Source of the DNA: Tabrizicola sp.
GTDB lineage: Bacteria; Pseudomonadota; Alphaproteobacteria; Rhodobacterales; Rhodobacteraceae
Reading direction: 5' to 3'
Assembly: GCF_016793705.1 (NCBI RefSeq)
Contig: NZ_JAEULO010000023.1
Span: 22,589 to 86,588, forward strand
DNA length: 64,000 nucleotides
Below, one piece after another: positions 1-64,000 of the stretch (the stretch's first letter is position 1; each line of letters opens with the position of its first letter). Made by a program: the position numbers and the translations under genes. Under the pieces are notes generated by a model. That model ran no database searches. It saw nothing but the letters and a program-made list of their open reading frames with translations, and was not told where the DNA came from.

Positions 1-458
1 GAGGCGAGCACGATGCCGGGCAGGGCGAAAACGATGGGGTAGCCGGCGTCGACCATCATCCCGCCGACCCAGGTGTTCGCGCCGAAGGTCAGCACGACGC
101 AGAGGCCGACGACGACGGGAGAGACGCTGAACGGCAGGTCGATCAGGGTGATGAGCAGCGCCTTGCCGCGGAAATCGTACTTGGTGATGAACCAGGCGGC
201 GGCGATGCCGAAGACCGCGTTCAAGGGTACGGCGATGGCGGCGACAGTCAGGGTCAGGCGGATGGCGGCAAGGCCTTCCGGATTGGCGAGAGAGGTGACG
301 GCTTCCCACCAGCCCTTGCGCAGGGCCTCGACGAAGACGGCGACGAGCGGGGCGAGAAGAAGGAGGGCAAGAATGCCCAGAACGCTGCCGATCAGCAGGC
401 GGCGGACGAGGGGCGTTTCCTCGGTGGCGGGGCGCCAGGTGGCGGGTGCGTCAGACAT
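1..458 (-). CDS. cysW: Sulfate ABC transporter permease CysW, 3' part cut by window edge
   Basis: This is one of two inner-membrane permeases of the sulfate/thiosulfate importer. The visible 152 residues start MSDAPATWRP, followed by a hydrophobic segment (about residues 20-45). A second run of membrane segments contains FRGKALLITLIDLPFSVSP, typical of CysW. The start codon lies inside the last codons of cysT (8-base overlap, ATGTCTGA), so the two permeases are probably translationally coupled. The C-terminal half, including the EAA loop that would dock the ATPase CysA, lies beyond the left edge. cysA would be expected next. Confidence 0.93.
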   Translation of the reverse strand, partial: MSDAPATWRPATEETPLVRRLLIGSVLGILALLLLAPLVAVFVEALRKGWWEAVTSLANPEGLAAIRLTLTVAAIAVPLNAVFGIAAAWFITKYDFRGKALLITLIDLPFSVSPVVVGLCVVLTFGANTWVGGMMVDAGYPIVFALPGIVLA

Positions 459-1299
459 ATCCGATCCTCCGGCGGCTCCAGACCTGGATGGCGTTGATGA
501 TGAGGAGGAGCGCGAAGGAGATCGCCAGCATGGCGATGCCGATGGCGGTGGCCCCTTCGTAGTTGAACTCCTCCAGCTTGATGACGATGAGCAGGGGGGC
601 GATTTCGGTTTTCATCGGCAGGTTGCCGGCGATGAAGATGACCGAGCCATACTCGCCCACGGCCCGGGCCAGTGACAGGGCAAAGCCGGTCAGCGCGGCG
701 GGGGCGAGCATCGGCAGGACCACATGCCGGATCGTGTGGAAGCGCGAGGCGCCGAGAGTGGCGGAGGCTTCCTCGACCTCGCGCTCGACCTCGTCGATCA
801 CCGGCTGGACGGTGCGGGTGACGAAGGGCAGGCCGACGAAGACCAGCGCGATGAAGATGCCGCTGGGGATGTAGGCGATCCGGAAGCCGAGGTCCTTGGC
901 CAGCGCGCCGAAGGCCCCGTTCGGGGCATAAAGCGCGGTCAGCGCAATGCCGGCGACGGCGGTGGGCAGCGCGAAGGGCAGGTCGACCGCGGCGTCGATC
1001 AACCGGCGACCGGGGAAACGGTAGCGCGCCAGGACCCAGGCCAGCGCCACGCCGAAGACCAGGTTGAAGAGCGCGGCCAGAAAGGACAGCCGGAACGACA
1101 GCCAGAGCGAGGCCCAGATGCGGGCGCTGTTCACCTCCGTCCACAGCCGTTCGGGACCGGCAATCGCGCCCTTCGCCAGCAGGGCGCCGATGGGCAGAAG
1201 GACCACGAGCGAGAGAAGGGTGATCGTGATCCCGGCGCTTATCCCCAGGCCGGGGATCGGAGATCGGTGGATGAGGGGTCTGCTCATGAAGTTTCCCAT
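451..1299 (-). CDS. cysT: Sulfate ABC transporter permease CysT (CysU)
   Basis: A 282-residue inner-membrane permease of the CysPTWA sulfate importer. About six hydrophobic segments are visible, and FPGRRLIDAAVDLPFALPTA matches the conserved CysT/CysW signature. An alternative start at MSRPLIH, four codons later, is equally possible. It follows cysP by 50 bases and overlaps cysW by 8 bases on the same strand, so the three form one transcription unit. Length is normal for the family. Confidence 0.95.
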   Translation of the reverse strand: MGNFMSRPLIHRSPIPGLGISAGITITLLSLVVLLPIGALLAKGAIAGPERLWTEVNSARIWASLWLSFRLSFLAALFNLVFGVALAWVLARYRFPGRRLIDAAVDLPFALPTAVAGIALTALYAPNGAFGALAKDLGFRIAYIPSGIFIALVFVGLPFVTRTVQPVIDEVEREVEEASATLGASRFHTIRHVVLPMLAPAALTGFALSLARAVGEYGSVIFIAGNLPMKTEIAPLLIVIKLEEFNYEGATAIGIAMLAISFALLLIINAIQVWSRRRIGYV

Positions 1300-1349
1300 G
1301 CAAGGCGGGTCGGCACCGGGATGCCGACCCGTTGGTTCAGGGCGAACGG

Positions 1350-2465
1350 TTACTGCCCGACGTAGATCTGGTCGAAGATGCCGCCGTCGGCGAAGTGCTT
1401 GGCCTGCACATCCTTCCAGCCGCCGAAGGAGGCGATGTCGCGCAGTTCAAGCTGCGGGAAACGGGCGACGTCTTCCGGGGCGGCTTTCGAGGTATCCCAG
1501 CCGCGGTAGTAATCCTTGAAGATGATCGCCTGGGCCTCCGGCGTGTAGAGGAAGTTCAGATAACCCTCGGCCAGCTTCCGCTGCTCATCATTCTTGATGT
1601 TCGCCTCGACCAGCGCCACCGGGGGTTCTGCCAGGACGGAGACCGAGGGGACGACGATGTCGAACTGGTCCTCGCCAAGCTCGTTCAGGGCGAGATAGGC
1701 CTCGTTCTCCCAGGCGAGGAGCACGTCACCGATGCCGCGCTGGGCGAAGGTGGTCGTCGAGTCACGCGCGCCCTTGTCCAGCACTGGCACATGCTCGAAC
1801 AACGCTTTCACGAAGGCCTCGGGATCCTGGCCGTTCTTTTCCGCCCAGGCCCAGGCGGCGAGGTAGTTCCAGCGCGCGCCTCCGCTGGTCTTCGGGTTCG
1901 GCGTGATGACTTCCACGCCCTCGGCGGCCAGGTCGCCCCAGTCCTTGATGCCCTTGGGGTTCCCTTCGCGCACCAGGAAGACGATGGTCGAGGTATAGGG
2001 CGACGAGTTGTGCGGCAGCTTCGACTGCCAGTCCTCCGGAAGCTTGCCCTCTGCCGCGATCTTGTCGATGTCGGCGGCCAGCGCCAGGGTCACGACCTGC
2101 GCCTCCAGCCCCTCGATCACCGCGCGGGCCTGCGACCCCGAGCCGCCGTGGGATTGCTCGATGGTTGGCGCCTCGTTGCCTTGCGCGGTCCAGTAGGCAA
2201 CGAACGCCTCGTTCAGGTCGCGATACAACTCGCGCGTCGGGTCGTAGCTGACGTTCAACAGGCTTTCGGCGGCGACCGGGGTCGGCGCGATGCCCAGGAC
2301 GAGGGTGGCGATGGTCGCTGCGGCGACAAAGCCTTTCAGGCGGCTGATGGGCCAGCCGGTCAGGCGGCGCAGCCCGTCGGCGATGGTGACGCGCCCGTCC
2401 GGGTGGCGTTCGGCGACGGGGCCTTGCGCGGTCACGGTGCCGACGAGGGCGATGGTGGCAAGCAT
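1350..2465 (-). CDS. cysP: Sulfate-binding protein (CysP/Sbp family) with N-terminal extension
   Basis: The periplasmic solute-binding component of the sulfate importer, 371 residues. The mature domain begins near [15 protein letters not shown], and SHGGSGSQA and [13 protein letters not shown] are the sulfate-contact segments of the family. The chosen ATG has a strong AGGAGA ribosome site. Oddly, about 45 residues (including [17 protein letters not shown]) precede what looks like the real signal peptide ([18 protein letters not shown]... ending PVAA). No ATG, GTG or TTG start lies between them. The front part resembles a separate small protein read through into CysP. It could be a true fusion, a lost stop or start, or an unusually long leader. 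Confidence 0.9.
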
Positions 2466-2542
2466 GGTCTTCTCCTTGGATGACGGGATCGGGCCGCAGG
2501 GCCTCAGTCCCGGAACGGTTTGCGGAAGGTGCAGATGGGTCA

Positions 2543-2791
2543 TCACGGCGCTCCGATCGGTTCGACACGGGCTTCCCAGACGGTCGGGTCACGGCCTTCC
2601 AGGAGATCGGCGACGGCTTCGGCGGGGTTGCGGGTGAAGATCACCAGCGGGCTGCCGTTGACGCGATGGGTCTGGCCGGTTCGGCGGTCGATCAGCCGGA
2701 CGGCGCAGGTGGCGCGAGGGCTCCGGGGCATGGGCACGTGCGCCAGCCCGGCCGTCGCAAAGACAGTGCGGGGGGATACGGCGGCAGTCAT
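2543..2791 (-). CDS. Small hypothetical protein at head of the cys operon
   Basis: An 82-residue protein starting [15 protein letters not shown], preceded by a good AAGGAG site. It contains Arg-rich beta-like segments ([36 protein letters not shown]). The last part looks like a module that deals with amino-acid positions rather than an enzyme, but I do not recognise a family with certainty. It lies 77 bases upstream of cysP on the same strand and is probably the first gene of the sulfate operon. No membrane segment or signal peptide is evident. Confidence 0.6.
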
Positions 2792-2885
2792 CGTCCTTCT
2801 CCTTCGCTGAAACGGGGCATCTGCCCGGCGTTCCTTAATAACGACAGGAGTGGTCGAGTATTGCAAAGGAAAATACTCGCCAAAT

Positions 2886-2927
2886 ATAGTCGTGATTATA
2901 GAATGATATTCTCTATCCCGCGACTAT
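2886..2927. promoter_or_regulatory. AT-rich promoter/operator candidate upstream of the cys operon
   Basis: This is an AT-rich island in GC-rich surroundings. It has 7-base inverted arms ATAGTCG/CGACTAT at its ends and a central imperfect dyad with GAAT-N3-ATTC (2901-2911). On the minus strand TATAAT (2900-2895) could be a -10 box for the cys operon; no convincing -35 box is visible. The Rrf2-type regulator next door is the obvious candidate binder. Dyad and AT content are seen; function is inferred. Confidence 0.4.
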
Positions 2928-2980
2928 CCGTCGGGTGAGAATCATTTGGGAATTGGCGTAGGATCAGTGGCTTGCGCGTG

Positions 2981-3436
2981 TCATTCCGCGCCGATCACCT
3001 GTTCCGCCACTGTGCTGGAACGCAGCATGTCTGCCAAGGTCAGTGAGTCGATGATCAGGAGGTAGGACCAGAACACCTCGGCAAAGACCTTGCGGATGCG
3101 GCAGCTGGCTTCGTCCACGCAATCCTCGCAGCGCTGGTAGGCCCGGCGCGACAGGCAGGGCAGGGGAGCGATAGGACCGTCGATGGTGCGCAGAAGCTCG
3201 GAGATCGAGATGTCGGAGGGACGCTTGATCAGGCTGTAGCCCCCAGACCGGCCCCGGATCGAGGCGATCACCCCGGCATTGCGCACCTCCAGCAGAATAT
3301 GCTCCAGGAACCGCTTGGGCGTACCAGAGCGCTTGGCGATCTCTTCGATCGTCAGCGGCTCGGGCTGGCCCTTCTCGGCCTCGTCGGCCAGAACCAGAAG
3401 CGCCTTCAGGGCGTATTTCATCTTCTGCGTGATCAT
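2981..3436 (-). CDS. Rrf2-family transcriptional regulator with four clustered cysteines
   Basis: A 151-residue DNA-binding protein. The start MITQKMKYALKALL is standard for Rrf2 proteins; a TTG start 12 codons upstream is less likely. The winged helix spans about residues 1-75 (EEIAKRSGTPKRFLEHIL, then RGRSGGYSL). Cys94, Cys103, Cys106 and Cys112 sit in the segment where IscR, NsrR and RirA hold an Fe-S cluster, though the C-x8-C-x2-C-x5-C spacing differs from those. It lies directly upstream of the sulfate operon on the same strand, so a sulfur- or cysteine-responsive role (as for CymR) is plausible but inferred. Confidence 0.88.
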   Translation of the reverse strand: MITQKMKYALKALLVLADEAEKGQPEPLTIEEIAKRSGTPKRFLEHILLEVRNAGVIASIRGRSGGYSLIKRPSDISISELLRTIDGPIAPLPCLSRRAYQRCEDCVDEASCRIRKVFAEVFWSYLLIIDSLTLADMLRSSTVAEQVIGAE

Positions 3437-3646
3437 GGGGAAAACGCTACGCCCCGGAATCTCGAGAATCAATGTCGCGATTCCCCGACCATGGGCTTTC
3501 TGGCCCGCGCGTCACAAGAAAACCCCAGTCGAAACCACAGAAAATCAAGGGAAAGCGGGCTTCTTCTTATACACGATAAAAAATATAGACTTTTGTTTCT
3601 TTCTCGGCATGCTGAAAGGGGACGACCGCTGCCAAGGGCCTGGACC

Positions 3647-4120
3647 ATGACCGACCTCGACCTGATCGACCGCAAGATCGTTGCCGAGCTGATGCAGGAC
3701 GCGACGCTGCCGATTGCCCAGATTGCTGACAAGGCGGGCCTGTCGCAGACCCCGGCCTGGAAGCGGATCCAGAAGCTGGAGGCGACCGGCGTGCTGACCC
3801 GGCGGGTGGCACTGGCCGATCCGGCGAAATTGGGGTTCGGGCTGACGGTCTTCGTGGGGATCGAGGCGCCGGATCATTCGCCGGACTGGCGCGAGGCCTT
3901 TTCGCGCGCCGTCGATGCCATCCCGGAGATCATGGAGGTCTACCGGATGGCAGGAGAGCTCGACTACCTGTTGCGGGTCGCGGTGCAGGACATGGCGGCC
4001 TTCGACACGCTTTACAAACGACTGACCGATGCGGTGCCGATCAAGAACGTGACCAGCCATTTCGCGATGGAGCGGATGAAGTTCACCACCGCCTACCCGG
4101 TCGACACGCGGAACCGATGA
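3647..4120 (+). CDS. Lrp/AsnC-family transcriptional regulator
   Basis: A 157-residue regulator. The N-terminal helix-turn-helix (DRKIVAELMQDATLPIAQIA, SQTPAWKRIQKLE) is followed by an alpha/beta ligand-binding and oligomerisation domain ending in MERMKFTTAYPV. Length and domain order are normal for the family. The start MTDLDLIDRKIV matches homologues; the upstream open frame is not coding. It is transcribed divergently from the Rrf2 gene and sits about 100 bases before the hydrolase gene. Its ligand cannot be told from sequence. Confidence 0.92.
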   Translation: MTDLDLIDRKIVAELMQDATLPIAQIADKAGLSQTPAWKRIQKLEATGVLTRRVALADPAKLGFGLTVFVGIEAPDHSPDWREAFSRAVDAIPEIMEVYRMAGELDYLLRVAVQDMAAFDTLYKRLTDAVPIKNVTSHFAMERMKFTTAYPVDTRNR

Positions 4121-4218
4121 GGGAATGGCGTTCTCTTTCGGGCTTTGTCTTTGGAACCCGGAATCACGACAGAGTTGCTAGATTTAACCCGGAAGCAGAT
4201 TCGCGAAGGACAGTGGAG

Positions 4219-4779
4219 ATGACCAAGACCCTGATCGTTCCTGGCCTCGACGGCTCGCCCGCGCCGCACTGGCAGCATTGGTGGGCGCAGACCGACCCGC
4301 GCGCGCTGATGGTGGATCTGTCCGACCCGGCAAAACCGCTGCCTGCGCTGTGGGAAACCGAGCTGGCCTCGATGATCCTGCATCACCCGGATTGTGTGCT
4401 GGTCGGGCATTCGCTGGGCGCGGTGCTGGTCGCGCGCATCCTGACCAAATGGCCGCAGCTGAAGGTTCGGGCGGCGATGCTGGTGGCCCCGGCGGAAACT
4501 GCGGGCAGCGACCGGATCGGTCACTTCGGCCCGATCCCGGAACGCCCCCTGGGGGTGCCCGCGCTGGTCGTCGCCAGCCGCAACGACCCCTGGATGCGCT
4601 ATACCCGCGCGGGCAGCCTGGCGCAGTCCTGGGGGGCAGAACTGGTGGACATGGGCTTTGCCGGGCATATCAACGTCGCTTCGGGCTTCGGGCCCTGGCT
4701 GGGCGGCAAATGGCTGAGGGACGAGCTTCTTGCGGAAAACGCGATGACGCTTGCGCCACGACAGGGGGTTCGCGCATGA
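4219..4779 (+). CDS. RBBP9/YdeN-type serine hydrolase
   Basis: A 186-residue alpha/beta hydrolase of the small RBBP9/YdeN family. VGHSLGAVLVAR carries the nucleophile elbow (GHSLG). An aspartate in ASRNDPWM and a histidine in GFAGHINVASG complete the expected triad. The start MTKTLIVPGLDGSPAPHW is typical and has an AAGGA/GGAG site upstream. Substrate is unknown. Its stop overlaps the next gene start by ATGA, making it the first gene of a three-gene unit with two tiny membrane proteins. Confidence 0.88.
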   Translation: MTKTLIVPGLDGSPAPHWQHWWAQTDPRALMVDLSDPAKPLPALWETELASMILHHPDCVLVGHSLGAVLVARILTKWPQLKVRAAMLVAPAETAGSDRIGHFGPIPERPLGVPALVVASRNDPWMRYTRAGSLAQSWGAELVDMGFAGHINVASGFGPWLGGKWLRDELLAENAMTLAPRQGVRA

Positions 4780-4907
4780 GCCGCCTGTTCCGAAGCCCGA
4801 ACGGTGGCCTCGCCAGCTATGTCGCGCTGGCCGTCTTTGCCGCGGCCTACCTGGGCGCGATGGTGCTGGTGCTGGCCCCCGACCTGCTTCTCGGAGGGCT
4901 GCCATGA
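4776..4907 (+). CDS. Tiny single-span membrane protein (43 aa)
   Basis: A 43-residue ORF starting MSRLFRSPNGGLASYVALAV with one transmembrane helix (about residues 14-38, VALAVFAAAYLGAMVLVLAP). It is joined to its neighbours by ATGA overlaps at both ends (4776-4779 and 4904-4907), which supports it being translated. I do not recognise a family. Such small proteins often serve as accessory subunits of membrane complexes, but no partner is visible here. Confidence 0.6.
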   Translation: MSRLFRSPNGGLASYVALAVFAAAYLGAMVLVLAPDLLLGGLP

Positions 4908-5044
4908 ACGACGGACGTTTCGACCAGCATTTCCTGGAGCTCTTCGCCAGGGGGGAGCCTCGTGAGGCGAAGGCAGGGGGCCCGGTTCTCGTGCTGTGCC
5001 TCGTGCTTCTTGCCCTGATCACGGCCGCGTTCCTGCTGGGCTGA
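4904..5044 (+). CDS. Tiny tail-anchored membrane protein (46 aa)
   Basis: A 46-residue ORF, MNDGRFDQHFLELFARGEPR..., with a charged N-terminal half and a C-terminal hydrophobic helix (VLVLCLVLLALITAAFLLG). Start overlaps the previous small gene by ATGA. It ends 30 bases before the stop of the convergent comM-like gene. Family unknown. The pair may form a heteromeric membrane complex. Confidence 0.6.
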   Translation: MNDGRFDQHFLELFARGEPREAKAGGPVLVLCLVLLALITAAFLLG

Positions 5045-5073
5045 CGCAGCCTGCCCGTAGCCGCAGTCATCGC

Positions 5074-6591
5074 CTAGAGCCCTCCGATAGCAGAAGTGAG
5101 GCGGAAGCTGATCGCCTCGGCGATATGCGGCTTGCGGACGGAGGGGCTATCGTCGAGGTCGGCGATGGTGCGGGCCACCCGCAGCACGCGGTGGTAGCCC
5201 CGGGCGGAGAGGCCCATGCGTTCGGCGACACGCCCGACAAGTTCCCTGCCTTCGGCGTCGGGGGTGGCGTGCTCCTCCAGCGCGGCACCTTCGAGGTCGG
5301 CATTGACACGCAGGTCGGGGGCGTCGGTGAAGCGGGGGGTCTGGCGGTCGCGGGCTGCGGCGACGCGGGCGGCGATGGTGGCGGAGCTTTCGCCCGAGGA
5401 CGGCAGGTCGAGGTCGGTGAAGGCGACGGGGGGCACTTCGACGCGGAGGTCGAAGCGGTCCATCAGCGGGCCGGAGATGCGGCCGAGGTAGTCCTCGCCG
5501 CAGACCGGCGCGCGGCCGCAGGCGCGATTGGGGTCCGAGAGATAGCCGCATTTGCAGGGGTTGGCGGCGGCGATCAGCAGGAAGCGGCAGGGATAGCGGA
5601 TATGCGCATTGGCGCGGGCGACCATGACGGTGCCGGTCTCGATCGGCTGGCGCAGGGTGTCGAGCACGGTGCGGGGGAATTCGGGGAATTCGTCGAGGAA
5701 GAGGACGCCGTTGTGGGCAAGGCTGATCTCGCCCGGTTTCGCGCCCCGGCCCCCGCCGACGATGGCAGCCATGCTGGCGGTGTGGTGCGGCTCACGGAAG
5801 GGCCGGTCGCGCGAGATGCCGCCTTCGGTCAGGAGACCCGCGAGGGAGTGGATCATTGAGGTTTCCAGCGCCTCGGGTGCGGAGAGCGGAGGCAGGATGC
5901 CGGGAAGCCGGGCCGCGAGCATGGACTTGCCCGAGCCGGGCGTGCCGACCATGAACAGGTGATGTCTGCCTGCGGCGGCGATTTCCAACGCCCGCTTGGC
6001 GCGTTCCTGGCCCTTCACCTCGCGGAAGTCGCGAGGGCTGGTTTCGCGGACGACCTCGCCCGCCTCGGCGGGGGCAAGCGGCGTGCGGCCGGTGTAATGG
6101 TGCAGAACCTCGTCGAGCGAGGCGGCGGCGAGGACCTGTGTTGCGCCGACCCAGGCGGCCTCGGCCCCGCAGGCGCGGGGGCAGAGGAGCGCGCGATCCT
6201 CGACCGCGGCGGCCATGGCGGCGGGAAGCGCCCCGGCTACGGGGACGAGGCGGCCGTCGAGCGACAACTCGCCCAGGGCGACGGTGCCCTCGACATCCTC
6301 GCGCGGAATGATCTCCAAGGCGGCGAGGAGGGCGACGGCGATGGGCAGATCGAAGTGGGAGCCCTCCTTGGGCAGATCGGCGGGCGAGAGATTGACGGTG
6401 ATCCGCTTGGCGGGAAGCGCGATGGACAGGGCTTGCAGCGCGGCGCGGACCCGTTCCTTGGCCTCGGTCACCGCCTTGTCGGGCAGGCCGACCAGGGTGA
6501 AGGACGGCGATCCGGGCGAGACGGCGCATTGCACCTCGACCAGGCGGGCCTCGACCCCCTCGAAGGCGACGGTATAGGCGCGGGCGGTCAT
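5074..6591 (-). CDS. comM: YifB/ComM-family Mg-chelatase-like AAA+ ATPase
   Basis: A 505-residue ATPase. The N-terminal ChlI-like domain (residues 1-170, ending near TGRTPLAPAEAG) precedes a Mg-chelatase AAA+ core with Walker A GTPGSGKS (216-223) and Walker B GVLFLDEFPEF. The ANPCKCGYL and CGRAPVCG cysteine clusters are followed by the C-terminal domain with RGYHRVLRVARTIADLD. This is full length for the family. In naturally competent bacteria ComM is a branch-migration helicase that aids integration of incoming DNA; that role here is inferred. It stands alone on the minus strand. Confidence 0.95.
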   Translation of the reverse strand: MTARAYTVAFEGVEARLVEVQCAVSPGSPSFTLVGLPDKAVTEAKERVRAALQALSIALPAKRITVNLSPADLPKEGSHFDLPIAVALLAALEIIPREDVEGTVALGELSLDGRLVPVAGALPAAMAAAVEDRALLCPRACGAEAAWVGATQVLAAASLDEVLHHYTGRTPLAPAEAGEVVRETSPRDFREVKGQERAKRALEIAAAGRHHLFMVGTPGSGKSMLAARLPGILPPLSAPEALETSMIHSLAGLLTEGGISRDRPFREPHHTASMAAIVGGGRGAKPGEISLAHNGVLFLDEFPEFPRTVLDTLRQPIETGTVMVARANAHIRYPCRFLLIAAANPCKCGYLSDPNRACGRAPVCGEDYLGRISGPLMDRFDLRVEVPPVAFTDLDLPSSGESSATIAARVAAARDRQTPRFTDAPDLRVNADLEGAALEEHATPDAEGRELVGRVAERMGLSARGYHRVLRVARTIADLDDSPSVRKPHIAEAISFRLTSAIGGL

Positions 6592-6619
6592 TTCGGCGTT
6601 TCGCGGCTTGGAGCGGTTA

Positions 6620-6727
6620 TTGAATCGAGCGCGTTCCGCGCAAGCCTTTTGTCTCGCCTCTGCGCGCGAAGGGCGCGCAGAGGCTCGGCCCTTGCCTCCG
6701 GCGGGGATATTTGCGGACAGAAAATGC
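6620..6727. repeat. Structured intergenic repeat, copy 1
   Basis: This copy begins with a TGAATCGAGCGC block and CAAGCCTTTTGTCTCG. A perfect 12-base-arm hairpin GCCTCTGCGCGC / GCGCGCAGAGGC (6656-6667 and 6673-6684, loop GAAGG) follows. It ends in CCTCCGGCGGGGATATTTG. The same order of blocks recurs at 12902-13010 and 55464-55585 with different stem sequences. It lies between the minus-strand GST-like and comM-like genes. Confidence 0.85.
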
Positions 6728-6797
6728 GCCGCGTAGTTCTGGACTGGCCCATGCGCCCCACCCGATTCACCTTGGTTAACGGCTAGGGCGAAATGGT

Positions 6798-7670
6798 TTA
6801 CGATTGGTAAAGCGCCATGAACTTCGGCCAGGCTTCGGCATCGGCCAGGGTCTTGTCGCGGCAGAAGGCGTTGCAGAAGCCGAAGCGGCGTCCGTAAAGC
6901 TGAAGCGCATGGGTGACGGGCTTGCCGGAATAGGGGCAGTCGGCGTTCACGGTGTCGGCGCAGTCCACCGTGCTTGCGGGCAGGGGGACGGGACCGGGCC
7001 AGTCGCGCCGGGGATAGTCACGACGGTAGAACTCCTGATCCGCGCCGTCGACAAGGCCCATCGCGCGCCAGCGGCGGAAACTGGGGTGGGAAAGCTGGGC
7101 GTTGACGTAGAGCATCGCCTGCGCGCCGACCGGCAGGTTGTAGGTGGCGATGCGGCTGGCGACGGGGGCGAAGAAGGCATCGGCGGCGCTGTAGGCCCCG
7201 CAGAGCCAGGGAGTGGTGGAGTGGGTCGTCTCGCGCGCCCAGGCCCAGAGGGTTTCGAGCCGGGCAAGGTCGGCCAGGACCTCGGGCGGGGGCCGGCAGT
7301 CGGTGTAGCTGACGCGCAGGTTCATCGGGCAATGCGTGCGCAGCGCGACGAAGCCCGCGTGCATCTCGGCGGCGAGGACCCGGGCGGTGGCGCGGGCGTG
7401 CGGATCGGCGGGCCAGAGCCCGGCCCCGGGGTGGCGGGTCGCCAGTTCCTCGGCGATGGCGATGGTCTCGGGGACGACCGAACCCTCGGGCGTGCGCATC
7501 GTGGGCGCGGTGCGGGCGGGGAAGTAGTCCTTCAGCACCGTCGCCAACTGGTCGGTGTAGAGCCGGGCGGAATGCGTCCGGACCGGGATGCCGAAAGCGT
7601 CGAAGAGAAGCCAGCCGCGCAACGACCAGCTGGAATAGCCGCGGTCGCCGATCACGAGATCATAGGTCAT
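6798..7670 (-). CDS. Glutathione S-transferase with C-terminal YHS-like cysteine motif
   Basis: A 290-residue protein. Residues 1-90 form a thioredoxin-like GST N-domain (GDRGYSSWSLRGW, then PEGSVVPETIAIAEEL for the glutathione contact), and 95-220 an all-helical GST C-domain. After a Pro-rich linker, residues 237-290 carry CPYSGKPVTHALQLYGRRF then GFCNAFCRDK (Cys245, Cys266, Cys270). This resembles a YHS metal-binding motif, which ordinary GSTs lack. Substrate unknown. The start MTYDLVIGDRGYSSWSLR is standard. Confidence 0.88.
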   Translation of the reverse strand: MTYDLVIGDRGYSSWSLRGWLLFDAFGIPVRTHSARLYTDQLATVLKDYFPARTAPTMRTPEGSVVPETIAIAEELATRHPGAGLWPADPHARATARVLAAEMHAGFVALRTHCPMNLRVSYTDCRPPPEVLADLARLETLWAWARETTHSTTPWLCGAYSAADAFFAPVASRIATYNLPVGAQAMLYVNAQLSHPSFRRWRAMGLVDGADQEFYRRDYPRRDWPGPVPLPASTVDCADTVNADCPYSGKPVTHALQLYGRRFGFCNAFCRDKTLADAEAWPKFMALYQS

Positions 7671-7745
7671 GCGTCTTGTCCTTTTTCCCGTACATTTGAC
7701 CCGGCGCGGGCGGTGAGGGGAAACGAAGATTTGTGGGCAGTGCCA

Positions 7746-8309
7746 TCACGGACGGTGATTGATCGAAAAGACCTTCGGCGGGGCGAGAGCGAGGCTGGTA
7801 ACGGAAAGATTGTCGATGCGATGGGCGAAAGCGGCCTCGGGGGAAATCCCTTCGGCCCGTTGCAGCGCCGCGACGATGGGGCCGAAATGGGCGACGACGA
7901 TGATGTCGGCAGCGAGCCCGTGCAGGCGGTCGAGCGCCGCCCAGCTGCGGGTGGTCAGTGCAGTCCAGCTTTCGCCGCCGGGGGGGGCGATGTCGCCGGG
8001 GCTTTCCCAGAAGGCGCGGATGTGGTCCGGGCTTTCGGCCTCGATCTCGGCGAAGGGGCGGGTTTCCCACTGGCCGAAGTGGATCTCGCGCAAGTCCGGG
8101 TCGTGCGGCAGGCGTGGGCGGGGTCCCAGCGCATCGGCGGTCGCCACGGCGCGGGCGAGGTCGGAGGAGACGACGGGCGCCTCGGGCGGCAGATGGGCGG
8201 ACAGCCGGGCGAGGGCGGCGCTGTCGGAGAGGTCGGCGGGCAGGTCGGTCCAGCCGATCATCGTCCTGGCATGAGTCGGGCCGTGGCGGACGAGCCAGAA
8301 GCGGGTCAT
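7746..8309 (-). CDS. Histidine phosphatase family protein (possible alpha-ribazole phosphatase)
   Basis: A 187-residue phosphoglycerate-mutase-like phosphatase. The RHG triad is at residues 8-10 (LVRHGPTH), the second Arg in SSDLARAVATA, and the second catalytic His in VVAHFGPIVAAL. Its start overlaps the stop of cobU by ATGA. A CobC-type role (dephosphorylating alpha-ribazole phosphate during cobalamin assembly) is therefore attractive, but the family is broad and context is the only support. Confidence 0.85.
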   Translation of the reverse strand: MTRFWLVRHGPTHARTMIGWTDLPADLSDSAALARLSAHLPPEAPVVSSDLARAVATADALGPRPRLPHDPDLREIHFGQWETRPFAEIEAESPDHIRAFWESPGDIAPPGGESWTALTTRSWAALDRLHGLAADIIVVAHFGPIVAALQRAEGISPEAAFAHRIDNLSVTSLALAPPKVFSINHRP

Positions 8310-8836
8310 GGCAACCGGCCCTTCAGCACCATCGGCAGGCCCGCGATCACCGTCACCACCAGCCCGCCGACTGCGGCGAGGCGCTGGTTCAACCGCCCCT
8401 GTTCGTCGCGAAAGCGCCGGGCCAGCGCATTTTCGGGAACTATTCCCCAGCCAGTCTCGTTGCTGACGATGACGGTGGGGGCGGGACAGGCCGCCAGCGC
8501 GGCGAGAAGCCGGGCGGTCTCGACGCCAAGGTCATGGTCGGCGAGGAGGTGGTTCGTCAGCCAGAGCGTCGCGCAGTCGACGAGGACGGCCTCCTCCGGC
8601 CGGGCCTCGGCCAGGGCGGCGGCGAGGGCGAGCGGCGCCTCGACCGTGGTCCAGGCGGTGCCGCGGTCGCTGCGGTGTCTCGCAATGCGGTCGCGCATCT
8701 CGTCGTCATGAGGTTCGGCGGTGGCGATGTAGCGGCGGGGCCGGGCGGAAGCGGTGACGAGGCCTTCGGCGAAGGCGGACTTTCCAGACCGGGCGCCGCC
8801 GACGACGAGGGTAAGGGGCGGCAGTGATCCGGGCAC
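8306..8836 (-). CDS. cobU: Adenosylcobinamide kinase / guanylyltransferase CobU (CobP)
   Basis: A bifunctional enzyme of the cobalamin nucleotide loop: it phosphorylates adenosylcobinamide and then transfers GMP. The P-loop is GGARSGKS near the N-terminus, followed by RYIATAEPHDDEMRDRI and HRSDRGTAWTTVEAP (GMP-linked His region) and DCATLWLTNHL. I place the start at GTG (MPGSLPPLTLVVGG, 176 residues) with GGAG eight bases upstream; a longer upstream frame overlaps the divergent rpoH and is not coding. It overlaps the phosphatase gene by four bases. Confidence 0.93.
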   Translation of the reverse strand: MPGSLPPLTLVVGGARSGKSAFAEGLVTASARPRRYIATAEPHDDEMRDRIARHRSDRGTAWTTVEAPLALAAALAEARPEEAVLVDCATLWLTNHLLADHDLGVETARLLAALAACPAPTVIVSNETGWGIVPENALARRFRDEQGRLNQRLAAVGGLVVTVIAGLPMVLKGRLP

Positions 8837-8903
8837 GGGATTGCTCCGTAAAAGGATAGCGGGCAGGGCGAGAACGTCGCCACGACCCGGACAGGAGGTG
8901 GCC

Positions 8904-9779
8904 ATGGCCCTGGACGGATATACCGACCGGAACGTCTCGCGCCAAGCGATGAAGGCAGAACTTCTGGATGCCGAGACCGAGGTGCAACTGGCGCGGGCCT
9001 GGCGCGATTTCCGCGACGAGAGGGCGCTGCACCGGCTGATCACCGCTTATATGCGGCTCGCGATCAGCATGGCGGCGCGCTTCCGCCGCTATGGCGCGCC
9101 GATGAACGACCTGATCCAGGAGGCGAGCCTGGGCCTGATGAAGGCGGCCGACAAGTTCGACCCTGATCGGGGCGTGCGGTTCTCGACCTACGCCGTCTGG
9201 TGGATCAAGGCGGGAGTCCAGGATTATGTGATGCGCAACTGGTCTATGGTGCGGACCGGATCGACCTCCAGCCAGAAGTCGCTTTTCTTCAACCTGCGCC
9301 GGGTGCAGGCCCGGCTGGAACGCGAAGGATGGGAGCGTGGCGAGCCTCTCGACCCGGTCGCCCTGCGTCGGCAGGTCGCAGAGGAGCTGGATGTTCCGCT
9401 GGCGGATGTGGAGATGATGGAAGGGCGGCTCTCGGGCTCGGACTTTTCGCTGAACGCGGTGCAGAGTGTGGAGGAGGGCCGCGAATGGATCGAGGCGCTG
9501 GAGGACGAGGGTGTGCAGGCCGCCGAGGCGGTCGAGGCCGCGCATGATGCCGAGCTGCTGCGTAACTGGCTGGCAGAGGCGCTTCTGGGTCTGAACCCGC
9601 GCGAACGCTATATCGTCGCCGAACGCAAGCTGAAGGGCGAGGGCCGGACGCTGGAGTCGCTTGGTGTGGAACTGGGCCTGTCGAAAGAGCGCATCCGCCA
9701 GCTGGAAGCTGCGGCCTTCGCCAAGATGCGCCGCAACCTGGAAGGCCAGTCCCAGGAGCTGCGGCATTTCCTGGCATGA
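8904..9779 (+). CDS. rpoH: RNA polymerase sigma-32 factor (RpoH, RpoHII-like)
   Basis: A 291-residue sigma-70-family factor of the heat-shock group. Region 2 shows LITAYMRLAISMAARFRRYG, DLIQEASLGLMKAADKFDP and RFSTYAVWWIKAGVQDYVMR. Region 4 has ESLGVELGLSKERIRQLEAAAF. The RpoH box is visible as SQKSLFFNLRR. The start MALDGYTDRN has a strong AGGAGG site. Many Rhodobacteraceae carry two RpoH proteins; the N-terminus and lack of chaperone neighbours suggest RpoHII (oxidative or singlet-oxygen responses), an inference. It is divergent from cobU. Confidence 0.95.
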   Translation: MALDGYTDRNVSRQAMKAELLDAETEVQLARAWRDFRDERALHRLITAYMRLAISMAARFRRYGAPMNDLIQEASLGLMKAADKFDPDRGVRFSTYAVWWIKAGVQDYVMRNWSMVRTGSTSSQKSLFFNLRRVQARLEREGWERGEPLDPVALRRQVAEELDVPLADVEMMEGRLSGSDFSLNAVQSVEEGREWIEALEDEGVQAAEAVEAAHDAELLRNWLAEALLGLNPRERYIVAERKLKGEGRTLESLGVELGLSKERIRQLEAAAFAKMRRNLEGQSQELRHFLA

Positions 9780-9805
9780 CCTCCGTGGGTTCGGGCGGTT
9801 CTAAA

Positions 9806-9900
9806 AGGAACGCTGACGCGCAATCCTTCAGGTCGCCCGCGCGCCTTCGCGCTTGGCTTCGAAATGCGCGCCGCGCGGGGATATTTGCCCGAGTATGAAA
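9806..9900. repeat. Degenerate copy of the intergenic repeat after rpoH
   Basis: GAACGCTGACGCGC followed by a GC-rich inverted segment (GCGCGCCTTCGCGC) and GGGGATATTTGCCCGAGTATGAAAG. It is the same block order as copies at 6620 and 12902 but more diverged, and sits between rpoH and coaBC. Confidence 0.65.
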
Positions 9901-9973
9901 GCCGGTGCGGGGTGTTGAGTTTGCCCCCTGCGGCCCCTACACCTGAAGGCAGGCCTTGAAGGAGGACCTGCCG

Positions 9974-11170
9974 ATGCTGGCGGACAAGCGCATTCTTCTG
10001 ATCATCGGCGGCGGCATCGCGGCCTATAAGGCGCTGGACCTGATCCGGCGGCTGCGCGAGCGCGGGGCTTCGGTGCGCGCGGTGATGACGGCGGCGGCGC
10101 AGCAGTTCGTCACGCCGCTGTCGGTGGGGGCGCTGACGGCGGATCATGTCTTCACCGATCTGTTCGACCGGCAGGACGAGCAGGATGTCGGCCATATCCG
10201 GCTGTCGCGTGAGGCCGACCTGATCGTGGTGGCCCCGGCGACCGCCGACCTGATGGCGAAGCTGGCGCAGGGGCTGGCGGGCGATCTGGCCAGTGCGGTG
10301 CTCTTGGCGACCGACAAGCCGGTGCTGATGGCCCCGGCGATGAATCCCCGGATGTGGGCGCATCCGGCGACACGGCGCAACCAGGTGCAACTTCTGGCCG
10401 ACGGGGTGCGGCTCATCGGACCGGGTCGCGGCGAGATGGCGGAAAGCGGCGAGGCGGGCGAGGGACGGATGGCCGAGCCGCTGGAGATCGTGGCGGCCAT
10501 CGCGGCGGCGTTTGGGGGTGGACCTTTGGCGGGGCGGCATGTCCTGGTGACTTCGGGGCCGACGCATGAACCGATTGATCCTGTGCGCTATATCGCCAAC
10601 CGCTCCTCTGGCGCGCAAGGCACGGCGTTGGCGGCGGCGCTGCGCGATCTGGGCGCGCGGGTGACGTTCGTGACCGGGCCGGCGGTGGTGCCGCCGCCGG
10701 TGAGGGTGGAGGTCGTCCGGGTGGAGACGGCGCGCGAGATGGCTTCGGCGGTGGAGGCGGCGCTCCCCGCCGATGCGGCGGTGATGGCGGCGGCGGTGGC
10801 CGATTGGCGGGTGACGAATGCAAGCGGCCAGAAGTTGAAGAAGGACGGCTCGGGCAAGCCGCCGGCGCTGGACTTCGCCGAGAACCCGGACATCCTGGCC
10901 ATGGTCGCGAAGGGGTCGAAGCGGCCCCGGCTGGTGGTGGGCTTCGCGGCAGAGACCGCGGATGTGGTGGCCCATGCCACCGCCAAGCGGGCGCGCAAGG
11001 GTTGCGACTGGATCGTGGCGAACGATGTGTCCCCGGCGACGGGGATCATGGGAGGCGCGGAGAATGCGGTCACGCTGATTTCGGACCAAGGTGCCGAGAC
11101 CTGGCCCCGGATGGGCAAGGACGCGGTCGCGCGGAAGCTGGCGGCGCGGATCGCCGAGGCTTTGGCGTGA
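9974..11170 (+). CDS. coaBC: Bifunctional phosphopantothenoylcysteine decarboxylase / phosphopantothenate-cysteine ligase CoaBC (Dfp)
   Basis: This enzyme makes 4'-phosphopantetheine in coenzyme A synthesis. It has 398 residues. The CoaC flavoprotein half (about 1-180) has [27 protein letters not shown] with the active-site His, and PAMNPRMW. The CoaB ligase half has [21 protein letters not shown] and AAAVADWRV. The chosen ATG ([14 protein letters not shown]) has a GGAGG site; the upstream ATG would add only six residues. It is followed by dut, the same gene order as in many bacteria. Confidence 0.96.
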
Positions 11171-11184
11171 CGCGGGCGTCGGAG

Positions 11185-11217
11185 CCTCCGGCGGGGATAT
11201 TTGGGCCAGTATGAAAG
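11185..11217 (+). repeat. GGGGATATTTG intergenic motif between coaBC and dut
   Basis: A complete copy of the short dispersed motif: CCTCCGGCGGGGATATTTG, then GGCCAGTATGAAAG. The ATG inside it lies in frame with dut and could be mistaken for its start. It occupies most of the 55-base gap. Confidence 0.85.
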
Positions 11218-11225
11218 GGCAGGGA

Positions 11226-11705
11226 ATGGGGCCGGTGGTGCAGGTGCTTTGGGAAGACTGGGCTGACCGGAGCCTGCCTTTGCCCAGCTACCAGACGGCG
11301 GGCGCGGCGGGGGCGGATCTCTGCGCGAATTTCCCCGAGGTCGAGCGGGCGGCGGGGCTGGTGCTGGCGCCGATGCAGCGGGCGATCTGTCCGACCGGGA
11401 TCCGGGTGGCGATCCCTGAAGGCTATGAGATGCAGGTGCGGCCCCGGTCTGGGCTCGCCTCGAAGCACGGGATCACCCTGCCGAACACGCCGGGGACCAT
11501 CGACAGCGATTATCGGGGGCCGCTGGGGGTGGCGCTGATCAACCTCGGGACCGAACCCTACACGGTGCGGCATGGCGACCGGGTGGCGCAGGCGGTGGTC
11601 GCGCCGGTGGTGCAGGCGGGCTTCGCGATGGTCGAGGCGCTGGACGAGACCGCGCGGGGCACCGGCGGGTTCGGCTCGACCGGGTTCGGGACCGGAAAAC
11701 CGTGA
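11226..11705 (+). CDS. dut: dUTP diphosphatase
   Basis: This enzyme hydrolyses dUTP to dUMP and pyrophosphate, keeping uracil out of DNA and supplying dTMP synthesis. It has 159 residues. Trimeric dUTPase motifs are all present: [37 protein letters not shown] and the C-terminal [11 protein letters not shown] prefer MGPVVQVLW over an ATG five codons upstream that belongs to a dispersed repeat. Its stop overlaps the next gene start (GTGA). Confidence 0.96.
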
Positions 11706-12757
11706 CCTCGGGCCTTTTCGTCCTTCTCAGCCAATTCGGGCTTCTGGGCCTGGCCGTCGTCGGCCTTATTGCCTGGGTCCGCGACTGGTCGCGCGCCAAG
11801 GCCTATGGTTGGCTGGCGGCGGTCTGGCTGGGAGGCCTGGTCTCGTCCTGGCTGCGCCATGATGCCGAGGCGGCGGCCGGGTATGTCAGGCTCTGGATTG
11901 CCGTGGGGCTGATCGGGCTTGTCGCGGCAGGCTATGGCGAGGGGGTTCGCTGGCTGCGGCGGCGGACACGCGCGACGCCAACGGTGGCAGCCGCGTCGGG
12001 CGGGTTCCGCGAGGCGGAGCTGGACCGCTATGCCCGCCACATCATCCTGCGCGAGATCGGCGGGCCGGGGCAGAAGCGGCTGAAGGCGGCGAAGGTGCTG
12101 GTCGTGGGCGCGGGGGGGCTGGGATCTCCGGTGCTTCTCTACCTCGCGGCGGCGGGGGTGGGGGTGATCGGCGTGATCGACGATGATGTCGTCGAAGGGT
12201 CGAACCTGCAGCGGCAGGTGATCCATACCGACGGGCGGATCGGGATGGCGAAGGTCTTCTCGGCGGAGGTCGCGATGCGGGCCTTGAACCCGTTCATCGA
12301 GGTGCGGCCCTATCATCGGCGGCTGACCGGGGAGTTCGCGGTGGATCTGGTCCGCGACTACGACCTCGTGCTGGACGGGACGGACGATTTCGACACCCGC
12401 TATCTGGTCAACCGGGCTTGCGTCGCGGCGGGGGTGCCGCTGATTTCCGGGGCGATCACGCAGTGGGAGGGGCAGGTGTCGCTGTTCGATCCCGCGAAGG
12501 GGGGGCCGTGCTATGCCTGCGTCTTCCCGGTGAAGCCTGCGCCCGGCCTGGTGCCGACCTGTGCGGAGGCGGGGGTGGCGGCGCCGCTGCCGGGGGTGAT
12601 CGGGTCGATGATGGCGATGGAGGCGGTGAAGTGGGTCACCGGAGCGGGGGAAACCCTGGCGGGACGGCTGATGATCCACGATGCGCTGTATATGGAGGCG
12701 CGGGTGATCGGGGTCAGGAAGCGGGAGGATTGCGAGGTTTGCGGGGGGCGGCACTGA
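11702..12757 (+). CDS. MoeB/ThiF-type adenylyltransferase with N-terminal membrane domain
   Basis: A 351-residue E1-like enzyme that would adenylate the C-terminus of a sulfur-carrier protein (MoaD or ThiS). The catalytic domain starts near residue 101 ([20 protein letters not shown]). It shows the GAGGLGS nucleotide loop, [13 protein letters not shown], the zinc pair CYAC and CEVC, and the PTCAEAGV loop cysteine. The first 100 residues instead form about three hydrophobic helices followed by an Arg-rich stretch. This anchors the enzyme to the membrane, which is not standard for MoeB. GTG start overlapping dut. Confidence 0.9.
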
Positions 12758-12761
12758 GGAG

Positions 12762-12776
12762 TGTCCACGGTGGACA
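12762..12776. repeat. 15-base palindrome TGTCCACGGTGGACA, copy 1
   Basis: A near-perfect palindrome (7-base arms, one central base) five bases after the moeB-like stop codon. An identical 15-mer sits four bases after the gap stop at 39607. It could be a protein-binding site or part of a 3' structure; no T-run follows. Confidence 0.6.
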
Positions 12777-12901
12777 AAGTTCGGAAGTGTTTTTAGATCA
12801 ATGGCTTGGGTTTTTTTGTTTACCCGGGGTTAAGGGTTGTGGCGGTAGCTCCCAACCCCAAGGTGCCTGATGACCGTGCGTTCTGCGGGGTGGGACGGGT
12901 G

Positions 12902-13010
12902 TTGAATTGAGCGCTGACGCGCGAAGACTCCTTGTCTCGCCTCTGTGCGTGAAGGACGCACAGAGGCTCGGGATTGCCTCCGGCGGGGATATTTGGGGCC
13001 AGGTGAAAGG
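12902..13010. repeat. Structured intergenic repeat, copy 2
   Basis: The block order is the same as at 6620: TTGAATTGAGCGC, CTTGTCTCG, hairpin, CCTCCGGCGGGGATATTTG, GGTGAAAGG. The hairpin is GCCTCTGTGCGT / ACGCACAGAGGC (12939-12950 and 12956-12967) with loop GAAGG. Relative to copy 1 the stem differs by paired changes (C-G to T-A), so pairing is kept. It fills much of the 339-base gap from 12758 to 13096, where I see no gene. Confidence 0.85.
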
Positions 13011-13096
13011 TATGGGGTTTTGGAGGGGTGTGGGCGATTGACGCTGGGCATTCGTGAAGAGGACACTGAAGCAGTAGCTGTGCGAGGTCGACCTTC

Positions 13097-13669
13097 TTGA
13101 AAGGTATCCCAAACTTCATCCGGTGGGTTGGGGGTCTGCTCTTTTTCGCCTGGATTGTTTGGCAAGTTACCTTTCCCTCCTTCGCCTGGAACCAGAAGCT
13201 TACTCTGGTGGTCCAGACGCCGTCCGGTGAGGTCACCGGGTCCTCGGTCAGTGCGGTGCGTGTGCGGATGGGGCCCAATCTGTTGATGGATTTCCCAAGC
13301 ATCGGCGTTGAGTTTGTCGGTGAGGCCGCTTTTGTGGAGATTTCGCCCGGCCGATATCTCTTTGCGTTGGTCAGCAATGGTCAGGGTTGGGCGAGTGATA
13401 CCTTCGCGCCGGTTTCGATTGAGCGGAGCTTCACAGGGCGGATGGGTAGGATCGAGCGGAGCCTGGCTGACCCTCCGAAGGATATCCCGCGCGACCGTTG
13501 GCCGATGCTGGTGACCTTTGACGACGTCTCGAAACCCGAGTCGGTAGTGGAGGTGGACCCGGAGGACCTTGCGGCGGTGTTTGGTGAGGGGGTGCGGTTG
13601 CAGGCGGTGACGCTGGAGATCACCGAGGAAGAGGTGACGGAGGGGCGAGTGGAGGGGGTGTCGGGGTGA
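13097..13669 (+). CDS. Hypothetical membrane-anchored protein
   Basis: A 190-residue protein with one N-terminal hydrophobic helix (about residues 10-30, VGGLLFFAWIVWQVTFPSF). A beta-rich extracytoplasmic part of about 160 residues follows. The stretch PRDRWPMLVTFDDVSKPESV recalls Rhodobacteraceae proteins of unknown function. The only start I can place is TTG with no clear ribosome site, so the true start may differ. It stands alone between repeats. Confidence 0.65.
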   Translation: MKGIPNFIRWVGGLLFFAWIVWQVTFPSFAWNQKLTLVVQTPSGEVTGSSVSAVRVRMGPNLLMDFPSIGVEFVGEAAFVEISPGRYLFALVSNGQGWASDTFAPVSIERSFTGRMGRIERSLADPPKDIPRDRWPMLVTFDDVSKPESVVEVDPEDLAAVFGEGVRLQAVTLEITEEEVTEGRVEGVSG

Positions 13670-13932
13670 ATTCCGGATTATCCCGAAGCGCCCATTATTC
13701 CTAAAGTCGATCCGATGGACTGGAGCCTTCCGGCCGTGCTTCGGCAAGGCGACTTCGTTCGTCGGCAGTGACGGTAGAATGCGACGGTATGATGCGCTGT
13801 AGCGCACCCTACGTATCTTCGACGCGCGGGCGAGCGTCCATTGGTTCCCCATGTATGGATCCCCGCCTTCGCGGGGATGACAGGGGGGAAGGGAGTCGGG
13901 GTGAACCCCGACCTACCGGAGCCACGTCGGCG
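13670..13932. repeat. Intergenic region with palindromic repeats, no gene
   Basis: The 263 bases hold no supported gene. They contain a hairpin of REP-like type, ATCCCCGC-CTTC-GCGGGGAT (13859-13878), and a GCGCTGTAGCGCACCCTACG motif (from about 13794) of the kind scattered in proteobacterial intergenic DNA. The region separates a plus-strand gene from a convergent amidase gene. Confidence 0.6.
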
Positions 13933-15306
13933 TCACGGGGTGACGGCGGGGATTTCCGGGGCGAGGAGGTCGGCCAGGTCGAGCAGGATGTGCTCGCAGC
14001 CGCGGTCGGCGAGGGCCTGGATGCCGATCGGGTGGCTGAGGGTGCGTCCCGTGGTGACGGTCAGCCCGGGAAGGCCCATGAACGGGGGTGCGATCTGGGG
14101 CATCTGCGCCTCAATGACCTTGGCAAAGGCGTCCGGACTGCTGGTGTCGTAGTGGTCGGGGAAGGGCAGGCGGGCGGAGACCGGGGTCAGGAGGACCGGC
14201 CAGTCGGCGAAGAAGCCACGCCAGAGCCGGGCGAGGCGGGCGCGGGATTGCAGCGCCTTCATGAAGCTTTCGAGCGTGGGTGGCGGGGCGAGTTTCATCA
14301 ACTCGCGATGGACGAAGGAGGCGTCGGGATCGGCTTCGCGGGCGATGGCCTCGGCCCCGCCCAGGCCGAATTCGGAGAGCCAGAGAGTGAGTTGCAGCTC
14401 CATCGCCTCGCGGAAGGGAGGGAGGGCGGGGGTGCCGATCTCCCAGCCTTGGGATTCGAGGGTTTTCGCGGCGGCGGTGAGGGCGTCCCGGATTGCGGGG
14501 TCGGTGTTGAGGCTGTCGGGAGTGAGCGCGAGCGCGGCGCGTCTTGGGTAGGGGGTGGCAGTGGCCGCGGTCCACCAGGGGTCGCGCGGGTCGGGCTGGG
14601 AGAGGGCCTGAAGGCCGAGGCGCAGGTCGGCGGCGGAGCGGGCGAGCGGGCCGGAGACGGCCATCAACTGCCCGCCGATCAGGCGGTCGCCGGCCGTGGC
14701 GTTGAAGGCGGGGACGCGGCCGAGGCCGGGGCGCAGGCCATGGATGCCGCAGGCATAGGCGGGATAGCGGATCGAGCCCGCGATGTCGGTGCCGTGGGCG
14801 ATGGGGCCGAGACCGGCGGCCACCGCCGAGGCGGCCCCGCCCGAGGAGCCGCCGGGAGTGAGGGCCGGGAAGGCGGGATTCTTCGTCGCGCCGTGCAGCG
14901 CGTTGCGGGTGAACCAGCGCAGGGAGAAGGCGGGCGTGTTGGTGCGCCCGACGATCACCGCCCCGGCGCGGCGGAGGTTGGCGACGGGCGGGCTGTCTTC
15001 CTGCGCGATGAGGTCGGCCTGGATGCGCAACCCATTGGTGGTGGCGAAGCCCGCCTGGTCGATGTTGACCTTGACGGTGACTGGGACACCGGCGAGGGGG
15101 CCGGGGTCCTCGCCTTTGGCGATCCGGGCGTCGACGGCGCGGGCCTCGCTCAGCGCATCTTCGTCGCGGCGCTGGACGATGGCGTTGAGGCCGGGGTTCA
15201 GCCTTTCGATCCGGGCGAGGGTGGCGCGGATCGCCTCCTCGGCGGAAAGCTGGCGGGAGCGGATGAGGGCGGCGAGCGCCGAGGCGGTGAAGGTTGCGGG
15301 GTCCAT
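13933..15306 (-). CDS. Amidase-signature family hydrolase
   Basis: A 457-residue amidase-signature enzyme that hydrolyses carbon-nitrogen amide bonds. The Ser-cisSer-Lys triad is visible as Lys79 (VPVTVKVN), the Gly-Ser-rich loop TPGGSSGGAAS (Ser154/155) and Ser178 (GTDIAGSIRYPA). The last motif usually reads GTDxGGS; here Ala replaces the first Gly. Substrate cannot be inferred. It is not GatA, because the usual gatCAB partners are absent. It is a single gene on the minus strand. Confidence 0.9.
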   Translation of the reverse strand: MDPATFTASALAALIRSRQLSAEEAIRATLARIERLNPGLNAIVQRRDEDALSEARAVDARIAKGEDPGPLAGVPVTVKVNIDQAGFATTNGLRIQADLIAQEDSPPVANLRRAGAVIVGRTNTPAFSLRWFTRNALHGATKNPAFPALTPGGSSGGAASAVAAGLGPIAHGTDIAGSIRYPAYACGIHGLRPGLGRVPAFNATAGDRLIGGQLMAVSGPLARSAADLRLGLQALSQPDPRDPWWTAATATPYPRRAALALTPDSLNTDPAIRDALTAAAKTLESQGWEIGTPALPPFREAMELQLTLWLSEFGLGGAEAIAREADPDASFVHRELMKLAPPPTLESFMKALQSRARLARLWRGFFADWPVLLTPVSARLPFPDHYDTSSPDAFAKVIEAQMPQIAPPFMGLPGLTVTTGRTLSHPIGIQALADRGCEHILLDLADLLAPEIPAVTP

Positions 15307-15522
15307 CGGGCGTCCTTTCCGGCGGGCAGGGTGGCCCGGATTGAGCGCATTGGGAAGGGGTGGGCGGATTGCAGGGCGCAGGACGGGCCGAAGAGGCTGA
15401 CCGGCCTTCTCGCGGAAAACCGGAAGGCGGGCCGGATCAGGGAAACCGCAGCTCGCGACTTGCTTGCCGCCGGTCGCGTTCCCAGATCGTGCAACAGGCC
15501 TGCCTACAAGGGGAAGACGGCA

Positions 15523-15615
15523 TTGCTGTGCAGGTTGCTCTGGTGGTGGGTCAAGCTGTGCCTCTGGATCTGGCTTTGCATCCTGGTTCTGGTGGTCCTG
15601 CTTCCGGTGCGGTGA
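15523..15615 (+). CDS. Possible 30-residue Trp-rich membrane peptide
   Basis: A short ORF with TTG start preceded by AGGGGAAG. It encodes a nearly wholly hydrophobic peptide (LCRLLWWWVKLCLWIWLCI and then LVLVVLLPVR). It resembles small membrane peptides found as type I toxins or regulatory micropeptides. No other coding evidence exists; it sits in a 348-base gap (15307-15654) between two minus-strand genes. The remainder of the gap shows nothing I can name. Confidence 0.3.
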   Translation: MLCRLLWWWVKLCLWIWLCILVLVVLLPVR

Positions 15616-15654
15616 GCAGGCCCGGGTCGTGGCGGCGGAGCGGTGGCCGGGGCG

Positions 15655-16449
15655 TCAGCCGATCCGGTAGCTGGATGCGGTGACGCCGCCGAAGAGATCG
15701 GTGTCGTGATAGACCATGGTCGCCGTTTCGCCTTCCGCCGCGCCAAGGGCAGCGAAGAGGGGGATGAAATGGTCTTCCTCCTTGTGGCAGGTGCGGGCGT
15801 AGGGGGCGTCTTCCCAGTGGATCAGGCGGTTCGTGCGGTCGTTTGGCGGGGCGGCCATGGTTTCGGCGAGCCAGGCGTCGAAAGCCTCGGACGGGACTTT
15901 CGCGCCGGGGCCGAAGAGGCGAAGGTTGTGGTAGCTGAGGCCGGAGCCGATGATCAGCACGCCCTCGTCGCGCAGGGGGGCGAGGGCGCGGCCGAGGGCG
16001 AAATGCTCGGCCGGGGAATAGCCTTTGCGGAGCGAGACCTGGAACAGCGGCACCGAGGCATCGGGATACATGACATAGGCCGGGACGAAGGTACCGTGAT
16101 CGTAGCCCTGCGCCGGATCGAGCCGGACGGGAAGGCCGGCGGCCTTGATCAATTCGGCGGCCCGGGCAGCAAGGTCAGGGGCGCCGGGGGCCTTGTACTG
16201 GATCTGGAAGGTTTCGGGCGGGAAGCCGTGGTAGTCATAGACCATCGGCGGGTTCGGGCTGGACATGACGGCGAAGCTCGCGTCCTCCCAATGACCGGAG
16301 ATCATCAGGATCGCCTTCGGGCGTTCGGGCAGGTCCTTGACCATCTGCACGAAGCTGGCTTCCAGATTGCGGAACATTGCGCGCCAGTCCGGCATCCAGG
16401 GCCAGGGGCCGCCGCCGTGGCTGATGAAATAGGTGGGCATTCGGGTCAT
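15655..16449 (-). CDS. ygiD: DODA-type extradiol aromatic ring-opening dioxygenase
   Basis: A 264-residue member of the LigB/DODA superfamily (YgiD-like, class III extradiol dioxygenases). Metal-ligand histidines are in YFISHGGGPWPW, ISGHWED and YDHGTFVPAYVMYP; GSGLSYHNLRLFGP and ASSYRIG at the end are typical. In the family these enzymes open catechol rings such as DOPA; the substrate here is unknown. I chose MTRMPTYFISH because GGAGG lies just upstream. The longer upstream frame is not supported. Confidence 0.9.
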   Translation of the reverse strand: MTRMPTYFISHGGGPWPWMPDWRAMFRNLEASFVQMVKDLPERPKAILMISGHWEDASFAVMSSPNPPMVYDYHGFPPETFQIQYKAPGAPDLAARAAELIKAAGLPVRLDPAQGYDHGTFVPAYVMYPDASVPLFQVSLRKGYSPAEHFALGRALAPLRDEGVLIIGSGLSYHNLRLFGPGAKVPSEAFDAWLAETMAAPPNDRTNRLIHWEDAPYARTCHKEEDHFIPLFAALGAAEGETATMVYHDTDLFGGVTASSYRIG

Positions 16450-16606
16450 CGGGGCCTCCATCGTTGCGGTGAAAGTGGGGGATGGCGCGGGGGGGCGCAA
16501 CTCTGCATTCAGGGCCTGCTGTCGTGCAGGGGTGCACAGGGGCCGCCGGGTTGCAAGCGGCCCGGGCTCCCGGCATAGTCGGGCAAAACCAACGGGAGCC
16601 TGACCC

Positions 16607-17392
16607 ATGAAACTGACTGCTGCCGCCCTTCTGGGCCTTGCCACGCTTGCCGCGCCCGCCCTGGCGCAGGACCTGCCCGACCTCGCGGGCAAGGAAGTCG
16701 TGGTCGTGACCGAAAACGCCTATCCGCCGCTGCAATTCCTGGACAAGTCCGGCGCGGCGGTGGGCTGGGAATACGACGCGATGGCGGAAATCGCCAAGCG
16801 GCTGAACATCACCGTGAAATACGAGAACACCAGCTGGGATGCGATGATCCCCGCCGTGTCGGAAGGCCAGTACGACATCGGCATGACCGGGATCACCATC
16901 AAGGACGAGCGCAAGGAGAAGGTCGATTTCTCCGACCCCTACATGCGGTCCGAGATGCTGATGATCGTGCGCGGGGATGAGGCGCGGTTCACCGATGCGG
17001 CGTCCTTCGCGGCGATCCCGGAGCTGCTGGTCTCGGCCCAGCCGGGGACTTCGCCCTTCTATGCGGCCGTGTATGAGATCCTCGACGGGAACGAGGAGAA
17101 CCCGCGGATCATCAAGTTCGAGACCTTCGGGGCGGGGCTTGAGGCGCTGAAGGCGGGGGACGTGGACCTGACGTTGTCGGATTCCACGGCTGCGAACGGC
17201 TATGTCGCGGCCTCGAACGGCGGGTTGAAGATCATCGGCACGCCGCTGGCGTCCGAGGATTTCGGCTTCATCTTCCCGAAAGGGTCCGAGCTGGTGGCGC
17301 CGGTCAATGCGGCGATCGCCAGCATGAAGGCGGACGGCACGCTGGATGCGCTGAACCAGAAATGGTTCGTCGACTACAAGATGGGCGAGTGA
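16607..17392 (+). CDS. Amino-acid ABC transporter substrate-binding protein
   Basis: A 261-residue periplasmic binding protein (type II, SBP_bac_3). The signal peptide [20 protein letters not shown] is followed by [16 protein letters not shown] and [19 protein letters not shown], the usual amino-acid-binding motifs, and the closing [11 protein letters not shown] permease gene follows 35 bases later on the same strand, with a strong hairpin in between. Ligand not determinable. Confidence 0.93.
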
Positions 17393-17398
17393 AAGGCC

Positions 17399-17421
17399 GC
17401 CCCCGGGTCTGACCCGGGGGC
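17399..17421 (+). terminator. Strong hairpin between binding-protein and permease genes
   Basis: Perfect 11-base inverted arms GCCCCCGGGTC / GACCCGGGGGC separated by one T, seven bases after the binding-protein stop. There is no T-run, so it may protect the upstream mRNA or partly terminate. That would give more binding protein than permease, as in other ABC operons. Confidence 0.7.
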
Positions 17422-17427
17422 ACGCTG

Positions 17428-18222
17428 ATGGCTCCGAACGCCGAACCCGAGAAGGACTTTCCCTGGTGGCTGGTGATCCTGGCGGTCACCGGCCTTTGGC
17501 TTTTGTACGAGATGCTGTCGGACGAGGTCTATGCCGGGGCCTTGCGGGTGCTGTCGAAGGGGCTGGCGGTCACGCTTCTGGTGGCGGTGGTGGCCTATCT
17601 GGGCGCCTGCGCCATCGGGCTGGGGCTGGCGGTGATGGGGATGTCGAAGCACATCCTCCTGCGGCAGGCGGCGCGGCTTTACATCGAGGTGATGCGGGGC
17701 GTGCCGATCATCGTGCTTCTCTTGTACGTCGCCTTCGTGCTGGTGCCCGGCGTGGTGGCCGGGGTGAATGCATTGGCGGGGGAGGATCTGTTGCGCACCC
17801 GCGACGTTCCCTTGCTCTGGCGGGCGGTGCTGGCGCTGATGCTGGCCTATTCCGCCTTCCTGGCCGAGATCTTCCGGGCCGGGCTGCAAGCGGTGGACAA
17901 GGGCCAGATCGAGGCGGCGATGGCCTTGGGGCTGAACGGATGGCAGAGATTTCGCCATGTTCGATTTCCGCAAGCATTTCGGCTGATCCTGCCGCCCTTG
18001 GGCAATGACTTTGTAGCAATGGTGAAAGACAGCTCGCTGGTGGCGGTGCTGGGCGTGACCGATGTGGCGCAACTGGCGAAGGTCACGGCGGCGGGGAACT
18101 TCCGTTACTTCGAGACCTATAACGTGGCGGCCTTCCTGTATCTGGTGATGACCATCGGCCTGTCGCTGCTGTTGCGCCGGTTCGAGGCGCGGATGCGGTC
18201 GCGCGGGCGGGACGCTTCTTGA
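17428..18222 (+). CDS. Amino-acid ABC transporter permease
   Basis: A 264-residue HisMQ-type inner-membrane permease. After a first helix (WWLVILAVTGLWLLYEML), the core has YIEVMRGVPIIVLLLYVAF and the cytoplasmic loop EAAMALGLNGWQRFRHVRFP that contacts the ATPase. Several further helices follow. Only one permease and no ATP-binding gene are present. The importer would therefore need a homodimeric permease and an ATPase encoded elsewhere. Confidence 0.92.
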   Translation: MAPNAEPEKDFPWWLVILAVTGLWLLYEMLSDEVYAGALRVLSKGLAVTLLVAVVAYLGACAIGLGLAVMGMSKHILLRQAARLYIEVMRGVPIIVLLLYVAFVLVPGVVAGVNALAGEDLLRTRDVPLLWRAVLALMLAYSAFLAEIFRAGLQAVDKGQIEAAMALGLNGWQRFRHVRFPQAFRLILPPLGNDFVAMVKDSSLVAVLGVTDVAQLAKVTAAGNFRYFETYNVAAFLYLVMTIGLSLLLRRFEARMRSRGRDAS

Positions 18223-18345
18223 ATTGAGCGCTGGCGCGCGAAGACCTTTTGTCTCGTCGTCGGGCTTCGCCTCCTCCTCGGTCGCTTGGGGGTTTTCCAC
18301 CCCCAAACCCCCGGAGGATATTTGGGCAAATGTGAAAGGGCATGG
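18223..18345. repeat. Variant intergenic repeat, copy 3
   Basis: Starts TTGAATTGAGCGCTGGCGCGC and CCTTTTGTCTCG as in the other copies. The usual hairpin is replaced by a different segment with TGGGGGT-TTTCC-ACCCCCA, and it ends CGGAGGATATTTGGGC...GTGAAAGGG. It separates the permease gene from the M3 peptidase gene. Confidence 0.75.
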
Positions 18346-18396
18346 GTGGACCTTCGGAAAGAGCGCGCCTAGCTTTCCGGGCAAAGGAGATTTCCG

Positions 18397-20406
18397 ATGA
18401 ACGTGCTCTTGGACAAGTGGGATACGCCTTTCGGCCTGCCGCCCTTCGCGGTGATCCGGGACGAGGATTTCGGGCCGGCCTTCGATGAGGCGCTGGTGCG
18501 CGCCCGGGCGGCGATCCAGGCAATTGCCGATGGACCCGGCGCGTCCTTCGCCGATGTGATCGAGGCGCTGGAGCTGGCCGAAGGTGATCTCGACCGGGTG
18601 TCGGGGGTGTTCTACAACCTTGCCGGCGCCGACAGCACCGAGGCGCGTGAGGCGCTGATGCGGGAGCTGGCGCCGAAGATGTCGGCCTTTTCCAGCGAAG
18701 TGACCAACAACAAGGCGCTCTGGGCGAAGATCGAGGCGTTGTGGCAGGGGCGCGAAAGCCTGGGCCTGACCCCGGAACAGGCCCGCGTGCTGGAGCTTTA
18801 CCGGCAGATGTTCGTTCGTTCCGGCGCAGCGCTGGAGGGAGCGGAGGCGGAGCGGCTGACGGCGGTCAAGGCGCGGCTGGCGGTGCTGGGAACGCAGTTC
18901 GGGCAGAACCTGCTGGCGGACGAGCGGTCTTGGGTCATGGAGCTTTCAGCCGCCGATCTGGCCGCCCTGCCGGGATTTGTGCAGGATGCGGCGAAGGCTG
19001 CCGGGGCCGAGAAGGGGCTGGGGCCGGTGGTGACGCTGAACCGCAGCCTGATCGTGCCTTTCCTGCAATTTTCGCCCAACCGGGCCTTGCGGGAAAAGGC
19101 CTATGAGGCCTGGGTGGCGCGCGGGGCCAATGGCGGGGCGACCGACAACCGGGCGATTGCGGCGGAAATCCTGGCACTGCGGGCGGAGCGGGCGCATCTC
19201 CTCGGTTACGCGGATTTCGCCGCCTTCAAGCTGGAACCCGAGATGGCGAAGACACCGCAGGCGGTGCGCGACCTGTTGATGCGGGTCTGGCAACCGGCGC
19301 GGGCCAAGGCGGCGGCGGACGGGGCGGTGCTGGAGGCCATGCTGAAGGCGGACGGGTTCACCGGCCCGCTGGAGCCCTGGGATTGGCGCTATTACAGCGA
19401 GAAGCGGCGCCGCGCCGAGCATGATCTGGATGAGGCGGCGCTGAAGCCCTATCTGAGCCTCGACGCCATGCTGGGGGCGATGTTCGACTGCGCGACGCGG
19501 CTGTTCCATCTGGAGTTCCGCGAGATCGACGGGCCCTTCTATCACCCCGACGTGCGGGGCTGGGAGGTGACGCGGAACGGCGCCCATGTTGCGGTCTTCC
19601 TGGGCGACTATTTCGCGCGCGGATCGAAGCGGTCCGGCGCCTGGTGTTCGGCGCTGCGGTCGCAGCGGAAGCTCGGCGGCGAGCAGCGGCCCATCGTCGT
19701 CAACGTCTGCAACTTCGCCAAGGGGGACCCGTGCCTCTTGTCCTACGACGATGCGCGGACGCTGTTCCACGAATTCGGCCATGCGCTGCACCAGATGCTG
19801 TCGGACGTGACCTATGGCTTCATCAGCGGCACATCGGTGGCGCGGGATTTCGTCGAACTGCCGAGCCAGTTGTATGAGCACTGGCTGGAAGTGCCCGAGG
19901 TGCTGGAGGCGCATGCCAGGCATTTCCAGACCGGCGAGCCGATGCCGGTCGACATGCTGAAGCGGCTGCTGGATGCGGGGACCTATGACCAGGGCTTCGC
20001 CACGGTGGAATTCGTGGCCTCGGCCATGGTCGATCTGGAGTTCCACACCGGCGCGCCCCCGGCCGACCCGATGCAGAAACAGGCCGAAGTGCTGGAATCC
20101 CTCGGGATGCCGCGCGCCATCCGGATGCGGCATGCCACGCCGCATTTCTCGCATGTCTTCAGCGGCGACGGCTATTCCAGCGGCTATTACAGCTATATGT
20201 GGTCGGAAGTGATGGACGCCGACGCTTTTGCCGCCTTCGAGGAGACGGGCGATCCGTTCGACCCGGCGACGGCCGCGAGACTGGAGCGGTTCATCCTGTC
20301 GGCGGGCGGGTCCGAGGATGCCGAGGCGTTGTATCTGAAGTTCCGCGGCCGGATGCCGGGGGTGGAACCGCTGCTGAAGGGGCGGGGTTTGCTGGAACCG
20401 GTGTGA
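18397..20406 (+). CDS. M3-family zinc oligopeptidase (oligopeptidase A / dipeptidyl carboxypeptidase type)
   Basis: A 669-residue cytosolic peptidase. The zinc motif HEFGH is at residues 458-462 (HEFGHALHQML), with the third ligand Glu in FVELPSQLYEHW. The downstream HVFSGDGYSSGYYSYMWSEV loop is the conserved M3 substrate-binding region. It degrades short peptides. PrlC and Dcp cannot be told apart safely by eye. Starts MNVLLDKWDTPFGLPPF with AAAGGAG upstream. The following mgtC-like gene begins 16 bases later. Confidence 0.93.
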   Translation: MNVLLDKWDTPFGLPPFAVIRDEDFGPAFDEALVRARAAIQAIADGPGASFADVIEALELAEGDLDRVSGVFYNLAGADSTEAREALMRELAPKMSAFSSEVTNNKALWAKIEALWQGRESLGLTPEQARVLELYRQMFVRSGAALEGAEAERLTAVKARLAVLGTQFGQNLLADERSWVMELSAADLAALPGFVQDAAKAAGAEKGLGPVVTLNRSLIVPFLQFSPNRALREKAYEAWVARGANGGATDNRAIAAEILALRAERAHLLGYADFAAFKLEPEMAKTPQAVRDLLMRVWQPARAKAAADGAVLEAMLKADGFTGPLEPWDWRYYSEKRRRAEHDLDEAALKPYLSLDAMLGAMFDCATRLFHLEFREIDGPFYHPDVRGWEVTRNGAHVAVFLGDYFARGSKRSGAWCSALRSQRKLGGEQRPIVVNVCNFAKGDPCLLSYDDARTLFHEFGHALHQMLSDVTYGFISGTSVARDFVELPSQLYEHWLEVPEVLEAHARHFQTGEPMPVDMLKRLLDAGTYDQGFATVEFVASAMVDLEFHTGAPPADPMQKQAEVLESLGMPRAIRMRHATPHFSHVFSGDGYSSGYYSYMWSEVMDADAFAAFEETGDPFDPATAARLERFILSAGGSEDAEALYLKFRGRMPGVEPLLKGRGLLEPV

Positions 20407-20422
20407 TCCTGCGGAGGCGTGA

Positions 20423-20890
20423 GTGGAGCTGTTCGAGACCTGGAATTCCGAGGAAGCGCTGTCGCACCTCATCTCGCTGGTGGTCGCCTATCTTCTGGCG
20501 CTGCCGATCGGCTGGAACCGCGAGCGCGAGGAACGCAGCGCGGGGTTGCGCACCTTTCCGCTGGTGTCGATGGCGGCCTGCGGCTTCGTGATGATCGCGA
20601 TCGAGGTGCTGGGGGCCGGGTCGGAGCAGCATTCGCGCATTCTGGAAGGCCTGATCACCGGGATCGGTTTTGTCGGCGGCGGGGCGATCCTGAAGCAGGG
20701 CGACCGGGCCAGGGGCACGGCGACGGCGGCAAGCCTGTGGGCCACCGGGGCGATGGGGGCGGCGGTGGGCTATGGCCAGCTTGACATCGCGGTGATCCTC
20801 AGCCTTGCGACGGTGTTCACGCTGGTGGCGCTGACACCGTTGCGGAAGGTGGCGCAGGAGCACAGCCCTCTTGACGACGATGCGGCCTGA
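20423..20890 (+). CDS. MgtC/SapB-family membrane protein
   Basis: A 155-residue inner-membrane protein with about four helices. It carries the family motifs LALPIGWNREREERSAGLRTFPLVSM and GLITGIGFVGGGAILKQGD, then GTATAASLWATGAMGAAVGYG. MgtC proteins affect growth under low magnesium and, in pathogens, ATP synthase activity. It is shorter than MgtC proper and lacks the C-terminal ACT-like domain. GTG start with GGAGG upstream. Convergent with the regulator gene that follows. Confidence 0.9.
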   Translation: MELFETWNSEEALSHLISLVVAYLLALPIGWNREREERSAGLRTFPLVSMAACGFVMIAIEVLGAGSEQHSRILEGLITGIGFVGGGAILKQGDRARGTATAASLWATGAMGAAVGYGQLDIAVILSLATVFTLVALTPLRKVAQEHSPLDDDAA

Positions 20891-20893
20891 CCC

Positions 20894-21853
20894 TTAGCGG
20901 CGCAGGCTGCCCGGCGGCTGGCCGAACCGGGCGCGGAAGGCGCGGGAGAGGGTCGAGGGGCTGGAAAACCCGGTGCGCAGAGCCACTTCGGCGAGCGGGT
21001 GGCGGGTGTCGGTGAGCATCCGCCGCGCGGCTTGCAGGCGCAGGTCAAGGGCATGGGCGGCGGGGGTGGTGCCAAGCGCCGCGCGGAACAGCGATTCCAG
21101 GCGGCGGGGGGAAAGGCCGACGGCCTCGGCGGTATGAGCCGCGGTTTCCGGTGCGTCGATCCGCGCCTCCATCCGGGCGAGCGCCTGGGCGACGCGGGGG
21201 TCGAGGGCAGGGTCGCGGACCTCGGCGATCTGCGGCTCGTGGCCGTTGCGGACGGTGGCGAGGAAACTGGAGGCGACCTGCCGGGCCAAAGCGGCCCCGT
21301 GGCGGGTGCGGATCAGGTGCAGCATGAAATCGGCGGCGGGGGCGGCACCGGAGATCGTCACGCGGTTGCGGTCGATCACGAAGCGGTCGGGGACGACGTC
21401 GATATGGGGATGGGCGGCGGCTAGGTCCTCCAGGTCCTCCCAATGCACCGTTGCCCGGTAGCCGTCCAGCAGCCCGGCCCGCGCCAGCACCCAGGGTGCC
21501 GCGTCGATGCCGCCCACAAGGTTGAATCGCGGCGCGATGCGGCGCAGGTCGTGGATCAGCGGGCGGGTGGCAACATCGGCCAGTCGGTACCCCGCCGCGA
21601 CGATCAGCGCTTCGGCGCCGACGGCATGGGAGAGCGGGCCGGAGGAGGGCAGCTCGATCCCGCAGGTCAGCGGCACCGGGGCGCCGTCCGGCGAGACGAC
21701 GCGCCAGCGGTAGGCCTCGTGCCCCAGGTGCCGATTGGCGTTGCGCAGCGGGTCGAGGGCGGAGGCGACTTCCAGGATCGAGGCTTGCGGCAGGACCAGC
21801 AGGGCGATGGTCAGCGGCTGGGCAGAGGGCTGGAAGATGGCGTTTTCCGTCAT
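20894..21853 (-). CDS. GlxA/CdhR-type AraC-family regulator of the carnitine cluster
   Basis: A 319-residue regulator. The N-terminal DJ-1/PfpI-like domain is at about 10-195 (ALLVLPQASILEVASALDPL, ALIVAAGYRL). The C-terminal AraC DNA-binding domain shows SPRRLESLFRAALG and LAEVALRTGFSSPSTLSRAF. CdhR in Pseudomonas has the same architecture and activates carnitine dehydrogenase. Here the gene is divergent from the BKACE gene, 73 bases apart, and so probably controls the carnitine operon. Confidence 0.9.
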   Translation of the reverse strand: MTENAIFQPSAQPLTIALLVLPQASILEVASALDPLRNANRHLGHEAYRWRVVSPDGAPVPLTCGIELPSSGPLSHAVGAEALIVAAGYRLADVATRPLIHDLRRIAPRFNLVGGIDAAPWVLARAGLLDGYRATVHWEDLEDLAAAHPHIDVVPDRFVIDRNRVTISGAAPAADFMLHLIRTRHGAALARQVASSFLATVRNGHEPQIAEVRDPALDPRVAQALARMEARIDAPETAAHTAEAVGLSPRRLESLFRAALGTTPAAHALDLRLQAARRMLTDTRHPLAEVALRTGFSSPSTLSRAFRARFGQPPGSLRR

Positions 21854-21926
21854 GCGAATTGCGTAATCTGCAAAGCGTGCGCTGGCAAGCGGGCTATGGT
21901 GGGGCAGCACACCGGGGGAGGCCAAC

Positions 21927-22841
21927 ATGCCGCTGAACATGAACAAGGAAGTCTTCATCACCTGCGCCGTCACCGGCTCGGGCGGGACGCAGGACCGCTC
22001 GCCGCACGTGCCGCGCTCCCCGAAGCAGATCGCCGAAAGCGCCATCGCGGCGGCCAAGGCGGGGGCAGCGGTGGTGCATTGCCATGTGCGGGACCCCGAG
22101 ACGGGCAAGCCCAGCCGCAAGCTGGAATACTACCGCGAAGTGACCGACCGCATCCGCGACAGCGATACCGACGTGGTGCTGAACCTGACCGCCGGGATGG
22201 GCGGCGACATGATGTTCGACGGCACCGAACAGATGGACCGGATGGCCGCCCATTCCGATATGTGCGGGGCGGAGGAGCGGGTGGCGCATATTGTCGAGTG
22301 CCGCCCGGAGATCTGCACGCTCGACTGCGGCACGATGAACTTCAACGAGGCCGATTATGTGATGGTCAACACCCCCGGCATGCTGCGCGACATGGGCCGC
22401 CGGATGGCGGCGGCGGGGGTGCGGATCGAGATCGAGGCCTTCGACACCGGCCACCTGTGGCTGGCGAAGGAGCTGGTGAAGGAAGGCGTGATCCCGGAGC
22501 CGGTGCTGGTGCAGCTGTGCATGGGCGTGCCGTGGGGGGCGCCGGACGACCTGAACACTTTCATGGCGATGGTGAACAACGTGCCGCAGGGCTGGCATTT
22601 CAGTGCCTTCGGCCTTGGCCGGAACGAGATGGCCTATGTCGCGGCGGCAACGCTCGCGGGTGGCAACGTGCGGGTGGGGCTGGAGGACAACCTCTGGCTC
22701 GACAAGGGCGTGCTGGCCACCAACGCGCAGCTGGTGGAGCGCGCCACGACCATCATCGAGAACATGGGCGCCCGGGTGATCACCCCGGCGGAGGTGCGTG
22801 CGCGGCTGAAGCTGGAGAAGCGGGCGCCGGTGGCGAAGTGA
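21927..22841 (+). CDS. BKACE-family 3-keto acid cleavage enzyme (putative dehydrocarnitine cleavage)
   Basis: A 304-residue zinc TIM-barrel enzyme of the former DUF849 family. Metal ligands are His51 and His53 (VVHCHVRDPETG), with a conserved acidic tail RVGLEDNLWLDKGVLATN. Family chemistry: beta-keto acid plus acetyl-CoA gives acetoacetate plus a new CoA ester. Beside carnitine dehydrogenase, the expected substrate is 3-dehydrocarnitine, yielding betainyl-CoA. First gene of the operon, divergent from the CdhR-like regulator. Confidence 0.92.
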   Translation: MPLNMNKEVFITCAVTGSGGTQDRSPHVPRSPKQIAESAIAAAKAGAAVVHCHVRDPETGKPSRKLEYYREVTDRIRDSDTDVVLNLTAGMGGDMMFDGTEQMDRMAAHSDMCGAEERVAHIVECRPEICTLDCGTMNFNEADYVMVNTPGMLRDMGRRMAAAGVRIEIEAFDTGHLWLAKELVKEGVIPEPVLVQLCMGVPWGAPDDLNTFMAMVNNVPQGWHFSAFGLGRNEMAYVAAATLAGGNVRVGLEDNLWLDKGVLATNAQLVERATTIIENMGARVITPAEVRARLKLEKRAPVAK

Positions 22842-23278
22842 AGGCAGTTCTGTCGCCTCGGCGCCTTGGGTTCTTTGCAAGCGGTGCCTTCTGGGGTCTT
22901 TGGCTTATCGCAGCATGTGTGCCCACCGCGAATTGGGTAACTCCTGATGGAGTGCCGCTTGGTCCAGTCGAATGCCGTGACGTGGTCCCCTCTGACGTTT
23001 CTGGCAGTGGAACGGCGTGTCGCGCTCGCAAACTTCGGAACACGCCCGCCGATCTTGCGAAGTGCGAACGGGAGGGCGGGGGCGCTGGCCCTTTTGACAT
23101 GCTGGATGACGGCTTGACTTGCCAGTACGACTACACTGCCCGCGACGCTGGCAAGATGTGTTCGAAAGCATCTGATTGTGACGTCGCTTGTGATGGAAAC
23201 ACAAAGACATGCAGAGCGTCTTCACCTTGGGGCGAAGTTCTCGATGAGAACGGCAAGCTCATCGAAATGATTCAATAG
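22838..23278 (+). CDS. Cysteine-rich probable lipoprotein inside the carnitine operon
   Basis: A 146-residue protein. The GTG start overlaps the BKACE stop (GTGA). An N-terminal signal (LGFFASGAFWGLWLIAAC) ends in a lipobox-like IAAC with Cys27. The mature part has eight more cysteines, including MCSKASDCDVACDGNTKTC, suggesting four disulfides in the periplasm. Base use is visibly less GC-rich than its neighbours, and such a gene is not part of known carnitine operons, so it looks like a recent insertion. Family unrecognised. Confidence 0.65.
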   Translation: MKAVLSPRRLGFFASGAFWGLWLIAACVPTANWVTPDGVPLGPVECRDVVPSDVSGSGTACRARKLRNTPADLAKCEREGGGAGPFDMLDDGLTCQYDYTARDAGKMCSKASDCDVACDGNTKTCRASSPWGEVLDENGKLIEMIQ

Positions 23279-23301
23279 AGCACGGTTTGGGATTGGCAGA
23301 A

Positions 23302-24780
23302 ATGACCAGAAAAGCAGCAATCATCGGCGGCGGGGTTATCGGCGGCGGCTGGGCCGCGCGGTTCCTGCTGAACGGCTGGGACGTGGGCGTCTTCGATCCC
23401 GACCCGCAGGCGGAGCGCAAGATCGCCGAGGTGATGGCCAATGCCCGCGCCGCCCTGCCCGCGCTTTCCGACGTGCCGATGCCGAAGGAAGGCAAGCTCA
23501 CCTTCCACGGCACCATCGGCGAGGCGGTCGAGGGTGCGGAATATGTGCAGGAAAGCGTGTCCGAGAGGATCGAGCTGAAGCACAAGGTCTATGCCCAGCT
23601 GCAACAGGCCAATCCGGGCGTGCTGATCGGCTCCTCGACCTCCGGCTTCAAGGCCAGCGACCTGCAGAAGGGCAGCCCCGCGCCGGAGAACATCATCGTC
23701 GCGCATCCGTTCAACCCGGTTTACCTGCTGCCCCTCTCCGAGGTCTCGGGGTCCGAGAAGAACACGCCCGAGACGGTGGAAAAGACCGTGCAGATCATGA
23801 AGGACATCGGGATGTTCCCGCTGGTGATCCGGCATGAGATCGACGCCTTCATCGGCAACCGCTTCCTCGAAGCCGTCTGGCGCGAGGCGCTCTGGATGCT
23901 CAAGGACGGCATCGCCACCACCGAAGAAATCGACGAGGCGATCCGCATGGGCTTTGGCCTGCGCTGGGGGCAGATGGGCCTCTTCGAGACCTACCGCATT
24001 GCGGGCGGCGAGGCCGGGATGCGGCATTTCATGGCCCAGTTCGGCCCGGCGCTGAAATGGCCCTGGACCAAGCTGATGGACGTGCCGGAATTCAACGACG
24101 AACTGGTCGATCTGGTGGCCAACCAGTCCGACGCGCAGTCCGGCGTGTATGGCATCCGCGAGCTGGAACGTATCCGCGACCGTAACCTGGTGGGTTTCCT
24201 GCGCAGCCTGAAGGAGCGTGACTGGGGCGCGGGCAAGGTGCTGAAGGAACATGACGAACGCCGCGCGGCGGCCTTCCATGCCGAGGTGGCCAAGGGCCTC
24301 GACACCGGGGCGAAGGCTTCGCCGCTGGTGATGTGGCAGGGCCAGGTGCTGCCGGGCTGGATCGACTACAACGGTCACATGACGGAAAGCCGCTACTACT
24401 TCTGCAACTCGGAAACCGTGGACAACTTCCTGCGCATGATCGGCGCGGGGATGGACTACGTGGCGGCGGGGCATTCCTACTACTCCGCCGAGACGCATAT
24501 CCGCCATCTGGGCGAGGCCAAGCTGGGCGACCAGATCCGGGGCGAACTCCAGATTCTGTCAGCGGACGAGAAGCGCTTCCGCAGCTTCGTGCGGATCATG
24601 AAGGGCGACGATTGCGTGGCGACGGTCGAACAGCTGTGCCTGCACGTCGACATGAAGGCAGGCAAGACCGTCGCCGCCGCGCCCGAGGTCTGGGGCAAGC
24701 TGCAGGCCATTGCCAAGGCCCATGCCGGGCTGCCCGTGCCGGAAGGTGCGGGCCGCGCCGTCGGCCAGAAGAAGGAATAG
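23302..24780 (+). CDS. lcdH: L-carnitine dehydrogenase fused to betainyl-CoA thioesterase domain
   Basis: A 492-residue two-domain enzyme. Residues 1-320 are a 3-hydroxyacyl-CoA-dehydrogenase-like NAD enzyme (GGGVIGGGWAARF, AHPFNPVYLLPL, HEIDAFIGNRFLEA) that oxidises L-carnitine to 3-dehydrocarnitine. Residues about 345-480 form a hotdog thioesterase (GQVLPGWIDYNGHMTESRYY) that would split betainyl-CoA into glycine betaine and CoA. It therefore encodes the step before and the step after BKACE. The family exists with and without the fusion. A TTG five codons upstream is an alternative start. Confidence 0.94.
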   Translation: MTRKAAIIGGGVIGGGWAARFLLNGWDVGVFDPDPQAERKIAEVMANARAALPALSDVPMPKEGKLTFHGTIGEAVEGAEYVQESVSERIELKHKVYAQLQQANPGVLIGSSTSGFKASDLQKGSPAPENIIVAHPFNPVYLLPLSEVSGSEKNTPETVEKTVQIMKDIGMFPLVIRHEIDAFIGNRFLEAVWREALWMLKDGIATTEEIDEAIRMGFGLRWGQMGLFETYRIAGGEAGMRHFMAQFGPALKWPWTKLMDVPEFNDELVDLVANQSDAQSGVYGIRELERIRDRNLVGFLRSLKERDWGAGKVLKEHDERRAAAFHAEVAKGLDTGAKASPLVMWQGQVLPGWIDYNGHMTESRYYFCNSETVDNFLRMIGAGMDYVAAGHSYYSAETHIRHLGEAKLGDQIRGELQILSADEKRFRSFVRIMKGDDCVATVEQLCLHVDMKAGKTVAAAPEVWGKLQAIAKAHAGLPVPEGAGRAVGQKKE

Positions 24781-24784
24781 GGCG

Positions 24785-25948
24785 ATGGATTTCGGGCTGA
24801 CCGAAGAACAGGCGATGATCGTCGAGACGACCCGCGCCTTCGTCGAGACCGAGCTTTACCCGCATGAACAGATGGTGGAACGCACCGGCCACCTGCCGCT
24901 GGAATTGATCCGGGACATCCAGAAGAAGGCCATGGCCGCGGGGCTCTATGCCGCGAACATGCCCGTCGAACTGGGTGGCGCGGGCCTCGATACGCTCTCC
25001 TGGCTCCTCTACGAAAAGGAGCTGGGCCGGGCCAACTATGCCTTGCACTGGACGACCGTGGCGCGGCCCTCGAACATCCTGCTGGCGGGGAACGCAGACC
25101 AGCGCGAACGCTATCTGATGCCCTGCATCCGGGGCGAGACCTGGGATTGCCTGGCCATGACCGAACCCGGAGCCGGGTCGGATCTGCGCGGGATGAAGGC
25201 CTCGGCCCGGCAGGATGGCGGCGACTGGGTGCTGAACGGCACCAAGCATTTCATCTCCCACGCCGACCTTGCCGGTTTCGCGATCTGCTTCATGGCGAGC
25301 GGTGAGGAACAGACCCCGCGCGGACCGAAGAAGCTGATCACCGCCTTTTTCGTCGACAAGGGCACGCCGGGGTTCACCGTGCGGGAGGGGTATCGCAACG
25401 TCAGCCATCGCGGCTATACCAACGCGGTCCTGGAATTCGATGACTGCCGGGTGCCGGCGGCCAATGTGCTGGGTGAGCCGCACAAGGGCTTCGAGGTGGC
25501 GAACTCCTGGCTTGGCGCGACCCGGCTGCAGGTGGCTTCGACCTGCCTTGGCCGGGCGGAGCGGGCCCTGGGCCATGCGATCCAGTATGCCGCCGAACGC
25601 AAGCAGTTCGGCCAGCAGATCGGCAAGTTCCAGGGTATCAGCTTCAAGCTGGCCGACATGGCGATGGAGCTGAAGGCGGCGGAATTGCTGACGCGGGAAG
25701 CCGCCTGGAAATACGACCAGGGCACGGTGACGGAAGCCGATATGTCGATGGCCAAGCTGAAGGCGACCGAAGTGCTGGCGCATGTCGCCGACGAGGCGAT
25801 CCAGATCCATGGCGGGATGGGGCTGATGGACGAACTCCCCTTGGAACGCATCTGGCGGGACTCCCGGGTGGAGCGGATCTGGGAGGGGACCTCGGAGATC
25901 CAGCGGCACATCATCAGCCGCGAATTGCTGAGGGCGGTCGGGGGTTGA
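24785..25948 (+). CDS. Acyl-CoA dehydrogenase (putative gamma-butyrobetainyl-CoA dehydrogenase)
   Basis: A 387-residue FAD enzyme of the acyl-CoA dehydrogenase family. AMTEPGAGSDLRGM and GTKHFISHADLAGF bind flavin and substrate, RKQFGQQIGKFQGISFKLAD is the family signature, and the tail EGTSEIQRHIISRELL is conserved. Four bases separate it from lcdH, so it belongs to the operon. In that setting the likely reaction is gamma-butyrobetainyl-CoA to crotonobetainyl-CoA. This is inferred from context; a general short-chain substrate is possible. Confidence 0.92.
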   Translation: MDFGLTEEQAMIVETTRAFVETELYPHEQMVERTGHLPLELIRDIQKKAMAAGLYAANMPVELGGAGLDTLSWLLYEKELGRANYALHWTTVARPSNILLAGNADQRERYLMPCIRGETWDCLAMTEPGAGSDLRGMKASARQDGGDWVLNGTKHFISHADLAGFAICFMASGEEQTPRGPKKLITAFFVDKGTPGFTVREGYRNVSHRGYTNAVLEFDDCRVPAANVLGEPHKGFEVANSWLGATRLQVASTCLGRAERALGHAIQYAAERKQFGQQIGKFQGISFKLADMAMELKAAELLTREAAWKYDQGTVTEADMSMAKLKATEVLAHVADEAIQIHGGMGLMDELPLERIWRDSRVERIWEGTSEIQRHIISRELLRAVGG

Positions 25949-25977
25949 ACCGTCGGACCGGGGGCCAGCCCCCCAGC

Positions 25978-26200
25978 CCATCGGTTTCTCGAACCGATGG
26001 CGAAACCGATGGACTACCCCGGGATATTTAGGGACAGAAAATGCAGGCTTCCTTTGTCTTTGGTAACCGCTCGCTAAGGTTAATCGGCGAATCTGCCAGA
26101 GCGGTACAGGCGGGGACGCCGATGACCGTGACGGGAAATGGCACCTCGCTTCGGCTTCCGGGGCGGGGTGTTCCGATTTTCTGTCTGCAAATATCCTCGG
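25978..26200. repeat. Hairpin and head-to-head repeat motifs splitting the operon
   Basis: The 307-base gap (25949-26255) has no gene. It holds a hairpin CCATCGGTT-TCTCG-AACCGATGG (25978-26000). Two copies of the GATATTT motif follow in opposite orientation: GGGATATTTAGGGACAGAAAATG ends at about 26042, and its reverse TTTTCTGTCTGCAAATATCC spans 26178-26197. This may end one transcript and start another. Confidence 0.7.
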
Positions 26201-26255
26201 GGGGGCCGGGGGGCGAAGCGCCCCCGGCGGTCGATGCAGCAGAAGAGGGCCGGGC

Positions 26256-28247
26256 ATGAGCCGCCTCGATCGTCTGCTGCGTCCGCGCCACATCGCCGTC
26301 CTCGGCGCCGGTTGGGCGCTGAATGTCATCGAGCAATGCCGGAAGATGGGCTTCAAGGGCCCGGTCTGGCCGGTGCATCCGACCAAGACTGAAATCGGCG
26401 GGCTGAAGACCTATGCAAGCCTTGCCGAGCTGCCAGAGCCGCCGGATGCCACCTTCATCGGCGTCAACCGGCATGCGACGCTGGATGTCGTTGCCGAGCT
26501 TGCCGCCATGGGTGCGGGCGGCGCGATCTGCTTCGCCTCGGGCTGGACCGAGGCGGGGGAGCCGGGGTTGCAGGACAGGCTGGTCGCGTCGGCGGGCGAC
26601 ATGCCGATTCTGGGGCCGAACTGCTATGGGGTGATCAACTACCTTGACGGGGCGCTCCTCTGGCCCGACCAGCATGGCGGGGCACGGGTGGAGAAGGGCG
26701 TGGCGCTGGTCAGCCAGTCCTCGAACATCGTGATCAACCTCGGGATGCAGCAGCGCGGGCTGCCGGTGGCCTATGTTGCCTGTCTCGGCAACGCGGCCGT
26801 CGTGGGCCTCGCGGAACTGACCGGGGCGCTTCTGGACGATCCGCGGGTGACGGCGGTGGGCCTGTACATCGAGGGGATCGACGATGCCCCGGCCTTCGCG
26901 GCGCTTGCCGAGAAGGCGCGTGCGCTGGGCAAGGGCGTGGTCGCCATCAAGTCGGGGAAGACGGAGCTTTCCCGCACAGCGGCGGCCTCGCACACGGCTT
27001 CGCTGGCCGGTGGGGGCGCTGCCTCCAGTGCCTTCCTGCGGCAGATCGGGGTGGCGGAGGTCGACACGCCAAGCGAACTGATCGAGACGCTGAAGATATT
27101 CCATGTCCATGGGCCGCGGATCGGCACGCGGATCTGTTCGCTGTCCTGTTCGGGGGGCGAGGCGGGGCTGGTCGCCGACCTTGCCGCGCCCTACGGCATC
27201 GACTTCCCGCCGGTGCCGAAGCCGACGCACGACCGGCTCTTTGCCGTGCTGGGCGAGATCCCCACCATCTCCAATCCATTGGACTACCACACCTTCATCT
27301 GGGGCGACGGGCCGAAGACGACCGAGGTCTTCACCGCCATGCTGGAGGCCTATGACGCGGGCCTCTACATCGTCGACACGCCCCGCACCGACCGCTGCTC
27401 GGATGACTGGTATCAGCCCGCGCTTGACGCGATGGTTGCGGCGCAGAAGACCGCCGGGAAACCCGCCTTCCCGGTCGCGTCGATGCCGGAGAATTTCGGC
27501 GAAGGCCGGGTGCAGGCGATGATGGATCAGGGCGTCTCGGCGCTTCTCGGGATCGAGACAGCGCTGGCGGCGGTGAAGGCGGCGCAGACCCCGGCGGGGC
27601 TGGCGGGCTGGCGGCCGGTGGCGGCTCTGCCCCCGCGCGAGGCGCGGATACTGTCCGAGGCCGAGGGCAAGGCGCTGCTGGCGTCGGCGGGCGTGCCGGT
27701 GCCAAAGGCGGTGTCGGGCACGACGCTGGCCGAAGTTCAGGCCAGGGCGAAAGGCCTGCGCGCGCCGCTGGCGCTGAAGGGTCTGGGATTTGCCCACAAG
27801 ACCGAGGCCGGGGCGGTGCGCCTGGGCCTGGCGAGCCTGGAGGGGCAGGCCGAGATGGCGGGTGCGACCGGCTATCTGGCGGAAGAGATGGTGACGGGGA
27901 TCGCCGGAGAAATCCTGCTCGGGCTGCGGCGCGATCCGGTCTACGGGGTGACGCTGACACTGGGCATGGGGGGCGTCACCGCCGAGGTGCTGGCCGACAC
28001 GGTGACGCTGGTCCTGCCCGCGACCGAGGCCGAAGTCCTGGCGGCGCTGCGTCGGCTGCGACTCTGGCCGCTGCTCGACGCCTACCGCGGGCGACCGAAG
28101 GCCGACATGGGGGCGATCGCGGCGATGGCGGTGTGTTTGGGCGCGCTGATGCTGGCCGACGAGCGCCTTGAGGAAATTGAAATCAACCCCGTCCTCGTGC
28201 GTGAACAGGGCGCCGTGGCGGTGGACGCCCTGATCAGGAGGACATGA
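26256..28247 (+). CDS. ADP-forming acyl-CoA ligase (acetate-CoA ligase family), putative butyrobetaine/carnitine activator
   Basis: A 663-residue NDP-forming acyl-CoA synthetase. The CoA-binding Rossmann domain is at about 5-125 (HIAVLGAGWALNVIEQC). Two succinyl-CoA-ligase-like domains follow, with the phosphohistidine segment SHTASLAGGGAASSAF and LSCSGGEAGLVADLA. A C-terminal ATP-grasp (about 460-663) ends EEIEINPVLVREQ. Its stop overlaps the CaiD-like gene. Carnitine systems usually use AMP-forming CaiC or CoA-transferase CaiB; this enzyme type would be a different way to activate the betaine substrate. Substrate inferred. Confidence 0.9.
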   Translation: MSRLDRLLRPRHIAVLGAGWALNVIEQCRKMGFKGPVWPVHPTKTEIGGLKTYASLAELPEPPDATFIGVNRHATLDVVAELAAMGAGGAICFASGWTEAGEPGLQDRLVASAGDMPILGPNCYGVINYLDGALLWPDQHGGARVEKGVALVSQSSNIVINLGMQQRGLPVAYVACLGNAAVVGLAELTGALLDDPRVTAVGLYIEGIDDAPAFAALAEKARALGKGVVAIKSGKTELSRTAAASHTASLAGGGAASSAFLRQIGVAEVDTPSELIETLKIFHVHGPRIGTRICSLSCSGGEAGLVADLAAPYGIDFPPVPKPTHDRLFAVLGEIPTISNPLDYHTFIWGDGPKTTEVFTAMLEAYDAGLYIVDTPRTDRCSDDWYQPALDAMVAAQKTAGKPAFPVASMPENFGEGRVQAMMDQGVSALLGIETALAAVKAAQTPAGLAGWRPVAALPPREARILSEAEGKALLASAGVPVPKAVSGTTLAEVQARAKGLRAPLALKGLGFAHKTEAGAVRLGLASLEGQAEMAGATGYLAEEMVTGIAGEILLGLRRDPVYGVTLTLGMGGVTAEVLADTVTLVLPATEAEVLAALRRLRLWPLLDAYRGRPKADMGAIAAMAVCLGALMLADERLEEIEINPVLVREQGAVAVDALIRRT

Positions 28248-29047
28248 TGGCAATGGAAATGCGGACCGAAGGCCCGGTGAAGACCCGCCGCGAGGGGGCG
28301 ATCCTCGAAGTCACGCTCGACGCGCCCAAGGCCAATGCGATCAGCCTGAAGACCAGCCGGGTGATGGGCCTCGTCTTCCGCGACTTCCGCGACGACGACA
28401 GCCTGCGGGTCTGCATCCTGCGCGCGGCGGGCGAGAAGTTCTTCTGCCCCGGCTGGGACCTGAAGGCCGCTGCCGAGGGTGATGCGGTCGACGGCGACTA
28501 CGGCGTTGGGGGCTTTGGCGGCTTGCAGGAGTTGCCGAACCTGAACAAGCCGGTGATTGCCGCCGTGCAGGGCATCTGCTGCGGCGGCGGGCTGGAGCTG
28601 GCGCTGTCGGCGGACCTGATCCTCTGTTCCGCGAATGCCACCTTCGCGCTGCCGGAAATCCGAAGTGGCACGGTGGCGGATGCCGCCTCGATCAAGCTGC
28701 CGAAGCGCATCCCCTATCACGTCGCGATGGACCTCCTCCTGACCGGCCGCTGGTTCGATGCCGAGGAGGCCTTCCGCTGGGGGCTGGTCAAGGAGGTCTG
28801 CGCGCCGGAGGACCTGCTGGAGAAGACCTGGGCGCTGGCGCGGCTTCTGGAAAGCGGGCCACCGCTGGTCTATGCGGCGATCAAGGAAGTGGTGCGCGAG
28901 GCGGAAAACATGCGCTTCCAGGACGCGCTGAACCGGGTCAGCAAGCGCCTGCTGCCGACGGTGGACCGGCTTTACTCCAGCGAGGACCAGCTGGAGGGGG
29001 CGCGGGCCTTTGCGGAGAAGCGCGATCCGGTGTGGAAGGGGAAGTGA
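28247..29047 (+). CDS. Enoyl-CoA hydratase (CaiD-like, putative crotonobetainyl-CoA hydratase)
   Basis: A 266-residue crotonase-fold enzyme. LRAAGEKFFCPGWDLK forms the first oxyanion-hole strand, GICCGGGLELALSADLILC the second, and LPEIRSGTVADAA the region of the catalytic Glu. The start has AGGAGG directly upstream; two other nearby ATGs are possible. It overlaps the ADP-forming ligase gene. By context it hydrates crotonobetainyl-CoA to carnitinyl-CoA. Confidence 0.9.
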   Translation: MAMEMRTEGPVKTRREGAILEVTLDAPKANAISLKTSRVMGLVFRDFRDDDSLRVCILRAAGEKFFCPGWDLKAAAEGDAVDGDYGVGGFGGLQELPNLNKPVIAAVQGICCGGGLELALSADLILCSANATFALPEIRSGTVADAASIKLPKRIPYHVAMDLLLTGRWFDAEEAFRWGLVKEVCAPEDLLEKTWALARLLESGPPLVYAAIKEVVREAENMRFQDALNRVSKRLLPTVDRLYSSEDQLEGARAFAEKRDPVWKGK

Positions 29048-29094
29048 TCCTTTCGTAGGATGGGCAAGAGTGACGATCCTGCTGTGGAACCGCC

Positions 29095-29562
29095 ATGACC
29101 CACGACTACACCACCCGCATCCTCTGGACCGGCAACCGGGGCGAGGGGACGGCGCATTACAAGGCCTATGACCGGACCTGGGACATCGCGGTGCCGGGGA
29201 AGCCGCCCGTGCAATGCTCCAACGATCCGCTGTTGGGCGGCGATCCGGCGAAGATGAACCCGGAGGATCTGCTGCTCTCGGCGCTCTCGGCCTGCCATAT
29301 GCTCTGGTATCTGCACTATGCGTCCGATGCCGGGATCATGGTGACGGGATACTCCGACAGTCCAGTTGGCGTCGGAGAAGTCGGTCGCGGCGGGGCGGGG
29401 CGGTTCGTGAGGGTGACGCTGCGTCCGCATGTGGTGGTGAAGGCGGGGGCCGATCTGGTGGCTGCTGAGGCCATCCATCACCGCATCCACCAGGTCTGCT
29501 TCATCGCGCGGTCGGTGAATTTCCCGGTGGACTACGCGCCGAGCTTCGAGGTTGCGGGCTGA
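29095..29562 (+). CDS. OsmC-family peroxiredoxin
   Basis: A 155-residue OsmC/Ohr-type protein. Redox cysteines are Cys67 (LLSALSACHMLWYLH) and Cys135 (IHQVCFIARS), the positions used by the family to reduce organic hydroperoxides. It lies 47 bases after the hydratase gene and has a weak ribosome site. A functional tie to carnitine use is not evident; protection from peroxide made by flavin enzymes nearby is one possibility. Confidence 0.9.
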   Translation: MTHDYTTRILWTGNRGEGTAHYKAYDRTWDIAVPGKPPVQCSNDPLLGGDPAKMNPEDLLLSALSACHMLWYLHYASDAGIMVTGYSDSPVGVGEVGRGGAGRFVRVTLRPHVVVKAGADLVAAEAIHHRIHQVCFIARSVNFPVDYAPSFEVAG

Positions 29563-29600
29563 GGGAACTGCTCGTCGGTAACTTCGTCCCTTCGCGAAGG

Positions 29601-29633
29601 CCTCCGGCGGGGATATTTGCGCCAGTATGAAGG
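29601..29633 (+). repeat. GGGGATATTTG intergenic motif between osmC-like and GMC genes
   Basis: A full copy (CCTCCGGCGGGGATATTTG then CGCCAGTATGAAGG). The rest of the 211-base gap contains a GGACGG...CCGTCC-type dyad but no gene. Confidence 0.85.
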
Positions 29634-29773
29634 CCGTATGGGGGCGCCCTTCTCTTCCGACGAGAAGACGAAGTCGCACGAGGAGCAATCCCGGCGCGAC
29701 ATCCGGTGTCGCAAACCGGACGGTTCCGGTCCGGACCCGCCGCTAGGGTCACGGGCGGTGGCCGGGGGCGGGC

Positions 29774-31387
29774 ATGGACGAGAGCGATTACATCATCGTG
29801 GGGGCGGGTTCGGCGGGCTGCGTGCTGGCGGAACGGCTGACGGCGAACGGTCGGCACAAGGTCACTCTGCTGGAGGCGGGGGGCACCGACCGGCGGTTCT
29901 ATGTGCAGCTGCCCCTGGGCTACGGCAAGCTCTTCTACGATCCGGCGGTGAACTGGCTCTACAGGACCGAGCCTGATCCGGGGCTGGCGGGGGCGCGGGA
30001 CCATTGGCCAAGGGGCAAGCTTCTGGGCGGGTCGTCCAGCATCAATGCGATGGTCTGGATCCGGGGGCATCGGGCGGATTACGAGGACTGGGGGCGCGTG
30101 GGCTCCGGCTGGGGCTGGGAGGAGTGTCTGAGCGCCTACAAGGCGATGGAGGACAACGAGGCGGGTGGGGATGAGTGGCGAGGGTCGGGGGGGCCGCTTT
30201 TCATCTCGGCCAATCGGTCGGGGCTGCATCCGTTGGTGAAAAGCTACGTCGCGGCTTGCGGCGAGGCGGGGCTGGCGGAGAACGCGGATTTCAACGGCGA
30301 ACGGCAGGAGGGCGCCGGGATCTACCAGATGACGATCAAGGGGGCGCGGCGGAACTCGGCGGCGCGGGCCTTCCTGCGACCGGCGATGCGGCGCGCGAAC
30401 CTTCGGGTGGTAACGGGCGCGCTGGTCAGCCGGGTGGTCATCGAGGGCGGTCGGGCGGTGGGTGTGGAATATCGCCGGGGCGGCGAGACGCATCTGCTGC
30501 GGGCAAAGGCCGAGGTGATCCTGGCGGGGGGCGCGATCAACTCGCCGCAGCTCTTGCAGCTGTCGGGGATCGGACCGGCGGCCTTGTTGCAATCATTGGG
30601 TATTCCCCTGGCGCTGGACAATCCGAATGTGGGCGACCATCTGAGCGACCATCAGGGGATCAACTACAGCTGGTCGATGAAGGTCCCCACATACAATGAC
30701 GAGTTGCGGCCCTGGTGGGGGAAGGTCAGGGCAGGGTTGCAGTATTTCCTGGGCGGCGGTGGACCGCTTGCGAAATCTATCAACCACGGCGGCGGGTTCT
30801 TCCGGACGAAGGCAGACCTGGACCGGCCGAACATGCAGCTCTATTTCCAGGCGTTTTCCACCCTGATCCCGCGCGAGGGCGAACGCCCCCTGCTGACGCC
30901 GGATCCCTGGTCGGGGATGTCGATCGGCCTCTCCAACTGCCGCCCGACCAGTCGGGGACATATTCGGCTGCGGAGTGCGCGGGCGGAGGATCACCCGGTG
31001 ATCACGGCGAATGCGTTTTCCACCGAGAACGACGTCGAGGAGATGCTGGCGGCGGTGAAATACCTGCGCCACATCGCGGCGCAACCCGCAATGGCCCGGC
31101 TGATCAAGGAGGAGTTGCGACCGGGGCCGGAGGTGGTGACGGACGAGGGCCTGATCGACGATTTCCGCGCCCGGTCGGGGACGGTCTACCACCCGAGCTG
31201 CACTTGCCGGATGGGGCGGGAGGCGGCGACCTCGGTGGTGGATGCGGGGCTCAGGGTGCATGGGGTGGGCGGTTTGCGGGTGATCGACGCCAGCGCCTTC
31301 CCGAACATCATCGCCGGGAACACCAATGCGCCCGCCATGCTGATGGGCTGGAAGGGGGCGGAGGCGGTGTTGCGCGACGCGCGGTGA
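29774..31387 (+). CDS. GMC-family oxidoreductase (choline-dehydrogenase-like)
   Basis: A 537-residue FAD-dependent alcohol dehydrogenase. The N-terminal FAD motif is YIIVGAGSAGCVLAERL. HWPRGKLLGGSSSINAMVW and GGAINSPQLLQLSGIGP are the two GMC signatures; the C-terminal catalytic region has VYHPSCTCRMG and NAPAMLMGWKGAE. It resembles BetA, which oxidises choline to betaine aldehyde. Choline-sulfatase is the next gene, convergent, which supports choline or another alcohol as substrate without proving it. No betB gene is nearby. Confidence 0.9.
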   Translation: MDESDYIIVGAGSAGCVLAERLTANGRHKVTLLEAGGTDRRFYVQLPLGYGKLFYDPAVNWLYRTEPDPGLAGARDHWPRGKLLGGSSSINAMVWIRGHRADYEDWGRVGSGWGWEECLSAYKAMEDNEAGGDEWRGSGGPLFISANRSGLHPLVKSYVAACGEAGLAENADFNGERQEGAGIYQMTIKGARRNSAARAFLRPAMRRANLRVVTGALVSRVVIEGGRAVGVEYRRGGETHLLRAKAEVILAGGAINSPQLLQLSGIGPAALLQSLGIPLALDNPNVGDHLSDHQGINYSWSMKVPTYNDELRPWWGKVRAGLQYFLGGGGPLAKSINHGGGFFRTKADLDRPNMQLYFQAFSTLIPREGERPLLTPDPWSGMSIGLSNCRPTSRGHIRLRSARAEDHPVITANAFSTENDVEEMLAAVKYLRHIAAQPAMARLIKEELRPGPEVVTDEGLIDDFRARSGTVYHPSCTCRMGREAATSVVDAGLRVHGVGGLRVIDASAFPNIIAGNTNAPAMLMGWKGAEAVLRDAR

Positions 31388-31475
31388 ACGGGAAGCCGTC
31401 CTCGGGGCATCGAGCCCCTCGGAGGCGCTGCCGCGGAAAGGTGCGGGGCCGGTCGCGTTCGGGATGCGGCGGATG

Positions 31476-31508
31476 CCTCCGGCGGGGATATTTGCGCCAG
31501 TATGAAAG
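31476..31508 (+). repeat. GGGGATATTTG intergenic motif between convergent genes
   Basis: A full copy (CCTCCGGCGGGGATATTTG then CGCCAGTATGAAAG) 16 bases downstream of the betC stop, read in reverse relative to betC. It lies between the converging GMC and betC genes. Confidence 0.85.
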
Positions 31509-31523
31509 CCGGAATCTGGGCAG

Positions 31524-33026
31524 CTATTCGCCGCGGGGGAAGCGCTTGTTCTCCTCCAGCACGTTCAGGTCCATGTGGTTGCGCATGTAGCGTTCCGAGG
31601 CTGCGCGGAGGGGCTGGTGGTCCCAGGGGAAATAGGCGCCGTTCCTGAGCGCCTCATAGACCACCCAGCGGCGGGCCTGGCTTTCGCGCACCTGCGCGTC
31701 ATAGGCAGCAAGATCCCAGCGGGCGTCGGCGAGCTTGCGGAAATGGGCGAGAATCTCGGCGGCGCGGGGGTCGGCGGCGAGGTTCGCGCGTTCGCGCGGG
31801 TCGTTTTCCACATCGAACAGCAATTCCGGGTCCGCCGGGCAGCGGATGTATTTCCAGGCGCCGTCGCGCAGCGCGACCATCGGGGTGATCGTGCCCTCGG
31901 CGGCGTATTCCATCGCGACCGGCGGCCGGGGCGCGCCGTTTGCCACCGGGATCAGGTTGACGCCTTCGGTCCAGGGGGCGACCTCGTCCATCGAGATGCC
32001 CGCCAGCGCGGCAAGGGTGGGGGTGAGGTCGACGGAGGAGACCGGGGTTTCCACCAGACCGGCGGGCATTTCGGGCGCGGCGATCATCAGGGGGACGCGG
32101 GCCGAGCCCTCGAAGAAGGTCATCTTGAACCAGAGCCCGTGTTCGCCCAGCATCTCGCCGTGGTCGGAAAGGAAGACGACCTGCGCTTCCTGCCTGGTCG
32201 CTTCCAGCACCGCGAGGATCTCGCCGATCTTGTCGTCGATGTAGGAGATGTTGGCGAAATAGGCCTGTTTGGCGCGGCGGATGTGGTCGGGAGTGATTTC
32301 CATCCCCTTCCAGTCGCAGGCGTCCATCAGGCGCTTGGAATGGGGGTCCATGTCCTCATAGGCCAGGCCTTCGGGCGGTTCGCATTCCGGGGCGCCTTCG
32401 TAGAGGTCCCAGTACTTGCGGCGGGCCACGAAGGGGTCGTGCGGATGGGTGAAGCTGACCGTCAGGCACCAGGGGCGGGGGTCCTGGCCGCGAGACAGGT
32501 CGTAGAGTTTCTGGACGGCCTGGAAGGCCACGTCGTCGTCGTATTCGTACTGGTTGGTGATCTCGGCCACGCCCGCGCCCGTCACCGAGCCGAGGTTGTG
32601 ATACCACCAGTCGATCCGCTCGCCGGGCTTGCGGTAGTCGGGGGTCCAGCCGAAATCGGCGGGGTAGATGTCGGTGGTCAGGCGCTCCTCGAAGCCGTGG
32701 AGCTGGTCGGGGCCGACGAAATGCATCTTGCCGGAAAGTGCGGTCTGGTAGCCCGCGCGGCGCAGGTGGTGGGCGTAGGTCGGGATGTCCGAGCAGAATT
32801 CGGCGGCGTTGTCGTAGACCCTTGTCCGGCTGGGAAGCTGGCCGGACATGAAGCTGGCCCGCGCCGGGGCGCAGAGGGGGGATGCCGTATAGCAGTTCTG
32901 GAAGCGGGCTGACCGGGCGGCGAGGCGCTTCAGGTTCGGGGTATGCAGAAAATCGGCCGGGCCATCGGGGAAGAGCGTGCCGTTCAGCTGGTCGACCATC
33001 AGGATCAGGAGGTTGGGCTTCGGCAT
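31524..33026 (-). CDS. betC: Choline-sulfatase
   Basis: A 500-residue type I sulfatase that releases choline from the osmolyte choline-O-sulfate. Cys52 in CAPARAS (C-x-P-x-R) is the residue converted to formylglycine. N-terminal LLILMVDQLNG and HPHDPF hold metal ligands, and FLSDHGEMLGEHGLWFKMTF the second metal set. The C-terminal dimer tail RNHMDLNVLEENKRFPRG is typical of BetC. It lies 87 bases downstream of bhcR on the same strand, so the two could share a transcript. Confidence 0.94.
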   Translation of the reverse strand: MPKPNLLILMVDQLNGTLFPDGPADFLHTPNLKRLAARSARFQNCYTASPLCAPARASFMSGQLPSRTRVYDNAAEFCSDIPTYAHHLRRAGYQTALSGKMHFVGPDQLHGFEERLTTDIYPADFGWTPDYRKPGERIDWWYHNLGSVTGAGVAEITNQYEYDDDVAFQAVQKLYDLSRGQDPRPWCLTVSFTHPHDPFVARRKYWDLYEGAPECEPPEGLAYEDMDPHSKRLMDACDWKGMEITPDHIRRAKQAYFANISYIDDKIGEILAVLEATRQEAQVVFLSDHGEMLGEHGLWFKMTFFEGSARVPLMIAAPEMPAGLVETPVSSVDLTPTLAALAGISMDEVAPWTEGVNLIPVANGAPRPPVAMEYAAEGTITPMVALRDGAWKYIRCPADPELLFDVENDPRERANLAADPRAAEILAHFRKLADARWDLAAYDAQVRESQARRWVVYEALRNGAYFPWDHQPLRAASERYMRNHMDLNVLEENKRFPRGE

Positions 33027-33113
33027 CTGGTGGTCCTTCGCTCGCGTTTGCGCCTGTCTATTCCGCCTGCGCGCGCCGTCTGGCCCCCGACCGACCGGCC
33101 CATGTCGAAACCG

Positions 33114-33926
33114 TCATTCGGGTTGGCTGCCGCCTGTCGCTTCCGTCACCTGATCCGCCGCTGCCCGCACCAGCGCGCCGATCCGGGTGGCGTCCGAGAG
33201 CCCCATGCGGAAGGCGGGGCCGGAGACGGAGAGGCCCGCGACCGGCTCGCCATGGGCATTGAAGATCGGGGCGGCGACGCAGCGCATCCCCTCGGCGCGT
33301 TCCTGGTCGTCGATGGAGAATCCGCGGTCACGGGTGCGGGAGAGGTCCCGCAGCAGGGCGCTGTCGCTGGTGAGGGTCAGCGAGGTGAACTTCTCCAACC
33401 CCTTGCGGGCGATGATGCCGCGGGTCTTCTCCTCGGGATACCAGGCGAGGAGCGCCTTGCCGATGCCGGAGGAATGCATCGGCGCGCGGGTGCCGGGCGG
33501 GAAGAAGGCGCGGATCGCCTCGTAGGTCTCGACCTGGGCGACGAAGAAGACCTCGTCCTTGACCTCGATCCCGAGGTTCGCGGTCTCGCCGGTTTCGCGC
33601 ATCAGCGCGTCCATCGGCTGCCGGGCGCGTTCCACCACCTTGGTGCGGCGCAGGAAGGCCGAGCCGACGCGGAAGGCGCCGGGGCCGATGTGCCAGAACT
33701 GGCCGGGTTCGTCGGCCTCGACCATGCCATGCCCTTGCAGGGTGACGAGGGCGCGGAAGACGGTGGCGATGGCCTCGCCGGTGTCTTCGGCGATCTCGGA
33801 AAGCGTGCGACCGGGGTTCAGCGCGACATGGGTCAGGATGTCGAGGCCCCGGTCCAGCGCCTGCACCGTGTTCTGGTCGGTCTTGTCGTGGAACGCCTTC
33901 GGGCGGCCGCGGGGTTTCTGTGCCAT
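33114..33926 (-). CDS. bhcR: IclR-family regulator BhcR
   Basis: A 270-residue IclR-type regulator. The winged helix is at about 20-85 (NTVQALDRGLDILTHVALNP, EIAEDTGEAIATVFRALVTL). The effector domain is at about 95-265 (SSGIGKALLAWYPEEK, CVAAPIFNAHGEPVAGLSVSGP). It is divergent from bhcABCD, the arrangement known in Paracoccus, where BhcR controls the cycle and senses glyoxylate. Start MAQKPRGRPKAF chosen because the upstream 20 residues do not look coding. Confidence 0.93.
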   Translation of the reverse strand: MAQKPRGRPKAFHDKTDQNTVQALDRGLDILTHVALNPGRTLSEIAEDTGEAIATVFRALVTLQGHGMVEADEPGQFWHIGPGAFRVGSAFLRRTKVVERARQPMDALMRETGETANLGIEVKDEVFFVAQVETYEAIRAFFPPGTRAPMHSSGIGKALLAWYPEEKTRGIIARKGLEKFTSLTLTSDSALLRDLSRTRDRGFSIDDQERAEGMRCVAAPIFNAHGEPVAGLSVSGPAFRMGLSDATRIGALVRAAADQVTEATGGSQPE

Positions 33927-34004
33927 GTCGTTTGCCTCCAAAGGCGTGAAAAAGCGCAAGCTGTTGACTGGGCTGGGGATTAGCATGGGTTTGCGACAGT
34001 GAAA

Positions 34005-34022
34005 AATCTTTTCGAAAAAATT
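34005..34022. promoter_or_regulatory. Candidate BhcR operator in the bhcR-bhcA intergenic region
   Basis: The 18-base near-perfect palindrome AATCTTTTCGAAAAAATT (core TTTTCGAAAA) lies in an AT-rich patch between the divergent start codons, 56 bases before bhcA. IclR regulators bind such dyads. Palindrome is seen; identity of the binder is inferred. Confidence 0.45.
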
Positions 34023-34078
34023 GCGCGGATTGGTCGCGGGGCGTAGCTTTTCCGGGCGATCTTTCAGGGAGTTGCCCG

Positions 34079-35281
34079 ATGTCCATGCAGAACCCCGTTT
34101 TCATCCCGGGCCCGACCAACATCCCGGATTCGGTCCGCAAGGCCTGCGACATGCCGACGCTGGACCACCGGAGCCCCGCTTTCGCGCGGCTGTTCAAGCC
34201 TGCGGTGGAAGGGGTGCGGCGGGTGCTGAAGATGGAAGCCGGTAGTTCCGGGGGCGAGGTCATCGTCATCCCCTCGACCGGCACCGGCGGCTGGGAGGCG
34301 GCGATCAGCAACACGCTTTCGCCCGGCGACACGGTGCTGGCGGCGCGGTTCGGCATGTTCAGCCACCGCTGGATCGACCTGTGCCAGCGTCACAAGCTGG
34401 ATGTCGAGATCATCGAGACCCCATGGGGGCAGGGTGCGCCCCTTGCGGCCATCGAAAAGGCGCTGAAGGCGGACAGGAGCCATCAGATCAAGGCGGTGCT
34501 GGCGACGCATAACGAGACGGCGACCGGGGTGAAATCCGACATCGCCGGCATCCGCCGGGCGCTGGACGCGGCGGGCCATCCGGCGATGCTGTTCGTCGAC
34601 GGGGTGTCCTCGATTGCGTCCATGCCCTTCGACTTTGCGGGCTGGGGCGTGGATATCGCCGTGGCGGGTAGCCAGAAAGGCTTCATGCTGCCTGCGGGCC
34701 TGGCGATCCTTGGCGTCTCGCCGAAAGCGCTGGCAGCGATGGAAACGGCGCGGCTGCCCCGGACTTTCTTCGATTTCAAGGACATGCTCGCCGCCTATGC
34801 GCGCGGTGGCTACCCCTATACCCCCGCCGTGGGCCTGATCGCGGGCCTTGCCCATTCCATCGACCTCCTGGAAACCGAAGGGCTGGACAATGTCTACGCC
34901 CGCCACCACCGCCTCGCCGAAGGCGTCCGCCGCGCGGTCTTTGCCTGGGGCATGGCGCCCTACGCGGCCTCGCCGGACCTCTATTCGGACACGGTGACGG
35001 CGGTGCGGGTGCCCGAGGGCTGTGACGGCACCGCGCTGGTGCAGCTGGCGGCATCGAAATACGGCATGGCCTTCGGCGTGGGGCTGGGCGAAGTGGCGGG
35101 CAAGGTCTTCCGCATCGGCCATCTGGGGATGCTGACCGAGGCGATGGTGCTGTCCGGCCTTGCCGTCGCCGAGATGTGCATGGCCGACCTCGGTTGGCCG
35201 GTGAAACTGGGCTCGGGCGTGGCGGCGGCGCAGGAGTATTATCGCGGGACCGTTCCGGCGATGGCGCTGGCGGCGGAATGA
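34079..35281 (+). CDS. bhcA: Aspartate-glyoxylate aminotransferase BhcA
   Basis: A 400-residue class V PLP aminotransferase. It transfers the amino group of aspartate to glyoxylate, giving glycine and oxaloacetate. PLP Lys200 is in VAGSQKGFMLPAG, with STGTGGWEAA and FVDGVSSIASMPFDF as phosphate and ring contacts. It is first of four ordered genes that together make the beta-hydroxyaspartate cycle. Its stop overlaps the bhcB start. Confidence 0.95.
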   Translation: MSMQNPVFIPGPTNIPDSVRKACDMPTLDHRSPAFARLFKPAVEGVRRVLKMEAGSSGGEVIVIPSTGTGGWEAAISNTLSPGDTVLAARFGMFSHRWIDLCQRHKLDVEIIETPWGQGAPLAAIEKALKADRSHQIKAVLATHNETATGVKSDIAGIRRALDAAGHPAMLFVDGVSSIASMPFDFAGWGVDIAVAGSQKGFMLPAGLAILGVSPKALAAMETARLPRTFFDFKDMLAAYARGGYPYTPAVGLIAGLAHSIDLLETEGLDNVYARHHRLAEGVRRAVFAWGMAPYAASPDLYSDTVTAVRVPEGCDGTALVQLAASKYGMAFGVGLGEVAGKVFRIGHLGMLTEAMVLSGLAVAEMCMADLGWPVKLGSGVAAAQEYYRGTVPAMALAAE

Positions 35282-36246
35282 AGGACATGACCCTGCTGAT
35301 CCCCACCTATGACGACATGCTGGCCGCGTACGAGCGCATCCGCCCGCATATCCGCCAGACCCCCATCCGCACCTCGGACTACCTGAACGACCTCAGCGGC
35401 GCGCAGCTGTTCTTCAAATGCGAGAACTTCCAGGAACCCGGTGCCTTCAAAGTGCGCGGCGCGACCAATGCGGTCTTCGGGCTGACCGAGGATCAGGCTA
35501 GGAAGGGCGTCGCCACCCATTCCAGCGGCAACCATGCCTCGTGCCTGTCCTACGCCGCCATGCTGCGGGGCATCCCCTGCAATGTGGTCATGCCGCGCAC
35601 CGCGCCGCAGGCGAAGAAGGACACCGTGCGCCGTTACGGGGGCGTGATCACCGAATGCGAACCCTCGACCTCCAGCCGCGAAGCGACCTTCGCGCAAGTG
35701 CAGGCGGCGACGGGCGGCGATTTCGTCCACCCCTACAACGACCCCCGCGTCATCGCCGGGCAGGGCACCTGTTCCCGCGAGTTCATGGAACAGACGGACG
35801 GTCTGGACATGGTCGTGGCCCCCATCGGCGGCGGCGGGATGATCTCGGGCACCTGCCTGACGCTTTCCACGCTGGCCCCAGAGACCAAGGTCATCGCGGC
35901 GGAACCGGAACAGGCCGATGACGCCTATCGCAGCTTCAAGGCCGGGCATATCATCGCCGACGACGCACCGAAGACCATTGCCGACGGGCTGTTGGTGCCG
36001 CTGAAGGACCTGACCTGGCATTTCGTGTCGAACCACGTGAGCGAGATCTACACCGCCTCGGAGGACGAGATCGTCGAGGCGATGAAGCTGACCTGGAAGC
36101 ATTTGCGGGTGGTGATGGAACCCTCCAGCGCGGTGCCGCTGGCGGTGGTCCTGAAGAACCGCGACGCCTTCCGGGGCAAGCGGGTCGGCATCATCATCAC
36201 CGGCGGCAACGTCGACCTCGACAAACTCCCCTGGATGAAAGGGTAA
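35278..36246 (+). CDS. bhcB: Beta-hydroxyaspartate dehydratase BhcB
   Basis: A 322-residue PLP enzyme of the serine/threonine dehydratase fold. It converts beta-hydroxyaspartate to iminosuccinate. Lys58 in GAFKVRGA binds PLP; HSSGNHASCLSYAA and PIGGGGMISG hold the cofactor phosphate. Start is ATG overlapping the bhcA stop (ATGA); a second ATG lies three codons in. bhcC begins four bases after the stop. Confidence 0.94.
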   Translation: MKDMTLLIPTYDDMLAAYERIRPHIRQTPIRTSDYLNDLSGAQLFFKCENFQEPGAFKVRGATNAVFGLTEDQARKGVATHSSGNHASCLSYAAMLRGIPCNVVMPRTAPQAKKDTVRRYGGVITECEPSTSSREATFAQVQAATGGDFVHPYNDPRVIAGQGTCSREFMEQTDGLDMVVAPIGGGGMISGTCLTLSTLAPETKVIAAEPEQADDAYRSFKAGHIIADDAPKTIADGLLVPLKDLTWHFVSNHVSEIYTASEDEIVEAMKLTWKHLRVVMEPSSAVPLAVVLKNRDAFRGKRVGIIITGGNVDLDKLPWMKG

Positions 36247-36250
36247 CATC

Positions 36251-37414
36251 ATGAACAAGCAGACGAATTTCGAAGGGCTGGAAGTGGGCTACGACATTCC
36301 CGCCCTGCCGGGAATGGCCGAGGCCGACATCCAGACCCCCTGTCTGGTGCTGGACATGGACGCGCTGGAGCGCAACATCCGCAAGATGGGCGACTATGCC
36401 AAGGCGCATGGAATGCGGCACCGGGTGCATGGCAAGATGCACAAGTCGGTCGACGTGGCCCTTTTGCAGGAACGGCTGGGCGGCTCGGTCGGCGTCTGCT
36501 GCCAGAAGGTCAGCGAGGCCGAGGTCTTCGCGCGCGGCGGGATCAGGGACATTCTGGTGTCGAACCAGGTGCGCGATGCGGCCAAGATCGACCGGCTGGC
36601 GCGGCTGCCCAAGTTGGGCGCCAATGTGATCGTCTGCGTTGATGATCTGGCCAACATCGCCGATCTGTCGGCGGCGGCGGTGAAGCATGGCACCACGCTG
36701 GGCGTCTTCGTGGAGATCGACTGTGGCGCGGGGCGCTGCGGGGTGAAGACCGCCGCCGAGGTGGTGGCCATCGCCAAGGCGGCGAATGCGGCGCCGGGCC
36801 TCAGCTTCACTGGCATCCAGGCCTATCAGGGCGCGATGCAGCACATGGACCTCTATGCCGACCGCAAGGCCAAGCTGGATACTGCGATTGCGCAGGTCTC
36901 CGAAGCGGTCGAGGCGCTGAAAGCCGTCGGGCTGGCGCCGGAACTGGTGTCGGGCGGCGGCACCGGGTCCTACTATTTCGAAAGCGCCTCGGGCGTCTAC
37001 AACGAGCTGCAATGCGGCAGCTATGCCTTCATGGATGCCGACTACGGGCGCATCCTGGGGCCGAACGGGGAACGGATCGACCGGGGCGAATGGGACAATG
37101 CGCTGTTCATCCTGACTTCGGTGATGAGCCATGTGAAGGCCGACAAGGCGATCTGCGATGCGGGGCTCAAGGCGCAGTCGGTGGATAGTGGCCTGCCGGT
37201 GATCTTCGGGCGGACGGATGTGAAATACATCAAGTGCTCGGACGAACACGGGGTGATCGAGGACCCGGCGGGCGTGCTGAAGGTCGGCGACAAGCTGAAA
37301 CTGATCCCCGGCCACTGTGACCCGACCTGCAACGTGCATGACTGGTATGTCGGCGTCAGGGGCGGCAAGGTCGAGGTGGTCTGGCCGGTCTCGGCCCGGG
37401 GCAAAGCCTACTAA
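36251..37414 (+). CDS. bhcC: Beta-hydroxyaspartate aldolase BhcC
   Basis: A 387-residue PLP enzyme with an alanine-racemase-like N-terminal barrel (D-threonine aldolase/DSD1 group). It joins glycine and glyoxylate to beta-hydroxyaspartate. The PLP lysine is in RHRVHGKMHKSVDVA; EIDCGAGRCGV and SGGGTGSYYF are barrel phosphate loops. The C-terminal HCDPTCNVHDWYV carries the metal-binding His and Cys of the family. A repeat and hairpin in the 86-base gap separate it from bhcD. Confidence 0.95.
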   Translation: MNKQTNFEGLEVGYDIPALPGMAEADIQTPCLVLDMDALERNIRKMGDYAKAHGMRHRVHGKMHKSVDVALLQERLGGSVGVCCQKVSEAEVFARGGIRDILVSNQVRDAAKIDRLARLPKLGANVIVCVDDLANIADLSAAAVKHGTTLGVFVEIDCGAGRCGVKTAAEVVAIAKAANAAPGLSFTGIQAYQGAMQHMDLYADRKAKLDTAIAQVSEAVEALKAVGLAPELVSGGGTGSYYFESASGVYNELQCGSYAFMDADYGRILGPNGERIDRGEWDNALFILTSVMSHVKADKAICDAGLKAQSVDSGLPVIFGRTDVKYIKCSDEHGVIEDPAGVLKVGDKLKLIPGHCDPTCNVHDWYVGVRGGKVEVVWPVSARGKAY

Positions 37415-37416
37415 GC

Positions 37417-37470
37417 CTTTCATACTGGTTCAAATATCCCACGGGGGGTGCGGGGGGTGTGAAACCCCCC
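37417..37470 (-). repeat. Reverse GATATTT motif plus hairpin between bhcC and bhcD
   Basis: CTTTCATACTGGTTCAAATATCCC starts three bases after the bhcC stop (the motif in reverse orientation). GGGGGGT-GTGAA-ACCCCCC follows (37452-37470), a 7-base-arm hairpin. It could reduce bhcD expression relative to bhcABC. Confidence 0.8.
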
Positions 37471-37500
37471 GCTCCAACAGCAGCCGCAAGGAACCACCCG

Positions 37501-38460
37501 ATGCTCATCGTCCCCGAGGCCCTGATCGCCTCGCTCGTCACCCCCGAAGACGCCTTCCGTGCGGTCGAGGCCTGTTTCGCCGCCGTGGCGCGGGGCGAGG
37601 CGTACAACTTCCCCGTGGTGCGCGAGGCTCTGGGCGAGGGGCGACAGTATGGCTTCAAGTCGGGCCTTGACCGGGCGGGCGGCCAGCTGGGCGTCAAGGC
37701 GGGGGGGTACTTCCCCGGCAACGCGGCGAAGGGGCTGATCAACCACCAGTCCTCGGTCTTCCTGTTCGACCCCGACACCGGGCGGCCCGTGGCGATGGTG
37801 GGGGGCAACCTGCTGACCGCGCTCCGTACGGCGGCGGCCTCGGCCATCGCCATCGACCGGCTGGCCCGGAAGGACGCGCATGTCCTTGGCATCGTCGGCG
37901 CGGGCCATCAGGCCGGGTTCCAGCTGCGCGCGGCGGCGCGGGTCCGGCGGTTCGAGCGGGTGATCGCCTGGAACCTGCACCCCGAGATGCTGCCGAAGCT
38001 GGGCGCCGTGGCTGCCGAGCTTGGCCTGCCGTTCGAGGCGGTGGACCTGCCGCGCATGCGCGAGGCGGATGTGATCGTGACCATCACTTCATCGCCTGCC
38101 GCCAGCCTGATGGCCGGGCATGTCGCGCCCGGCACGCATCTCAGCTGCATGGGGACCGACACGGTGGGCAAGCAGGAGGTGGAACCGGCGCTGGTCGCCG
38201 GGGCCTCGGTCTTCACCGACGAGGTGGCGCAAAGCGTGACCATCGGCGAAGCGCAGCACGCCGTCGCAGCGGGACTGCTGGACGCAGGCGCGATCACGCC
38301 GCTGGGTCAGGTCCTGACCGGGGCGCATCCGGGGCGCCGGTCCGGGGGCCAGATCACGCTTTTCGATGGGACGGGGGTTGGATTGCAGGACCTGGCCGTC
38401 GCCGCCGTGGCCGTGGCGCGGGCGCGCGAGCGGGGCCTCGGGATCGAGGTCGGGGTCTGA
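37501..38460 (+). CDS. bhcD: Iminosuccinate reductase BhcD
   Basis: A 319-residue member of the ornithine cyclodeaminase/mu-crystallin family. It reduces iminosuccinate to aspartate with NAD(P)H, closing the beta-hydroxyaspartate cycle. The Rossmann loop is GIVGAGHQAGFQL; GGYFPGNAAKGL and GTHLSCMGTDTVGKQE are family substrate segments. The start MLIVPEALIAS has AAGGA upstream. Three palindromes follow the stop. Confidence 0.94.
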   Translation: MLIVPEALIASLVTPEDAFRAVEACFAAVARGEAYNFPVVREALGEGRQYGFKSGLDRAGGQLGVKAGGYFPGNAAKGLINHQSSVFLFDPDTGRPVAMVGGNLLTALRTAAASAIAIDRLARKDAHVLGIVGAGHQAGFQLRAAARVRRFERVIAWNLHPEMLPKLGAVAAELGLPFEAVDLPRMREADVIVTITSSPAASLMAGHVAPGTHLSCMGTDTVGKQEVEPALVAGASVFTDEVAQSVTIGEAQHAVAAGLLDAGAITPLGQVLTGAHPGRRSGGQITLFDGTGVGLQDLAVAAVAVARARERGLGIEVGV

Positions 38461-38464
38461 GGGG

Positions 38465-38530
38465 CGATTTCTTCGAAGAAATCGCGCCGGAGCCTTCAAA
38501 GGCTCCGAACCGGAGTTTTCGAAAACTCCG
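38465..38530. repeat. Triple palindrome element after bhcD
   Basis: Three consecutive palindromes: CGATTTCTTCGAAGAAATCG (38465-38484), GGAGCCTT-CA-AAGGCTCC (38489-38506), CGGAGTTTTCGAAAACTCCG (38511-38530). The same three in the same order follow puuD at 51509. It begins five bases after the bhcD stop. Likely a 3'-end or terminator-like element. Confidence 0.9.
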
Positions 38531-38628
38531 GCCCCAGATTGTGCCGGGCACAAGTTTTGATCAAACGCCTGTTGAAGTGACGGCAAACCCGTGGTGAGAC
38601 TGCATTTATCGGGCGGGAGGGCAGTCTG

Positions 38629-39603
38629 ATGCGCGTTTTCATCAACGGGTTCGGGCGGATCGGGCGGTCGGTACTGCGGGCCTATCTGCTGTCGCCGGAG
38701 AAATGGCCGGAGATGGAGATCATCGGGATCAACGACATCGCCGCGGCGGAGATGCGCGCCTACCTCTTCGAGTATGACTCGGTCTTCGGACCCTGGCGGG
38801 GCCAGGTCGGGCTGGAGGGCGGGGCGCTGGTGGTGGATGGGCGGCGGGTGCCGCTGCATCGGACGGCTGACCTTTCCACCCTGAACCTGCGGGGTGTCGA
38901 CCTGGTGATGGAATGCACCGGGCGGGCCGAGGTGCGGGAGGTGGCGGAGCGGGGACTGCGCGCCGGGGCCGGAAGGGTGCTGGTGTCGGGGCCGTCCTCG
39001 GCAGCGGAGGTGACGGTTGTGCTGGGGGCGAATGACGGGGTGCTGGCGGGACAGAAAATCGTCTCGAATGCCTCCTGCACGACGAACGCGCTGGCCCCCT
39101 TGGCGAAGCTGATCCATCAGAACTGGGGGATCGTGACCGGGTCGATGACGACGGTGCACTGCTATACCGGCAGCCAGCCCACCGTCGATGCCCCGGCGGC
39201 GGACTATCCGCGCAGCCGGGCGGCGGCGCTGTCGATGGTGCCGACGACGACCTCGGCGGCGCGGCTGCTGGATGGGGTGCTGCCGGAGCTTGCCGGGCGG
39301 ATCGTGGCGCAGGCGGTGCGGGTGCCGGTGGCGAGCGTGTCCTGCGTGGACTTTCATCTGGTCACGGAACGGCGGCCCGGGGTGGAGGAGGTCAACGCGG
39401 CCTTCCGGGCGGCGGGGGGGGTGATCGGGGCGACGGATCGGCCGCTCGTCTCGACCGACCTGCGGGCGCGGGCGGAGTCGGTGGTGATGGCCTGCCCGGA
39501 GACCAAGGTCTCGGCGGGCGGGATGCTGCGGGTCTTCGGCTGGTATGACAACGAATGGGGGTTTTCCAACCGGATGCTGGATATGGGCCTGCGGATGGGG
39601 TGA
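38629..39603 (+). CDS. gap: Type I glyceraldehyde-3-phosphate dehydrogenase paralogue
   Basis: A 324-residue NAD-binding aldehyde dehydrogenase of the GAPDH family. FINGFGRIGRSVLRA starts the Rossmann fold. The catalytic Cys150 is in SNASCTTNALAP and His177 in MTTVHCYTGSQ; WYDNEWGFSNRM closes the protein. Ala154 replaces the usual second cysteine, and the S-loop and N-terminal regions diverge from housekeeping GapA. It may be a second GAPDH or an erythrose-4-phosphate dehydrogenase; no Calvin or pdx genes are adjacent. Confidence 0.88.
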   Translation: MRVFINGFGRIGRSVLRAYLLSPEKWPEMEIIGINDIAAAEMRAYLFEYDSVFGPWRGQVGLEGGALVVDGRRVPLHRTADLSTLNLRGVDLVMECTGRAEVREVAERGLRAGAGRVLVSGPSSAAEVTVVLGANDGVLAGQKIVSNASCTTNALAPLAKLIHQNWGIVTGSMTTVHCYTGSQPTVDAPAADYPRSRAAALSMVPTTTSAARLLDGVLPELAGRIVAQAVRVPVASVSCVDFHLVTERRPGVEEVNAAFRAAGGVIGATDRPLVSTDLRARAESVVMACPETKVSAGGMLRVFGWYDNEWGFSNRMLDMGLRMG

Positions 39604-39606
39604 GGC

Positions 39607-39621
39607 TGTCCACGGTGGACA
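39607..39621. repeat. 15-base palindrome TGTCCACGGTGGACA, copy 2
   Basis: Identical to the 15-mer at 12762 and, like it, directly after a stop codon. The remaining gap to 39902 contains no gene I can support; a short T/A-rich stretch (39630-39680) could be a promoter. Confidence 0.6.
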
Positions 39622-39902
39622 GAAAATCGGACCTAATGAAAACAACACCTTGCTCGCGGACGTTCAGAATTTCTTAACATCTTGCGACGGCGCGCGGGGG
39701 GTTGCGCAAACGCATGGCGGCCCTCGTGATCCCTCCGTCATCATATTCCGTCCCATGCGGCAGAGCGGCGCAACCGCGCGTCTTCGCGAGCTTTCCCACC
39801 TTCGGCATTTGACGCGGGGGCGTCCGGCGGGCCATGCTTGGACCAAGTCCGGCGATCCGCAAACCGAGACGCCGGTCAAGCTCAGTATTGGGGGGACAGG
39901 GC

Positions 39903-41789
39903 ATGCGCGTTTTCACCGTTCTCGGGCCGTCGGGCGCCGGAAAGACCACGCTGGTGCAGGCGCTGGCCAGCCTTGACGACAAGCGCGGCAAGTCGCTGAC
40001 CGTGCCGGGCGTTGCCACGGTCAGTTCCTTCAGCTTCATGGGCGAGGACTGGGCGGCGGTCGATGTGGTGGGCGGGGCGGAGAACCTGGCCTCGGTCGGT
40101 GCGGCGCTGGCCGCGTCGGACATCGCGGTGATCTGCGTGCCTGCGGACGCCGAAAGCGCCGTCCTGGCCGCGCCCTTCATCCGCCGGGTGGAAGAGCTGG
40201 GGGTGCCGTCGATCATTTTCATCAACCGGATCGATGCCGCGCAGAACCGGATTGCCGAGATCGTCAGCGCGTTGCAGGCCTATTCGCGCCACCACATCGT
40301 GTTGCGCGAGGTCCCGATCCGCGAGGGCGGCACGATCACCGGCTTCGTCGACCTTGTGTCCGAGCGGGCCTGGAAGTTCGAGGAGGGGCGGCATTCGGTG
40401 ATGATCGAGATGCCGGACAGCGTGAAGGACCGCGAGGCAGCGGCGCGCACCGAGCTGCTGGAAAGCTATGCCGATCTGGACGATCACCTGATGGAAGAGC
40501 TGATCGAGGACCACCAGCCGGTGCCGGGCGAGGTCTATGCCGTCGCGGCCAAGGCGCTACGCGAAAATGCGGTGATCGAGTGCTTCATCGGCTCGGCCAG
40601 CAAGCGGCACGGCATCACCCGGCTGATGAAATCGCTGCGCCATGACGCGCCGGGAGTCGAGGTCGCGCGCGGCCGGTTCGACGGCGCGGTGGCGGTGGGG
40701 GCGCTGGCCGACCAGTTCAAGCACCTGGGCAAGGTGGTGCTGCTGCGGGCGCTGGACGGGGTGGGCGGCGGCAAGGTCGGCGGGGCCGATGTCGGGTCGA
40801 TCACCGACCTAGACGCGAAAACCGGGCTCGGGCAGCTGGCGGCGGGGCAGATCGGCCTGGCGGTCAAGTCGGACCATCTGTCGGCGGGCCAGGTGTTTTC
40901 CCGCGACAAGGGCCAGCGGCTGCCGGATGTGGGGGCGGTCCAGACCTCGCCTTTCCGCCGGATCCTCACGCCCGAGCATGACAAGGACGACAGCCGCCTC
41001 TTGGTGGCGCTGAACCGGCTGTGCGAGATCGACCCGGCGCTGGGCCTTTCGTCGGACGAGGCCTCGGGGCGGCCGGTGCTGGCGACGCAGGGACCGTTGC
41101 ACCTGCGCCGGCTGCTGGCGAAGATCGCCGGCGATTTCGGCATCCCGGTCGGCGAAAGCCCGGTGCCCACCGCGCTGCGCGAGACGATCCAGCGCGGGAC
41201 CGAGATTCACCACCGCCACCGCAAGCAGACGGGCGGTGCGGGGCAGTTCGCCGACGTGGTGATCGAGGTCCGGCCAGAGGCGCGGGGTTCGGGCTTTGCC
41301 TTCACCGAGACGGTCAAGGGCGGCACCGTGCCACGAAACTATATCCCCTCGGTCGAGGAAGGGGCGCGGGACGGGCTGGCGAAGGGCCCCTTGGGCCATC
41401 CGGTTGTCGATGTCTCGGTCGAGCTGAAGGACGGCAAGTCGCATGCGGTGGACAGTTCGGACCACGCCTTCCGCACCGCGGGCAAGTCGGCGATCCGCGA
41501 GGCGCTGGACGAAGTGGGGACGGTGCTGCTCCAGCCGGTGATGAAGGCGGAAATCCATGTCCCCTCGATCTATTCCGGGGCGCTGGTGCCGCTGGTGTCG
41601 GGGCTGAAGGGGCAGGTCCTGGGCTTCGAGGCGCATGAGAGTGCGGCGGGATGGGACGTGTTCCAGCTTCTGTTGCCGATGGCGTCGGAGGATGCGCTGT
41701 TCGTGGCCCTGGCGGCGGCGACGCGGGGGACGGCCTGGTTCACCAGCGGCTTCGACCACTACGAGGTGAAGAAGGACGACAGCGAGTAG
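39903..41789 (+). CDS. Elongation factor G-like protein with degenerate GTPase motifs
   Basis: A 628-residue EF-G homologue, shorter than FusA (about 700). Walker A is GPSGAGKT (residues 8-15), but the DTPGH motif is DVVGG (54-58) and lacks the catalytic His. NKxD reads NRID (108-111). Domains II-V remain, including HHRHRKQTGGAGQFADVVIE and SEDALFVALAAATRGTAWF. It probably binds the ribosome or nucleotide without normal GTP turnover. It is not the canonical fusA: no rpsL, rpsG or tuf neighbours. Start ATG has GGGG upstream. Confidence 0.9.
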   Translation: MRVFTVLGPSGAGKTTLVQALASLDDKRGKSLTVPGVATVSSFSFMGEDWAAVDVVGGAENLASVGAALAASDIAVICVPADAESAVLAAPFIRRVEELGVPSIIFINRIDAAQNRIAEIVSALQAYSRHHIVLREVPIREGGTITGFVDLVSERAWKFEEGRHSVMIEMPDSVKDREAAARTELLESYADLDDHLMEELIEDHQPVPGEVYAVAAKALRENAVIECFIGSASKRHGITRLMKSLRHDAPGVEVARGRFDGAVAVGALADQFKHLGKVVLLRALDGVGGGKVGGADVGSITDLDAKTGLGQLAAGQIGLAVKSDHLSAGQVFSRDKGQRLPDVGAVQTSPFRRILTPEHDKDDSRLLVALNRLCEIDPALGLSSDEASGRPVLATQGPLHLRRLLAKIAGDFGIPVGESPVPTALRETIQRGTEIHHRHRKQTGGAGQFADVVIEVRPEARGSGFAFTETVKGGTVPRNYIPSVEEGARDGLAKGPLGHPVVDVSVELKDGKSHAVDSSDHAFRTAGKSAIREALDEVGTVLLQPVMKAEIHVPSIYSGALVPLVSGLKGQVLGFEAHESAAGWDVFQLLLPMASEDALFVALAAATRGTAWFTSGFDHYEVKKDDSE

Positions 41790-41804
41790 GGTAGCCGCGG
41801 GCTG

Positions 41805-42581
41805 TCAGTCCAGCCCTTCGTCGGGGATGTTCAGCACGGTGCCGCAGGCCTTGCAATGCACCGCATCGTGGTCGTGGCGGCGGAGGCCGCAGGTCGGGCA
41901 GGGAAACCAGGCCTTGTTCGGGCGCAGGACGACCTGGATCAGCCGCAGGAACAGGCTGATCCCGAAGATCATCACGGCGACCGACAGAAGCTTGCCCGAG
42001 GTTCCGACCAGGGTGACATCGCCGAAGCCGGTGGTGGTCAGCGTGGTGACGGTGAAATAGAGCGCGTCGGCGTAGTTGCCGATCTTGTCGTTCACCCCGG
42101 ACTGGGTCTGGTAGACCAAGGCCGTCATCGCGAAGATGAAGATCACCAGGTTGAGTGCTGCCCGGATCGTATGTTCGTTGCGGCGAAAGCCGGGGATGTC
42201 CTCGCGCAGCTGGTCCAGCGTCTGCGGTGAATGGAAGACGCGATAAAGCCGGATCACGCGGAGGAAGGCCAGCCCCTCGCCCCAGATCGGGAACAGGAGC
42301 GAGATGATCACCAGGACATCGGCGGCGCACCAGAAGCTGAACAGGTCCCGCAGAGGGCGACGCGAGATGAAGAGCCGGGCCAGCAGGTCGGCGAGGAAGA
42401 TCAGGCCGATGGCAAGGTCGATCCGGTCATGGTGGGCGCCCCGCTCAACGAAGGATGAGGCGACGAGCCAGGTCACGGTCAGGAGGTCGAAGGCGAGGAG
42501 CAGGTAACGGAAGCGGTCGCCCGCCTCGCCTTCGCCTTCGTAAAGCGCGCGGAGGCGGGAGCGGAGCGTGGCTTCGGTCAT
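41805..42581 (-). CDS. Voltage-gated-type potassium channel with C-terminal zinc ribbon
   Basis: A 258-residue membrane protein with about six helices. S4-like FLRVIRLYRVF (about 106-116) carries three arginines. The pore filter is TTTGFGD (182-188), between helices at 142-156 and 197-217. After the last helix, residues 228-246 form a CPTC...CKAC zinc ribbon (Cys228, 231, 243, 246) in the cytoplasm. This is an unusual tail for a small bacterial channel. Convergent with the EF-G-like gene. Confidence 0.9.
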   Translation of the reverse strand: MTEATLRSRLRALYEGEGEAGDRFRYLLLAFDLLTVTWLVASSFVERGAHHDRIDLAIGLIFLADLLARLFISRRPLRDLFSFWCAADVLVIISLLFPIWGEGLAFLRVIRLYRVFHSPQTLDQLREDIPGFRRNEHTIRAALNLVIFIFAMTALVYQTQSGVNDKIGNYADALYFTVTTLTTTGFGDVTLVGTSGKLLSVAVMIFGISLFLRLIQVVLRPNKAWFPCPTCGLRRHDHDAVHCKACGTVLNIPDEGLD

Positions 42582-42678
42582 GCGCGGGGTGTCCCTGTTG
42601 CCTTGGCGGCCAGTCTAGTCGGACGGGCCGGGCCTGTCAGGGGGGAAAGGGCCGGGGCTGGCGCCCCGGCCCGGTGGG

Positions 42679-44151
42679 TCAGTGTTCGGCCTTGGAGGCG
42701 GCGGCCTTGATCTCCTCGGTCGCGTCTGCGGCCCCGTTGAAGAAGGCGTTCAGGATCACGGCGGTGACGGAGGCGAGGAGGATGCCCGATTCGATCAGCG
42801 GGTGGATGTCGTGCGGCATCCACTGCTTGAAGTTCGGCGCGACGAGCGGGATCATCCCCATGCCGAGCGAGACCGCGACAATGAAGAGGTTGTTGCGGTT
42901 CTTGCCGAAATCGACGCCGGACAGGATGCGGATGCCGGTGGCGGCGACCATGCCGAACATCACGAGGCCCGCGCCGCCAAGGACCATCGTGGGCACGGAT
43001 TCGACTAGCGCGCCCATCTTCGGGACGAGGCCGAGGACGATCAGGATCAGTCCTCCCGCGACGCAGACGTAGCGGCTCTTGATGCCGGTGACGCCGACGA
43101 GGCCGACGTTCTGGCTGAACGAGGTGTAGGGGAAGGTGTTGAAGATGCCGCCGATCAGGGTGCCGATGCCGTCGGTGCGAAGGCCCGCCGAGAGCATCCG
43201 CTGGGTCACGGGCTTGCCGGTCATGTCGCCGAGGGCGAGGAACATGCCGGTGGATTCGATCATCACGACGAGCATGACGAGAGTCATTGTGACGATCATC
43301 ACAAGGTCGAAGGTGGGCATGCCGAAGTGGAACGGGGTGATGATGTCGAACCAGGCGGCGTCGCCGACCTTGGCGAAGGTCATCTTGCCAAGCGCGGTGG
43401 CGATCACGGCGCCGATGATGATGCCGAGGAGGACGGAGATATTGGCGACGAAGCCCTTGGCGAAGCGGGCGATGAGGAGGATGGAGATGAGGACGACGGC
43501 CGAGATGGCGACGTTGCCCAAGGGGGCGTAGGCCGGGTTCATCATCGTCGCGGCGGGAGCGAATTTCTCGGGGAGGACGGGAAGGCCCGCGAAGGTGCCT
43601 TCGCTGACGGCCTTCAGCCAGTCGGCATGGGCGGGGTCGACGATCTGCGGCGCGGTCGGGCCGACGGGGTTGCCGAAGATCCAGTTGATGCCGATCCGCA
43701 TCAGGCTGACGCCGATGACGAGGATGATGGTGCCGGTGACGACCGGCGGGAAGAAGCGGAGCATCCGGGAGACGAGGGGGGCGATCAGGATCGAGATCAC
43801 CCCGGCGGCGATGATCGCGCCGAAGATCGCGCGGGCGCCCTCGGGGCCGGGGTTGGCATTGGCCATCGCGACCATCGGTCCGACGGCGGCGAAGGTCACG
43901 CCCATCATGACGGGCAGGCGGATGCCGAACCATTGCGTCGCGCCGAAGGACTGGATCAGCGTGGCAAGGCCGCAGACGAAGAGGTCGGCCGAGATCAGGA
44001 AGGCGACATCCGCCGGTTCCAGTTTCAGCGCGCGGCCGATGATCAGGGGCACGGCGACGGCGCCGGCATACATGACAAGGACGTGTTGCAGGCCCAGCGT
44101 GAACAGCTTGGGCGGCGGCAGGATTTCGTCCACGGGATGCGTGGTAGCCAT
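42679..44151 (-). CDS. NCS2-family nucleobase/urate permease
   Basis: A 490-residue symporter of the NCS2 (uracil-xanthine permease) family with 12-14 helices. It is recognisable by LQHVLVMYAGAVAVPLI near the N-terminus, SFGATQWFGIRLPVMMGVTF, and FNTFPYTSFSQNVGLVGVTG before the signature region. Its neighbours degrade urate, so urate or xanthine is the likely cargo. It is followed on the same strand by no gene but preceded by allA and allE, all minus. Start MATTHPVDEI chosen over an upstream Arg-rich stretch. Confidence 0.93.
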   Translation of the reverse strand: MATTHPVDEILPPPKLFTLGLQHVLVMYAGAVAVPLIIGRALKLEPADVAFLISADLFVCGLATLIQSFGATQWFGIRLPVMMGVTFAAVGPMVAMANANPGPEGARAIFGAIIAAGVISILIAPLVSRMLRFFPPVVTGTIILVIGVSLMRIGINWIFGNPVGPTAPQIVDPAHADWLKAVSEGTFAGLPVLPEKFAPAATMMNPAYAPLGNVAISAVVLISILLIARFAKGFVANISVLLGIIIGAVIATALGKMTFAKVGDAAWFDIITPFHFGMPTFDLVMIVTMTLVMLVVMIESTGMFLALGDMTGKPVTQRMLSAGLRTDGIGTLIGGIFNTFPYTSFSQNVGLVGVTGIKSRYVCVAGGLILIVLGLVPKMGALVESVPTMVLGGAGLVMFGMVAATGIRILSGVDFGKNRNNLFIVAVSLGMGMIPLVAPNFKQWMPHDIHPLIESGILLASVTAVILNAFFNGAADATEEIKAAASKAEH

Positions 44152-44233
44152 TCGAAGAGTTCCTTTTCCCTTGGGGCGTTTATGTTCGCGCCGTCGTCGC
44201 ACTGCCCCATGGGTGCGATCCGGTTAGGGCCCC

Positions 44234-44710
44234 TCAGGGGGCGAGGACCGCCCACGGCGTTGCGTAGCGGTGTTCTTCAAGGTTCGGGGTCGGGCCGATA
44301 CGGTCCACCACGGCAAAAAGACCGGGCGCGGCCAGGGGGGTGAGCACGCCGTGCCAGGTGCCCCGGTGCAGGTTGATACCCTGCGCGCCATTGGTCAGGA
44401 AGGCGCGGGGCGTTGTCTCGGGGCTGGTCGAGACGATGACGAGGAACGGGTCTGCGGTCATCGGCAGGAAGGCTTGCGAGCCCTCCGGGTGGCGTTCGAT
44501 GAGGTCGAAGGCATGGGGGAGGCTGCGCGGTTCGGCCTGGAAGACCGAGATCCCGGCGCAACCGCCCGCGCCGAAGTCGAGCCGGGCGCGGTCGTGGTGG
44601 CGCTTGCAGAGCCCGGCGTTGATCAGGCGGAAGGGGCCGGTCGCCTCCAGCACGTCGCCGAAGGGGGCGAAGGCTTCGGCGGTCAGGGGGGCGGGGGTTA
44701 GGGTTCTCAT
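44234..44710 (-). CDS. allA: Ureidoglycolate lyase
   Basis: A 158-residue cupin-like lyase that splits ureidoglycolate into glyoxylate and urea. Typical segments are FAPFGDVLEA near the start, HPEGSQAFLPM, and GTWHGVLTPLA with conserved His. It is the last step of urate catabolism here, and feeds glyoxylate to the bhc cycle. 82 bases upstream of the permease on the same strand. Confidence 0.93.
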   Translation of the reverse strand: MRTLTPAPLTAEAFAPFGDVLEATGPFRLINAGLCKRHHDRARLDFGAGGCAGISVFQAEPRSLPHAFDLIERHPEGSQAFLPMTADPFLVIVSTSPETTPRAFLTNGAQGINLHRGTWHGVLTPLAAPGLFAVVDRIGPTPNLEEHRYATPWAVLAP

Positions 44711-44756
44711 GCGCAGTGCCCCTGTCTGGCGGCGGACCGGGGGCCGGCCCCCGGAC

Positions 44757-44784
44757 CCCCGGGATATTTGGACCAGTATGAAAG
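44757..44784 (+). repeat. GATATTT motif between allA and allE
   Basis: CCCCGGGATATTTGGACCAGTATGAAAGC, the short dispersed motif, directly downstream of the allE stop (read in reverse relative to allE). Confidence 0.8.
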
Positions 44785-44786
44785 CA

Positions 44787-45641
44787 TCAGCGGACGGGTC
44801 CGAAGGCGCCGGGGCCGCGCAGTTTGGCGTGGCGGTTCACGTCCTTGTAGAGGAGATAGCGGAAGCGGGTCGGACCGGCGGCATAGCAGGCCTGCGGGCA
44901 GTAGGCGCGGAGCCACATGAAATCGCCCGCCTCGACCTCGACCCAGTCCTGGTTCAGCTTGTAGACCGCTTTCCCTTCAAGGACATAGAGCCCGTGTTCC
45001 ATGACATGGGTTTCCTCGAAGGGGATCACGCCGCCGGGCTGGAAGGTGACGATGTTCACATGCGCGTCGTGGCGGATGTCGTCGGGCTCGACGAAGCGGG
45101 TGGTGCCCCAGCGATCCTGGGTGTCGGGCATCCAGCGCACGGGAACGTCGCGTTCGTTGATGACGAAGGCTTCGGGGACAGCCGTGCCGGGAGCGGGTTC
45201 ATAGATCTTGCGCAGCCAGTGGAAGCGGGCGGGGGTCTTGCCTTCGGCGAGCAGCGTCCAGCGGGTGCCGGGGGGGAGATAGGCATAGGAGCCTTCCTCC
45301 ATCTCGTAGCCGGTGCCGTCGATGGTCAGCGTGGCAAGGCCGCCGGTGAAGAACAGCCAATGCTCGGCCCCGGTTTCCGGGTCGGGCGCGTCGGAGCCGC
45401 CGCCGGGGGCGACCTCCATCACATATTGGCTGAAGGTTTCGGCAAAGCCGGACATGGGCCGCGCGATGAGCCAGAGCCGGGTGCGGGTCCAGCCCGGCAG
45501 GCAGCTGGTGACGATGTCGGAGAAGCAGCCCCTGGGGATGAAGCAGTAGCTGCCGGTGAAGACGGCGCGCTGGGTCATCAGCGCGGTCTGGGGCGGCAAG
45601 CCGCCGGGCGGGGCATAGTAACCGGGGTGCTTTGCGGTCAT
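44787..45641 (-). CDS. allE: (S)-ureidoglycine aminohydrolase
   Basis: A 284-residue bicupin metalloenzyme that turns ureidoglycine into ureidoglycolate and ammonia. The C-terminal cupin carries manganese ligands in EETHVMEHGLYVLEGKAVY and later Gln in WLRAYCPQACYA. N-terminal cupin: EHWLFFTGGLATLTIDG. Its start overlaps the stop of the allantoinase fusion gene (ATGA). Between them the pathway also needs an allantoate amidohydrolase, which is not in this window. Confidence 0.94.
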   Translation of the reverse strand: MTAKHPGYYAPPGGLPPQTALMTQRAVFTGSYCFIPRGCFSDIVTSCLPGWTRTRLWLIARPMSGFAETFSQYVMEVAPGGGSDAPDPETGAEHWLFFTGGLATLTIDGTGYEMEEGSYAYLPPGTRWTLLAEGKTPARFHWLRKIYEPAPGTAVPEAFVINERDVPVRWMPDTQDRWGTTRFVEPDDIRHDAHVNIVTFQPGGVIPFEETHVMEHGLYVLEGKAVYKLNQDWVEVEAGDFMWLRAYCPQACYAAGPTRFRYLLYKDVNRHAKLRGPGAFGPVR

Positions 45642-47065
45642 GGCAGTTGGTCCTTCAGGCGAAGTTCGGCGATGCGTTCCACCTGCGCGCAGGCGGTGGC
45701 GAATTCGGTTTCGGTGTCGTTGCCGATCCGCTGCTGGAAGGCCGCAAGGATCGAAGCCTTGGTGTTGTCGCGGACGGCGATGATGAAGGGGAAGCCGTGT
45801 TTCGCGACATAGTCGGCGTTGAGGCGCTGGAACGCGACGCGTTCGTCATCTGTCAGCGCGTCAAGCGCAGCGGAGGCCTGTTCTGCGGTCGAGTCGGGCG
45901 TGAGGCGCCTGGCCGCGGCGAGTTTGCCCGCGAGATCGGGGTGGGCTTGCAGGACGGCGAGGCGTTCGGCCTTGCTGGCAGAGCGGAACATGCGGGTCAG
46001 CGCGTTGTGCAGGCCGGTCGCGCTGTCATGTGCGGGGCCGAGTTCAAGATCGAAGGCGCGGTCGGCGATCCAGGGGGAATGTTCGAAAATGGAACCGAAG
46101 CGGGAGACGAAGCGATCGCGTGTCATCTGCGACGGGCGTTCGAAGCGCTTGTGCGGATGTGTCTTTTGCCAGTGATCGGCAATGTCGATCCGGCGCGGGA
46201 ACCAGACGCCGTCGTGCGATTGTGCATAGTCGAGGAAGCGCTTCAGGCCCGCAAACTTGCCGGGGCGGCCGATCAGGCGGCAGTGAAGACCGATGGAGAA
46301 CATCTTCGCCGAACCCGCTGACCCTTCGGCATAAAGCGTGTCGAAGCTGTCCTTGAGATATTGGTAGAACTGTTCGCCGGTGATGTAGCCCGGCGCGGTG
46401 GCAAAGCGCATGTCATTGGCTTCGAGCGTGTAGGGGATCACCAGCTGGTCGTGGTCGCCGACTTCCAGCCAGTAGGGCAGGTCGTCGTCGTAGGTATCGG
46501 AAATCCAGGCGAGCCGACGGGTTTCGGCGGTCAGACGCACGGTGTTCATCGAGCAGCGGCCCGTGTACCAGCCCCGGGGCGGTTCGCCGACGACTTCCTC
46601 GTGCAGGCGAAAGCTTTCGGCGATCTGGCGCGCCTCTTCCTCGGGGGCCATGTCGCGGTGGTCGACCCATTTCAGCCCGTGGCTGGCGATCTCCCATCCG
46701 GCGGCCTTCATCGCGGCGACCTGTTCGGGGTTGCGGGCAAGGGCGGAGGTCACGCCGTAGATGGTGACGGGGATCTCCATGCCGGTGAAGAGACGATGCA
46801 GCCGCCAGAACCCGGCGCGGGCGCCGTAGTCGTAGATCGATTCCATGTTCCAGTGCCGCTGGCCGGGCCAGGGCGCGGCCCCGGCGATGTCGCTGAGGAA
46901 GGCCTCGGACTGGGCGTCGCCGTGCAGGATGTTGTTCTCGCCGCCCTCTTCATAGTTGAGGACGATGGACACGGCGATCTTCGCCCCACCCGGCCAGCGG
47001 GCATCGGGGGGATTGGGGCCATGGCCACGGAAATCTCGGGGGTAGCGGTTTGCCGGATCGGTCAC
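45638..47065 (-). CDS. puuE: Allantoinase PuuE fused to OHCU decarboxylase
   Basis: A fusion of about 475 residues. Residues about 1-310 are a polysaccharide-deacetylase-fold allantoinase (NYEEGGENNILHGD, HWNMESIYDYGARAGFWRL, SHGLKWVDHRDM). Residues about 320-475 are the OHCU decarboxylase (UraD-like: FVSRFGSIFEHSPWIADRAF, HPDLAGKLA, LNADYVAKHGFPFIIAVR). One chain thus makes (S)-allantoin and opens it to allantoate. GTG (MTDPANRYPRDF) is the likely start; TTG further upstream is possible. Confidence 0.93.
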   Translation of the reverse strand: MTDPANRYPRDFRGHGPNPPDARWPGGAKIAVSIVLNYEEGGENNILHGDAQSEAFLSDIAGAAPWPGQRHWNMESIYDYGARAGFWRLHRLFTGMEIPVTIYGVTSALARNPEQVAAMKAAGWEIASHGLKWVDHRDMAPEEEARQIAESFRLHEEVVGEPPRGWYTGRCSMNTVRLTAETRRLAWISDTYDDDLPYWLEVGDHDQLVIPYTLEANDMRFATAPGYITGEQFYQYLKDSFDTLYAEGSAGSAKMFSIGLHCRLIGRPGKFAGLKRFLDYAQSHDGVWFPRRIDIADHWQKTHPHKRFERPSQMTRDRFVSRFGSIFEHSPWIADRAFDLELGPAHDSATGLHNALTRMFRSASKAERLAVLQAHPDLAGKLAAARRLTPDSTAEQASAALDALTDDERVAFQRLNADYVAKHGFPFIIAVRDNTKASILAAFQQRIGNDTETEFATACAQVERIAELRLKDQLP

Positions 47066-47224
47066 GGGAGGTCTCTTTCTCGGTGAAGTCGGGGGCACGG
47101 GCAAGACTAGGCGAGATTGCAGAAGAGTATTTTCAGGATTTCACGGAAAGTCATATGCGGGCAAGGCCGGGTCGCACGCGGCGCGAAATCGTGGTCTGAT
47201 GGGGACAGGCAAGGGAGGATCACG

Positions 47225-47578
47225 ATGGGACGGCTTTCGACGCATGTGCTGGATACCGCCAGGGGCAGGCCCGCAGCGGGGGTCAGGATCATGCTGTACC
47301 GGATTTCCGGGCAGAGCCACCGCAAGGTGAAGGAAGTTGTCACGAATGCCGACGGGCGGACGGACGGGCCGATGCTGGAGGGGGACAAGCTGGAGGCGGG
47401 AACCTACGAGCTGGTCTTCTGCGCAGGCGACTATCTGCGGGCCAGCGGCCAGGTAGGCGAAGGCATTCTTTTCCTTGATGAAATCCCGATCCGCTTCGGG
47501 GTGCCGGATGCCGGGCAGCACTATCATGTGCCGCTTCTGATCTCGGCCTTCGGCTATTCGACCTATCGGGGGTCGTGA
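47225..47578 (+). CDS. uraH: 5-hydroxyisourate hydrolase
   Basis: A 117-residue transthyretin-related enzyme that hydrolyses 5-hydroxyisourate to OHCU. N-terminal LSTHVLDTARGRPA and the C-terminal YRGS tetrapeptide with active-site His are diagnostic. It is divergent from the puuE fusion (about 160 bases). Strong GGGAGGA site. Its cofunctional partner urate hydroxylase lies 2.7 kb away. Confidence 0.95.
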   Translation: MGRLSTHVLDTARGRPAAGVRIMLYRISGQSHRKVKEVVTNADGRTDGPMLEGDKLEAGTYELVFCAGDYLRASGQVGEGILFLDEIPIRFGVPDAGQHYHVPLLISAFGYSTYRGS

Positions 47579-47681
47579 GCAGGGCCTTTCCGGCCCCGGG
47601 TGGGTGGTGAAACCGTCACTTGCGCAATTCCTGCGACAGGTCTTATGTGGCGAGGCAATTTTCGTCTGCAAGGAGAACCGC

Positions 47682-49184
47682 ATGTTTCGGATGAATAGCT
47701 ATTTGGCCGCTCCGGCCCTCGCGTTTTTGATGAGTGGCACTGCCCACGCCGCGCTGACGGCGGATCAGGTGTGGCAATCGTGGAAGGATGCAGGCGCGCT
47801 GGTCGGACTGACGATCTCGGCGGCGACCGAGAACAACTCGGGCGGGGTGCTGACCCTGAACGGCGTGTCGATCGCGCCGGAAGGAATGCCGGGGGTGACG
47901 ATTTCCGACATGACCCTGACGGAAGCGTCGGACGGGTCGGTCACGATCGCGCCGGGCGCGGATATCGGCGTGGCGATGTCGGGCGATGCGGAAGGCACGG
48001 TCAAGCTGACGCATGACGGGCTGACGATCACGGCACACGAGGCCGATGGCGGCGTGGCCTATGACTATGCGGCGGCCAAGCTGGACGTGGTCTATGACAC
48101 GCAGTATCCGGGCACGTCCTTCGACGGGTCGGAGGCCCCGAAGGTGGCGGCTTCGGGCAATGTCGGCTTCACCAACCTGTCGGGCACCTATTCCGACACC
48201 CCCGGCACCAACCGGACCTTTGGGCTGGACCTCAAGGCGGACACGCTGGCCTACACCACCAACTCGGACGATCCGGGGATGGAGATGAAGCAGACCTCGA
48301 CCAGCGAGACACAGGGCGTCGAGATGTCGCTGGACTTCGCGCTGCCCTCGACCATCGCGCTGACGGCCATCGCATCGCCCGCCGACTTCACCACCGCGCT
48401 GAACGAAGGCCTGAGCTTCAGCCTGTCGACCAAGCAGGGTGAGTCCAAGGGTTCGATGAAGCAGGAAAGCAGCTTCATGCCGATGGACCTGATGATGAGC
48501 GCGGGTGGCGGCGAAGGCACGATGCTGTTCAACAAGGACACCTTCTCGATCAAGTCGCAGGCGGCGGGGCTGAACATCGAATCCGGCGCGGGCATGATGC
48601 CGGTGCCGGTCAAGGTGACGTCCGGGCCGATGGAGTTCGACATGACCTCGCCGGTGATCGCGACCGAGGCGGCGGGGGACTATTCGTTCCTGCTGAAACT
48701 GACCGACTTCAGCCTGAACGAGGAAGCCTGGGCGATGTTCGACCCGCAGGCGGCGCTGCCGCGCGATGCGGCGCAGATCGCCATCGACATCTCGGGCAAG
48801 ACCAAGATCGACCTGCCGGGGCTGATCACCGCCGAGGAAAGCGGAGTCCAGCCGCCGGTTCCGGCGCCGGAAAGCCTGAACATCACCGAGCTGGGCCTGA
48901 AGGTGGCGGGCGCGGCGCTGGCCGGGACCGGGGCCTTCACCTTCGACAACTCGATGGGCATCCCGATGCCCTTGGGCGAGGCGAATGTCAGCGTGACCGG
49001 CGCCAACGCGCTGATCGACGGGCTGATCAAGACCGGCCTTCTGTCGGAAGACGACGCCATGGGCGCGCGGATGATGATGGGCATGTTCTTCGTGCCGGGC
49101 GCCAATGCCGACGAGTTGACCTCGAAGATCGAGGCCAAGGAAGGCATGCAGATCCTGGTGAACGGGCAGCCGCTGCCGATGTAG
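47682..49184 (+). CDS. DUF2125-family periplasmic protein
   Basis: A 500-residue secreted protein. The signal peptide MFRMNSYLAAPALAFLMSGTAHA is preceded by AAGGAGA. The rest is repetitive beta-strand-rich sequence with methionine-rich segments (ESSFMPMDLMMSAGGGEGT). It appears to match DUF2125, a family of unknown function common in Rhodobacteraceae. Not obviously part of the urate pathway, though it lies within that block. Confidence 0.85.
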   Translation: MFRMNSYLAAPALAFLMSGTAHAALTADQVWQSWKDAGALVGLTISAATENNSGGVLTLNGVSIAPEGMPGVTISDMTLTEASDGSVTIAPGADIGVAMSGDAEGTVKLTHDGLTITAHEADGGVAYDYAAAKLDVVYDTQYPGTSFDGSEAPKVAASGNVGFTNLSGTYSDTPGTNRTFGLDLKADTLAYTTNSDDPGMEMKQTSTSETQGVEMSLDFALPSTIALTAIASPADFTTALNEGLSFSLSTKQGESKGSMKQESSFMPMDLMMSAGGGEGTMLFNKDTFSIKSQAAGLNIESGAGMMPVPVKVTSGPMEFDMTSPVIATEAAGDYSFLLKLTDFSLNEEAWAMFDPQAALPRDAAQIAIDISGKTKIDLPGLITAEESGVQPPVPAPESLNITELGLKVAGAALAGTGAFTFDNSMGIPMPLGEANVSVTGANALIDGLIKTGLLSEDDAMGARMMMGMFFVPGANADELTSKIEAKEGMQILVNGQPLPM

Positions 49185-49257
49185 TCGGGGCCTTCGGGTC
49201 GGGAAGGGGCGGGGCTTCGGTCCCGCCCTTTGTCATTGGTGCGCCTGAAGGCACACC

Positions 49258-50172
49258 CTACAGGGCCGCCTTGCGGAGGTCGTCGCGGATTTGCCCCGCC
49301 ATGTAATCGGTGAAGAGCTGGACCTTGGGGTCCTTCAGCCTGCGGTGCTGGCTGAGCGCGGAGAGTTGGATCGGCAAGGGCGGCGTGGCGGTGGCGACGG
49401 GGACGAGGCGGCCCTCGCGCAGGTGCTCGGCCACCTCGAACACGGGTTTCAGCACGATTCCGCGCCCGTCCAGCGCCCAGCCGGTGAGGACATCGCCGTC
49501 GTCGGACTCAAACGGGCCGGAGATTTCGAAGCGGCGCGGGCCTTCGGGGGTTTGCAGCGTCCACTGGAATTCCTTGGCGCCGGGGAAGCGCAGGTTCAGG
49601 CAGTCGTGCCGGTCATGGACCAGCGCAGCCCCGTCAGCGGGCATTCCGCGTCGGGCGATATAGGCGGGCGCGGCGCAGAGGAGGCGCGGGCAGTCGGCAA
49701 TGGTGCGGACCTTGAGGGTGGAATCGTCGAGAAGGCCAAGGTGGAAGGCCACGTCGATGCCCTCGGCCACCACGTCGATGCCCCGGTCGGAAAGCCGCAG
49801 GCGGACGTCGATCTGGGGGTAGAGGTCCTTGAAGGCCGGAACACGCGGCGCAATGAGCCTGCGGCCGATCCCCAGGGGCGCGGCGACGAAGATGGTACCG
49901 CGCGGGTTCTGCGTCACGTCCATCACCGCAGCTTCGGCATCGTCGATCGCTTCCAGCACGCGGCGCGCACCGTCATAGAAGATGCGGCCGTTCTCGGTCG
50001 GTTGCAGGCTGCGGGTGGTGCGACTGAACAGGCGGACGCCCAGGTGTTTTTCCAGCTCCGAAATCCGGGCCGAGGCGACGGCGGGCGAGGTGCGCTGGTC
50101 GCGGGCGGCGGCGGACATGCTGCCCAGTTCGTAGACACGGACGAACATGCGGATGTTGTTGATATAGGACAT
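49258..50172 (-). CDS. LysR-family regulator next to urate hydroxylase
   Basis: A 304-residue LysR regulator. The N-terminal helix-turn-helix (FVRVYELGSMSAAARDQRTS, SRTTRSLQPTENGRIFYDGA) is followed by a periplasmic-binding-like effector domain (about 90-295). It is divergent from puuD, 100 bases apart, so it likely controls urate oxidation. The start MSYINNIRMFVRVYEL is standard; the upstream 55 codons are not coding. Confidence 0.92.
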   Translation of the reverse strand: MSYINNIRMFVRVYELGSMSAAARDQRTSPAVASARISELEKHLGVRLFSRTTRSLQPTENGRIFYDGARRVLEAIDDAEAAVMDVTQNPRGTIFVAAPLGIGRRLIAPRVPAFKDLYPQIDVRLRLSDRGIDVVAEGIDVAFHLGLLDDSTLKVRTIADCPRLLCAAPAYIARRGMPADGAALVHDRHDCLNLRFPGAKEFQWTLQTPEGPRRFEISGPFESDDGDVLTGWALDGRGIVLKPVFEVAEHLREGRLVPVATATPPLPIQLSALSQHRRLKDPKVQLFTDYMAGQIRDDLRKAAL

Positions 50173-50272
50173 TGTTCGGCACCAGTTGAAAGTGATGCGG
50201 GCTTTCGATGGATTAACAGAAAGGTGGCCCGCGGTATAGCGTTTCGAAAAACACCCCTTGGGAGGTCTGGCG

Positions 50273-51505
50273 ATGTATGACTGGGTGGTTCTGTGGGAAT
50301 GGGTCGAGATCGCGGCGCGCTGGCTGCATGTGATCACGGCGGTGGCCTGGATCGGGTCGAGCTTCTATTTCATCGCGCTGGACCTGGGCCTGCACCGGGA
50401 CCGGAACCTGACCAGCGGCGCGGACGGCGAGGAATGGCAGGTCCACGGCGGCGGTTTCTACCATATCCAGAAATATCTGGTGGCCCCTGCCTCGATGCCC
50501 GACCACCTGGTCTGGTTCAAATGGGAAAGCTACGCGACCTGGCTGTCGGGCTTTGCCATGCTGGTGCTGGTCTATTACCTGGGCGCCGAGCTGTTCCTGA
50601 TCGACCCGACGGTGATGGAGCTGGCGACCTGGCAGGCGGTAGCAATCTCGCTTGCCTCGCTCGCCTTCGGCTGGCTCGCCTACAACACCCTGTGCAAGAT
50701 CTTCGTGAATGCCGACCAGAACGTGCTGATGGTGGCGCTGTTCGTGGTGCTGGTGGCGATGTCCTGGTTCTATACGCAGGTCTTCTCCGGCCGGGCGGCG
50801 ATGCTGCATCTGGGGGCCTTCACCGCCAGCATCATGACCGGGAACGTGTTCTTCATCATCATGCCGAACCAGCGGGTGGTGGTGGATGACCTGAAGGCGG
50901 GGCGGAAGCCGGACCCGAAATACGGCAAGATCGCCAAGCAACGGTCGACCCACAACAACTACCTGACCTTGCCGGTCGTCTTCCTGATGCTGTCCAATCA
51001 TTACCCGCTGATCTTTGCGACCAAGTACAACTGGATCATCGCATCGCTGGTCTTCCTGATGGGGGTGACGATCCGGCACTGGTTCAACACCAAACACGCG
51101 CGGAAAGGCAATCCGCACTGGACCTGGCTTGTCACCGTGCTTCTGTTCCTGGCGATTGCCTGGCTGTCGACCGCGCCGATGCGCACGGTCGAGGGCGAGG
51201 CCAAGCTGAAGGGGGAGGCGCTGGTCTATGCCTCGTCCCCCGGGTTCGAGGAGGTGGTGGGCATCGTGCAGGGCCGCTGTTCGATGTGCCATGCCGCCGA
51301 GCCGGGCTGGGAGGGCTTGTACTGGCCGCCGAAGGACGTGGTGCTGGAGACCGAGGCGCAGATCGCGCATGAGGCGAAGCGGATCTACCTGCAGGCGGGC
51401 GTGACCCATGCCATGCCGCCGGGCAACCTGAGCTTCATCGAGCCGGAAGAGCGGGCGAAGATCGTGGAGTGGTTCCGGGCTGCGGGGGCGGAGGACCCGG
51501 TATGA
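50273..51505 (+). CDS. puuD: Membrane urate hydroxylase with cytochrome c domain
   Basis: A 410-residue integral-membrane urate oxidase of the PuuD type. About eight helices in the N-terminal 300 residues (EWVEIAARWLHVITAVAWIG, IMTGNVFFIIMPNQRVVV) precede a periplasmic cytochrome c with haem motif CSMCH (residues 336-340, GRCSMCHAAEPGWEGL). It oxidises urate to 5-hydroxyisourate and passes electrons to the respiratory chain instead of oxygen. Start MYDWVVLWEW follows a GGGAGG site. Confidence 0.95.
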   Translation: MYDWVVLWEWVEIAARWLHVITAVAWIGSSFYFIALDLGLHRDRNLTSGADGEEWQVHGGGFYHIQKYLVAPASMPDHLVWFKWESYATWLSGFAMLVLVYYLGAELFLIDPTVMELATWQAVAISLASLAFGWLAYNTLCKIFVNADQNVLMVALFVVLVAMSWFYTQVFSGRAAMLHLGAFTASIMTGNVFFIIMPNQRVVVDDLKAGRKPDPKYGKIAKQRSTHNNYLTLPVVFLMLSNHYPLIFATKYNWIIASLVFLMGVTIRHWFNTKHARKGNPHWTWLVTVLLFLAIAWLSTAPMRTVEGEAKLKGEALVYASSPGFEEVVGIVQGRCSMCHAAEPGWEGLYWPPKDVVLETEAQIAHEAKRIYLQAGVTHAMPPGNLSFIEPEERAKIVEWFRAAGAEDPV

Positions 51506-51508
51506 GCG

Positions 51509-51575
51509 CCGATTTCTTCAAAGAAATCGGACCGGAGCCTTCGAAGGCTCCGAAACGGAGTTTTCGAAAACTCCG
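51509..51575. repeat. Triple palindrome element after puuD
   Basis: CCGATTTCTT-CA-AAGAAATCGG (51509-51530), GGAGCCTTCGAAGGCTCC (51534-51551), CGGAGTTTTCGAAAACTCCG (51556-51575). Same order and sequences as after bhcD, with the mismatched centre (CA) in the first palindrome here and in the second there. It begins three bases after the puuD stop. Confidence 0.9.
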
Positions 51576-51595
51576 CCGTCGCGTCGGCGGGTGAG

Positions 51596-51988
51596 TCAGT
51601 CTTCGGTTCGGCCCGCGCTTTCTCGGTCCCTGTCGTAGTGGCGCATCCAGGGAAACTCCGGCAGCCAGTCCTCGCGCCGGATCATCCACAGCTCGTAGGT
51701 CGGGCGGAACTGCGAAAGCCCGTCGAACGCGCCGAGGTTGATGCCGATCTCGTCGTCGAAATGGGCAAAGACTGGCGAACCGCAGGTCGGGCAGAAATGG
51801 TTGCCCTTGTAGCTTCGGGTCTCGCCGGTGATGGTGACGGCGGCTTCGGGGAAGATCGCCGAGGCGTGGAACAGGGCACCCTGCCGCTTGCGGCAGTCAA
51901 GGCAGTGGCAGACCCCGACCCTGTAGGGCTGGCCCGTCGCCGCGATCCGCACAGAACCGCAGACACAGCCGCCTGTGACAGTGTCCAT
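51596..51988 (-). CDS. GFA/CENP-V-family zinc protein
   Basis: A 130-residue zinc-binding protein of the glutathione-dependent formaldehyde-activating (GFA) family. Ligand cysteines are in TGGCVCGSVRIAATG, CHCLDCRKRQGALF and FCPTCGSPVF. Most members have unknown substrate. Start MDTVTGGCVC has GGAGG upstream; the longer frame is not coding. The gene may be cotranscribed with the sulfotransferase 17 bases upstream. Confidence 0.9.
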   Translation of the reverse strand: MDTVTGGCVCGSVRIAATGQPYRVGVCHCLDCRKRQGALFHASAIFPEAAVTITGETRSYKGNHFCPTCGSPVFAHFDDEIGINLGAFDGLSQFRPTYELWMIRREDWLPEFPWMRHYDRDRESAGRTED

Positions 51989-52004
51989 ATCCTTGCCTCC
52001 CGCG

Positions 52005-52823
52005 CTAGTCGCCCAGCTTGGCGTGAACCTCGTCGAGGTCGACCGGGCCTTTCGGCAGCTTGTTCGCCGGATTGTCGAAATCATAGCGGAAAAGCTGGAA
52101 ATCGCGTTTGTAGATTTCCCACATCAGATGCATCGACAGATCGTCGAAATAGGCCTCGACGGGGTGCAGACGCTTGGGGCCGTGGCCTTCGCTTTCGTTG
52201 AAGCGGGGGATTTTGGCCAGGTCGATGGCGTGCTTCGTCTCGATGTTGTCCAGCACGACCTGCATGCCGGGATTGAAATCCTCGGTGAAGAAGATGTGGT
52301 TGTAGCGCCCGCCGTTGACGATGAAGGTCGAGACGTGCCCCGCCATCGCCGACCAGTGGATGTCGGGCTCCATCGGTTTCTTCCAGCGGATGGTGTCGCG
52401 GGTGAAGAGAAGGAAGCGGCGGAAGCTGGCGATCTGGTCGAACTCCTGCTTGCCGTCCTCGCCCCCGACCTCGATCCCGTATTTCTGGATCAGGAGCGGC
52501 ACGAGGTTGCCCCGGTAGCGCTTGCCGTTCCGCTGGATGCCGCAGATCTTGTCGAAGAAGGACGAGAGAATCCGGGTATAGGGGTTCCTGACGCAGGTGA
52601 AGGCATAGGTCTTGCGGCCGCGCACATTGCGTTCGATCACCGGCTGGCTGGCATCGAGCGCCCATTTGTGCAGGCCCTTGGTCGCATCGTGGATGTCGCC
52701 GTCGAAGAATTCGCCGTGGTCGGAGTAGTACATGATCTGGCCGATGGTCGAGCAGGCGCATTTCGGCACCACCCGGTAGACGACGCTTTCGCTTTCCGTC
52801 ATCCAAGTTCCGGGAAAACCCAT
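52005..52823 (-). CDS. Sulfotransferase family protein
   Basis: A 272-residue carbohydrate-type sulfotransferase (Sulfotransfer_2). The 5'-phosphosulfate loop is VVPKCACSTIGQIMYY and the 3'-phosphate motif VRNPYTRILSSFFDK. It would move sulfate from PAPS to a surface glycan. The start MGFPGTWMTESESV has GGAGG nearby. Head-to-head with the glycosyltransferase-like DUF5928 gene (about 150 bases), suggesting both act on one polysaccharide. Confidence 0.9.
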   Translation of the reverse strand: MGFPGTWMTESESVVYRVVPKCACSTIGQIMYYSDHGEFFDGDIHDATKGLHKWALDASQPVIERNVRGRKTYAFTCVRNPYTRILSSFFDKICGIQRNGKRYRGNLVPLLIQKYGIEVGGEDGKQEFDQIASFRRFLLFTRDTIRWKKPMEPDIHWSAMAGHVSTFIVNGGRYNHIFFTEDFNPGMQVVLDNIETKHAIDLAKIPRFNESEGHGPKRLHPVEAYFDDLSMHLMWEIYKRDFQLFRYDFDNPANKLPKGPVDLDEVHAKLGD

Positions 52824-52969
52824 TACTGAATACCCTCCTCGACCAAATGCTTCCAATTGATATCTCAATTTGGAATGCGGCAATCAAGCAGACATATTCG
52901 GGCTTTTCAAGGAAGCTCGGCCCGGTCTAGGGAAGCATGGACCACCGGAGATTGTCGGGCCCGCCACGA

Positions 52970-54547
52970 ATGACGCAGATCGCCTTCATCCTTCTCTGTC
53001 ACAAGGACCCGGATGGGATCATCGCCCAGACCCTGCGGCTGACGGCTGCGGGGGATTGCGTGGCGATCCATTTCGACGCGCGCGCCAGCGCTGCCGACTT
53101 TGCCCGCATCCGTGCGGCGCTGGCGGCCAACCCTCAGGTCACGTTCGCGCGGCGCCGACGCAAATGCGGCTGGGGCGAGTGGAGCCTGGTCGCGGCGACG
53201 CTGGAGGGGCTGACAGCGGCCGTCGATGCCTTTCCGGGGGCCACGCATTTCTACATGCTGTCGGGCGACTGCATGCCGATCAAGACGGCGGAATATATCC
53301 GCAACCGCCTGGAACGCGAGAACGCCGACTTCATCGAGAGCTTCGACTTTTTCGGATCGGACTGGATCAAGACCGGGATCAAGGAGGAACGCCTGATCTA
53401 CCGGCACTGGTTCAACGAGCGACAGCGGAAGTGGCTGTTCTACACCTCGATGGACCTGCAGAAGCGCTTCGGTCTTGCCCGGAAGTTGCCTGCGGACCTT
53501 GGCATCCGCATCGGCAGCCAGTGGTGGTGCCTGCGCCGCCGCACGGTCGAGGCGGTGCTGGACTTCGTGGCGAAGCGCCGGGACGTCACGCGCTTTTTCG
53601 CGACGACCTGGATTCCGGACGAGACCTTCTTCCAGACCCTCGTCGGCCATCTGGTGCCGGAGCGCGAAATCCGGTCGCGGGCGCTGACGTTCCTCATGTT
53701 CACCGACTACGGGATGCCGGTGACGTTCTACGATGACCACTACGATCTCTTGCTGTCGCAGGAGTACCTGTTCGCCCGCAAGATCAGCCCGGACGCGAAG
53801 GCCCTGAAGGAAAGGCTGGGCGCGCTTTATGCCGAGACCGGGCGGCAGTTCACGATCTCGGACGAGGGTCGGCGGCTCTACGCCTTTCTTGCCGCACGGG
53901 GGCGCGAGGGGCGGCGGTTCGCGCCGCGCTTCTGGGAGGCCGAGACAAGCCTTGGCCGCAGCCGGACGCTGATGGTGGTGGCCTGCAAGAAGTGGCATGT
54001 GGCCAAGCGCCTGGTCGACCGGGTGCGCGGGCTGACCGGGATTCCGGCGGTGGACTACCTGTTCAACGAGCAGGCGACGGTCCTGCCTGACCTGGGCGGC
54101 ATCCAAAGCTCGATCGAGAAGCGGATGCGGCATCGGCGAGCGCTGGTGAAGATGCTGTTCGAGCATTGGGGCAGTGATCGGCTGATCCTGTGCATCGACC
54201 CCGGCAGCATCGAGCTATTGCAGGATTTCCGGCAGGACCGGTCGCGGTTGCGGCTCCTGGAGATTGATTGCGCGTTCACCGACGACTATCTGGCCGGACA
54301 TGCCCGCCGGGTAGGCCTTGCCGGACCGCAGACGCCGGTGGCAGCGATGCAGAAGCTTCTGCCGACGATCCGCTATGACGTGAAGTTCGAAAGCGACCGG
54401 CTGCGTGACCTGGGCCTTGCGGAACACTACCATATGCGCGAGGGCAGCAGCCTGGCCGAGAACGCCGAGGCGCTGGCCGCCTTCCTGGGCATACTGGCCG
54501 AGACGGCCCGGGAGATTGCCGCAACCGAATATCTATTCGTGGATTGA
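52970..54547 (+). CDS. Core-2/I-branching-type glycosyltransferase with DUF5928 domain
   Basis: A 525-residue protein. Residues 1-270 resemble beta-1,6-N-acetylglucosaminyltransferases (FILLCHKDPDGII, VAIHFDARASAADFARIRAA, HFYMLSGDCMPIKT, EYIRNR). The C-terminal half (about 320-520, LMVVACKKWHVAKRLVDRVR) matches the DUF5928 region of Rhodobacteraceae. An upstream ATG (11 codons earlier) with AGGGAAG is an alternative start. Likely function: glycan chain branching or capsule synthesis next to a sulfotransferase. Confidence 0.85.
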   Translation: MTQIAFILLCHKDPDGIIAQTLRLTAAGDCVAIHFDARASAADFARIRAALAANPQVTFARRRRKCGWGEWSLVAATLEGLTAAVDAFPGATHFYMLSGDCMPIKTAEYIRNRLERENADFIESFDFFGSDWIKTGIKEERLIYRHWFNERQRKWLFYTSMDLQKRFGLARKLPADLGIRIGSQWWCLRRRTVEAVLDFVAKRRDVTRFFATTWIPDETFFQTLVGHLVPEREIRSRALTFLMFTDYGMPVTFYDDHYDLLLSQEYLFARKISPDAKALKERLGALYAETGRQFTISDEGRRLYAFLAARGREGRRFAPRFWEAETSLGRSRTLMVVACKKWHVAKRLVDRVRGLTGIPAVDYLFNEQATVLPDLGGIQSSIEKRMRHRRALVKMLFEHWGSDRLILCIDPGSIELLQDFRQDRSRLRLLEIDCAFTDDYLAGHARRVGLAGPQTPVAAMQKLLPTIRYDVKFESDRLRDLGLAEHYHMREGSSLAENAEALAAFLGILAETAREIAATEYLFVD

Positions 54548-54552
54548 GTAAC

Positions 54553-54924
54553 ATGAGCTGGACCTATGACCCGACCAATATCTTCGCCCGAATCCTGCGC
54601 GGCGAGATTCCGAACAAGACGGTGATGGAGACGCCGCATACGCTGGTGTTCCACGACATCCATCCCCAGGCCCCGGTGCATGTTCTGGCGATCCCGAAGG
54701 GGGCCTATGTGAGCTTCGACCATTTCGCGGCCGAGGCGCCCGAGGCGGAGCTGGTGGATTTCCACCGCACTGTCGCGAAGGTCTGCGCCATTCTGGGCCT
54801 GACCGGCGAGGACGGGTTCCGCGCCATCACCAATGCGGGGACGCATGGGATGCAGGAAGTGCCGCATTACCACCTGCACATCCTGGGTGGCCGGAGCTTA
54901 GGCCGGATGCTGGAGCGCGTCTGA
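54553..54924 (+). CDS. HIT-family nucleotide hydrolase (HinT-like)
   Basis: A 123-residue histidine-triad protein. The active-site motif HYHLHILGGRSLG is near the end, with IFARILRGEIPNKTV at the start. HinT hydrolases cleave AMP-lysine and related phosphoramidates. It sits five bases after the glycosyltransferase stop but has a weak ribosome site. Length normal. Confidence 0.93.
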   Translation: MSWTYDPTNIFARILRGEIPNKTVMETPHTLVFHDIHPQAPVHVLAIPKGAYVSFDHFAAEAPEAELVDFHRTVAKVCAILGLTGEDGFRAITNAGTHGMQEVPHYHLHILGGRSLGRMLERV

Positions 54925-54993
54925 ACCCGCAAGGATCGGGTCGGCACGCCCGACCGGATCCTCCATCTTCCGGGGTGAAGACTGGAGGACACC

Positions 54994-55449
54994 ATGCACT
55001 ACACAGCAATTCCCACCGCAACCGCCCGCCACTATCAGGCCGGGCGTCCGGATGCGAACGGACAGGTGCCGGAGCGGGCGGTTTCGGATGGCGGGGGCAA
55101 CCCGTGCCGACACTGCCTGAAGATGATCCCGGAGGGCGCGGCGATGTTGATCCTGGCCCACCGGCCCTTTCCGGCGCCGCAACCCTATGCCGAGGTCGGG
55201 CCGATCTTCCTGTGCGCCAACCCTTGTGAGGCGGGGGGTGGGGAGGGCCCGCCCGAGGTGCTGGCATCGCCCGACTACATCGTGCGGGGCTACGGGGCGG
55301 ATGACCGGATCGTGTATGGCTCGGGCGGGGTAACAGCCACCGATGCGATCCCGGCGCGGGCAGAGGTGCTGTTCGGCGACCCGAAGATCGCCTACCTGCA
55401 TGTGCGGTCGGCGCGGAACAACTGCTATCAGGTGCGGATCGACCGCTAG
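54994..55449 (+). CDS. DUF1203-domain protein
   Basis: A 151-residue protein. It contains NPCRHCLKMIPEGAAMLILA (CxxC pair) and FLCANPCEA (a second pair), which could hold a metal. The tail IAYLHVRSARNNCYQVRI is conserved in DUF1203. Function unknown. Start with a GGAGG site, alone on the plus strand. Confidence 0.85.
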   Translation: MHYTAIPTATARHYQAGRPDANGQVPERAVSDGGGNPCRHCLKMIPEGAAMLILAHRPFPAPQPYAEVGPIFLCANPCEAGGGEGPPEVLASPDYIVRGYGADDRIVYGSGGVTATDAIPARAEVLFGDPKIAYLHVRSARNNCYQVRIDR

Positions 55450-55463
55450 GTCGGGGCGGTTTT

Positions 55464-55585
55464 CAAATCGAGCGGCTGTCGCCGCAAGCCTTTTCTCTCT
55501 GGCTTGCGCGTGAAGAACGCGCAAGCCAGAGGCTGATGGGAGCGCTGCCCCCAAACCCCCGGGATATTTCTGTCCAGGTGAAAGG
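55464..55585. repeat. Structured intergenic repeat, copy 4
   Basis: TCAAATCGAGCGG, CAAGCCTTTTCTCT, then hairpin CTCTGGCTTGCGCGT / ACGCGCAAGCCAGAG (55497-55511 and 55517-55531, loop GAAGA), and CCCCCGGGATATTTC, GGTGAAAGGG. The stem is different from copies 1 and 2 but the same position and loop type (GAAGR) are kept. Between converging DUF1203 and MmcQ-like genes. Confidence 0.85.
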
Positions 55586-55592
55586 GCTTGGG

Positions 55593-55952
55593 TCAGCCTT
55601 CCGGGTAGGCGGCGTCCCAGGCCTTGAGCCAGCGCTTCGGGGCGGCGTCGCGCCATTGCTGGAGGAGGCGCGCCTTGGCCCAGCCTTCGTCCAGCCTGCC
55701 CGCACGCACTAGGATCAGCCCGTGCGGGGTGTAGTGAGGGTGTAGGAAGAAGGTGTCGGGATCAGCGGCGAGAAGCATCTCGCGTTCGTCGGCACTCGCC
55801 TTGAACGGCGCACCGTCGGCCAGCGCGGCCCAGTAGCACCACATCCTGCCGTGGGCCTTCAGGACCTCATGGCCCCAGGGGTGGGCGATGGTGATCTCGG
55901 GGAGGCTGAGACCGAGGGCGAGGGCCTTGAGGTCGGGCCAGGTGTGGATCAT
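55593..55952 (-). CDS. MmcQ/YjbR-family DNA-binding-fold protein
   Basis: A 119-residue protein of the MmcQ/YjbR group (CyaY-like fold). LPEITIAHPWGHEVLKAHGRMW and HPHYTPHGLILVRAGRLD are typical. Function is poorly known; DNA binding has been suggested for relatives. It overlaps the upstream small gene by ATGA, so the two are coupled. Confidence 0.88.
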   Translation of the reverse strand: MIHTWPDLKALALGLSLPEITIAHPWGHEVLKAHGRMWCYWAALADGAPFKASADEREMLLAADPDTFFLHPHYTPHGLILVRAGRLDEGWAKARLLQQWRDAAPKRWLKAWDAAYPEG

Positions 55953-56155
55953 TTTTCCTGCTTCGGCTTCGTAATGATGATTCTGCTACTGCTCAGAAAC
56001 TTTTTTCCTCTCTTCTTCATGTCCTTGCGCTGCCCCTTGCTCAAAGAAGCCTTTGCCAACTTGGTCTTACCGCTCTTTGGATCTGCTGCGTCTAGCGTCC
56101 CAAAGCCCCGCGCGGTGAACATTGAACTGCCGCCGTTGTAGGTGCCCTTGCCCAT
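55949..56155 (-). CDS. Small basic hypothetical protein (68 aa)
   Basis: A 68-residue, lysine-rich protein (KTKLAKASLSKGQRKDMKKR then KKFLSSSRIIITKPKQEK). Less GC-rich than its neighbours. Start preceded by AGAGAGGCCAG. It overlaps the MmcQ-like gene by ATGA and lies just downstream of the polA stop (61-base gap). No family recognised; nucleic-acid binding is a guess from charge. Confidence 0.55.
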   Translation of the reverse strand: MGKGTYNGGSSMFTARGFGTLDAADPKSGKTKLAKASLSKGQRKDMKKRGKKFLSSSRIIITKPKQEK

Positions 56156-56216
56156 CAGTCTGGCCTCTCTAGCAAACAGAATTTCTAGTGATGTGAACCA
56201 GAATTTCGTCTGACAC

Positions 56217-59057
56217 CTAATGCGCCTCGGCCCAGTTCCTGCCCTTGCCCGCGTCGACGGCGAGGTGAACCTTGAGCGCGACCGCGGGGTGGGCGGCTGC
56301 TTCCATCGTCTCTTTCGCGGCGGCGATCAGGCGGTCGGCCTCGTCTTCTGCGACCTCGAAGAGAAGTTCGTCGTGGACCTGCAACAGCATCTTCGCATCG
56401 ATCCCCGTGATCGCGGCGGGCATCCGGATCATCGCGCGGCGGATCACGTCGGCGGCGGTGCCCTGGATCGGCGCGTTGATCGCGGCGCGCTTGGCGAAAC
56501 CCGCGCCGGGGCCCTTGGCGTTGATCTCGGGGGTGTGGATCTTCCGGCCGAAGAGGGTTTGGACGAAACCGTTCGCCTGCGCGAATTTCACCGTGTCGGT
56601 CATGTAGCCCCGGATGCCGGGGAAGCGTTCGAAATAGCGGTCGATGAAGCCTTGGGCTTCCGCGCGGGGAATGCGCAGGTTGCGGGCGAGGCCGAAGCCG
56701 GAAATGCCGTAGATCACGCCGAAGTTGATGGCCTTGGCCTTGCGGCGGATGTCGGGGGTCATCTGGTCGAGGGGGACGTTGAACATCTCGGACGCAGTGA
56801 GGGCGTGAATGTCGATGCCGTCCTCGAACGCCTGCCGAAGTTCCGGGATGTCGGCGATATGGGCGAGGATGCGCAGCTCGATCTGGGAATAGTCGAGGCT
56901 GACGAGGATGCGGCCTTTCGGGGCGACGAAGGCCTCGCGGATGCGGCGGCCTTCCTCGGTGCGGACGGGGATGTTCTGGAGGTTCGGGTCGGTGGAGGCG
57001 AGGCGGCCGGTGTTGGCCCCGGCGATGGAATAGGAGGTGTGGACGCGGCCGGTATCGGGGTTGATCGCCAGTTGCAGCGCGTCGGTGTAGGTGGATTTCA
57101 GCTTGGCGATCTGGCGCCAGTCGAGGATTCTCGCCGCCAGTCTGGCGCCCTGCGGGTGGCTGTCTTCCAGCGTGGTGATGTCTTCCAGGATGTCGGCACC
57201 GGTGCCATAGGCCCCGGTCTTGCCCTTCTCGCCGCCCGGGATTTGCAGGCGGTCGAAGAGGATTTCGCCAAGCTGCTTCGGGCTGCCCACGTTGAATTTC
57301 TCGCCCGCGACGTCCTGGATTTCCTCTTCCAGCTGGACAAGCTTCTGGGCGAAGGCGTTGGACATGCGGTTCAGCGTGTCGCGGTCGACCTCGATGCCCT
57401 TCATCTCCATGTCGGCCAGCACCGGGACCAGCGGGCGTTCCAGGGTTTCGTAGACGGTCGTCACTTTCGCCCGGTGCAGTTGTGGCTTGAACGCCTGCCA
57501 GAGACGGAGGGTCACGTCGGCGTCCTCGGCGGCGTATTTGACGGCGTCGTCGATCGCGACCTTGTCGAAGGTGATCTGGGATTTTCCGCTGCCGAGGAGC
57601 GACTTGATCGGGATCGGCGTGTGGCCAAGGTAGCGTTCTGAAAGCTCGTCCATGCCATGGTTGTGGAGCCCGGCGTGCATCGCGTAGCTCATCAGCATCG
57701 TGTCGTCGAAGGGGGTGATGCGGACCCCGAGGCGGGCGAAGATCTTCCAGTCGTATTTCATGTTCTGGCCGATCTTCAGGATCGACGGATCCTCCAGCAC
57801 CGGGCGCAGGGCGTTGAGCGTCTCGGACTGGGTCAGCTGGCCGGGTGCAAGGGCCGTGGCGCCGAAGAGGTCGCCGCCGCCGGTGGTGTGGCCCAACGGG
57901 ATGTAGGCGGCTTTCCCGGCGTCCACCGACAGCGAGATGCCGACCAGTTCGGCGCGCATCTCGTCCAGCGAGGTGGTTTCGGTGTCGACGGCGACATGGC
58001 CGATGTCGCGGATACGGGCGATCCAACGGGTCAGCGCCGCCATGTCACGGATGCACTCATAGGCGGCATGGTCGAAGGCGGGCTGTTCCTCTGTCGCCTT
58101 CGGCGCCTCGTCGCGGGGGGAGACTGTCAGCTGCGAGGTGTCGGGAAGCGCCGGGGCCGCGATGCCAAGCTTGTCGGCGACACGCTTGGTCAGGGTGCGG
58201 AATTCCATTTTCGTCAGGAAATCCATGATCTTGTCCGCCTCGGGCAGGCGGATGGTCAGATCGTCCAGCGTCACGTCCAGGGGCGTGTCGGATTTCAGCG
58301 TCACCAGCTCTCGGCTGATGCGAATCTGGTCGGCATTGTCGACAAGCGCCTCGCGGCGTTTCGGCTGCTTGATCTCTCCGGCCCGGGCGAGAAGCGTGTC
58401 GAGGTCGCCGTATTCGTTGATCAGGAGGGCGGCGGTCTTCAGGCCGATGCCGGGGGCGCCGGGGACGTTGTCGACGCTGTCGCCCGCCAGCGACTGCACG
58501 TCGATCACCCGGTCGGGGGCGACGCCGAATTTCTCGATCACCTCGTCGGGGCCGATGGCGCGGGTCTTCATCGGGTCGAACATGTCGATGCCGGGGCGGA
58601 TCAGCTGCATCAGGTCCTTGTCGGAGGAAATGATGGTGCAGGATCCCCCGGCCTCGACCGCTTCGCGCGCGAGGGTGGCGATGATGTCGTCGGCCTCGTA
58701 CCCCTCGGTCTCGAGGCAGGCGACGTTGAAGGCGCGGGTCGCCTCGCGGGTCAGGGAGAACTGCGGGCGGAGGTCTTCGGGCAATTCGGGGCGATTGGCC
58801 TTGTAGGCGGGGTAAAGCGTGTTGCGGAAGGTGTCGGCGGAATAGTCGAAGACCACGGCCAGATGCGTGGCCGCCTTGCCGTTCGAGGTGGCGCGGCTGA
58901 GTTCGTTCCACAAGATGTTGCAAAAGCCCGCGACGGCGCCCACGGGCAGACCATCGGACTTGCGGGTCAGGGGCGGCAGCGCGTGGTAGGCGCGGAAGAT
59001 ATACGCCGAGCCGTCGATGAGGTGGAGGTGGTGGCCCTTGCCGAAGGTCGAGGACAT
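56217..59057 (-). CDS. polA: DNA polymerase I
   Basis: A 946-residue three-domain enzyme of replication and repair. The 5'-3' exonuclease is at about 1-300 (LHLIDGSAYIFRAYHALPPL, GYEADDIIATLA). The 3'-5' proofreading exonuclease with intact DEDDy motifs (VAVDTETTSLDEM, KIGQNMKYDWKIF) is at about 330-530. The polymerase domain has SLDYSQIELRILAHIADIPE, KAKAINFGVIYGISGFGLA and LLQVHDELLFEV. Start MSSTFGKGHHLHLIDG with GGGAG upstream. Confidence 0.97.
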   Translation of the reverse strand: MSSTFGKGHHLHLIDGSAYIFRAYHALPPLTRKSDGLPVGAVAGFCNILWNELSRATSNGKAATHLAVVFDYSADTFRNTLYPAYKANRPELPEDLRPQFSLTREATRAFNVACLETEGYEADDIIATLAREAVEAGGSCTIISSDKDLMQLIRPGIDMFDPMKTRAIGPDEVIEKFGVAPDRVIDVQSLAGDSVDNVPGAPGIGLKTAALLINEYGDLDTLLARAGEIKQPKRREALVDNADQIRISRELVTLKSDTPLDVTLDDLTIRLPEADKIMDFLTKMEFRTLTKRVADKLGIAAPALPDTSQLTVSPRDEAPKATEEQPAFDHAAYECIRDMAALTRWIARIRDIGHVAVDTETTSLDEMRAELVGISLSVDAGKAAYIPLGHTTGGGDLFGATALAPGQLTQSETLNALRPVLEDPSILKIGQNMKYDWKIFARLGVRITPFDDTMLMSYAMHAGLHNHGMDELSERYLGHTPIPIKSLLGSGKSQITFDKVAIDDAVKYAAEDADVTLRLWQAFKPQLHRAKVTTVYETLERPLVPVLADMEMKGIEVDRDTLNRMSNAFAQKLVQLEEEIQDVAGEKFNVGSPKQLGEILFDRLQIPGGEKGKTGAYGTGADILEDITTLEDSHPQGARLAARILDWRQIAKLKSTYTDALQLAINPDTGRVHTSYSIAGANTGRLASTDPNLQNIPVRTEEGRRIREAFVAPKGRILVSLDYSQIELRILAHIADIPELRQAFEDGIDIHALTASEMFNVPLDQMTPDIRRKAKAINFGVIYGISGFGLARNLRIPRAEAQGFIDRYFERFPGIRGYMTDTVKFAQANGFVQTLFGRKIHTPEINAKGPGAGFAKRAAINAPIQGTAADVIRRAMIRMPAAITGIDAKMLLQVHDELLFEVAEDEADRLIAAAKETMEAAAHPAVALKVHLAVDAGKGRNWAEAH

Positions 59058-59088
59058 GACATACTCCCGTTTGAAAGGGACTTTTGCC

Positions 59089-59538
59089 ATGATCCGCACG
59101 ATGTTGCCAGTTTTACTGCTGCCGCTTCTGGCCTTGCCCGCCAATGCCGAGAAGGTTCCGAGCTGCATCGGGGCAACCACCTACTGTGCGCCGCTTGTCG
59201 CCTGCATCCCTGCCACGGGCGAGGTGTTTCGCGGGGTGTCGCTGGGGCACGATTCCGGCCCGGTTCGAGCCCTGTCCGACGCGGGCGTGCGGTGCGAGGG
59301 CACATGGCGGCGCACGCTTCTGGGGGCCGGAGTTGCCGAGCTGACCTGCTCGGATGGTCGCAGTGCCAGATCGACATTCCGCTGGTTCGAGCGCGAAACC
59401 GGCACGGCGGTTGGCAAGGGAAAGTTCTCGACCGGAGATGAGGCCCAGTTCTGGGCAGGCAACAACCTGATGCGCTATTTCCAGGAGATGCCGCCCGGGG
59501 AAATGCTTCGGTTGAGCTGCAAAGTGCTGGAAAGCTGA
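59089..59538 (+). CDS. Hypothetical secreted protein
   Basis: A 149-residue protein with signal peptide (MIRTMLPVLLLPLLALPANA) and a mature part with several cysteines (VPSCIGATTYCAPLVACIP, RCEGTW, LTCSDGRS). It resembles no family I can name. Divergent from polA with only 31 bases between the start codons. Good AAAGGGA site. Confidence 0.75.
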   Translation: MIRTMLPVLLLPLLALPANAEKVPSCIGATTYCAPLVACIPATGEVFRGVSLGHDSGPVRALSDAGVRCEGTWRRTLLGAGVAELTCSDGRSARSTFRWFERETGTAVGKGKFSTGDEAQFWAGNNLMRYFQEMPPGEMLRLSCKVLES

Positions 59539-59553
59539 GATCCGGCTTCAGCC

Positions 59554-60213
59554 TCAAGGCTGCGTGTTCACCCAGAGCGACAGGGTGACAGACCAGTTGG
59601 CCGGGGTCCAGAGGCCGAAGGGGATGCCCGAGGCGCGGAAGGTCTCGCCCAGCCAGACGTTGCAGGTGCGCAGCGCGCTGAAATGGCCATCGGCGGGGAA
59701 GAAGGCGTCGGTGCCGGTGAAGCCGGGTCGGGCCAGCGGCCGGTCGCTGGCGAAGGTGGCCGATGTCAGGTCAAGGAGAGCCTGGAACTGCGCTTCGGAG
59801 AGGCGGAGGAAGCTCAGGTTCTCCAGCGGCGGCAGGGAGCCGAGGACGCCGACCCGGATCACGGCGTCGTCGCCGGTGGCAGCGGTCAGGACGGCGCTGG
59901 CGGTGATGTCGGCATAGCTGCCAGCCGTGGTGTAGAATGCGGCGGAGCCCCAGCCGAAGACGAGCCATTGCGCGTCGGGGTGGTTGACGGGCACGCCCGC
60001 GGCCTCGGCAAAGGCAAAGCGGGCGCGCGCCTCGGGCGTGAGAGGGAGGAGGATGTCGGTGTGGATCGGGCCTTGCAGGAGGCCGATCTGCCGGGCGGGC
60101 GGGCCGGAGAGATCAGGGCCGGGGCCGGGGATCAGCGGAAGGACCAGCGAGGCCACGAGGTAGAGGGCCGGGATAGCCAAGAGTGCGGCAAGGAGACGGC
60201 GAAGGTGGCGCAT
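59554..60213 (-). CDS. DUF2459 (TIGR02117) family membrane-anchored protein
   Basis: A 219-residue protein with one N-terminal hydrophobic anchor (LLAALLAIPALYLVASLVLP) and a mature domain (QWLVFGWGSAAFYTTAGSYAD, CNVWLGETFRASGIPFGLWTP). The family is sometimes called conserved hypothetical TIGR02117; its role is unknown. Start MRHLRRLL chosen; upstream residues are not typical. Confidence 0.85.
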   Translation of the reverse strand: MRHLRRLLAALLAIPALYLVASLVLPLIPGPGPDLSGPPARQIGLLQGPIHTDILLPLTPEARARFAFAEAAGVPVNHPDAQWLVFGWGSAAFYTTAGSYADITASAVLTAATGDDAVIRVGVLGSLPPLENLSFLRLSEAQFQALLDLTSATFASDRPLARPGFTGTDAFFPADGHFSALRTCNVWLGETFRASGIPFGLWTPANWSVTLSLWVNTQP

Positions 60214-60566
60214 GGAGGCCCCTGGGTTGCGTTGCTGCAAGCTGGCACGAGATGACGCCATGGCAAAGGTGGGGATGACCAGATGCCGAGGCCCGCACTC
60301 GCGATGACCGGCCTGAGCCTGGGGCGCCGACTATCCTTCTTGAGCGGACGGCGCGTCGCGAAGGGCTTGACGCGGCACACCCTGTCGCGCATCTTCGCGC
60401 CATGCTGCACCGGATGACCCCTCAGTCGTTTTATTGGACCTGCGCCACATAGGCGGCAGGGCAGCGTTTCACCACCGAAACCAACCCCGACAAGCCGCCC
60501 CGCGAGGGTCAGGCCGGATGGTTGAACAGGTTCCCCTCGCCCGGCCCCGAGCGAAGGAAATCGAAG
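60214..60566. other. 353-base gap without a recognisable gene
   Basis: No convincing ORF. The stretch contains short GC-rich dyads and an AT step (GTCGTTTTATTGG near 60424) that could be part of a promoter for the GNAT gene. The region between 60262 and 60430 has no feature I can name. Confidence 0.5.
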
Positions 60567-61037
60567 ATGCCGACCCCGAACACTCCTCCCGTTGCCGTCC
60601 GGCTCGCCGGGCCGGAAGACCTGCCCGAAGTCCACCGGATGCTGATCGCGCTTTCGGCGCAACATGGCGTTCCCACGACCGTCACGCCCCGGCTTCTGGC
60701 CCGAATCGCGCTGGAGGGGCGGGCGGCGCGACTGCTGGTCGCGCTGCGTCCCGACAGTCCGCAGCGCCATCCGGTGGGCTTCGCACTGATGCTGATGGGC
60801 CGCAACATGGTGGCCGGGGCGGACTGGGGCGTGGTCGAGCAGGTCTATGTGCAGGAACCCGACCGCAAGCGCGGCATCGGGCGGGCGCTGGTCGCGGCGG
60901 CGCGTGCCGAGGCGGCAGAGGCGGGCTGCGAGGGGGTGACGGTCAGCTCGCGGCCCGTGACCGACGGATCGGCCCTTGCCTGGCGCGCGCAGGGGCTGGA
61001 CCTGTCAGAGCCCGAGCCGCGCTTTGCGGCAGCGTGA
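60567..61037 (+). CDS. GNAT-family acetyltransferase
   Basis: A 156-residue N-acetyltransferase. The acetyl-CoA loop is EQVYVQEPDRKRGIGRALVA; AVRLAGPEDLPEVHRML starts the fold. Substrate unknown. Start MPTPNTPPVAVRLA has GAAGGA upstream; the longer frame is not coding. Single plus-strand gene. Confidence 0.9.
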   Translation: MPTPNTPPVAVRLAGPEDLPEVHRMLIALSAQHGVPTTVTPRLLARIALEGRAARLLVALRPDSPQRHPVGFALMLMGRNMVAGADWGVVEQVYVQEPDRKRGIGRALVAAARAEAAEAGCEGVTVSSRPVTDGSALAWRAQGLDLSEPEPRFAAA

Positions 61038-61145
61038 GCCAGGGGCCGGATCGCCTGCGGCGAGGTTGACCCCGGCCGGGCCATTGGCCCACGGCCAGGG
61101 TCGTGCTTGAACAGGGGCAGGACCGGGCCGATCCTGCCTGATCAC

Positions 61146-61631
61146 CTAGAACCCGCTGATCATGTCGCAGACGGCGCGAAGACGGACCGGGTCCGCGACG
61201 AAGTTGGTCGCCATCGGAGTCGAGTTCTCGGCAGTTTCGGCCCCTTCGGTGGGCTGCGGCGACGGCTCCGAAGTGGTATCGGCCGGAGCGGTGTTTTCGG
61301 CGGTCTGCGCGCCTTCGGTGGGTTGGGGCGAGGGTTCCGACGTGGTATCCGCCGGCGCGGTGTTCTCGGCGGTCTGTGCACCTTCGGTCGGCAGGTTGGC
61401 GCATTGGTCGCGCAGCGCCTGCTGGTCCTCCGGCGTCAGCGAGGACCAGCCGGTCTTGGCTTCCTCGGCGGTGCGCAGCGTGACCATGCCGTCATCGCTG
61501 TAGAAGGCCGCGCCCGAGCGGGTGGACAGGCCTTCGGTGTCGATCGCGTTTCCGGCGTTGCCGTCGGCTTCGGTCTGCGCCAGGGCGGGGGCCACCAGAA
61601 GGACGGCGAAGAGGGGGGCGTAAAATTTCAT
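61146..61631 (-). CDS. Secreted protein with tandem Pro/Thr/Glu repeats
   Basis: A 161-residue protein. The signal peptide MKFYAPLFAVLLVAPALAQ is followed by a domain of about 60 residues, then two and a half copies of a 23-residue repeat (PTEGAQTAENTAPADTTSEP...). It ends with VADPVRLRAVCDMISGF. The repeat region is probably a flexible spacer, subject to copy-number change. Family not recognised. Cys77 and Cys155 may pair. Confidence 0.8.
   Translation of the reverse strand: MKFYAPLFAVLLVAPALAQTEADGNAGNAIDTEGLSTRSGAAFYSDDGMVTLRTAEEAKTGWSSLTPEDQQALRDQCANLPTEGAQTAENTAPADTTSEPSPQPTEGAQTAENTAPADTTSEPSPQPTEGAETAENSTPMATNFVADPVRLRAVCDMISGF
61215..61391 (-). repeat. In-frame tandem repeat, 69-base unit
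   Basis: Two full units and a partial third encode residues 81-103, 104-126 and 127-139 of the secreted protein. Units 1 and 2 are identical at the protein level; nucleotides differ at several third positions. Confidence 0.85.
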
Positions 61632-61784
61632 CGTTGTTCTCCAGTTCAGGTTTCACGTTGAACGACCCGGGTGCGCCCCAGCCGGAAGAGCCGGTTGCGC
61701 CAGGGTCCCGATGTGAGAACGTGGCCGGAGGACTGCTGTTCCCTGGGTCCGGGAACAACGGCGTGAATCCGCGCAGGGAAAGGC

Positions 61785-61970
61785 CTAGTGGTCGTCGTGG
61801 GCGTGGTCGCGGTCGATGAGGTAGCGCTTGTCGCAGTAGCCGCAGTCGACCCAGCCGGTTTCCTGCGGGATCGACAGCCAGACGCGGGGGTGGCCGAGCG
61901 CGCCCTCGCCGCCGTCGCAGGCGACTTTCCAGGTGGTGACGGTCTGGGTTTCCGGGGCGTCGATGGGCAT
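61785..61970 (-). CDS. Zinc-finger CHCC-type small protein (NDUFS6-like)
   Basis: A 61-residue protein. [20 protein letters not shown] and [11 protein letters not shown] form the C-x(n)-H-x(n)-C-x2-C metal site found in zf-CHCC proteins related to NDUFS6. [21 protein letters not shown] is the likely start. Alphaproteobacterial members may associate with respiratory complex I. Single small gene. Confidence 0.85.
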
Positions 61971-62294
61971 GGGGCGGGGTCCTTGGCTGTCTTCTGTCGC
62001 TTCTAGCGGGGGCGGGGTGGGGGGCACAAGGGCGGTGTGTGGGGGCAGGTCGGCGCAACGGCGGGGAACTTGGCATTAAGTCAGGGGGTTAGGGCGGTTT
62101 TGGCGGTCTTGTTTCCGTCTTTCTCGCGTCTTCCTTCCGTCTCTACGCGCGGAAGACGCAGGGGGCGTTAACCAATCGCTGCGAATCGGGAGGTTTGGGG
62201 GTGGTTGGTCTTGCGGGTGTGGCGCCCCCCACCCCCATCCCCTCCCCACGGAGGGGGAGGGGAGGCGCTTGAGGACGGACGGCGGGGGAGCGGG
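61971..62294. repeat. Gap holding a hairpin and copy A of a 54-base direct repeat
   Basis: GCGTCTTCC / GGAAGACGC (62126-62134, 62151-62159) forms a hairpin reminiscent of the structured intergenic repeat. The dispersed C/G-rich element GTGTGGCGCCCCCCACCCCC...GAGGGGGAGGGGAGGCGCTT occupies 62217-62270. No gene. A near-copy of the latter lies at 62986-63038. Confidence 0.75.
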
Positions 62295-62870
62295 TCAGGC
62301 GATGACGGTGCAGGGCCGGAGCGGCAGTTTCAAGACGCGGATACCGGCGGGTTTCAGGGCGGATTTGAGGTGGTCGGAGAGGAAGATGCGGCCGTAGAAG
62401 AGCGGATCGATCCAGAGATCGGCGCCTTGAGCGGCATCGGCATGAACAGCTAAAATGTCCTCTTGGGCGATGCGAGAACTCCAAGTGAGCCCTGTAAGAT
62501 CAGGCTTCACGTTCTCCGACATCTTTGGGATCACCGTCTTCTTGTTCGCGGTGATGTGCAGGATGAACCACCGCCCGGGCCGCAGGGTTTTCTGGTCATA
62601 CTCATAGAGCGGCACCTCATGGATCAGCGAGGTGCCCATGTTGAAATCCGCGAGAAGATTGCGGAATTTTTCAGAGATCACCATGACACCACCTTCGATC
62701 ATGAACAGGTCGGGTGTCTTGTTTTTGTAGTCTTCTTTGTGGTCGCGGGAGTCAAAGAAGATGTAGTCTGGAACGAGATCTGGCGGCAGAGGCTTCCCGT
62801 CGAGATATATAAAGCTTCTCGAGCATGCCGCTCTACGGGGCACGGTGCTGTCTACGATATGGAAGTTCAT
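62295..62870 (-). CDS. Immunity-protein-like ORF (Imm11/DUF1629-like)
   Basis: A 191-residue cytosolic-looking protein with less GC-rich sequence than its neighbours. GVMVISEKFRNLLADFNMGT and SLIHEVPLYEYDQKTLRPG resemble the DUF1629/Imm11 immunity family; similarity was judged by eye only. No cognate toxin or secretion gene is visible. It is flanked by two same-orientation copies of a 54-base repeat. Start ATG has a poor ribosome site. Confidence 0.55.
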   Translation of the reverse strand: MNFHIVDSTVPRRAACSRSFIYLDGKPLPPDLVPDYIFFDSRDHKEDYKNKTPDLFMIEGGVMVISEKFRNLLADFNMGTSLIHEVPLYEYDQKTLRPGRWFILHITANKKTVIPKMSENVKPDLTGLTWSSRIAQEDILAVHADAAQGADLWIDPLFYGRIFLSDHLKSALKPAGIRVLKLPLRPCTVIA

Positions 62871-62985
62871 CCAACGAAGATTGTTGGTGTGATCGGTAAA
62901 CGTCGTGTTTCAGATTTTCGGAAGTGCGTCGGTCATCGGGATCCTTGGCCAGTGTCAGAGTGCGGATGTGCGGGTCATGCTGCTG

Positions 62986-63038
62986 GTGTGGAGCCCCCCA
63001 CCCCCAACCCCTCCCCACGAGGGGGAGGGGAGGTGCTT
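62986..63038. repeat. Copy B of the 54-base direct repeat
   Basis: GTGTGGAGCCCCCCACCCCC...GAGGGGGAGGGGAGGTGCTT, differing from copy A at a few positions and by one base. It contains CCCTCCCC/GGGGAGGGG inverted parts. The rest of the 62871-63076 gap shows no gene. Confidence 0.85.
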
Positions 63039-63076
63039 TGCGTCGGAGGGTAGCCGCTGACAATCCGGCAGGTCCC

Positions 63077-63853
63077 TTACCCCCCGATCAGCACCCCACG
63101 CGACTTGAGCGCGGTCAGCCAGCCCAGCCCCTGCGCGGTGCCTTTTGCCGGGCGGTATTCGCCGGCGATCCAGACCTGCGGGCCGTCGGTGTCGATGGCG
63201 TCGCAGAGGTCGGGGAGGGAGAAGCCGCCGCCGCCGGGTTCGTTGCGGGCGGGGAAGCCGGCGATCTGGACGTGGTTGATGCGGTGGCGGTGGTCGTGCC
63301 AAACCGCTTGCGCATCGCCATGCAGGCGGGCGGCGTGCCAGAGGTCGAACTGCAGGCCGACGCGCGGAGTGGCGAGGTCGTCGACGATGCGGGCGGCCTG
63401 GTCGTAGTCGTTCAGGAAATAGCCCGGCATGTCGTCGGGGTTCAGCGGTTCCAGCGTGAGCGTCAGGTCGGGGGCTTCCGCCAGCGCCCAGGCGAGGTTC
63501 TCGGCGTAGCATTGTTCGGCCTGCGGGCCCTTGGCGACGCCTGCCATGACATGCAGCCGCTCGGCTTTCAGGCGGGTGGCGTATTCGGCGGCGCGCAGGA
63601 AGCTGTCGCGGAAGCGCAACTCCATGCCGGGAACGGCGGCGAAGCCCCGGTCGCCCGAGGCCCAATCTCCGGGGGGCGTGTTGATCAGCGCGAGCGGCAG
63701 GCCGTTCAGCGCGCGCTCCCAGTCGGCCATCGGCTGGTCATAGGGAAACAGCACCTCTACCCCGTCGAAGCCGCAGCGCGCGGCCCAGTCGGGGCGGTCA
63801 AGCACAGGGACCTCGGTGAAGAGATAGGTCAGGTTGGCGGCGAAGCGGGGCAT
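63077..63853 (-). CDS. hyi: Hydroxypyruvate isomerase
   Basis: A 258-residue TIM-barrel isomerase (hydroxypyruvate to tartronate semialdehyde). Characteristic segments are RFAANLTYLFTEVP at the start, LEPLNPDDMPGYFLNDYDQA with metal-binding Glu, LQFDLWHAARLHGD, and HVQIAGFPARNEPGGG. It completes glyoxylate metabolism by the glycerate route. Another minus-strand gene ends six bases upstream, so the two are probably cotranscribed. Confidence 0.93.
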   Translation of the reverse strand: MPRFAANLTYLFTEVPVLDRPDWAARCGFDGVEVLFPYDQPMADWERALNGLPLALINTPPGDWASGDRGFAAVPGMELRFRDSFLRAAEYATRLKAERLHVMAGVAKGPQAEQCYAENLAWALAEAPDLTLTLEPLNPDDMPGYFLNDYDQAARIVDDLATPRVGLQFDLWHAARLHGDAQAVWHDHRHRINHVQIAGFPARNEPGGGGFSLPDLCDAIDTDGPQVWIAGEYRPAKGTAQGLGWLTALKSRGVLIGG

Positions 63854-63859
63854 GTCAGG

Positions 63860-64000
63860 TCAGGGCAATTCCGACGAGGGGATCACCGGGAAGAACTGCC
63901 CCGAGGACCAGAGTCCGAACCACTTATGCCCGTCGTGGTCTTCATGGCAACCCAGATCGATCAGCCGGTAGAAGGATTTCCGGTCGATCAGCGCCCAGAG
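63860..64000 (-). CDS. Unidentified protein, 5' part beyond window edge
   Basis: The C-terminal 46 residues are visible, e.g. FYRLIDLGCHEDHDGHKWFG and SSGQFFPVIPSSELP. The cysteine and histidines could bind a metal, but this is too little to name. It is in the same direction as hyi with a six-base gap, so likely the preceding gene of that operon. Confidence 0.6.
   Translation of the reverse strand, partial: LWALIDRKSFYRLIDLGCHEDHDGHKWFGLWSSGQFFPVIPSSELP

Follow-up and report, generated by a model that had tools for sequence, protein, structure and literature searches.

A conserved gene cluster of Tabrizicola sp. proposed to convert gamma-butyrobetaine to glycine betaine through CoA esters

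We analysed a 64,000-nucleotide stretch of Tabrizicola sp. DNA (contig NZ_JAEULO010000023.1, positions 22,589 to 86,588; the window), in which a gene cluster most probably represents an operon for the catabolism of C4 acids with a trimethylammonium group, leading from gamma-butyrobetaine or crotonobetaine through carnitine to glycine betaine; we put the probability of this reading at roughly 85%. The route itself is already known biochemistry, and the cluster is a further member of its kind, not a new pathway. It links the known route of an industrial carnitine strain with a gene module that is conserved in several families of Alphaproteobacteria. The cluster offers gamma-butyrobetaine and crotonobetaine a plausible CoA-dependent entry into the glycine betaine pool, and this in a genome (94.5% complete assembly) in which a PF02668 search found no TauD-family dioxygenase, the E. 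coli control being positive. A PF06155 search of the same genome was also empty, but its control was likewise silent, so PF02668 was used instead.

Gene content and predicted pathway

All six genes named by the first-pass annotation, namely a CdhR-like regulator, a BKACE enzyme, a carnitine dehydrogenase-thioesterase fusion (CDH), an acyl-CoA dehydrogenase (ACAD), an ADP-forming ligase (LIG) and a CaiD-like hydratase (ECH), were confirmed as open reading frames at 20894–29047, where the layout is as follows.

20894–21868, minus strand: CdhR/GbdR-like regulator, start codon unsettled, divergent from the operon; PF12833 (AraC-type HTH) and PF01965 (DJ-1/PfpI)
21927–22841, plus strand: BKACE, proposed 3-dehydrocarnitine cleavage enzyme; PF05853, 337 bits (cut-off 24.8)
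22838–23278 (approximate), plus strand: small open reading frame of about 146 codons between BKACE and CDH, start unsettled
23302–24780, plus strand: CDH, a fusion of carnitine 3-dehydrogenase with a 4HBT_2 thioesterase domain; NF005716, PF02737, PF00725 and PF13279
24785–25948, plus strand: ACAD, proposed gamma-butyrobetainyl-CoA dehydrogenase; candidate base E367
26256–28247, plus strand: LIG, ADP-forming acyl-CoA ligase (fused), a BcoAB-like candidate for gamma-butyrobetaine/crotonobetaine:CoA ligase; CoA-binding, Succ_CoA_lig and ATP-grasp_5 domains
28244–29047, plus strand: ECH, crotonase family, proposed CaiD-like crotonobetainyl-CoA hydratase; best NCBIfam model crotonobetainyl-CoA hydratase

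The small open reading frame, absent from the first-pass annotation, appears secreted or lipoprotein-like by eye, and a Pfam search with it returned nothing at E 0.001. No gene was assigned to the roughly 0.3 kb between ACAD and LIG. There is no evident butyrobetaine transporter, and the ABC binding protein and permease encoded upstream (16607–18222) are of the amino-acid type.

In the proposed pathway, LIG would use ATP and CoA to convert gamma-butyrobetaine (or crotonobetaine) to its CoA ester, ACAD would oxidise gamma-butyrobetainyl-CoA to crotonobetainyl-CoA, and ECH would hydrate the latter to L-carnitinyl-CoA. L-carnitine would then be freed by the fused thioesterase domain, by a free thioesterase encoded elsewhere or by LIG acting in reverse. 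The dehydrogenase domain of CDH would convert L-carnitine to 3-dehydrocarnitine, from which BKACE, together with acetyl-CoA, would produce acetoacetate and betainyl-CoA, and the thioesterase domain would release free glycine betaine from betainyl-CoA. The genes, their order, conservation and co-occurrence, their kinship and their key residues are observed; all substrates, and the directions in which the steps run in this organism, are inferred, with the BKACE and betainyl-CoA steps modelled on what is known of these enzyme families.

Conservation of gene order and co-occurrence

A search for the same arrangement in relatives recovered the five-enzyme order BKACE-CDH-ACAD-LIG-ECH in 60 of the 63 named loci with enough flank to be testable. 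Two loci (L050 and L063) carried ACAD-LIG-ECH without CDH and BKACE within the available stretch, and a third (L075) was cut before ECH by a contig end. ECH adjoined LIG in all 75 loci, and ACAD did so in 71 of 72. The arrangement of the cluster is beyond chance. The ACAD-LIG-ECH triad recurs in Rhizobiaceae, Roseobacteraceae and Paracoccaceae, where it is joined to carnitine genes also in another order, and it is additionally found away from carnitine genes, behind a GlxA-type regulator; two genomes with such a separate triad encode a CDH fusion of 73–74% identity elsewhere. ACAD, LIG and ECH all belong to broad, many-member families, and could in principle be ordinary short-chain acyl-CoA enzymes lying beside a carnitine operon by accident; yet the conservation of their order across families, in two orders, together with their co-occurrence with CDH and the kinship of ECH to CaiD, makes this extremely improbable.

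Among twelve plasmid loci, chosen from the match lists and scored for gene content by tblastn, eight held the triad together with CDH, three held CDH without the triad, and one, in Ruegeria pomeroyi, held the triad with no CDH seen within 20 kb. The cluster offers candidate functions for genes that the plasmid records annotate no further than acetate-CoA ligase family protein or acyl-CoA dehydrogenase family protein.

In a class sample of 387 genomes, we found 27 LIG loci outside the genome of the window, accompanied by ACAD (at least 59% identity) in 25 and by ECH (at least 48% identity) in 26. CDH lay in the same cluster in 13, with one further degenerate copy, and 14 loci had no intact CDH nearby, some of them being cut by contig ends. 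A close LIG, defined as 479 bits or more by a threshold set after the list had been viewed, occurred in 28 of the 387 genomes, including that of the window. All 28 had a CDH match at E 1e-60, compared with 41 of the 359 others; when CDH had to be fused or to reach 54% identity, the counts were 22 of 28 and 25 of 359, and for fused CDH only they were 20 of 28 and 12 of 359 (Fisher p 4e-19, uncorrected for kinship). In six of the 28, the CDH match was only a dehydrogenase of less than 50% identity. The enrichment of CDH in genomes with a close LIG, along with the joining of the triad to carnitine genes elsewhere, supports the butyrobetaine-to-betaine route put forward in the first-pass annotation.

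A divergent regulator was present in 52 of the 59 related loci with room for one. The regulator in the window, transcribed divergently from the operon, has the GATase1-AraC architecture (PF01965 plus PF12833) of CdhR; its best NCBIfam model is GbdR, at 191.5 bits, below the cut-off of 480. For CdhR of P. aeruginosa, a carnitine response and a binding site are described in the portion of PMC5806209 consulted, and the putative sensor in the window probably responds to one of the pathway compounds.

Proposed activation, dehydrogenation and hydration of the C4 acid

LIG contains the CoA-binding, ligase and ATP-grasp domains and the phospho-histidine of the ADP-forming acyl-CoA ligase superfamily. 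Its nearest solved relative, by sequence and by fold, is DddX, with which it shares the ADP-forming ligase fold, the phospho-histidine and an onium-binding (cation-pi) tryptophan. In LIG these residues are H246 and W349, present in all 115 close relatives, 79 of which are near loci. W349 aligned with DddX W391 in both alignments made, whereas the pairings W136/Y181 and Y386/F435 (LIG/DddX) shifted between the two, and we make no claim for them. Since W349 is also found in all 21 more distant ligases compared, it is not diagnostic; it is missing from a divergent ligase (L121) of the same genome.

Such likeness would suit a DddX-type ATP-dependent DMSP lyase whose neighbours handle acryloyl-CoA, a function that we regard as very improbable for LIG and reject: the lyase base has not been retained, and in 60 of 63 loci LIG is surrounded by carnitine genes. 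At the position of the DddX general base Glu432, which is required for activity according to the part of PMC8163506 available to us, the window has D and the 115 relatives have P (81), A (12), D (7), T (5) or other residues in a gapped alignment, and overall identity between LIG and DddX is only about 26%.

An acyl-CoA ligase role finds a counterpart in S. meliloti, whose BcoAB makes gamma-butyrobetainyl-CoA from ATP and CoA, as stated in an excerpt of PMC8364193. Judging by organism, substrate and cluster, BcoAB is probably the LIG of the S. meliloti cluster. On pSymB of S. meliloti Ak57 (L181), we observed the same gene set in the same order as in the window, regulator-BKACE-CDH-ACAD-LIG-caiD, with identities of 72% for BKACE, 54% for CDH, 65% for ACAD, 46–51% for LIG and 76% for ECH, so that by order and identities a relative of LIG, presumably BcoAB, lies in a matching cluster there. 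The S. meliloti locus differs in having ABC transporter genes downstream, and its LIG reading frame is interrupted or split in this record.

ECH and E. coli CaiD share 53% identity, and of the eight crotonases of the same genome compared, ECH is the closest to CaiD. Against the NCBIfam CaiD model (NF002936) it scored 301.7 bits, below the cut-off of 500 but still the best of 73 families. The glutamates E118 and E138, which we take to be the catalytic pair, are present in 114 of 114 ECH relatives and in CaiD. In a tree including seven of the eleven own-genome crotonase matches found in addition to ECH and its C59 copy (L106, L109, L110 and L111 were left out), E. coli CaiD was nested inside the ECH clade with supports of 86/81 and 93/86 and long outer branches, while all seven paralogues fell outside. 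The butyrobetaine half of the pathway, initially deduced from neighbouring genes, is thereby strengthened, with ECH nearest to CaiD and LIG resembling DddX without its lyase base.

ACAD is more distant from its E. coli counterpart, with 31% identity to CaiA and 178.4 bits against the NCBIfam CaiA model (NF002885; cut-off 540). In the ACAD tree, which like the crotonase tree has long branches and which included the three of seven own-genome matches (not counting ACAD and its C59 copy) that align over 85% of their length, it was placed apart from CaiA, itself on a long branch. Among 108 relatives with 59% identity or more, 71 of them near loci L003–L082, the column of E367, presumably the catalytic base, is E in 82 and D in the other 26.

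The best NCBIfam model for ACAD is an acryloyl-CoA reductase (289.8 bits, below the cut-off of 640). ACAD may accordingly be a reductase, and the triad may serve another trimethylammonium acid such as delta-valerobetaine, or crotonobetaine alone, joining the carnitine pathway only in part. Two of the 27 class-sample loci (L135 and L143) contain LIG and ECH but lack an ACAD homologue, and a diverged version of the cluster lies beside the main one in three genomes (G257, G384 and G064), indicating that several substrates may exist in the pathway family. Nevertheless, we consider this alternative improbable: the base column is acidic in 108 of 108 close relatives, compared with G in CaiA, an annotated reductase; ECH groups with CaiD; the C4 chain length suits CDH and BKACE; and BcoAB uses gamma-butyrobetaine (PMC8364193, in part). 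These points favour oxidation of gamma-butyrobetainyl-CoA as the putative role of ACAD.

Proposed route from carnitinyl-CoA to glycine betaine

The full CDH fusion matched NF005716 over residues 2–490 with 750.5 bits (cut-off 592), and we take its thioesterase domain to cleave betainyl-CoA. BKACE belongs to the PF05853 family; its substrate is proposed, from its neighbours, to be 3-dehydrocarnitine. With acetyl-CoA, BKACE action on that compound would give acetoacetate and betainyl-CoA.

The proposed pathway has two thioesters, the CoA ester of L-carnitine among them, and one thioesterase domain. Among the cluster genes there is no dedicated carnitinyl-CoA thioesterase or CoA-transferase, and a domain search of the six genes gave no CoA-transferase and no AMP-binding domain. 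Seven clusters from one family with an unfused CDH likewise showed no thioesterase-domain match in about 18 kb, either at E 1e-4 with the domain from the window (L145 and L146) or above 45 bits when two query domains were used (L205–L208 and L210). ADP-forming ligases of this type are known to be reversible. LIG might work at both ends, activating gamma-butyrobetaine and, reversed, splitting L-carnitinyl-CoA to free L-carnitine and regain ATP, which would make a CoA-transferase or dedicated thioesterase unnecessary. We consider this dual role possible but unlikely. Arguing against it, the CDH fusion of L142, whose dehydrogenase is degenerate, retains the thioesterase next to the triad, an indication that carnitine is freed there by hydrolysis. 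The degenerate dehydrogenase copy was seen in one of the 14 genomes of the family to which G255 belongs. Free thioesterase-domain proteins in three genomes (G388, G390 and G391) sit away from carnitine clusters and are uninformative.

Comparison with known systems

In patents, the genes of strain HK4 carry the name bco. HK4 (Lonza), placed between Agrobacterium and Rhizobium, is described in parts of PMC3546705 as performing thioesterification, dehydrogenation and hydration of gamma-butyrobetaine, followed by carnitine degradation; its CoA-thioester steps match those proposed here, a likeness of described steps and not of gene sequences. This step order and S. meliloti BcoAB (PMC8364193), both from partial texts, lend further weight to the butyrobetaine half. 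The HK4-derived producer HK13 is without L-carnitine dehydrogenase, according to sections of PMC3546705 and PMC2131755; in the latter, a review, a table lists HK4 under butyrobetaine hydroxylase, although the text likens the route to the degradation of fatty acids.

The E. coli cai operon (CaiA, CaiB, CaiC and CaiD) shares CoA-ester chemistry and a CaiD relative with the window, but runs anaerobically from carnitine to butyrobetaine and has the CoA-transferase CaiB. In Emergencia timonensis, the bbu cluster, as outlined in PMC8364193, handles butyrobetaine as a CoA ester with an ACAD-family enzyme, as proposed here, but differs in trimethylamine elimination and in its class III CoA-transferases. 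A SAR11 island, in the portion of PMC12421898 consulted, also combines CDH and BKACE with a butyrobetaine enzyme, in this case a gamma-butyrobetaine dioxygenase that hydroxylates, in contrast to the CoA route proposed for the window.

Gene content and conservation of the cluster

The cluster comprises a regulator gene and five enzyme genes:

20894–29047: divergent regulator, then co-directional genes for BKACE (the proposed 3-dehydrocarnitine cleavage enzyme), CDH (a carnitine dehydrogenase-thioesterase fusion), ACAD (an acyl-CoA dehydrogenase), LIG (a fused ADP-forming CoA ligase) and ECH (a CaiD-like crotonase-family hydratase)

Gene and domain content confirmed this six-gene set, as proposed in the first-pass annotation. 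CDH passed its NCBIfam cut-off (750.5 bits against 592) and BKACE its Pfam cut-off (337 bits against 24.8). The crotonobetainyl-CoA hydratase model ranked first among 73 for ECH, at 301.7 bits and under its cut-off of 500, and the regulator, ACAD and LIG each matched several NCBIfam models, all under cut-off. A Pfam search of the small open reading frame between BKACE and CDH gave no match. Contig C59 of the same genome carries a near-copy of the cluster (loci L002 and L084; CDH 96–97%, BKACE 95% and LIG 89% identity), which may represent either a duplication or a second strain within the assembly, whose contamination is given as 4.48%.

Gene order was compared across loci gathered with LIG as query, using the best 80 of 317 relatives. 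Among those with enough flank, ECH directly follows LIG in 75/75, ACAD precedes LIG in 71/72, and the full BKACE-CDH-ACAD-LIG-ECH set is kept in 60/63. In two exceptions, both from Defluviimonas (L050 and L063), ACAD-LIG-ECH (hereafter the triad) is separate from the carnitine genes and adjoins a regulator of GATase1-AraC type, as read from its sequence, with 33% identity to the window regulator; both genomes encode a CDH fusion elsewhere (73–74% identity). In the third, L075, the contig ends before ECH. Of the 59 loci with sufficient space ahead of BKACE, 52 have a divergent regulator there (60% identity or more).

Co-occurrence with carnitine genes

Even sampling of the class gave 387 genomes. 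A close LIG, defined as at least 479 bits (a line set after the list was inspected), is present in 28 of them, own genome counted. CDH matches with an E-value of 1e-60 or lower occur in 28/28 of these versus 41/359 others, although in 6/28 the match is only a dehydrogenase of under 50% identity; CDH in fused form or with at least 54% identity occurs in 22/28 versus 25/359, and a fused CDH alone in 20/28 versus 12/359 (Fisher p 4e-19, kinship ignored). Close LIGs span 13 families, 10 of which also have fused CDH. At the 27 LIG loci from other genomes, some cut by contig ends, 25 have an adjoining ACAD (at least 59% identity) and 26 an adjoining ECH (at least 48%); CDH belongs to the cluster in 13, and one more holds a degenerate copy.

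We also examined 12 plasmid loci, hand-picked among the hits for LIG (198 records) and CDH (213 records). Triad and carnitine genes occur together in eight: Paracoccus methylovorus, Neorhizobium (two), Rhizobium (two), Sulfitobacter, Thioclava and Pseudorhodobacter. Ruegeria pomeroyi DSS-3 has the triad, with a GlxA-type regulator in front and a DJ-1/PfpI gene inserted, and no CDH or BKACE within the 20 kb viewed; Agrobacterium fabrum C58, Leisingera and Paracoccus aminovorans have CDH and BKACE without the triad. The triad occurs both with and apart from the carnitine genes and thus acts as a separable module, one that can be coupled to carnitine degradation.

Several variant arrangements were also observed. 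At loci L135 and L143 (genomes G326 and G262), another crotonase comes after LIG and ECH, with no ACAD match, possibly a crotonobetaine-only version. A diverged cluster type (L151, L152, L154, L161; LIG 38–40%, ACAD 51–55%, ECH 43–46% identity), with a CDH-like dehydrogenase (35–39%) and, in 3/4, BKACE (51–53%), perhaps handles a related substrate; three of the four genomes also have the main cluster. The own genome has a second, divergent set (L121, contig C4, 7473–13996) with a CDH-thioesterase fusion (47–49%), an ADP-forming ligase (28–30%) without W349, the LIG counterpart of the onium-binding tryptophan in DddX, a crotonase (41%) and an Oxidored_FMN-family protein. An OpuAC-type binding protein lies nearby, and no BKACE or ACAD match was seen within the 19.5 kb examined.

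Hydratase and dehydrogenase

ECH shares 53% identity with E. coli CaiD. Its E118 and E138, which we take to be the positions of the crotonase catalytic glutamates, are both glutamate in CaiD and in 114/114 relatives (77 from near loci). In a tree with 7/11 own-genome paralogues, CaiD falls inside the ECH proteins of these clusters and all seven paralogues outside; the nearest split is supported at 93/86, and several outer branches are long. ACAD clades with the ACADs of other clusters, separate from CaiA and the own-genome paralogues (3/7, those alignable). At its usual base position ACAD has an acidic residue (glutamate in 82/108 and aspartate in 26/108 relatives), whereas E. coli CaiA has glycine, a difference that would favour oxidation over reduction by ACAD.

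Relation to a known pathway

According to PMC3546705, strain HK4 converts 4-(trimethylamino)butyrate to L-carnitine by thioesterification, dehydrogenation and hydration, and L-carnitine is then degraded. In PMC2131755, mutant HK13 lacks L-carnitine dehydrogenase, and a table places HK4 under butyrobetaine hydroxylase, at odds with the CoA route. A TauD-family search of the own genome, run with a positive control, gave no match and hence no sign of a dioxygenase route to carnitine. PMC8364193 describes Sinorhizobium meliloti BcoAB as a gamma-butyrobetaine:CoA ligase that yields gamma-butyrobetainyl-CoA with ATP and CoA. Since S. meliloti has the same cluster on pSymB (regulator-BKACE-CDH-ACAD-LIG-caiD), BcoAB is most likely its LIG. 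Together, HK4 and BcoAB place the window cluster in a known kind of pathway.

Conservation, co-occurrence, kinship with CaiD and the HK4/BcoAB route all support the annotated path from butyrobetaine or crotonobetaine through carnitine to glycine betaine, to which we assign a probability of about 0.85. The cluster would then be a well-conserved instance of an already known pathway, adding little that is new and leaving one testable gap.

Thioester release

The proposed scheme would require two thioesters, L-carnitinyl-CoA and betainyl-CoA, to be opened, with one thioesterase domain. At L142 (genome G255, 5422–6768), a CDH-thioesterase fusion adjoins the triad with its thioesterase part kept and its dehydrogenase part degenerate: the glycine-rich motif is gone, as are further positions that are presumably catalytic. 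An intact fusion lies elsewhere in G255. This retention links the thioesterase to the triad, in 1/14 genomes of that family. Seven clusters with unfused CDH showed no thioesterase match nearby; they would depend either on a free thioesterase or on LIG acting in reverse.

Neighbouring genes

Three further gene groups lie in the window:

16607–18222: ABC transporter genes of amino-acid type
29774–33026: GMC oxidoreductase, choline dehydrogenase-like but under cut-off, and choline sulfatase, over cut-off
33114–38460: BhcR regulator with BhcA, BhcB, BhcC and BhcD, every one over its NCBIfam cut-off

No butyrobetaine transporter was evident beside the cluster; ABC transporter genes adjoin it in several relatives. 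The second group adds further quaternary-amine genes to the stretch. The third, next to the betaine genes, makes up a full gene set for the beta-hydroxyaspartate cycle and would fit a breakdown of glycine betaine via glycine and glyoxylate. In four genomes of one family (L149, L153, L155, L156), a LIG relative (36–38%) adjoins a BhcA-like aminotransferase (44–46%).
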